Virus record (IMG/VR): IMGVR_UViG_3300043419_003049
Coordinates: 1 to 20,690 of that record
Length of the DNA: 20,690 nucleotides
Origin: a virus
Strand: one strand, 5' to 3'
The notes under the pieces were generated by a model. The model saw only the letters and a program-made list of their open reading frames with translations. It was not told where the DNA came from and made no database searches. Positions 1-20,690 of this stretch are shown one piece after another; positions within the stretch are counted from its first letter, which is position 1; every line of letters starts with the position of its first letter. Both the position numbers and the translations under genes were made by a program.

Positions 1-396
1 TCAGATCTGTGACGCGCCAGCGCACATTTGCTGGCGCCACTCCACCGGAAACGGCTCCATCAGCCCTGGCAGCGTCATCTCCTCCGGCTGCCGCCCGTCC
101 AGGATCGCCTCCACGATATCCGGCGCCAGCAGCGTCAGGCGCAGAAGGCGCGAGACATAGGACGAGTTGATCTTCTCCGCCGCCGCCAGTTCGTTGATGG
201 TGGCGAAGCGCCCGGTCTCCATCATCCGCCGCCACCGGAACGCCCGGGCCAGCGCCTTGACCAGCGTGGTGCCCGCAGCCGAGGAGCCACTGCTTGCGAT
301 GCTGCTGGCGGGCGCGATCATCAGCTTCCGCCCGCCCCGCAGCTTCCGGGCCGCCAGCGGCACCCGAACGGTCAGCATTTGCGCGGCGCCGGTCAT
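1..396 (-). CDS. Small ParB/KorB-type HTH protein coupled to the recombinase
   Basis: A 131-aa protein whose ATG overlaps the recombinase stop codon (ATGA), so the two are probably co-translated. Residues about 66-101 look like the helix-turn-helix of ParB/KorB proteins, with the pattern SSYVSRLLRLTLLAPDIVE followed by AILDG. The first 45 residues are basic and low in complexity, with no ParB nuclease domain. Role is inferred: a DNA-binding accessory to the recombinase, possibly a directionality factor, or an autoregulator of the module. No experimental homologue is recognised. The gene ends exactly at the window edge. An alternative start is the Met at residue 7. I am confident that it is a gene, less so about its job. 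Confidence 0.8.
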   Translation of the reverse strand: MTGAAQMLTVRVPLAARKLRGGRKLMIAPASSIASSGSSAAGTTLVKALARAFRWRRMMETGRFATINELAAAEKINSSYVSRLLRLTLLAPDIVEAILDGRQPEEMTLPGLMEPFPVEWRQQMCAGASQI

Positions 397-1745
397 GCAA
401 CTGCCCATGCCGACTCGGCGCTGGTCGCCGCCAGGTCCCGCGCCAGGCTCGCCAGCCCCTCCAGCTTCAGCCGCACGTCGGCGCCGCCAATGCCGATGTC
501 CACCCGGTCGACCAGCAGGCGGATGATCCGCGCCTGCTCGGCGGGGAACAGCTCCTCCCAAAGCGGGTCCAGCCGCTCCAGCGCCAGGCGAGCCTCGTCC
601 TCCGTCATGTCCGGCGCCGAGGCCCGTGCGGCGCGCCAGGCGCCCAGCACTACCTCCGGCTGACGCAGCAGCCCCCGAACCTGCGCGATGACCGCGCCCT
701 CGATCTCCGCGGCAGAGATGCGCGCGATGGCCGGCCCGTCCGCGGCGCTGCCCTTCAGCACCGACTGGCTGACGTAGTAGCGATATTGCTGGCCGCGGCG
801 CCCGCGCGCGTGGGTGGGCGACATGGCACGCCCGTCGCTGCCGAAGATCAGCCCGCGCAGCAGCGAAGGCGTCTGGCAGCGGGTGCGGTTGGCGCGTGTC
901 TTCGGGCTGATCGCCAGCAGGGCGTGCGCCGCGTCCCACATCGGCTGGGGCACGATGGCGGCATGCTCGCCCGGGTGCGACTTGCCCTTGTGCATCGCCT
1001 CGCCGAGATAGGTGCGGTTGCTCAACACGCGGTAGACGTCGCTTTTGGTGAAGGCGCGGCCGCGCTTCGTTGTGGCGCCCTCCGCCCGAAGCGCCTGGAC
1101 CAGCTTCGTGCCGGATTCCGTCTCGACGAATCCCTCGAAGATGCGTCGCACCAGCGCCGCCTCGGCGTCGTTCACCAGCAGCTTGCGGTCGCGCGCATCG
1201 TAGCCCAGCGGCACGAAGCCCCCCATCCAGATCCCGCGCGCGCGTGACGCCGCCACCTTGTCGCGGATGCGCTCGCCAATGACCTCCCGCTCGAACTGCG
1301 CAAAGCTGAGCAGGATGTTCAGCGTCAGCCGCCCCATGCTGGTCGTCGTGTTGAAGGACTGCGTCACCGACACGAAGGTCACGCTGTTGGCGTCGAACAC
1401 CTCGACCAGCTTCGCGAAGTCCATCAGCGCGCGCGACAGGCGATCGATCTTGTAGACGACCACCACGTCGATGAGGCCGCGCTCGATGTCAGCCAGCAGG
1501 CGCCTAAGCGCCGGCCGTTCCAGCGTGCCGCCGGAGACGCCGCCGTCGTCGTAGCGATCGCGGACCAGCACCCAGCCCTCGGAGCGCTGGCTGGTGATGT
1601 AGGCCTCACACGCCTCGCGCTGCGCGTCGAGCGAGTTGAACTCCATGTCGAGCCCTTCCTCGCTCGACTTCCGCGTGTACACTGCGGCACGGACCTTCCT
1701 GACCGTGGCCGGCATCGCGACGTCGGCGGCTGGCTTGCGCTTCAT
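393..1745 (-). CDS. Large serine recombinase (site-specific integrase)
   Basis: A 450-aa serine recombinase that would cut and rejoin DNA through a phosphoserine link, for integration or excision of the element. The resolvase catalytic domain spans about residues 18-165. It starts with Y23-x-R25-x-S27, where S27 is the expected nucleophile, and contains the KIDRLSR motif (99-105) with its catalytic arginines. The Recombinase DNA-binding domain follows (about 178-285). The segment that in many large serine recombinases holds a CxxC zinc ribbon (about 296-330, LLRGLIFGSDGRAMSP) has no cysteine pairs. The start overlaps the DUF2924 stop by ATGA, and the stop overlaps the next gene the same way. 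Attachment sites are not visible and may lie left of the window. Confidence 0.95.
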   Translation of the reverse strand: MKRKPAADVAMPATVRKVRAAVYTRKSSEEGLDMEFNSLDAQREACEAYITSQRSEGWVLVRDRYDDGGVSGGTLERPALRRLLADIERGLIDVVVVYKIDRLSRALMDFAKLVEVFDANSVTFVSVTQSFNTTTSMGRLTLNILLSFAQFEREVIGERIRDKVAASRARGIWMGGFVPLGYDARDRKLLVNDAEAALVRRIFEGFVETESGTKLVQALRAEGATTKRGRAFTKSDVYRVLSNRTYLGEAMHKGKSHPGEHAAIVPQPMWDAAHALLAISPKTRANRTRCQTPSLLRGLIFGSDGRAMSPTHARGRRGQQYRYYVSQSVLKGSAADGPAIARISAAEIEGAVIAQVRGLLRQPEVVLGAWRAARASAPDMTEDEARLALERLDPLWEELFPAEQARIIRLLVDRVDIGIGGADVRLKLEGLASLARDLAATSAESAWAVA

Positions 1746-2248
1746 GCCGTGCCCCTCCGGTTCTTCAGGCCAAAGAACAGCCAGCCATTCCAGCGCGTGC
1801 CGGTGATGGCGCGCGCGATGGAGGAGAGCGACTGGTAGGGGCGGCCCTGATACTCGTAGCCGTCGTGCAGCACGGTGACGCTGTGCTCGACGCCCTGGTA
1901 CTCACGGATCAGCCGCGTCCCAGCGATCGGCTTGTCGTCGCCGCGAATGCGGCGCAGCACGGGATTGCCGCCGTCCAGCTGCTCGCCCAGAGCCTCGAGG
2001 CGCTGGATCGTCTCGTGCTTCAGGCCGCCATAGGCCAATTCCTGGATGCGGTAGGCCAGGCGGCTTTCCAGGAAGCGACGGTTGTAGGGGGGCGGCTCGG
2101 CGGCGAAGAGTTCACGCCACTGCTGCTTCAGGTCGGGCGTGGCGGCGGTCTTCAGTGCCGCGAGCCGGCCGAGCACGTCGGCCGGTGGAATGGCGGGGAT
2201 GGTCGGCGCCGGCGGGGTGCCGGCTTTGGATTTGGTGGCGCGCGTCAT
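1742..2248 (-). CDS. DUF2924 family protein
   Basis: A 168-aa protein recognised as DUF2924 from its core, which includes ELFAAEPPPYNRRFLESRLA, GTRLIREYQGVEHSVTV and the C-terminal SLSSIARAITGTRWNGWLFF. Families of this kind are repeatedly found next to serine recombinases in alphaproteobacterial phages and islands (recalled from general knowledge). The biochemical role is unknown. The C-terminal block resembles a small DNA-contacting domain, with the phrase SIARAITGTRWNGW, so a recombinase accessory role is plausible. It is joined by ATGA overlaps to the upstream 67-aa gene and the downstream recombinase gene. The N-terminal 25 residues are Pro/Ala-rich and probably disordered. Confidence 0.9.
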   Translation of the reverse strand: MTRATKSKAGTPPAPTIPAIPPADVLGRLAALKTAATPDLKQQWRELFAAEPPPYNRRFLESRLAYRIQELAYGGLKHETIQRLEALGEQLDGGNPVLRRIRGDDKPIAGTRLIREYQGVEHSVTVLHDGYEYQGRPYQSLSSIARAITGTRWNGWLFFGLKNRRGTA

Positions 2249-2448
2249 GCGGGTCTCCGGTTGGTCCGGTTCGCATGCAGGCGCTGGGGGGGCGGGAAGT
2301 GTAGGCCACGCTCTCCCTGGTCAGAGGTCTCGCGCGCAGCTTCCTCGGCAGCGCGGCTCCGCAGCCGCACCAAGCCGGCGGCCAGGATGGCGCAGACTTC
2401 CCTGAGGTGGGGCGGCAGGTACTGGTTCGCCGAGGGTGGCAGGGCCAT
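2245..2448 (-). CDS. 67-aa conserved small protein, first gene of the recombinase module
   Basis: A short protein starting MALPPSANQYLPPHLREVC and continuing through a helical, Arg/Ala-rich stretch (ILAAGLVRLRSRAAEEAA) to a basic tail ending RTNRRPA. I recall similar small proteins preceding DUF2924 genes in related elements. The stop overlaps the DUF2924 start (ATGA), which supports it being real despite its length. The upstream DNA carries a bipartite promoter-like element shared with the replication operon. Function unknown; the basic tail suggests nucleic-acid or recombinase contact, but this is inference. Confidence 0.75.
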   Translation of the reverse strand: MALPPSANQYLPPHLREVCAILAAGLVRLRSRAAEEAARETSDQGERGLHFPPPQRLHANRTNRRPA

Positions 2449-2473
2449 GATGCTCCAACACGCATTGTCCTGC

Positions 2474-2509
2474 CTGTTATTTACGGAATCAGGGCGGCGC
2501 CGTTCTCAC
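2474..2509 (-). promoter_or_regulatory. Bipartite promoter-like element upstream of the recombinase operon
   Basis: Read on the minus strand: GTGAGAA (2509-2503), 15 nt, then TCCGTAAATAACAG (2487-2474), then 25 nt to the ATG at 2448. The same pair of boxes, with 14 nt between them, stands before the gene at 5164 in the same orientation relative to its gene. The 14-bp box is identical in both copies. The layout resembles -35 and -10 boxes; recognition by the nearby sigma-like protein is inference. A repressor operator is the alternative. Confidence 0.6.
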
Positions 2510-2517
2510 AGCGCCGC
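2494..2517 (-). terminator. Hairpin after the regulatory operon, overlapping the next promoter-like element
   Basis: GCGGCGC (2494-2500) and GCGCCGC (2511-2517) are perfect inverted repeats with a 10-nt loop. The hairpin lies 10 bp past the stop of the 224-aa gene, in the right place for an intrinsic terminator, but no clear U tract follows. Its loop contains the GTGAGAA box of the next operon, so termination and initiation signals are superimposed. It could instead be an operator dyad. Confidence 0.5.
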
Positions 2518-2527
2518 ATTACGCTGC

Positions 2528-3202
2528 TCAATCCCTCCCCCGCTGCTTGGCCTCCGGCCTGAAGGTGACCCAGATGTCCCTGAGCCGCCGCTTCAGCGTG
2601 CTCTCGTCAGGCACTTTGTCACCCCGCTGCGCAAACCATGCCTGCATATGCCGGATCAGCGCGCCGAACGATTCCGGTACGCCCTCGAAGTAGATGAACC
2701 GGCACGCTTCCAGCCGCGCAGCGTCCCAGGCGTGCGTCGGCTGTGAGCCGCGTCTACCCGCCTTCGTGCCAAGCACTGCATCGTCATCCGCATGCTCCAT
2801 CGCAGCGTAGCGCTCGAGCTCCTCGTGCCGCAGGCCGACTTCCTCCCGGATCACCGTGTAGCCGCGATCATCTTCGCCCGTGCTGATCAGACGCCGATAT
2901 CGCCCCTGCTCGGCCGCCAGCCAAAATATCGTCTGTGATCCATGCCGCAGGACAAACCACGCGTCGTCCGCCCTGAGATCGACCAGCCCCTGGACGTATC
3001 GCTGCTCCTCGGGGTGCGCCACCGCCCTGCCGTCCATGTCGGCCTCGTACGATCCGTCCTCGACAAAGAGACGAGCCACCGCGGTGCAGAGTTGGATCTT
3101 CCGCTCGGATACCAGCACCGACATGTCGAGCAGTGACAGCCCAAGCCGGTCACACACTTCATCGATATGATAGAAGAACTTCTTCTTCGGCCTGTTCGCC
3201 AT
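2528..3202 (-). CDS. Unrecognised 224-aa protein of the immunity-type operon
   Basis: I do not recognise the family. The start MANRPKKKFFYHIDEVC is chosen because AGGGAGG lies 5 nt upstream; an ATG at 3205 and a TTG at 3217 are in frame but worse placed. The N-terminus is basic and runs into a helical segment (IDEVCDRLGLSLLDMSVLV) that could be a DNA-binding or dimerisation helix pair. The middle is acidic and mixed. The C-terminus (ESTLKRRLRDIWVTF) is basic and amphipathic. There is no signal peptide or membrane segment. It is the third gene after ImmA and XRE with an 11-bp gap to XRE, so it probably shares their control and may be a further regulator or partner. Function unknown. Confidence 0.75.
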   Translation of the reverse strand: MANRPKKKFFYHIDEVCDRLGLSLLDMSVLVSERKIQLCTAVARLFVEDGSYEADMDGRAVAHPEEQRYVQGLVDLRADDAWFVLRHGSQTIFWLAAEQGRYRRLISTGEDDRGYTVIREEVGLRHEELERYAAMEHADDDAVLGTKAGRRGSQPTHAWDAARLEACRFIYFEGVPESFGALIRHMQAWFAQRGDKVPDESTLKRRLRDIWVTFRPEAKQRGRD

Positions 3203-3213
3203 CATGGCCTCCC

Positions 3214-3495
3214 TCAACCCGACCGCATGCTTCGCAAGCGCCGATACGCCAACACGACGCGCCCCATGTCCTTGCGCATGTCGGGCGGCAGGCGCTCCGC
3301 CTCGACAAACAGCTCATCGAGGGGAATGCCGAGAATGGCCGCGGCGCGCTGAACCACCTCGTCGCTCGGCGGCTTGTCGAGATTGCGCTCGATCCGCGAC
3401 CAGTAGCCGGGGGAGATCCCCATCCGCTCGGCGAGATCGTTGAGCCCGATCGCCAGCTCCGTGCGCCGCGCGCGCACCACATCACCGAAGGCCAT
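3214..3495 (-). CDS. XRE-family HTH transcriptional regulator
   Basis: A 93-aa single-domain repressor-like protein. The Cro/C1-type helix-turn-helix occupies residues about 6-60: RRTELAIGLNDLAERMGIS, then the recognition helix PGYWSRIERNLDKPP, then the helix VVQRAAAILGIPLDELF. The ATG at 3495 overlaps the stop of the ImmA-like gene (TGATG); an in-frame GTG at 3498 would give a 4-bp overlap and one more residue. XRE proteins next to ImmA/IrrE peptidases commonly repress excision or lytic genes until cleaved (established for ICEBs1 ImmR/ImmA). Here the inferred targets are the GCACCC boxes at 4315-4458. Confidence 0.93.
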   Translation of the reverse strand: MAFGDVVRARRTELAIGLNDLAERMGISPGYWSRIERNLDKPPSDEVVQRAAAILGIPLDELFVEAERLPPDMRKDMGRVVLAYRRLRSMRSG

Positions 3496-4223
3496 CACAG
3501 ACCCCCTTCGACCAAGCCGTAGCGCGACAGGCGCACAGCGATGAACCGCTCGGACACGCCGAAATCACCCGCCAACGCCGCCAGCACACCGCCGAGCGCT
3601 TCGTGCGGATTTCCTGCCGCAACGATCGGACTGGCCGGCCTGCCCTCGTGCGGTCCGCGGCAGAGCCGCAACCCTTCGCCGCGCGCATAGGCAAGCAGGC
3701 GCGTGTGCAGTGGCACCGGTGGTGCCAGGAGGGCGCCCATGAATTCATTGGCGCGCGCCTCGGCGCCACGACCCTGGCGCTCAAGGGCCCCTGGCGAGCT
3801 CGCGACGGCGCGGTAGCGCCGCTCCCCCCTCCCCAGCGCTGCTGGCACGTCGAACAGCAAATGCCCAAGCTCATGCGCGGCCGTGCTCAGCGCGAGATCG
3901 GGGTGGTTGGTCGTCATCGGACCATTCACCGCGATATAGGCCCAGCCCGGCTCGTGCGGATCGATGTCGCACAGACCGAGCACGCTCTGGCCGGATTCAT
4001 CGCAGAGCGCACGGCCGACATCCCACGAGACCCCCAGGCGCTGCCCGTTCACCTCCACCACGCGGCAGGCGTCGATCAGTGTCGGAAGGGCCATCGCGAG
4101 GCTGTCGCCCTCACGGGGTATCTGGCGGCGGACCTGCGCGGCGACGGCGCGAATGGCGGCGACAGCCACCTCTCGGCGCGGGCTCAGAGCCGTAGCAGTG
4201 GGGTAGGCGATGGCGATCGTCAT
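3495..4223 (-). CDS. ImmA/IrrE family zinc metallopeptidase
   Basis: A 242-aa protein with the zincin motif HELGH (117-121) and a likely third zinc ligand E160 in the segment ARANEFMGALLAP. These match ImmA/IrrE peptidases, which cleave a cognate XRE repressor after DNA damage or other signals. The start at 4223 is preceded by AGGG about 10 nt upstream; longer upstream extensions read through the intergenic region and look non-coding. It is first in the operon, with its stop overlapping the XRE start, the reverse of the repressor-then-peptidase order known for ICEBs1. The XRE protein at 3214-3495 is the obvious substrate, by inference. Confidence 0.92.
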   Translation of the reverse strand: MTIAIAYPTATALSPRREVAVAAIRAVAAQVRRQIPREGDSLAMALPTLIDACRVVEVNGQRLGVSWDVGRALCDESGQSVLGLCDIDPHEPGWAYIAVNGPMTTNHPDLALSTAAHELGHLLFDVPAALGRGERRYRAVASSPGALERQGRGAEARANEFMGALLAPPVPLHTRLLAYARGEGLRLCRGPHEGRPASPIVAAGNPHEALGGVLAALAGDFGVSERFIAVRLSRYGLVEGGL

Positions 4224-4314
4224 AGGAACATGGTCCCTGCATTGGAGATAAACGGGAAACATTAAGTTCCTTGTATGTTCTCTCCGACGTATGAGTCCAG
4301 CACTCTCCGCGCCA

Positions 4315-4347
4315 GGGGGTGCGGTGGTCGCGCAATTCCGCACCCCC
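4315..4347. promoter_or_regulatory. 10-bp perfect inverted repeat (candidate operator)
   Basis: GGGGGTGCGG (4315-4324) and CCGCACCCCC (4338-4347) are perfect inverted repeats with a 13-bp spacer, so half-site centres are 23 bp apart, about two helical turns. This geometry suits a dimeric XRE-type repressor. It lies about 90 bp upstream of the ImmA-like start. Confidence 0.55.
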
Positions 4348-4392
4348 GGTCTCTAGGCCCCTGACGATCTTCATAACCCATTGAATATGTGA

Positions 4393-4411
4393 GGGTGCGC
4401 TGATCGCACCC
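4393..4411. promoter_or_regulatory. 7-bp perfect dyad (candidate operator)
   Basis: GGGTGCG (4393-4399), CTGAT, CGCACCC (4405-4411). It uses the same half-site as the dyad at 4315-4347 but with a 5-bp spacer. It is followed at once by the second 15-bp direct repeat and lies about 100 bp upstream of the sigma-like gene. Confidence 0.5.
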
Positions 4412-4513
4412 GAGCAATTCCGCACCCCTGCGCACCCCCTGGCCCTAGCCGCACCCCCGGCGAGGCCGCTGTTCTCGGTTCATCGCAGCCGACTGAGCTG
4501 AAGGGATCGAGGG

Positions 4514-5098
4514 ATGAGAGAGAAACACGCCGCACAGGGAGATATTCCCGATAACTGGGACCCGTATCAGACCCGCGTCGCGCTGGCCGCGGCCCGTCAC
4601 CATGCCGCGCGCTTCACGCGGCACCGCCGCCTGGCAGCGGCGGACCGGGAGGATCTGGCCCAGGACATCCTCCTGATGATCCTAGAGGCGGGCCCGCGCT
4701 TTGATGCCTCGCGCGCCTCCTGGGCAACCTTTGTCGCCATGCTGGCCCGCCGGGCCATCTGCGATCGGGCCCGGCAGCCGGCAGCGCCGGAATGCGTCTC
4801 GCTCGACAGCAGTGCCGCGGCGGCGATCCTCGATCGTCTCGTCGCGCCGCAGGCGGATCCGGACATCGCCCTCGCGTTTCGACGCATCGAGGCAGAGTTG
4901 CCGACCGCACCGCGGGCGATGCTGCAACAGATCATCGCGCACCGTGACGTCGTGGCAGCGCGCGACGCCGGCGGGACCTCCCCCGCCACCTTCTATCGCG
5001 ACCTGCATGACCTGCGCTGCTGGCTTCGCGCCCTGGGCGTGCACCCCACGACATCGGTGTCGATGCGCGCGGCGACGCCGACGCCATCGGCGCCGTGA
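4514..5098 (+). CDS. Sigma-70-like RNA polymerase sigma factor
   Basis: A 194-aa protein resembling small sigma factors. Region 2 covers about residues 18-90: DREDLAQDILLMILEAG, then FDASRASWATFVAMLARR and AICDRARQ, the familiar pattern of core binding and -10 recognition helices. A region-4-like HTH lies at about 119-172, with IALAFRRIEAELP and TSPATFYRDLHDLRCWL. The linker is short, as in ECF-type factors. The start follows AAGGGATCGAGGG. The gene stands alone, divergent from the immunity-type operon across the GCACCC boxes. Its stop lies inside the GTGAGAA box of the promoter-like element before the next operon. It may direct polymerase to that element and its twin at 2474-2509 (inference). 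The match is by pattern, so a sigma-like HTH activator remains possible. Confidence 0.75.
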   Translation: MREKHAAQGDIPDNWDPYQTRVALAAARHHAARFTRHRRLAAADREDLAQDILLMILEAGPRFDASRASWATFVAMLARRAICDRARQPAAPECVSLDSSAAAAILDRLVAPQADPDIALAFRRIEAELPTAPRAMLQQIIAHRDVVAARDAGGTSPATFYRDLHDLRCWLRALGVHPTTSVSMRAATPTPSAP

Positions 5099-5129
5099 GA
5101 ATGATTTCTCGCAGATCCGTAAATAACAG
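5095..5129 (+). promoter_or_regulatory. Bipartite promoter-like element upstream of the replication operon
   Basis: GTGAGAA (5095-5101), 14 nt, then TCCGTAAATAACAG (5116-5129), then 34 nt to the ATG at 5164. It matches the element at 2474-2509 in both boxes and in orientation relative to the genes. The first box overlaps the stop of the sigma-like gene, and a small dyad GAGAA/TTCTC (5097-5101 and 5106-5110) sits within it. Confidence 0.6.
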
Positions 5130-5163
5130 AGTGAGCCACCACGCGTCGAAGGGAGCCCACACG

Positions 5164-5547
5164 ATGCGCATAACGTCCGTCGACTATCTGCTGAACGAAC
5201 CCATGCGGGCCATCGAAAATCTGCTCGATGTTGTGCGCACGGAGAACGGCCTGTGTGATCGCCTCGCCGATGCCGCGCCAGGTGACACCATCGTCTACCA
5301 CGTCGGTCTGCTGGCCCGCGATCGCGACAAGATCGTCACCACGCTCTTTCCAGACCGCCGCGACGAACTCGAGATCGTCGCACGGCGCGCATGGCAGATG
5401 GCGGAGGCGGGCCTCGTGCACTTGCTCCAGCGCCGCGTCGCTGATGAGTGCTTCGCCTATCTGGTGATTGTGCGCCCCCGGCCGCGCCACGCCCGCGGCG
5501 CTCTGGCCATGGCCGTCCCGGGCCTTCTCCAGCGCGAGGCTGCGTGA
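5164..5547 (+). CDS. Unrecognised 127-aa protein, first gene of the replication operon
   Basis: The start is chosen because GAAGGGAGCC lies about 9 nt upstream of ATG 5164. The sequence has a compact core, PGDTIVYHVGLLARDRD, then a helical part (IVARRAWQMAEAGLVHLLQRR) and a strand-like end (ECFAYLVIVRPRPR), a make-up that could be a small winged-helix fold. I cannot name a family. The stop overlaps the next start (TGATG). As first gene behind the shared promoter-like element it may act early; DNA binding is only a guess. Confidence 0.75.
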   Translation: MRITSVDYLLNEPMRAIENLLDVVRTENGLCDRLADAAPGDTIVYHVGLLARDRDKIVTTLFPDRRDELEIVARRAWQMAEAGLVHLLQRRVADECFAYLVIVRPRPRHARGALAMAVPGLLQREAA

Positions 5548-6089
5548 TGGACGCGCACCGCACCAACCGCCCCACCCTCGACGCGCTGCGGCACATGCCG
5601 GTGAGCGACGTCATCTCGCTTCCCGCCGAGCAGCTGGCGCTGCTGCAGACCGATGCGCGCGAGGCGCTGGACGCCGCCAAACGCATGCAGGACTGGATCG
5701 AGGCCGCGATCGCGCTTCGCTACGAGCAGCGTGCCATCGGCGCCCGTGTCGCGGCCGGCAAGGACACCGGCACGGTCCGCTTCCAGGACGGCACCGTCGA
5801 GATCGCGGTCGATCTGCCGAAGAAGGTGGAGTGGGACCAGGCGCGGCTCGCCGCACTGTCCGAGCAGATCCGCGCTGGCGGCGAGGATCCCGGCCAGTAC
5901 GTCGAGGTCAGCTTCAAGGTCTCGGAGCGGGCCTACACCGCCTGGCCGGAGCGCATCCGCCAGGCCTTCGAGCCGGCACGCACGGTGCGGACCGGCCGCG
6001 CCACCTATCGCCTCGCCATCATGTCCGAGACGACGCTGCGCGACAGCCCGCAAGCCGTTGGCGTAATCCCGCTGCGGGGAGGCCGCTGA
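5547..6089 (+). CDS. Conserved phage-type protein of unknown function, 180 aa
   Basis: Starts by TGATG overlap with the upstream gene and ends by TGATG overlap with the Sak4-type ATPase gene. The N-terminal half is helical (LPAEQLALLQTDAREALDAA and following). The second half is mixed, with VRFQDGTVEIAVDLPKKVEW and ISVSE-like strand segments ending ARTVRTGRATYRL. I recall similar proteins next to Sak4-like ATPases in alphaproteobacterial phages but cannot give a function. Its tight coupling suggests it works with the recombination ATPase. Confidence 0.8.
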   Translation: MDAHRTNRPTLDALRHMPVSDVISLPAEQLALLQTDAREALDAAKRMQDWIEAAIALRYEQRAIGARVAAGKDTGTVRFQDGTVEIAVDLPKKVEWDQARLAALSEQIRAGGEDPGQYVEVSFKVSERAYTAWPERIRQAFEPARTVRTGRATYRLAIMSETTLRDSPQAVGVIPLRGGR

Positions 6090-6955
6090 TGGCGCTGCGC
6101 ATCATCACGGCCGATGAGCGGCAGGCCGAGGAGCGCGGCGTCAAGGCCGCCATCCTCGGCAAGCCGGGTATGGGCAAGACCTGGCTGCTCAACACCGCCT
6201 GCCCAGTGACCACGCTCTTCATGGATCTGGAGGCAGGCGACCTCGCCGTGAAGGACTGGCCCGGCGCCTCGATCCGCCCACGCACCTGGGAGGACTGCCG
6301 CGACCTGGCGCTGTTCCTCGCCGGCCCGAACCCCGCGCTGCGCGACGACCAGCCCTATTCCGCGGCCCAGCATGCGCGAGTGGTTCGGGAATACGGCGAT
6401 CCGGCGCGCATGGACCACTACGTCACGCTGTTCATCGACAGCATCACCGTGGCGGGGCGGCTCTGCTTCCAGTGGTGCCGCGGCCAGCCCGAGGCGTTCG
6501 CCGAGCGCACCGGCAAGCCTGACGTGCGCGGCGCCTACGGCCTGCATGGGCGCGAGATGATCGCATGGCTCACGCATCTGCAGCACGCCCGCGGCCGCAA
6601 CGTGATCTTCGTCGGGATCCTCGACGAGAAGCTCGACGACTTCAATCGCCGCGTCTTCAGCCTGCAGATCGAGGGCAGCAAAACTAGCCTCGAACTGCCC
6701 GGCATCGTCGATGAAGTGCTGACGCTGGCGGAGATCAAGGACCAGGGCGGCCAGCCGTTCCGGGCGCTGGTCTGCCAGACGCTGAACCCCTGGGGCTACC
6801 CGGCGAAGGACCGCAGCGGCCGGCTCGACCTGCTGGAGCCACCGGACCTCAGCCGCCTTTTCGCGAAGATTCGCGGCGCAGCAGCACCCACCGCAGCGCC
6901 ATCCGCGCTGCCCGCACCGCTGATCACCGCCACCACCGACACCCCCGCCACCTGA
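6089..6955 (+). CDS. Sak4-type RecA-like ATPase (AAA_24), probable recombinase
   Basis: A 288-aa P-loop ATPase. The Walker A motif GKPGMGKT is at residues 24-31 and the Walker B-like TLFIDSIT at 113-120 (D117). MDLEAGD (45-51) matches the conserved acidic turn after strand 2 in this family. The short RecA core with no extra domains, placed before a probable ssDNA-binding protein, fits phage Sak4/AAA_24 proteins, which promote single-strand annealing or strand exchange with an SSB partner. The C-terminal 25 residues are Ala/Pro/Thr-rich and probably disordered. A packaging or other AAA role is less likely in this context. Confidence 0.85.
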   Translation: MALRIITADERQAEERGVKAAILGKPGMGKTWLLNTACPVTTLFMDLEAGDLAVKDWPGASIRPRTWEDCRDLALFLAGPNPALRDDQPYSAAQHARVVREYGDPARMDHYVTLFIDSITVAGRLCFQWCRGQPEAFAERTGKPDVRGAYGLHGREMIAWLTHLQHARGRNVIFVGILDEKLDDFNRRVFSLQIEGSKTSLELPGIVDEVLTLAEIKDQGGQPFRALVCQTLNPWGYPAKDRSGRLDLLEPPDLSRLFAKIRGAAAPTAAPSALPAPLITATTDTPAT

Positions 6956-6971
6956 CCGGAGGAGAAGCAAC

Positions 6972-7640
6972 ATGGCTTCCTGGAACGACTACAACGACGC
7001 CCAGTCGAACCCGAACCTGATCCCCAAGGGGACGACGGCGAAGGTCCGCCTCACCATCCGCCCCGGCGGCTTCGATGACCCGAGCCAGGGCTGGACCGGC
7101 GGCTACGCCACGCGCGGCAGCACCGGCGCCGTCTATCTGAATGGCGAGTTCACCGTGCTGGAGGGGCCCTACGCCAAGCGGAAGATCTTCACGCTGATCG
7201 GGCTCTACAGCCCGAAGGGGCCGGAGTGGGCGGGGATGGGCCGCAGCTTCCTGCGCGGGATGCTGAACTCCGCCCGCGGTATCTCCGACAAGGATGTCTC
7301 GCCCCAGGCGCAGGCGGCGCGCCGCATCGGCGGCTTCGCGGATCTCGATGGCCTCGAGTTCGTCGCGAAGATCGAGCACGGCACGGATGCTGGCGGTGAG
7401 ACCAAGAACGAAATCCGCATGGCGGTGACGCCGGACCATCGCGATTACGCGCAGGCGATGGGACGGATCGCTGCGCCGGCCGGATACGCACCGCCGGCCT
7501 ATGCCCCGCCGGCACAGGGCTACGCCCCGCCCGCGCACACGGCGCCGCCCGCCGCGCCTGCCATCCAACAGGGCGCCTTCCCGGCCTCGACGCAGCAGCC
7601 CGCGGCCGGTGCGGATCCGCGTCCCACCTGGGCGCGCTGA
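6972..7640 (+). CDS. Probable phage single-stranded DNA-binding protein
   Basis: A 222-aa protein with a strong GGAGGAGAA ribosome binding site. Residues 1-160 look like a beta-rich domain (TTAKVRLTIRPGGF, VYLNGEFTVLEGPY, RKIFTLIGLYSPKG, LEFVAKIEHG), comparable with DUF669-like phage SSB substitutes. The tail from 165 is Pro/Ala-rich, with three YAPPA units at 172, 177 and 184. It lacks the acidic C-terminal tip of bacterial SSB, ending PRPTWAR. Position directly after the Sak4-type ATPase supports an SSB role. The assignment is by fold pattern and context rather than a signature motif. Confidence 0.65.
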   Translation: MASWNDYNDAQSNPNLIPKGTTAKVRLTIRPGGFDDPSQGWTGGYATRGSTGAVYLNGEFTVLEGPYAKRKIFTLIGLYSPKGPEWAGMGRSFLRGMLNSARGISDKDVSPQAQAARRIGGFADLDGLEFVAKIEHGTDAGGETKNEIRMAVTPDHRDYAQAMGRIAAPAGYAPPAYAPPAQGYAPPAHTAPPAAPAIQQGAFPASTQQPAAGADPRPTWAR

Positions 7641-7657
7641 GGGAGGGTCGCACGGGC

Positions 7658-9334
7658 ATGATGCTCCGCCCCCGCCAGAAGCTCTTCGTCGAGCGCAGCC
7701 TGCGTGCGCTCGACCAGCACGGCAACACGCTCGGCGTCGCCCCGACCGGCGCCGGCAAGACGATAATGCTGTCGGCGGCGGTGGGGGAGCATATCGGCAG
7801 CAGCGCCGCCAAGGCGGCGGTCCTGGCGCATCGGGATGAGCTGACGGCGCAGAACCTGACAAAGTTCCGGCGCGTGAACCCGGGCATCTCCACATCGGTG
7901 GTAGATGCCGGCCAGAAGTCCTGGGGCGGCCAGGTCACCTTCGCCATGGTACCGACCCTGACCCGGCAGGCGAATCTCGAGGCGATGCCGGCGCTCGACC
8001 TGCTGGTGATCGACGAGGCGCACCACGCCGTCGCCGACAGCTATCGCCGCATCATCGATCGGGCGCTGCAGCGCAATCCTGACTGCCGCATCTATGGCGT
8101 CACCGCCACGCCGAACCGCGGCGACAAGATCGGGCTGCGCCAGGTCTTCTCCAACGTCGCCGACCAGATCCGGCTCGGCGAGCTGATCGCCTCCGGCCAC
8201 CTGGTGCCGCCCCGCACCTTCATCATCGACGTCGGTGTGCAGGACGAGCTGCGCGCGGTCCGGCGCAGCGGCGATGACTTCGACATGGGCGAGGTCGCTC
8301 GCGTCATGGACACGGTGCCGGTCACCGATGCCGTGGTGAAGCACTGGCAGGAGAAGGCCGACGGCCGCCAGACCGTGGCCTTCTGCTCGACCATCGCCCA
8401 TGCCGAGCATGTCGCCGCAGCCTTCAACGCCGCCGGCGTCCCCGCCGTCATGGTCACCGGCGACATGCCGGACAACGAACGACGCTCCGTCCTGGCCGCC
8501 TATGCCAGGGGCGAGGCGCGCATCGTCGTCAATGTCGCGGTGCTGACCGAAGGCTGGGACCACCCGCCTACCTCCTGCGTCGTGCTTCTGCGGCCCAGTT
8601 CCTTCAAATGCACCATGATCCAGATGGTCGGGCGCGGACTGCGCACCGTCGATCCGGTCGAGCATCCCGGCATCGTCAAGCGCGACTGCATCGTGCTCGA
8701 CTTCGGCACCTCGTCGCAGATCCATGGCTGCCTAGAACAGGATGTCGATCTCGACAGCCATCCCGGCGAGGGCGAGCCGCCCACCAAGACCTGCCCCTCC
8801 TGCGAGGCCGAAGTGCCGATCGCAGTGATGGAGTGCCCCATCTGCGGGCACGCCTTCGAACCCCGTGGGCGCGAGACGGCGTCGCTCACCGACTTCATCA
8901 TGACGGAGATCGATCTCCTTCGGCGCTCGGCCTTCCAGTGGTGCGACCTGTTCGGCGACGACGCCGCGCTGCTGGCCAATGGCTTCAACGGCTGGGCGGG
9001 CATCTTCTTCCTGAACGGGGCCTGGCACGCGGTCGGCGGGGCGAAGGAGGAGCGGCCGCGCCTGCTATCCATCGGGGAGCGGCTGGTGGCGCTGGCTGCA
9101 GCGGACGACTGGCTGAACACCTACGAGACGGACGAGAGCGCCCATAAGAGCCGGCGCTGGCTCCGCGAGCCGCCGACCGAGCGCCAGCTGATCCATCTGC
9201 CACCGGCGGCACGGGCCGATCTCGGCATGACGCGCTACCAGGCCTCGGCGCTGCTGACCTTCAAGTTCAACCGCCAGGCCATCCAGCACCTCGTGCGCAG
9301 CGCTCAGCCCGCAGCGCTGGGGGAGGCCGCATGA
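7658..9334 (+). CDS. SF2 DEAH-type helicase with C-terminal zinc finger
   Basis: A 558-aa superfamily 2 helicase. Motifs in order: Walker A APTGAGKT (28-35), DEAH (119-122) in LLVIDEAHHA, VTATP (148-152), and motif VI QMVGRGLRT (322-330). A four-cysteine zinc knuckle follows (C379, C382, C393, C396; CPSC and CPIC pairs). The C-terminal 150 residues are specific to this protein and of unknown fold. It resembles phage RecG/RadD-like ATP-dependent helicases used in replication or recombination. Two adjacent ATGs (7658, 7661) follow GAGGGAGGG. It would load or remodel DNA with the neighbouring ATPase and nuclease (inference). Confidence 0.93.
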   Translation: MMLRPRQKLFVERSLRALDQHGNTLGVAPTGAGKTIMLSAAVGEHIGSSAAKAAVLAHRDELTAQNLTKFRRVNPGISTSVVDAGQKSWGGQVTFAMVPTLTRQANLEAMPALDLLVIDEAHHAVADSYRRIIDRALQRNPDCRIYGVTATPNRGDKIGLRQVFSNVADQIRLGELIASGHLVPPRTFIIDVGVQDELRAVRRSGDDFDMGEVARVMDTVPVTDAVVKHWQEKADGRQTVAFCSTIAHAEHVAAAFNAAGVPAVMVTGDMPDNERRSVLAAYARGEARIVVNVAVLTEGWDHPPTSCVVLLRPSSFKCTMIQMVGRGLRTVDPVEHPGIVKRDCIVLDFGTSSQIHGCLEQDVDLDSHPGEGEPPTKTCPSCEAEVPIAVMECPICGHAFEPRGRETASLTDFIMTEIDLLRRSAFQWCDLFGDDAALLANGFNGWAGIFFLNGAWHAVGGAKEERPRLLSIGERLVALAAADDWLNTYETDESAHKSRRWLREPPTERQLIHLPPAARADLGMTRYQASALLTFKFNRQAIQHLVRSAQPAALGEAA

Positions 9335-9337
9335 TCG

Positions 9338-9709
9338 ATGGCCCGCTCCCCGGAACCGCCCTGCGCCGTCTGCTCCCGCCCGGCGCGTGGGTTTGGCTGG
9401 TTCGACCCTGTGCCGCGGACGAAGCCGCGGCCCTCGGTCTGCTTCTGCTGCATCGCCTGCCAGGGCTTCTGGTCGCGCTTGGCCGGGAGGTCGTCCGCGA
9501 TGGTTGACCTCACCGAGCAGGAGAAGGCCGCGATGCGCGCGGCCATGCGCCGCGTCGCGGAGACGATGGCCGAGATCGGTTGGGGCGCCCGCTTCCAGGA
9601 TCTGAGCGAGGCGCAGGTGCTGACGCTGATCGAGGTCGCGGTCGGCGGCTTCCAGGACGCCATGCAGGCGATCGCCCGGCAGGACGCGGCGGCGGAGGTA
9701 CCCTTTTGA
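9338..9709 (+). CDS. DUF6511 zinc-binding protein
   Basis: A 123-aa protein with an N-terminal cysteine cluster: C9-x2-C12 followed by RGFGWFDP, then C35, C37, C38 and C41, ending in CQGFW. The C-terminal half is helical (LTEQEKAAMRAAMRR, EAQVLTLIEVAVGGFQDAM). This matches DUF6511 as I know it from alphaproteobacterial phages. It is probably a small zinc-binding adaptor of the replication complex; the function is unknown. The start lies 3 bp after the helicase stop, and its own stop overlaps the nuclease start (TGATG). Confidence 0.85.
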   Translation: MARSPEPPCAVCSRPARGFGWFDPVPRTKPRPSVCFCCIACQGFWSRLAGRSSAMVDLTEQEKAAMRAAMRRVAETMAEIGWGARFQDLSEAQVLTLIEVAVGGFQDAMQAIARQDAAAEVPF

Positions 9710-10476
9710 TGCTCGACTTCAACAGCCGCAGCCAGACCTCGGCACATGTGAATGCCGCCATCGACGCGGCGCTGGTCGCCACCAATCAGGCGGCGCCGCC
9801 ACGCAGCTACCTGGGCGGGTCGCGCCTCGGCCATGCCTGCGAGCGGGCGCTGCAATTCGAGTTCGTGAAGGCTCCGAAGGACGAAGGCGCCGACTTCGAC
9901 GGACGGCTACTGCGGATCTTCGGGATTGGCCACGCGCTGGAGGACGTCGCTGTCGCCTGGCTCCGCCGTGCTGGCTTCGATCTCTACACCCGTCGTGGCG
10001 GTGGCGAGCATGGCGAGCAGTTCGGCTTCTCGGTCGCCGGTGGTCGTATCCGCGGCCATGTGGATGGCGTCATCGCCAGCGGCCCGACCATCCCTGGCAT
10101 GGCGTTCCCGGCGCTGTGGGAATGCAAGACCATGAACGCCAAGGCCTGGCGCGAGACAGCCAGCAAGGGCGTGGCGGCCAGCAAGCCGATCTATGCGGCG
10201 CAGATCGCGGTCTACCAGGCCTACATGGACGCCAGTGTCCCGGGCGTGGCGGACAATCCGGCGCTGTTCACCGCCATCAACAAGGACACGGCGGAGCTGC
10301 ACCACGAGCTGGTGCCGTTCAACGCCGAGCTGGCGCAGCGCATGTCGGACCGGGCCGTTCGGATCCTGGCCGCGACGGATGCCGGTGAGTTGCTGCCCCG
10401 CGTTGCCGCCCAGGCCGAGCATTTCGAGTGCCGCTTCTGCCCCTGGGCAAAGCGCTGCTGGGCGCTGCCGCGATGA
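9709..10476 (+). CDS. Cas4-like PD-(D/E)XK nuclease with probable Fe-S cluster
   Basis: A 255-aa nuclease of the RecB/Cas4 group. Visible motifs: H75 in FGIGHALED, D119 in GHVDGVI, E138-x-K140 in LWECKTM, and Q165/Y169 in AAQIAVYQAY, the usual order of the PD-(D/E)XK active site. C44 (GHACERALQ) plus C241-x2-C244-x5-C250 match the four-cysteine iron-sulphur pattern of Cas4 and AddB-type nucleases. There is no CRISPR array or other cas gene nearby. In this operon it would resect ends to feed the Sak4-type ATPase (inference). The stop overlaps the primase-helicase start (ATGA). Confidence 0.88.
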   Translation: MLDFNSRSQTSAHVNAAIDAALVATNQAAPPRSYLGGSRLGHACERALQFEFVKAPKDEGADFDGRLLRIFGIGHALEDVAVAWLRRAGFDLYTRRGGGEHGEQFGFSVAGGRIRGHVDGVIASGPTIPGMAFPALWECKTMNAKAWRETASKGVAASKPIYAAQIAVYQAYMDASVPGVADNPALFTAINKDTAELHHELVPFNAELAQRMSDRAVRILAATDAGELLPRVAAQAEHFECRFCPWAKRCWALPR

Positions 10477-12845
10477 GCCTCTGGACGGACTTCAACGATG
10501 CGACGCCGCTGCCGGATGATGGCGTGAGCGACCTTCCCGTCGCTGGGCAGTCGATGCCGGCGGCGCCGCGGCCCATCGCGCCGGACATCGAGCAGATCGC
10601 CACCTTCCTCGAGGTGGTGTTCGGCTATTGCGACGGGCTGATCCCCGTCCGCGGCTTCGTCGACCAGGGCCAGGGGCTCGACACCAAGCCGCACAACATT
10701 TGGGTCCCGGCCGACCGGCACGCCGCCGCATCCCTCAGCGCTTATGCCACCTGGGCCGCGCGCGAAGGCAGCGCGGTCTATGTCATCCCCGGCACCGTCG
10801 CCGAGCAGGGCCAGGCGCGCGCCGAGCATGTGCTGCAGATGCAGACGTTGGTGGTCGATCTCGACGCCGGCGATATCGCCGCCAAGCTGGCGCATCTGGT
10901 CCACCACCTGGGCGCGCCCACCCTCCTGGTCGAAAGCGGCGGCCGCACCGCCGAGGGCGTCGCCAAGCTGCACGCCTGGTGGCGGCTGACGGAGCCGGCA
11001 GAGGGCGAGGATCTGGCGCGGGTCTGCGCGCTGCGCGGGGAGATCGCCGAGAAGGTCGGTGGCGATCTGCACTTCCGATCTGCCCACCAGCCCATTCGCG
11101 TGCCCGGCACTGTCCACCAGAAGCATGGCGTCCAGCGCCGCGTCACCATCCGGGAGCACCACCCCCGGGTCGAGGTCGAGCTACCCGACTTCGCCGCGGC
11201 GGTCGCGGCCATGCCCACCATGCCCGGCCTGGGGGCGCCCATAGCCACCCCTGGCGCCACCCGCCCCGGCCTCGATGCCATCCTGACCACGCCGGTGCGG
11301 GAGGGCGCCCAGGACGCCTGGACGCGCTTCCAGGGCGCCAGCGCGGCCATCGGCCACTTCGTCCGCATGGTCCACGAGGGCCGCCTGACTGGCGACGAGG
11401 GCTGGCAGGCCATCTGCCAGTACAACGCCGCCTGCCTGCGCCCGGAATGGCCGCTGGACCGCCTCAAGGTCGAGGCGGACAGCATCTGGGCGTTGCATGT
11501 CGACCGCAACGGGCCGCCCCTGCTGCGGGCCACGGCTGCGCCGCCCAGCGCCATCGCCGCGCACACACTGGGCGCGCTGCTCGACGACACCTCACCGATG
11601 CCGGACGATCTGATCGGGCCGCGCCTGCTAACCCCGGGCGGGATGCTGGTGCTCGGCGGCGCGCCGAAGGTTGGCAAATCCGACTTCCTGATCAGCCTGC
11701 TGGTGCACGCCGCGGCCGGCGCGCCGTTTCTGCGCTTCACAGCTCGACGCCCGCTGCGCGTGTTCTATCTCCAGGCCGAGATCCAGTACCACTACCTGCG
11801 GGAGCGGCTGCAGCAGCTGCGGCTCGATCCCGCGATCGTGGCCCGCGCCCGCGACACCCTCATTGTCACCCCGAAGCTGCGCATGCTGCTCGACGAGCAG
11901 GGCCTCCCACTGGTGGCCGCGGCCGTCCACACCGCTTTCCCCGATGCGCCACCGGACATCATCTGCATCGATCCCATCCGCAACCTCTTCGACGGCGGGC
12001 CCGCAGGCGGAGGGGAGAATGACAACGCGGCGATGATGTTCTTCCTGCAGGGGCGGGTCGAAGCACTGCGGGACCAAGTCGCCCCTGAGGCGGGCATCAT
12101 CCTCGCCCACCATACGAAGAAGCTCAGCAAGCAGCAGGTGAAGGACGATCCCTTCCTGTCGCTCTCCGGCGCCAGCGCGCTGCGCGGCTACTACACATCC
12201 GGCGCCATCCTGTTCCGCCCTGATGAGGAGCGGACCGAACGCGAGCTGCATGTCGAGCTGCGCAACGGGCCCGGCCTCGAGCCGATGCTGGTCGACAAGC
12301 GCGGCGGCGCCTGGGTCGAGATCGACCGCCGCGGCGAGCGCCTGGTCAGGCAGGACATCGGGCGCAAGCTCGATGCCGAAAGGCTGCGCAAGCAGGATGT
12401 GATCCTCGGCATCCTGCTCGATGAGGCAGCTGAAGGCCGACTCTATTCCACCATGCAGCTGGCGGAGAAATTTGAGAACAAAGTCGGGCTCGGCAGCAAG
12501 CACACGATCCGCGAGCGGTTGAGCGTGCTCGCCACAAAGGGCTTCGTGAAGTTCCGCCGTGACGGCACCGAATTCGGCCTCGGGGTCGTGCGGTCGCGCT
12601 TCGGGTACCTCTGCGTGGAGGGCATGACCTTCGGCCCAGAGGTGGAGACCGTGGATCCGCAGACTGGCGAGGTGACCACCAGCACCCGCCGCGTCCTGCC
12701 CAGCCACTTCAAATGCCCCCAGTCCGGCAACTGCCTGGACGTCGAAAATCCGGAGGTGTGGGTCTACCCGGAAGGCGTCCTGGACGACCTAACTCCTGAG
12801 GAGTTAGGCCTAACTCCTCACTCCTCCCAGAAAACAACGTCATGA
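10473..12845 (+). CDS. Primase-helicase fusion replication protein
   Basis: A 790-aa protein with two functional parts. Residues about 40-240 resemble an archaeo-eukaryotic-type primase of the RepB/phage class: VVDLDAGD (127-134) carries the acidic pair, and SGGRTAEGVAKLHAWWRL (155-172) follows. A PriCT-like helical linker (about 290-345) comes next. Residues about 375-620 are a RepA/AAA_25 RecA-fold ATPase with Walker A GAPKVGKS (396-403), Walker B DIICIDP (495-501) and ILAHHTKK (543-550). A winged-helix-like region lies at about 650-705. It is likely the replication initiator/primase-helicase. Its last codons overlap the 10-bp repeat array, so a candidate origin lies at its 3' end. The start overlaps the nuclease stop (ATGA). 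Confidence 0.85.
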   Translation: MSLWTDFNDATPLPDDGVSDLPVAGQSMPAAPRPIAPDIEQIATFLEVVFGYCDGLIPVRGFVDQGQGLDTKPHNIWVPADRHAAASLSAYATWAAREGSAVYVIPGTVAEQGQARAEHVLQMQTLVVDLDAGDIAAKLAHLVHHLGAPTLLVESGGRTAEGVAKLHAWWRLTEPAEGEDLARVCALRGEIAEKVGGDLHFRSAHQPIRVPGTVHQKHGVQRRVTIREHHPRVEVELPDFAAAVAAMPTMPGLGAPIATPGATRPGLDAILTTPVREGAQDAWTRFQGASAAIGHFVRMVHEGRLTGDEGWQAICQYNAACLRPEWPLDRLKVEADSIWALHVDRNGPPLLRATAAPPSAIAAHTLGALLDDTSPMPDDLIGPRLLTPGGMLVLGGAPKVGKSDFLISLLVHAAAGAPFLRFTARRPLRVFYLQAEIQYHYLRERLQQLRLDPAIVARARDTLIVTPKLRMLLDEQGLPLVAAAVHTAFPDAPPDIICIDPIRNLFDGGPAGGGENDNAAMMFFLQGRVEALRDQVAPEAGIILAHHTKKLSKQQVKDDPFLSLSGASALRGYYTSGAILFRPDEERTERELHVELRNGPGLEPMLVDKRGGAWVEIDRRGERLVRQDIGRKLDAERLRKQDVILGILLDEAAEGRLYSTMQLAEKFENKVGLGSKHTIRERLSVLATKGFVKFRRDGTEFGLGVVRSRFGYLCVEGMTFGPEVETVDPQTGEVTTSTRRVLPSHFKCPQSGNCLDVENPEVWVYPEGVLDDLTPEELGLTPHSSQKTTS

Positions 12846-12957
12846 ATTCAATGGCTTGGGAGGACAGAGGAGTTAGGTCCCTAACTCCTCCAATTTCCGA
12901 CCTAACTCCTCTTTTTGGTCGTTATTTCAACAGGTTGTGCCTGTTGGAGGAGTTAGG
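12788..12957. repeat. Seven-copy CCTAACTCCT repeat array, candidate replication origin
   Basis: CCTAACTCCT occurs exactly seven times in 170 bp: plus strand at 12788, 12809, 12880 and 12901; minus strand at 12799-12808, 12868-12877 and 12948-12957. Six copies extend to CCTAACTCCTC. Neighbouring starts are 11, 10, 59, 12, 21 and 47 bp apart, mostly near whole helical turns. Copies 1-2, 2-3 and 4-5 form near-perfect palindromes. The patch 12891-12946 is about 43% GC by hand count, against about 70% around it. The pattern resembles initiator-binding iterons beside an AT-rich unwinding region, following the primase-helicase gene. A multi-site operator is the alternative. Confidence 0.65.
12928..12946. 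repeat. 7-bp hairpin inside the repeat array
   Basis: CAACAGG (12928-12934), loop TTGTG, CCTGTTG (12940-12946). It is a perfect dyad between the sixth and seventh 10-bp repeats, preceded by an AT-rich run (TTTTTGGTCGTTATTT). It could be a priming or initiation hairpin, or an RNA structure in the leader of the resolvase gene. Confidence 0.55.
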
Positions 12958-12966
12958 TGTTTCATC

Positions 12967-13013
12967 CACCCCCTACGGGGGTGTGCGTGCGCGCCTCAAC
13001 GGCGCGCGCACAC
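12967..13013 (+). terminator. Two adjacent strong hairpins after the repeat array
   Basis: The first hairpin is CACCCCC (12967-12973), TAC, GGGGGTG (12977-12983). The second has an inner stem GCGCGCC (12989-12995), TCAAC, GGCGCGC (13001-13007), with flanking GTGTGC/GCACAC extending it to 12981-13013. They share bases at 12981-12983, so the two stems compete. No U tract follows. Either they end replication-operon transcription, or they belong to the candidate origin. The remaining gap to 13153 shows nothing clear except the ribosome binding site. Confidence 0.45.
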
Positions 13014-13153
13014 CGCACCTCCGGCGACCGGGTTGGGCGCGTGGACCACCCCCGCCAGGGACAGCCCACCCGATGCCGGACAGCGACGGCGAGCTCCGCC
13101 AAGAACCGCGCCGTCGCCGCCCTCACCACGATCATCCCCTCTCGGAGACCACC

Positions 13154-13702
13154 ATGGTACCCGCGACTCTCATCATGCCCGCCGCGCATGCAAGCGGCCC
13201 ACCGATCATCGCCCCGCCACCGCCTGCCATCGCGCAACACGCTGTGCTCGGCCTCGATCTCGGCACCACCACCGGATGGGCGCTGCGCGGCCACCACGGC
13301 GGCATCACCTCGGGGACCATGACGTTCCGCCCCAGCCGCTTCGAGGGCGGCGGGATGCGCTTTCTGCGCTTCCGCGGATGGCTGGCGGAGGTCGCTGGCC
13401 TGTCGGGCGGCGTGGCGCGGATCGTGTTCGAGGAAGTCCGCGCCCATGCCGGCACCGACGCGGCGCACATCTACGGCGGCTTCCTCGGCATGCTCACCGC
13501 TTGGTGCGAGGAGCACGACGTCCCCTACGAGGGCGTTCCGGTCGGCACGATCAAGCGCTACGCCACCGGCAAGGGGAACGCCGACAAGGCAGCGATGATC
13601 ACGGCCATCCGAGCCCGTGGCTTCGCGCCGGCCGACGACAACGAGGCCGATGCCATCGCCCTGCTGCTCTGGGCCACCGACCCCACGGGAGGCCGCGCAT
13701 GA
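13154..13702 (+). CDS. RuvC-like Holliday junction resolvase
   Basis: A 182-aa RNase H-fold endonuclease like RuvC. Acidic active-site positions are visible: D35 in LGLDLGTTTGWAL, E93/E94 in IVFEEVRAH, and the DDNEADAIAL block (161-170) with D162 and D166. GTIKRYATGKGNADK (131-145) matches the conserved DNA-contact segment of phage RuvC-like enzymes. It would resolve branched intermediates from recombination or replication. The start is set at 13154, where GGAGACCACC precedes the ATG and the domain begins soon after. The reading frame is open back to 12842, but that part is encoded by the repeat array and looks non-coding. Confidence 0.9.
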   Translation: MVPATLIMPAAHASGPPIIAPPPPAIAQHAVLGLDLGTTTGWALRGHHGGITSGTMTFRPSRFEGGGMRFLRFRGWLAEVAGLSGGVARIVFEEVRAHAGTDAAHIYGGFLGMLTAWCEEHDVPYEGVPVGTIKRYATGKGNADKAAMITAIRARGFAPADDNEADAIALLLWATDPTGGRA

Positions 13703-13929
13703 GCCTACATGGCGCACCGCTGCCGCCCCGCTCCTGCCTCAACCGCGGCACGCGCAGCCCGATCAACGACAGCGAGGTGAACGCCATGCGCGCCGCCGCG
13801 TGGCATCGGCACGGCGTGGCCGCGCTGCCTGTCGCCGACATCACGGACGACTGGCTACGCCAGGCCATCACCAACGAGGCCAACCGACGCTGGGGGCGTC
13901 GTCACGGGGAGAGCCACCATGGCCGGTAA
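13699..13929 (+). CDS. Small conserved protein of unknown function, 76 aa
   Basis: The ATG at 13699 overlaps the resolvase stop (ATGA). An alternative start is ATG 13786, preceded by GAGGTG, giving a 47-aa product that begins at the most convincing part. The recognisable stretch is MRAAAWHRHGVAALPVADI followed by TDDWLRQAITNEANRRWGRR, which I recall in similar form from small phage proteins of alphaproteobacteria. Helical and basic at its end; no catalytic motif. The 3' end overlaps the next gene by 11 bp. Confidence 0.65.
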   Translation: MSLHGAPLPPRSCLNRGTRSPINDSEVNAMRAAAWHRHGVAALPVADITDDWLRQAITNEANRRWGRRHGESHHGR

Positions 13930-14473
13930 GCGCAGGGTCAAGCCGGCAAAGCCGAAGCAGGACGATCTGGCGAAGCCCTCGAAGTGGCGACTACAGCATG
14001 GCGGCTTCTCCGCACCGATCCGCGACGCGGATCCGGAGACCGGCAGCCCCGTCGAGCACCGCCGCGCCGTGGACACGCTCGGCCTGATGTTGGCGAACGG
14101 CACGATCACACCGCAGATGCACGAGGCGGGGTGCATCTTCCGCACGCTGTTCCGCAGCGCCGCGCTGGACGGCATCGCCACGTCGCAGCTGATCCGCCTG
14201 GCGGGCGCGACGGGCGACGAGATGTCGGGCCGCCAGATCGACGCCCGTCGCCGTGTCGCAAACGCCATCGACGCGCTTGGCGGGCACGACAGCCCGGCTG
14301 GCTCCTGCGTGTGGTACGTCGTCGGGCTCGAGTTCTCAGTCCGCGAATGGGCAATGCGGCAGGGCTGGGCCGGGCGCGTCGTCCACGGCCCTGTGGGCCA
14401 GGGCATCCTCGTGAGTGCCCTCGGTACGCTGGCCATGCACTTCGGGCTGATGCCCCGGCAGCGGGCGGCGTGA
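13919..14473 (+). CDS. DUF6456-like phage protein
   Basis: A 184-aa protein with a basic N-terminus (GKRRVKPAKPKQ) and a helical body: VEHRRAVDTLGLMLANGTIT, AGCIFRTLFRSAAL, ARRRVANAIDALGG, and a final YVVGLEFSVREWAMRQGW block resembling an HTH. The order and the wording around the last block resemble DUF6456 proteins, tentatively DNA-binding and phage-associated. The start at 13919 has GGGGAGAGCC upstream and overlaps the previous gene by 11 bp. It is the last rightward gene before the opposing CheB gene. Confidence 0.75.
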   Translation: MAGKRRVKPAKPKQDDLAKPSKWRLQHGGFSAPIRDADPETGSPVEHRRAVDTLGLMLANGTITPQMHEAGCIFRTLFRSAALDGIATSQLIRLAGATGDEMSGRQIDARRRVANAIDALGGHDSPAGSCVWYVVGLEFSVREWAMRQGWAGRVVHGPVGQGILVSALGTLAMHFGLMPRQRAA

Positions 14474-14550
14474 TGCGCGGCGGCGTCACTCAGAGCCTGT
14501 CTCTGAAGTATGCCGGAACGTAGCAGAAGGGCGAGGCGGGAAGCGCACGA

Positions 14551-14567
14551 AACGACCGACAGTCGTT
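14551..14567 (+). terminator. Hairpin after the DUF6456-like gene
   Basis: AACGAC (14551-14556), CGACA, GTCGTT (14562-14567), 78 bp past the stop of the DUF6456-like gene, in the convergent gap before CheB. The stem is short and followed by mixed sequence, so terminator function is tentative. Confidence 0.35.
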
Positions 14568-14592
14568 CGACCTCGGCCGCCAACGGGAATTT

Positions 14593-14611
14593 AAGGCCGG
14601 CGCGCGGCCTT
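14593..14611 (-). terminator. Intrinsic terminator of the cheB-like gene
   Basis: Perfect 7-bp stem AAGGCCG (14593-14599) and CGGCCTT (14605-14611), loop GCGCG. On the minus strand it starts at the CheB stop codon and continues into TTAAATTCC, a weak U tract. Being in the convergent gap, it could also stop rightward transcription. Confidence 0.65.
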
Positions 14612-15216
14612 CATGACGTGCGCCGCCATTTGTTGTCGCCGGTCAACACGGCTTCGATGGTGGCGGCGATCTCCAGGCCCGTGCCGATAAAGCTGATGGC
14701 GCCGTCAAAGTCGATGGCATTCTGCTGCATGCCACGCGGCTTGCGTTTCGGGTCGAGCACCATGGTGAGTCCCCCCGCTGCATGAATAGCCGCCAGGCCG
14801 CGAGAGCCATCGTCCAGCGAACCAGACAGGATGATGCCGATGGCTCGGCGCTCAGCATGGCGCGCCAGCGATTTGAAAAGGGTATCAATCGTTCGGTTAC
14901 GCAGCCGATGGTTTTCGCCGTGCACCAGGCCTGCCGTGTTGCCCGCCATCAGCGTCAGGTGGCCGGCGGGCTCGCCGATGTAGCAGACGCCCACCTCGAA
15001 CTTCTCGGCCTCGGTAGCGACCACGACCGGCATGTTGGCGCTTCTGGCCAGAACTTCGCGCAGCGCGCTGACCTTATCGCTTGGCCGATGCAGGACCACC
15101 ATGACAACGGCCGGGGTCGCATGCGGCAAGGCCGCCAGCAGATTCCTGATATCATCCAATCCCTCCCCGCCGGAGGCCCCGATCGCAACGAAACAGAGCG
15201 GGGTTCTGATGGGCAT
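14611..15216 (-). CDS. Stand-alone CheB-type methylesterase domain
   Basis: A 201-aa protein matching the catalytic domain of CheB, which removes methyl groups from (or deamidates) chemoreceptors. The triad is visible: S15 in AIGASGGEG, H43 in VVLHRPSD and D136 in LSGSLDDGSRGL. RNRTIDTLFKSLA (106-118) is also typical. There is no receiver domain, so it would not be controlled by CheA-type phosphorylation in the usual way. The start at 15216 fits the domain, but no clear ribosome binding site is seen and an in-frame ATG at 15324 exists. It runs against the phage genes and ends in its own terminator, as expected of cargo. Stand-alone CheB domains also occur in stress signalling clusters. Confidence 0.88.
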   Translation of the reverse strand: MPIRTPLCFVAIGASGGEGLDDIRNLLAALPHATPAVVMVVLHRPSDKVSALREVLARSANMPVVVATEAEKFEVGVCYIGEPAGHLTLMAGNTAGLVHGENHRLRNRTIDTLFKSLARHAERRAIGIILSGSLDDGSRGLAAIHAAGGLTMVLDPKRKPRGMQQNAIDFDGAISFIGTGLEIAATIEAVLTGDNKWRRTS

Positions 15217-15274
15217 CGATGGATAGATACCATCACGGTCGGGGACCTGATGGCAGAAAGGCAAGCTGCGTGCT

Positions 15275-15547
15275 TCACAACGCGGTAAGCACGCTACCCA
15301 CGCGTGCAGACGTTTCGTCGTCATTCAGAGACAGGCTGTCAGAGGCCAGGATGTACGCCACGGCCTCGGCGATCCTCGTGAACGGCAAGGCGGGATGGTG
15401 CGCCAGGATAGCCTCGCGCACCGCCCTGCTGTCCGCATCGCCCCGCTGCGGGAGAGCTCCGGGCCGGCGTCGAGCGGCCCGCGCAGCAGCCAGCGCGGCA
15501 GCGCTCAGCCAAAGCGGCGGGGGTCGTGGCGGGGCGCCGTCGGGCAT
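15275..15547 (-). CDS. Possible small hypothetical protein upstream of cheB
   Basis: A 90-aa frame with start ATG 15547. The first 40 residues are Ala/Pro/Arg-rich. The last 50 look like folded protein: DSRAVREAILAHHPALPF, then RIAEAVAYILASDSLSL and an acidic SLNDDETSARVG. Codons in that part mostly end in G or C, as in the neighbouring genes. It lies 58 bp upstream of CheB on the same strand and may form an operon with it. No family is recognised and no good ribosome binding site is seen, so this is only moderately supported. Confidence 0.45.
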   Translation of the reverse strand: MPDGAPPRPPPLWLSAAALAAARAARRRPGALPQRGDADSRAVREAILAHHPALPFTRIAEAVAYILASDSLSLNDDETSARVGSVLTAL

Positions 15548-15623
15548 GGCCGACGGTAGCGCAGGTCTGGAGAACAAGACAAGAACATGCTATGCGACGC
15601 GAGAACCAGGAGGAGCTGAAGGC

Positions 15624-15965
15624 ATGGCCGCTCGCAGGCCCGCACGCGTGCGTCCGGTGGACGCTGCGATCGTCCGGCTGTTGGCGCTCGCCGCCAAGGG
15701 CGTGCAGCCGCCCCGTATGGCGCGTGAGGTCGAGGTGATCGTCGCCGAGTGGTTGCGCGCGCCGGAAGCCGACCCCGCCGAAGCAAAGGGCTGGCTCGAC
15801 GAACTGCGCGAGCAGATCGCCATCGGCGTCGGCGATGCGGAGGAGCAGCTCTCCGACATCGACAGCAGCGAGCCAGCCGCGGTGAAGCAGGCGCAGGCCA
15901 CGCTCGCAGCGCTGGTCGCCACACGGGATGCGGCTGAGCGTGCGCGAGCCGCTGTCCGTGCCTGA
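15624..15965 (+). CDS. Small helical phage-type protein, 113 aa
   Basis: The start follows CCAGGAGGAGCTGAAGGC, a strong ribosome binding site. The N-terminus is basic (MAARRPARVRPVD), then a helix (AAIVRLLALAAKGVQPP), then an acidic central part, and a long helical end likely to form a coiled coil (KQAQATLAALVATRDAAERA). There is no catalytic motif and no family I can name. It is the first rightward gene after the CheB cassette and precedes the HU-like gene. Confidence 0.7.
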   Translation: MAARRPARVRPVDAAIVRLLALAAKGVQPPRMAREVEVIVAEWLRAPEADPAEAKGWLDELREQIAIGVGDAEEQLSDIDSSEPAAVKQAQATLAALVATRDAAERARAAVRA

Positions 15966-16047
15966 GCAGCCCGCTCGTGCTGTGCGTGCTGGTCCTGACA
16001 GACACCTTCCTCTCGTCTAATGGACAGTCTTCGCAAGGAGCCAGTCT

Positions 16048-16359
16048 ATGTCGAAGAAGTTTCTCACTGACGTGATCGCCCAGTCCGCCGACATGCCGGC
16101 GGCAGCCGCAGGCCGCCTGGCCGCCGACATCATCGCCGCGATCAAGGGGCAGATCGTCGAGACCGGCCGCTTCACGATCCCGGAATTCGGTGCATTCGTT
16201 GTGCGCGAGACGGCGAAGCGCACGGCGTTGAACCCGAAGACTGGTGAGAAGGTTGCGGTGAAGGCCGGCGCGGCGGTGCGCTTCAAGGCGAGCCCGGCAC
16301 TGAAGGAAGCCGCCTTCGCTGGCCTGAAGAAGGCGAAGCGCAAGGCCGCGAAGGGCTGA
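16048..16359 (+). CDS. HU/IHF-family DNA-binding protein
   Basis: A 103-aa histone-like protein. The first half holds the dimerisation helices (FLTDVIAQSADMPAAAAGR, LAADIIAAIKGQI). The beta-arm segment follows: RFTIPEFGAFVVRETAKRT, then NPKTGEKVAVKAGAAVRFK, the usual HU arm pattern. The Lys/Ala-rich C-terminus (LKKAKRKAAKG) is longer and more basic than in a standard HU of about 90 residues. AAGGAGCC precedes the ATG. A weak promoter-like pair, CTGACA (15995-16000) and TCTAAT (16016-16021), lies upstream with a short 15-bp spacer. It would bend DNA for replication, recombination or packaging; a terminator-like hairpin follows. Confidence 0.93.
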   Translation: MSKKFLTDVIAQSADMPAAAAGRLAADIIAAIKGQIVETGRFTIPEFGAFVVRETAKRTALNPKTGEKVAVKAGAAVRFKASPALKEAAFAGLKKAKRKAAKG

Positions 16360-16367
16360 GCGAACCT

Positions 16368-16405
16368 GCGCGTGGGCGCGGCCGTCTGCGGCTGTGCTCA
16401 CGCGC
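16368..16405 (+). terminator. Hairpin after the HU-like gene
   Basis: GCGCGTGGGC (16368-16377) pairs with GCTCACGCGC (16396-16405) with one G-U pair. The 18-nt loop can itself pair through GCCG/CGGC. It lies 8 bp past the HU stop and is followed by ATCTTCC rather than a full U tract, so it is a likely but imperfect terminator. Confidence 0.5.
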
Positions 16406-16412
16406 ATCTTCC

Positions 16413-16582
16413 AGATAACGCTGTTACAATTCACCCTGTAGCGGCGCGCAAATCGACTTGGCTATGATGCTGACACGTCGAGAAGGTGCGTCGAGCGCCG
16501 CGGCTCCCGAGCCACTCGCCAGCTGATCAGCCACTGTGGCTCTCGAGCCGATGGTTCCTTCCTAGCCCCGCTGTATGCGGGG
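16413..16582. repeat. Leader region of the methyltransferase operon with short repeats
   Basis: The 340-bp gap 16360-16699 has no convincing gene. It holds the HU terminator; AGATAACGCTG (16413-16423), which recurs at 19406-19416; GGCTCCCGAGCC (16502-16513) and its one-mismatch copy GGCTCTCGAGCC (16538-16549), 36 bp apart and each self-complementary at its ends; and a hairpin CCCCGC (16566-16571), TGTAT, GCGGGG (16577-16582). The paired 12-mers could be operator sites for the methyltransferase genes. No tRNA-like fold was found. Confidence 0.4.
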
Positions 16583-16699
16583 GGCGGAAGCGCGCGACAT
16601 TCCTAGCGCCAGGCTCTTTTTCCAGGTTGCCACGGTACCCCGTTGCCAGCCCCATCAGGCGGCACCTTTCACCACCACCATCGATCCCAGCAGGTGCGC

Positions 16700-18157
16700 A
16701 TGCCCCAGGCCCCATGGTCTGCGAGCGCCGTCGAGGCGCGCGCGGCCGCCTCCCTGCTGCCCTATGCCGGGAACGCGCGCACGCATTCCGCCGAGCAGGT
16801 GGCGCAGATCGCGGCCAGCATCCTCGAGTTCGGCTTCGTGGCGCCCGTGCTGGTCGACGAGCGCGGCGAGGTCATTGCCGGACATGGCCGGCTGCAGGCC
16901 GCCAAATCCCTGGGCCTGGAGACAGTCCCCACCATCACCCGCGCCGGCCTGACCGAGGCGCAGAAGGTCGCCTACCGCCTGGCGGACAATCGCATCGCGC
17001 TGAACGCCGGGTGGGACGAGGCACTGCTCGCCGCCGAGGTGGCCAAACTGCAGGAGACGGGCGGCATCGACCTGGCGCTCACCGGCTTCGATGCCGGCGA
17101 GCTCGATCGGCTGCTGGCCGGCATGGAGCCGGTGGCAACGGACCCTGGCAACGGGCCGCTTGCCAGCCCGGCTATTGCCAGCGGCGACGCCCCTGGCAAC
17201 GACGCGCCGGCGGAGGACCCCGCCGATGCCGATCCGGAGCCGCCGCGCCAAGCCGTTGCCCGCGTCGGCGACATCTGGCTGCTCGGCGAGCATCGGCTGG
17301 CCTGCGGCGACAGCACCAACCCATCCACCGTGGCGCGCGTCATGGGCGCGGACCGCGCCGCGCTGCTGTTCACGTCACCGCCCTACGGGAACCAGCGGGA
17401 CTACACCACCGGCGGCGGCACGGATTGGGATGCGCTGATGCAGGGCGTCTTCCAGCATCTCGACGCGGCCGTGCGGCCCGATGCCCAGGTGCTGGTGAAC
17501 CTCGGCCTGATCCACCGCGAGAGCGAATGGATCCCCTATTGGTCCGGCTGGCTCGACTGGATGCGCGCCCGCGGCTGGCGCCGGTTTGGCCTCTACACCT
17601 GGGATCAGGGCCCCGGTCTGCCGGGCGACTGGAATGGTCGCCTCGCACCCGCCTTCGAGTTCGTCTTCCACTTCAACCGGCAGGCCCGGCAGGCGAACAA
17701 GATCGTGCCCTGCAAATGGGCCGGCACGCCGAACAAGGGCAGCGGCCTGCGCGCCGCCGACGGCACCATCTCGGAGTACCAGCACGCCGGGCTGCCGGTG
17801 CAGGACTTCCGTATCCCGGACAACGTCCTGCGCCTCACCCGCCACAAGGGCCGCGGAATTGAGACTGAGCACCCCGCGGTGTTCCCGGTGGTGCTGCCCG
17901 AGTTCCTGATGCGGACCTACACCGACGAGGGCGAGTTGGTGTTCGAACCCTTCGGCGGCAGCGGCACCACGATCCTGGCGGGCCAGCGCACCGGACGCCG
18001 CGTGCGCGCCATCGAACTGGCGCCCGCCTATGTCGACCTGGCCGTGGCGCGGTGGCGGATGCTGCACCCCGATCTGCCGGTGACGCTGGCCGACGACGGC
18101 CGCGAATATGACGCGGTGGCCGCGGCGCGCATGGAGGTCACTGCCGATGCGGCCTGA
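16700..18157 (+). CDS. ParB-domain DNA methyltransferase (N4-cytosine or N6-adenine type), first of a pair
   Basis: A 485-aa fusion. A ParB/Srx-like N-terminal domain covers about residues 15-140 (LLPYAGNARTHS, then VIAGHGRLQAAK at 58-69). After a Pro/Ala/Asp-rich linker (about 142-185) comes a beta-class methyltransferase: motif IV TSPPYG (225-230), which leans towards N4-cytosine, and the SAM-binding FEPFGGSGTT (415-424) with AIELAPAYVDLA. ParB-fused methyltransferases of this kind are common in phages, probably guarding phage DNA against host restriction. No partner nuclease is present. The start at 16700 has AGCAGGTG upstream; an in-frame ATG at 16643 would add 19 low-complexity residues. 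It overlaps the next gene by 11 bp. Confidence 0.92.
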   Translation: MPQAPWSASAVEARAAASLLPYAGNARTHSAEQVAQIAASILEFGFVAPVLVDERGEVIAGHGRLQAAKSLGLETVPTITRAGLTEAQKVAYRLADNRIALNAGWDEALLAAEVAKLQETGGIDLALTGFDAGELDRLLAGMEPVATDPGNGPLASPAIASGDAPGNDAPAEDPADADPEPPRQAVARVGDIWLLGEHRLACGDSTNPSTVARVMGADRAALLFTSPPYGNQRDYTTGGGTDWDALMQGVFQHLDAAVRPDAQVLVNLGLIHRESEWIPYWSGWLDWMRARGWRRFGLYTWDQGPGLPGDWNGRLAPAFEFVFHFNRQARQANKIVPCKWAGTPNKGSGLRAADGTISEYQHAGLPVQDFRIPDNVLRLTRHKGRGIETEHPAVFPVVLPEFLMRTYTDEGELVFEPFGGSGTTILAGQRTGRRVRAIELAPAYVDLAVARWRMLHPDLPVTLADDGREYDAVAAARMEVTADAA

Positions 18158-19373
18158 CCTTCAGATGGAGATGATGCCGGTGGCATCGCTCGCCCCCTAC
18201 GCCGCCAATGCACGCATGCATCCCACCGAGCAGGTGGCCCAGCTGGCGGCGTCCATCGCCGAGTTCGGCTTCGTGAACCCGGTGCTGGTCGATGCCGAGG
18301 GCGTGCTCATCGCCGGCCATGGCCGCGTCATGGCGGCGAAGCAGCTGGGGCTGGCCACGGTGCCGGTGCTTCGGCTCGGCCATCTCTCTCCGGCGCAGGC
18401 GCGTGCGCTGCGCCTGGCGGACAATCAGATTGCGCTGAACTCCGGCTGGGACGAGGCGCTGCTGGCCGCCGAGATCGCCCGCATCCGCGACGAGGCAGCG
18501 GTCGACCTGGACGTGCTCGGCTTCTCGGGGATGGAGCTCGACCGGCTCCTGGCTGCTGCCGATGCCGGCCTCGGCGACGATGCCGACGACGCACCGCCGC
18601 CGCCCGCTGTGCCCGTCACGCGCTCGGGCGATCTCTGGCGCTGCGGCGAGCACCGGCTGCTGTGCGGCGATGCGACGAAGCTGGCCGACGTTCAGCGCGC
18701 GCTCGGCGCCGGCCACCTGGCCGACATGGGCTTCGTCGATCCGCCCTACAACGTGGCCTACGAGGGCGGCACCGCGGCCAAGATGACCATCGCCAACGAC
18801 GCGCTCGGCGGCGGCTTCCCGGAGTTCCTCCGCCCCGCGCTGGCCAATCTGCTCTCGGTCACCAAGGGCGCCTGCTACGTCTGCATGTCCTCCTCAGAAT
18901 GGCCGACGCTGCACCGCGTCTGGCAGGAGGCGGGCGGCAAATGGTCGAGCACCATCATCTGGGCGAAGAACACCTTCGCGCTGGGCCGCGCTGACTACCA
19001 CCAGCAGTTCGAGGCGATGCTCTACGGCTGGAAGGCCGGTGCGCAGCACTACTGGTGCGGCGCACGCGACCAGGGGAATGTCTGGCACTTCGACAAGCCG
19101 GCCAGGAACGACCTGCATCCGACGATGAAGCCCGTGGCGCTAGTCGAGCGTGCGATCCGCAACAGCAGCAAGCCGCGCGACACGGTGCTGGACTGCTTCG
19201 GCGGGTCGGGCACCACCATGATCGCGGCGGAGCGCACTGGGCGGCGCGCCGTGCTGCTGGAGATCGATCCCGCCTATGCCGATGTCATCGTGCGGCGCTG
19301 GCAGGAGACGACCGGCGAGGCCGCGGTGCTGGACGGCGAGGATCGCATTTTTGCCGATGTCGCCGCGGCGTGA
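18147..19373 (+). CDS. ParB-domain DNA methyltransferase (N6-adenine type), second of a pair
   Basis: A 408-aa paralogue of the preceding enzyme. The ParB-like domain (about 10-135) is closely similar (LAPYAANARMHPTEQVAQLA, LIAGHGRVMAAK). The methyltransferase motif IV is DPPY (198-201) in GFVDPPYNVAYEGG, more typical of N6-adenine enzymes, and the SAM motif is DCFGGSGTT (349-357) followed by LLEIDPAYADV. The catalytic domain is clearly diverged from the first copy, so target sites probably differ. The start at 18147 has GGAGGT 8 nt upstream and overlaps the upstream gene by 11 bp. Confidence 0.93.
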   Translation: MRPDLQMEMMPVASLAPYAANARMHPTEQVAQLAASIAEFGFVNPVLVDAEGVLIAGHGRVMAAKQLGLATVPVLRLGHLSPAQARALRLADNQIALNSGWDEALLAAEIARIRDEAAVDLDVLGFSGMELDRLLAAADAGLGDDADDAPPPPAVPVTRSGDLWRCGEHRLLCGDATKLADVQRALGAGHLADMGFVDPPYNVAYEGGTAAKMTIANDALGGGFPEFLRPALANLLSVTKGACYVCMSSSEWPTLHRVWQEAGGKWSSTIIWAKNTFALGRADYHQQFEAMLYGWKAGAQHYWCGARDQGNVWHFDKPARNDLHPTMKPVALVERAIRNSSKPRDTVLDCFGGSGTTMIAAERTGRRAVLLEIDPAYADVIVRRWQETTGEAAVLDGEDRIFADVAAA

Positions 19374-19405
19374 TTGATGATCGAAAAAGTCCAATCATAG
19401 TAACA

Positions 19406-19416
19406 AGATAACGCTG
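19406..19416 (+). repeat. Second copy of AGATAACGCTG, upstream of the last two genes
   Basis: This 11-mer is identical to 16413-16423. Both copies lie in gaps upstream of rightward genes, this one 81 bp before the 78-aa gene. Nearby, TGATTG (19371-19376) and CAATCA (19392-19397) form a weak dyad around the methyltransferase stop. A promoter or operator role is possible but not shown. Confidence 0.35.
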
Positions 19417-19497
19417 CATCTTGCTTGGCTCACGCGCGCCACAGCGGGAATGTCTCGTGACACGCAGGGGATGCCCTGCACCACGACGGAGACCAGC

Positions 19498-19734
19498 ATG
19501 ACCGACCGCGAAGCCCGCGCCGCCTGCAACCAGGAACGCAGCCTGGCCGCCTTCCTGGTGAAGAAGGCCGAGTTCGACGCCCTCCTCGCGGAACTCACCC
19601 AGGCCAGCGAGGACCATTTCGGCGCAGATCCCGAGACGGTGCTTTGGGGCGAAGCGGCCTGGCTTTCGGATGCCACCGCGAAGCTGAAGGACATCGCGGA
19701 CCAGCATTTCCGCCGGGGCGAATACGAAGCCTGA
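19498..19734 (+). CDS. Small acidic helical protein, 78 aa
   Basis: The start at 19498 is preceded by CGGAGACCAGC, the same leader as two other genes here. The sequence is almost wholly helical (EARAACNQERSLAAFLVKK, FDALLAELTQASEDHF, AWLSDATAKLKDIAD) and acidic overall. I recall similar small proteins near DUF3489 genes but know no function. A longer frame from 19450 exists but lacks a ribosome binding site. A strong hairpin follows. Confidence 0.75.
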   Translation: MTDREARAACNQERSLAAFLVKKAEFDALLAELTQASEDHFGADPETVLWGEAAWLSDATAKLKDIADQHFRRGEYEA

Positions 19735-19753
19735 AGCGGAGCACTCCCGCACC

Positions 19754-19779
19754 GCCCCGACCGGCAGCGCCGGCGGGGC
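19754..19779 (+). terminator. Bulged GC-rich hairpin between the last two genes
   Basis: GCCCCG (19754-19759), bulged A, CCGGC (19761-19765), loop AGC, GCCGG (19769-19773), CGGGGC (19774-19779): an 11-bp stem. It lies 20 bp past the 78-aa gene and 47 bp before the DUF3489 start. There is no U tract, so it may be an attenuating leader structure rather than a full terminator. Confidence 0.45.
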
Positions 19780-19826
19780 TCCCGGCAGTAGGGGCCGATG
19801 ACCGGCACCCGGAACCGGAGACCACC

Positions 19827-20690
19827 ATGATGACCAAGCTTTCCGATAGCCAGCGCGTGATCCTCAGCGCCGCCGCGCAGCACGAGATGGGCCTCGCCCG
19901 CGCGCCGAAGACCCTGCCGGCCGCCGCCCGCAACGCGGTCTTCCGCAGCCTGGTCAAGAACAGCCTGCTGACCGAGATCAACGCGCCGCGCGAGCATGTC
20001 GGGCTCGGCTGGCGGCAGGATGATGAGGGCACCTGGATCGTGGCGCGCATCACCGACGAGGGGCTGCGCGCCATCGGCATCGACCCGAACGAGGGCGACG
20101 CGGTGGCCGGCGAGCCCGACTGCTCGGGTATCGAGGGCAGCGTGCCCGACACGGCGCACACGGTGGCGCCGGCCGCGGAGCCCGCGGCACAGGACGCCAC
20201 GGTCGCCGAAGCCGCCCAGGCCGCGCCCCTGGCGGAGGAGATCGCCCTGCTCGACCAGGCTCTCGCGGCGCGCGCCGCCACGCCCCGCGCCAGCCTGCGC
20301 GACACCGCCGCGGCGATCCTAGCCGCCTGGGACGACGAGGTGAACCGCGAGGGCGACATGATCGGCGCCCTCGACGCGCCGATGGAAGCCCTGCGCAGCC
20401 TGCTCGCTGGCAAGCCCGCCCGCACCGCCCGCGAGCCGGGTGCGCCTCGCAAGCCGCGCGAGGGCACCAAGCAGGAGCAAGTGCTGGCCATGCTGCGCCG
20501 GCCCGAGGGCGCCACGGTCGCGCAGATCGCCGAAGCCACGGGCTGGGCGCAGCACACGGTCCGCGGCTTCTTCGCGGGGCTGAAGAAGAAGGGCCACAGC
20601 ATTGAGGTGAAGTCGCGCGAGCGGATGGTCGGGCCGAACAAGACGGGCGCAAAGGGATCCTTCAGCATCTACGCTATCGTTTCAGCCTGA
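19827..20690 (+). CDS. DUF3489 winged-helix protein
   Basis: A 287-aa protein. The N-terminal domain (about 1-85) starts KLSDSQRVILSAAAQHE and contains a strand-turn segment (GTWIVARITDEGLRAIGID) like DNA-binding winged-helix repeats. The middle (about 90-150) is Ala/Pro/Glu-rich and probably disordered. The C-terminal domain (212-285) is the DUF3489 winged helix: KQEQVLAMLRRPEGATVAQI, TGWAQHTVRGFFAGLKKKG, ending FSIYAI. It is probably a DNA-binding regulator or a packaging-linked protein; no activity is established. The start at 19827 follows CCGGAGACCACC; ATG 19830 is equally possible. The gene ends at the window edge. Confidence 0.9.
   Translation: MMTKLSDSQRVILSAAAQHEMGLARAPKTLPAAARNAVFRSLVKNSLLTEINAPREHVGLGWRQDDEGTWIVARITDEGLRAIGIDPNEGDAVAGEPDCSGIEGSVPDTAHTVAPAAEPAAQDATVAEAAQAAPLAEEIALLDQALAARAATPRASLRDTAAAILAAWDDEVNREGDMIGALDAPMEALRSLLAGKPARTAREPGAPRKPREGTKQEQVLAMLRRPEGATVAQIAEATGWAQHTVRGFFAGLKKKGHSIEVKSRERMVGPNKTGAKGSFSIYAIVSA

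Follow-up and report, generated by a model that had tools for sequence, protein, structure and literature searches.

The switch of a temperate phage is usually described as a repressor set against Cro or an antirepressor. In the ImmA/ImmR switch of ICEBs1, an XRE repressor and an M78 peptidase govern excision and replication, and among lytic phages T4 and SPO1 have sigma factors of their own (gp55 and gp28). Sporulation-type phage sigma factors are described for Bacillota phages (PMC9429907). A further relevant case is SigN (ZpdN) of Bacillus subtilis pBS32, a sigma factor from a prophage-like element with an SOS/LexA input, whose regulon essentially stays within its own element and is rich in DNA replication genes (PMC6751061).

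The locus described here lies in a 20,690-nucleotide stretch of viral DNA (the window) and resembles SigN in both its prophage-borne sigma gene and its putative SOS/LexA input. We think it very likely that two boxes, one (INT) before a leftward integration operon and one (REP) before a rightward replication operon, are the cognate promoters of this ECF-type sigma factor, through which it would fire both operons. A prophage sigma factor serving its own element is known from SigN; what is new, judging from sequence comparison, is a predicted dedicated promoter pair that is exchanged together with an immunity cassette. SigN is directly repressed by LexA and activates itself, whereas in the window the putative LexA box precedes immA and neither box stands upstream of the sigma gene, so that positive feedback is not expected. 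The SigN regulon is also larger than the two sites of these elements, and no integrase promoter is described for it (PMC6751061), in contrast to the INT box here. The XRE/M78 pair is common to this locus and ICEBs1-type systems, but the output here appears to be a sigma factor, and the relatives of the window, which have terminase and portal genes, are tailed prophages rather than conjugative elements. As in the lytic and Bacillota phages mentioned, host RNA polymerase would be redirected by a phage sigma; theirs act on middle or late genes or on host sporulation, whereas the present one is ECF-type and sits in a lysogeny cassette with two predicted promoters alongside.

The sigma gene and its surroundings

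The protein encoded at 4514-5098 (Table 1), which the first-pass annotation had called sigma-70-like, is by sequence and predicted fold an ECF-type sigma factor. Region 2 scores above the Pfam cut-off (Sigma70_r2, E 1e-7) and its D-RED-L-QD motif is conserved; Pfam detected region 2 only, and not region 4, in the window protein itself. The profile of the family nevertheless aligns to ECF sigma chains in the PDB, including 9isn_F over residues 23-170, and the best Foldseek matches of the AlphaFold model, which has helices at 146-173, are ECF sigma factors in initiation complexes, with modest E values of about 1e-3. In relatives (such as L079) sigma matches TIGR02937 end to end. A region 4 helix-turn-helix joined directly to region 2, with no region 3, in a protein of 194 residues (about 200 expected) is the ECF layout. 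No anti-sigma family match was found among the neighboring genes, although the 2528..3217 gene and the 5164 gene, both of unassigned function, could hide one; an adjoining anti-sigma factor is not universal among ECF factors.

The XRE repressor and the peptidase, whose HE-x-GH and RANEFMGALL motifs are conserved in relatives, lie in one operon and so make up an ImmA/ImmR-type pair with an HExxH-bearing M78 member. The putative LexA box follows the alphaproteobacterial consensus, GTTC-N7-GTTC (PMC9578287, PMC4211646), holds a fixed place, and recurs upstream of imuA in a host; in type-II cassettes it precedes the operon that ends in sigma. Palindromic operator-like repeats, distinct from the boxes, stand before the sigma gene. 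The earlier proposal that XRE/ImmA controls the switch has to be amended in that host LexA is probably also an input.

Table 1. Positions of the genes and sites discussed, in window coordinates
Feature	Position	Strand	Basis
Large serine recombinase (integrase)	393..1745	-	Resolvase E 8e-39, Recombinase E 2e-15, phrog_95 E 5e-102
DUF2924 protein	1742..2248	-	Pfam E 1.2e-50
orf67, first gene of integration operon	2245..2448	-	Conserved in all relatives; no family match
INT box, left outward promoter (predicted)	2474..2509	-	-35 GTGAGAA 2509-2503; spacer 15; -10 TCCGTA(AATAACAG) 2487-2474
Third gene of immA-xre operon	2528..3217	-	phrog_13283
XRE/Cro-type HTH repressor	3214..3498	-	HTH_31 E 1.6e-10, HTH_3 E 2.2e-9; phage repressor PHROGs
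ImmA-like M78 peptidase, HELGH motif	3495..4223	-	Peptidase_M78 E 0.0023, below Pfam cut-off
LexA (SOS) box, alphaproteobacterial, GTTC-N7-GTTC (putative)	4266..4280	+	40 nt upstream of immA
Operator-like inverted repeat O1	4315..4347	.	GGGGGTGCGG...CCGCACCCCC
Operator-like inverted repeat O2	4393..4427	.	GGGTGCG...CCGCACCC, then more GCACCCC half sites
ECF-type sigma factor, 194 aa, regions 2 and 4	4514..5098	+	Pfam, PDB profile matches, AlphaFold/Foldseek
REP box, right outward promoter (predicted)	5095..5129	+	-35 GTGAGAA 5095-5101; spacer 14; -10 TCCGTA(AATAACAG) 5116-5129
First gene of replication operon	5164..5547	+	Function unassigned
Second gene of replication operon	5547..6089	+	phrog_2480
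Sak4-like AAA_24 ATPase	6089..6955	+	Pfam AAA_24 E 3e-40, phrog_124 E 3e-40
Two further replication-operon genes	6972..9334	+	Second (7658-9334) is a DEAD/ResIII helicase
AAA_25 ATPase/primase-helicase-like protein, same rightward block	10473..12845	+	AAA_25 E 1.5e-18

Both copies of GTGAGAA-N14/15-TCCGTAAATAACAG noticed in the first pass are present, TCCGTAAATAACAG lying at 2474-2487 on the minus strand and at 5116-5129 on the plus strand, and a chance origin is indeed unlikely: the window holds three matches with up to three mismatches against 0.18 expected, a number reached by none of 100 shuffles. The 14-bp identity itself did not hold up as the conserved unit, as relatives share the core GTGAGAA-N14/15-TCCGTA while the AATAACAG tail varies. 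Each box consists of two parts, lacks symmetry and has a direction, so neither is a palindrome. In relatives orf67 homologues are preceded by the INT box, most often with 33 nt between the box and the start codon. The TGA within the REP GTGAGAA doubles as the sigma stop codon, an overlap that is lost in several relatives still carrying the box. We also note that the INT -35 falls within a hairpin in the window (z -2.35) and in L019 (z -3.19), and its conservation might partly reflect this structure, although L018, which has no such hairpin, speaks against it.

Conservation of the boxes and their variation with sigma

A search for the exact core GTGAGAA...TCCGTA in eight host genomes (~45 Mb) returned exactly 20 matches, two in each of 10 related prophages, and none elsewhere; the reversed control gave 0. 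The regulon thus appears confined to the element, as for SigN, and two prophage regions, about 50 kb in size, contained no third box. Wherever both ends of a locus were in hand (sigma 53-79% identical), boxes occupied both homologous places. Among 26 non-redundant elements, with sigma identity down to ~28%, both boxes are upstream of the homologous genes in 25; the REP box is missing in one subfamily (L080), and L054 and L055 likewise show none. The design, first thought unusual, is instead widespread among these prophages. Several outlying candidates were set aside: a pattern match in a contig without a homologue of the cassette genes (L005) was taken as chance, two distant sigma hits (L129, L130) have no phage neighbors and their pairings were not judged meaningful, L131 offers a ribosome-site-like match only, and L128 was not counted, since it looked paired under one scoring (its score was equalled in 2 of 200 shuffles) but not under a stricter one.

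The two boxes of an element resemble each other more than do boxes paired at random (similarity 368 vs 339 +/- 4.5 when permuted; 0 of 20,000 permutations as good), and their similarity between elements follows that of sigma (partial rho 0.75 given the integrase, Mantel p 0.0005; integrase alone, 0.11). The -10 varies with region 2 (partial 0.53 vs 0.11), and for the -35 the tie to region 4 is slightly closer than that to region 2 (0.42 vs 0.32). Elements with an integrase ~96% identical to that of the window and a sigma only 30-40% identical have different boxes, two prophages of a single genome (G002, G004) have boxes that differ in step with their own sigma, and in a distant class both -35 copies turn to CGACA together. 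This co-variation with sigma and not with the integrase supports the suggestion that the element's own sigma factor fires the integration and replication operons jointly.

Possible readers of the boxes other than sigma

The boxes could instead be operators through which XRE, or another DNA-binding protein of the cassette, shuts both operons directly, with sigma acting elsewhere. Where xre and immA are present, box similarity can be predicted from them no less well than from sigma (rho 0.78 and 0.82 vs 0.71), because the cassette is inherited and moves as a block, and partial correlation alone failed to part sigma from XRE. The matter was settled by L096-L101, which have no homologue of xre, immA or the third gene of that operon: unrelated genes stand in the xre/immA place, yet sigma and a matching pair of boxes, changed to CCCCGACA-N17-GTAGG, are kept, and therefore the boxes are not XRE operators. 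Their directional, asymmetric form and the separate palindromic repeats before sigma argue the same way, and we regard the operator reading as improbable. The ECF-like spacing and letters could also suit a host ECF sigma factor, in which case the boxes would be host promoters and the 4514-5098 protein not their reader; given that exact cores are confined to prophages in the ~45 Mb of the eight host genomes, and that boxes vary with the prophage sigma even within one genome, this seems quite improbable.

Two further readings concern structure rather than recognition. The left -35 might be kept because it forms the loop of an RNA hairpin at the end of the immA-xre operon, and the right one because it supplies the stop of sigma, leaving the -10-like box alone with a shared function; the hairpin seen in L019 and the window fits this, as does the stop codon that GTGAGAA provides in many members. 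However, L018 has GTGAGAA without the hairpin, several members keep GAGAA or GGGAA though the sigma frame reads through, and the joint shift to CGACA affects both -35 copies, which makes the idea very improbable. Since the element has a serine recombinase and the 14-bp copies are inverted on either side of the immunity region, they might also suggest recombination sites flanking an invertible segment. This was dropped because the segment points the same way in all loci; moreover, the match is limited to short cores and it is sigma that the boxes vary with, not the recombinase, and we give it almost no credence.

A proposed lysogeny switch with a sigma factor as its output

Under the preferred reading, in which sigma reads the boxes, the layout is ECF-like, with GTGAGAA as a -35 that region 4 would recognize and TCCGTA as a -10 that region 2 would recognize. 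In the lysogen, XRE bound to the inverted repeats in 4315-4427 would keep sigma off. Upon DNA damage, host LexA would leave 4266-4280, the ImmA-like peptidase would rise and inactivate XRE, presumably by cleavage, and sigma would be made. RNA polymerase carrying sigma would then transcribe orf67, DUF2924 and the serine integrase leftward from the INT box, and the 5164 gene, Sak4, the helicase and the rest rightward from the REP box, so that excision, if this is the direction of recombination, is paired with replication. One sigma factor would thus probably switch on excision and DNA replication together. Within this scheme, sequence evidence backs the identity of sigma, the pairing of the boxes, their co-variation with sigma, the lack of host sites, and the presence of LexA and operator sites; transcription from the boxes, repression of sigma by XRE, cleavage of XRE by ImmA, control by LexA and the direction of the recombination are predicted.

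The backbone is shared with Acidithiobacillus phage AcaML1 (JX507079), which has a serine recombinase and DUF2924 on the left and Sak4 on the right but differs in having another immunity module between these flanks, with no sigma gene annotated and no core box found. In two host genomes, homologues of AcaML1 genes (terminase 44-46%, portal ~32%) lie downstream of this cassette; Neoroseomonas is the host of some relatives (L020, L021). The relatives carry integrase, replication and packaging or structural genes, as expected of tailed temperate phages; no terminase or portal gene was identified in the 20.7-kb window itself. Wolbachia phage WO (KX522565 and others) resembles the window in its small sigma-70 gene directly before Sak4 and in the matching outward box pair that flanks this gene, although its boxes differ (GGACGAATT...CCGTGTATATAT and variants) and tail or other genes, rather than the integrase, make up its leftward operon. 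The WO boxes are also seen in the wMel WO record (MN180251, L135). The window sigma had no match in INPHARED or PLSDB, and the WO homologue was found through Sak4 synteny only. Phage WO apparently belongs with the relatives in which sigma factor and promoters vary together. According to a 2020 review, what the sigma factors of Wolbachia act on, the extra small ones included, was still to be determined (PMC7397232).

We lean towards a wider reading in which temperate phages of alphaproteobacteria, from Acetobacteraceae prophages to WO, carry exchangeable lysogeny cassettes whose output is a small ECF-type sigma between its own outward promoters. The sigma-promoter sets, which number in the dozens, have diverged and are each apparently self-consistent, would be natural material for learning how ECF promoters are recognized, and possible orthogonal expression parts. 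Here the switch appears to act through a sigma factor that has two promoters of its own as its output, and if the wider reading is true, heteroimmune groups would be set by sigma-promoter as well as repressor-operator specificity, and the extra small sigma factors of Wolbachia would act on the WO operons on either side of them, a testable prediction.

A repeated bipartite element on either side of the sigma-like gene

The first-pass annotation had reported an identical bipartite element ahead of both divergent operons and judged it unlikely to arise by chance. Both copies were confirmed at their positions in the window, a complete 20,690-base virus record, and a chance origin is excluded, as the window holds three matches at ≤3 mismatches where 0.18 are expected.

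Features of the window and their coordinates
Feature	Position	Direction or strand	Composition
Integration operon	leftmost operon	leftward	orf67, DUF2924, large serine recombinase
Immunity operon		leftward	ImmA-like peptidase, XRE repressor, gene of no known role
Sigma-like gene	4514-5098	rightward	
Replication block	from 5164	rightward	Sak4-like AAA_24, helicase, AAA_25
Left box	2509-2474	minus	GTGAGAA, 15 nt, TCCGTAAATAACAG
Right box	5095-5129	plus	GTGAGAA, 14 nt, TCCGTAAATAACAG
Candidate LexA box	4266-4280		GTTC-N7-GTTC, upstream of immA
Operator-like repeats	4315-4347 and 4393-4427		palindromic, immA-sigma intergenic

A GAGA-looped hairpin, perfect or nearly so, encloses the left -35 box where the immA-xre operon has its 3' end, in the window (2480-2520) and in locus L019; no such hairpin surrounds that of L018. 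It is possibly a terminator overlapping the predicted left promoter. Further along, a leftward gene, CheB methylesterase-like by eye, lies between 33-nt imperfect inverted repeats (14489-14521 and 15310-15342; 79%) and looks like inserted cargo. Two adjoining proteins (16643-18157 and 18147-19373) have similar starts, with 71-80% DNA identity across two stretches; the second fuses ParB_N with N6_N4_Mtase, and the Acidithiobacillus phage AcaML1 likewise has two adjacent DNA methylases.

Conservation of the boxes and their co-variation with sigma

Scanning 2.9 million viral contigs for the bipartite pattern returned nine stretches. Homologues of sigma occur both in viral contigs and in genomes of Acetobacteraceae (e.g., Roseomonas, Neoroseomonas, Roseococcus and Siccirubricoccus). 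In all such loci that include both ends and a sigma 53-79% identical to the window's, the box stands at the same two places, and the exact core GTGAGAA...CCGTA is absent from the rest of the locus. Across eight whole host genomes (~45 Mb), GTGAGAA-N14/15-TCCGTA has 20 matches. All belong to ten prophages, each with a single outward pair, and the reversed pattern has none; with a weight matrix, two prophage regions of ~50 kb showed no site beyond the pair. These sites therefore define the conserved core as GTGAGAA/TCCGTA, the AATAACAG tail being a trait of close relatives.

Across 397 genomes from the family, sigma homologues reach down to ~28% identity, and in the diverged ones the two boxes vary jointly: at both sites, L079 has GTGAGAA...ACGTAATTAC, L092 has GGGAAG...CGGTAGATGAGG, L093 has GGGAAAA...ACGTA, and L098 and L099 have CCCCGACA...GTAGGTG. 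The boxes that the first-pass annotation had proposed to seek upstream of homologues are both present in 25 of 26 non-redundant elements, the exception being L080, which keeps the left box and has no right one. In the sigma subfamily of L080, L054 and L055 the right-hand box is not recognisable, and the downstream operon seems to have been replaced.

Right boxes score 368 against their own left boxes and 339 ± 4.5 against permuted partners, with none of 20,000 permutations reaching 368. Elements with more similar sigmas have more similar boxes (rho 0.75; partial 0.75 after allowing for integrase, Mantel p 0.0005), and integrase identity bears hardly any relation to box similarity (rho 0.11). 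L084 and L098 have integrases ~96% identical to the window's, diverged sigmas and different boxes, which indicates that a sigma cassette brings its boxes with it. The -10 box tracks sigma region 2 (partial 0.53; region 4 gives 0.11), and the -35 box tracks region 4 slightly above region 2 (0.42 versus 0.32), figures that are supportive only, because element pairs are not independent.

The sigma protein and XRE as candidate readers of the boxes

Pfam region 2 is significant in the sigma-like protein (E 1e-7), and the family profile matches ECF sigma chains in the PDB, including R. sphaeroides RpoE (5e-9) and Streptomyces ShbA (9isn), the latter over residues 23-170, into and through region 4. 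The AlphaFold model (mean pLDDT 81, pTM 0.45) is all-helical and two-part. Foldseek matches it best to ECF sigma factors from initiation complexes, at modest E-values of about 1e-3 that reflect a different placement of the two domains. ECF promoters have the form GGAAC-N16/17-CGTT and similar, and the box layout, GAGAA-N16-19-GTA, resembles it.

XRE is the other candidate reader. Among the 19 elements with XRE/ImmA, the similarity of these two proteins predicts the boxes no less well than sigma does, a consequence of the cassette's inheritance as a block. However, in a second cassette type (L096-L101) homologues of xre, immA and the third gene of their operon are absent, and sigma and a matched box pair are kept. 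Moreover, the two operator-like repeats have a motif unlike the boxes and differ between elements with diverged XRE. XRE thus most likely controls the promoter of sigma itself rather than the boxes. Pairing and co-variation strongly support the first-pass proposal that the element's own sigma fires the integration and replication operons, with the two boxes as its predicted promoters.

In L098, which was read throughout, the three immunity genes upstream of sigma are replaced by two genes unrelated to them on the other strand (404 and 365 aa; 3555-5823). L016 (3652-5794) and L127 show this replacement too. Neither gene has a Pfam or NCBIfam match; the pair may represent a new repressor or sensor.

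Related phages and a proposed damage-responsive switch

Homologues of the AcaML1 terminase and portal lie downstream of the cassette in two host genomes, which identifies the elements, by gene content, as tailed prophages. AcaML1 shares their integrase and Sak4 flanks, but its immunity module is unlike theirs. In Wolbachia phage WO a small sigma-70 gene directly precedes Sak4 (KX522565.1 56080-56571, L132). A matching outward box pair surrounds it in six of six records examined (KX522565.1 and L134-L138), varying by variant: GGACGAATT...CCGTGTATATAT in WOVitA1, GCGGACGAATT...ATCGTACATATATATT in WOVitA4 and wMel WO, AATTTTT...CTTGTATATATAT in WOVitA2 and sr1WOdamA, and TCCTGAATATATA in WOSOC. 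Five records beat all 200 dinucleotide shuffles and the sixth beats 199. The left operon of WO carries tail or other genes, not the integrase. A review describes the targets of Wolbachia sigma factors as undetermined (PMC7397232). The best-matching precedent is SigN of pBS32, a sigma of prophage type that LexA controls and whose regulon is confined to the element (PMC6751061). Judged by the literature searched, the novelty lies in an ECF-type sigma that is placed within the lysogeny cassette, flanked by its only two predicted promoters and apparently exchanged between phages along with them.

GTTC-N7-GTTC lies ~40 nt upstream of immA, the only such site in most of these loci, and stands at a fixed distance in nearly all XRE/ImmA-bearing elements that include the region; it is the LexA consensus of the alphaproteobacterium Caulobacter (PMC9578287, PMC4211646). 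L026 and its duplicate L039 have no such site there, and their sigma gene is cut short by an early stop. The sigma genes of L026 and L015, both without an intact LexA box, have an in-frame TAG at codon 15, and those of L006 and L030 apparently miss the N-terminal part; all are possibly decayed or misassembled copies. The second cassette type has a LexA-like box between the left box and the operon ending in sigma. Host genome G003 has four sites of the stricter form GTTCNNNNTATGTTC, one in the prophage and one before a homologue of imuA, a classical SOS gene. Given the box before immA and the HELGH motif retained by the ImmA-like peptidase, we propose a chain in which DNA damage would take LexA off the box, ImmA would rise, XRE would be lost, and sigma would be made and fire the two promoters. 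The LexA-like box would thereby link the switch to the SOS response.
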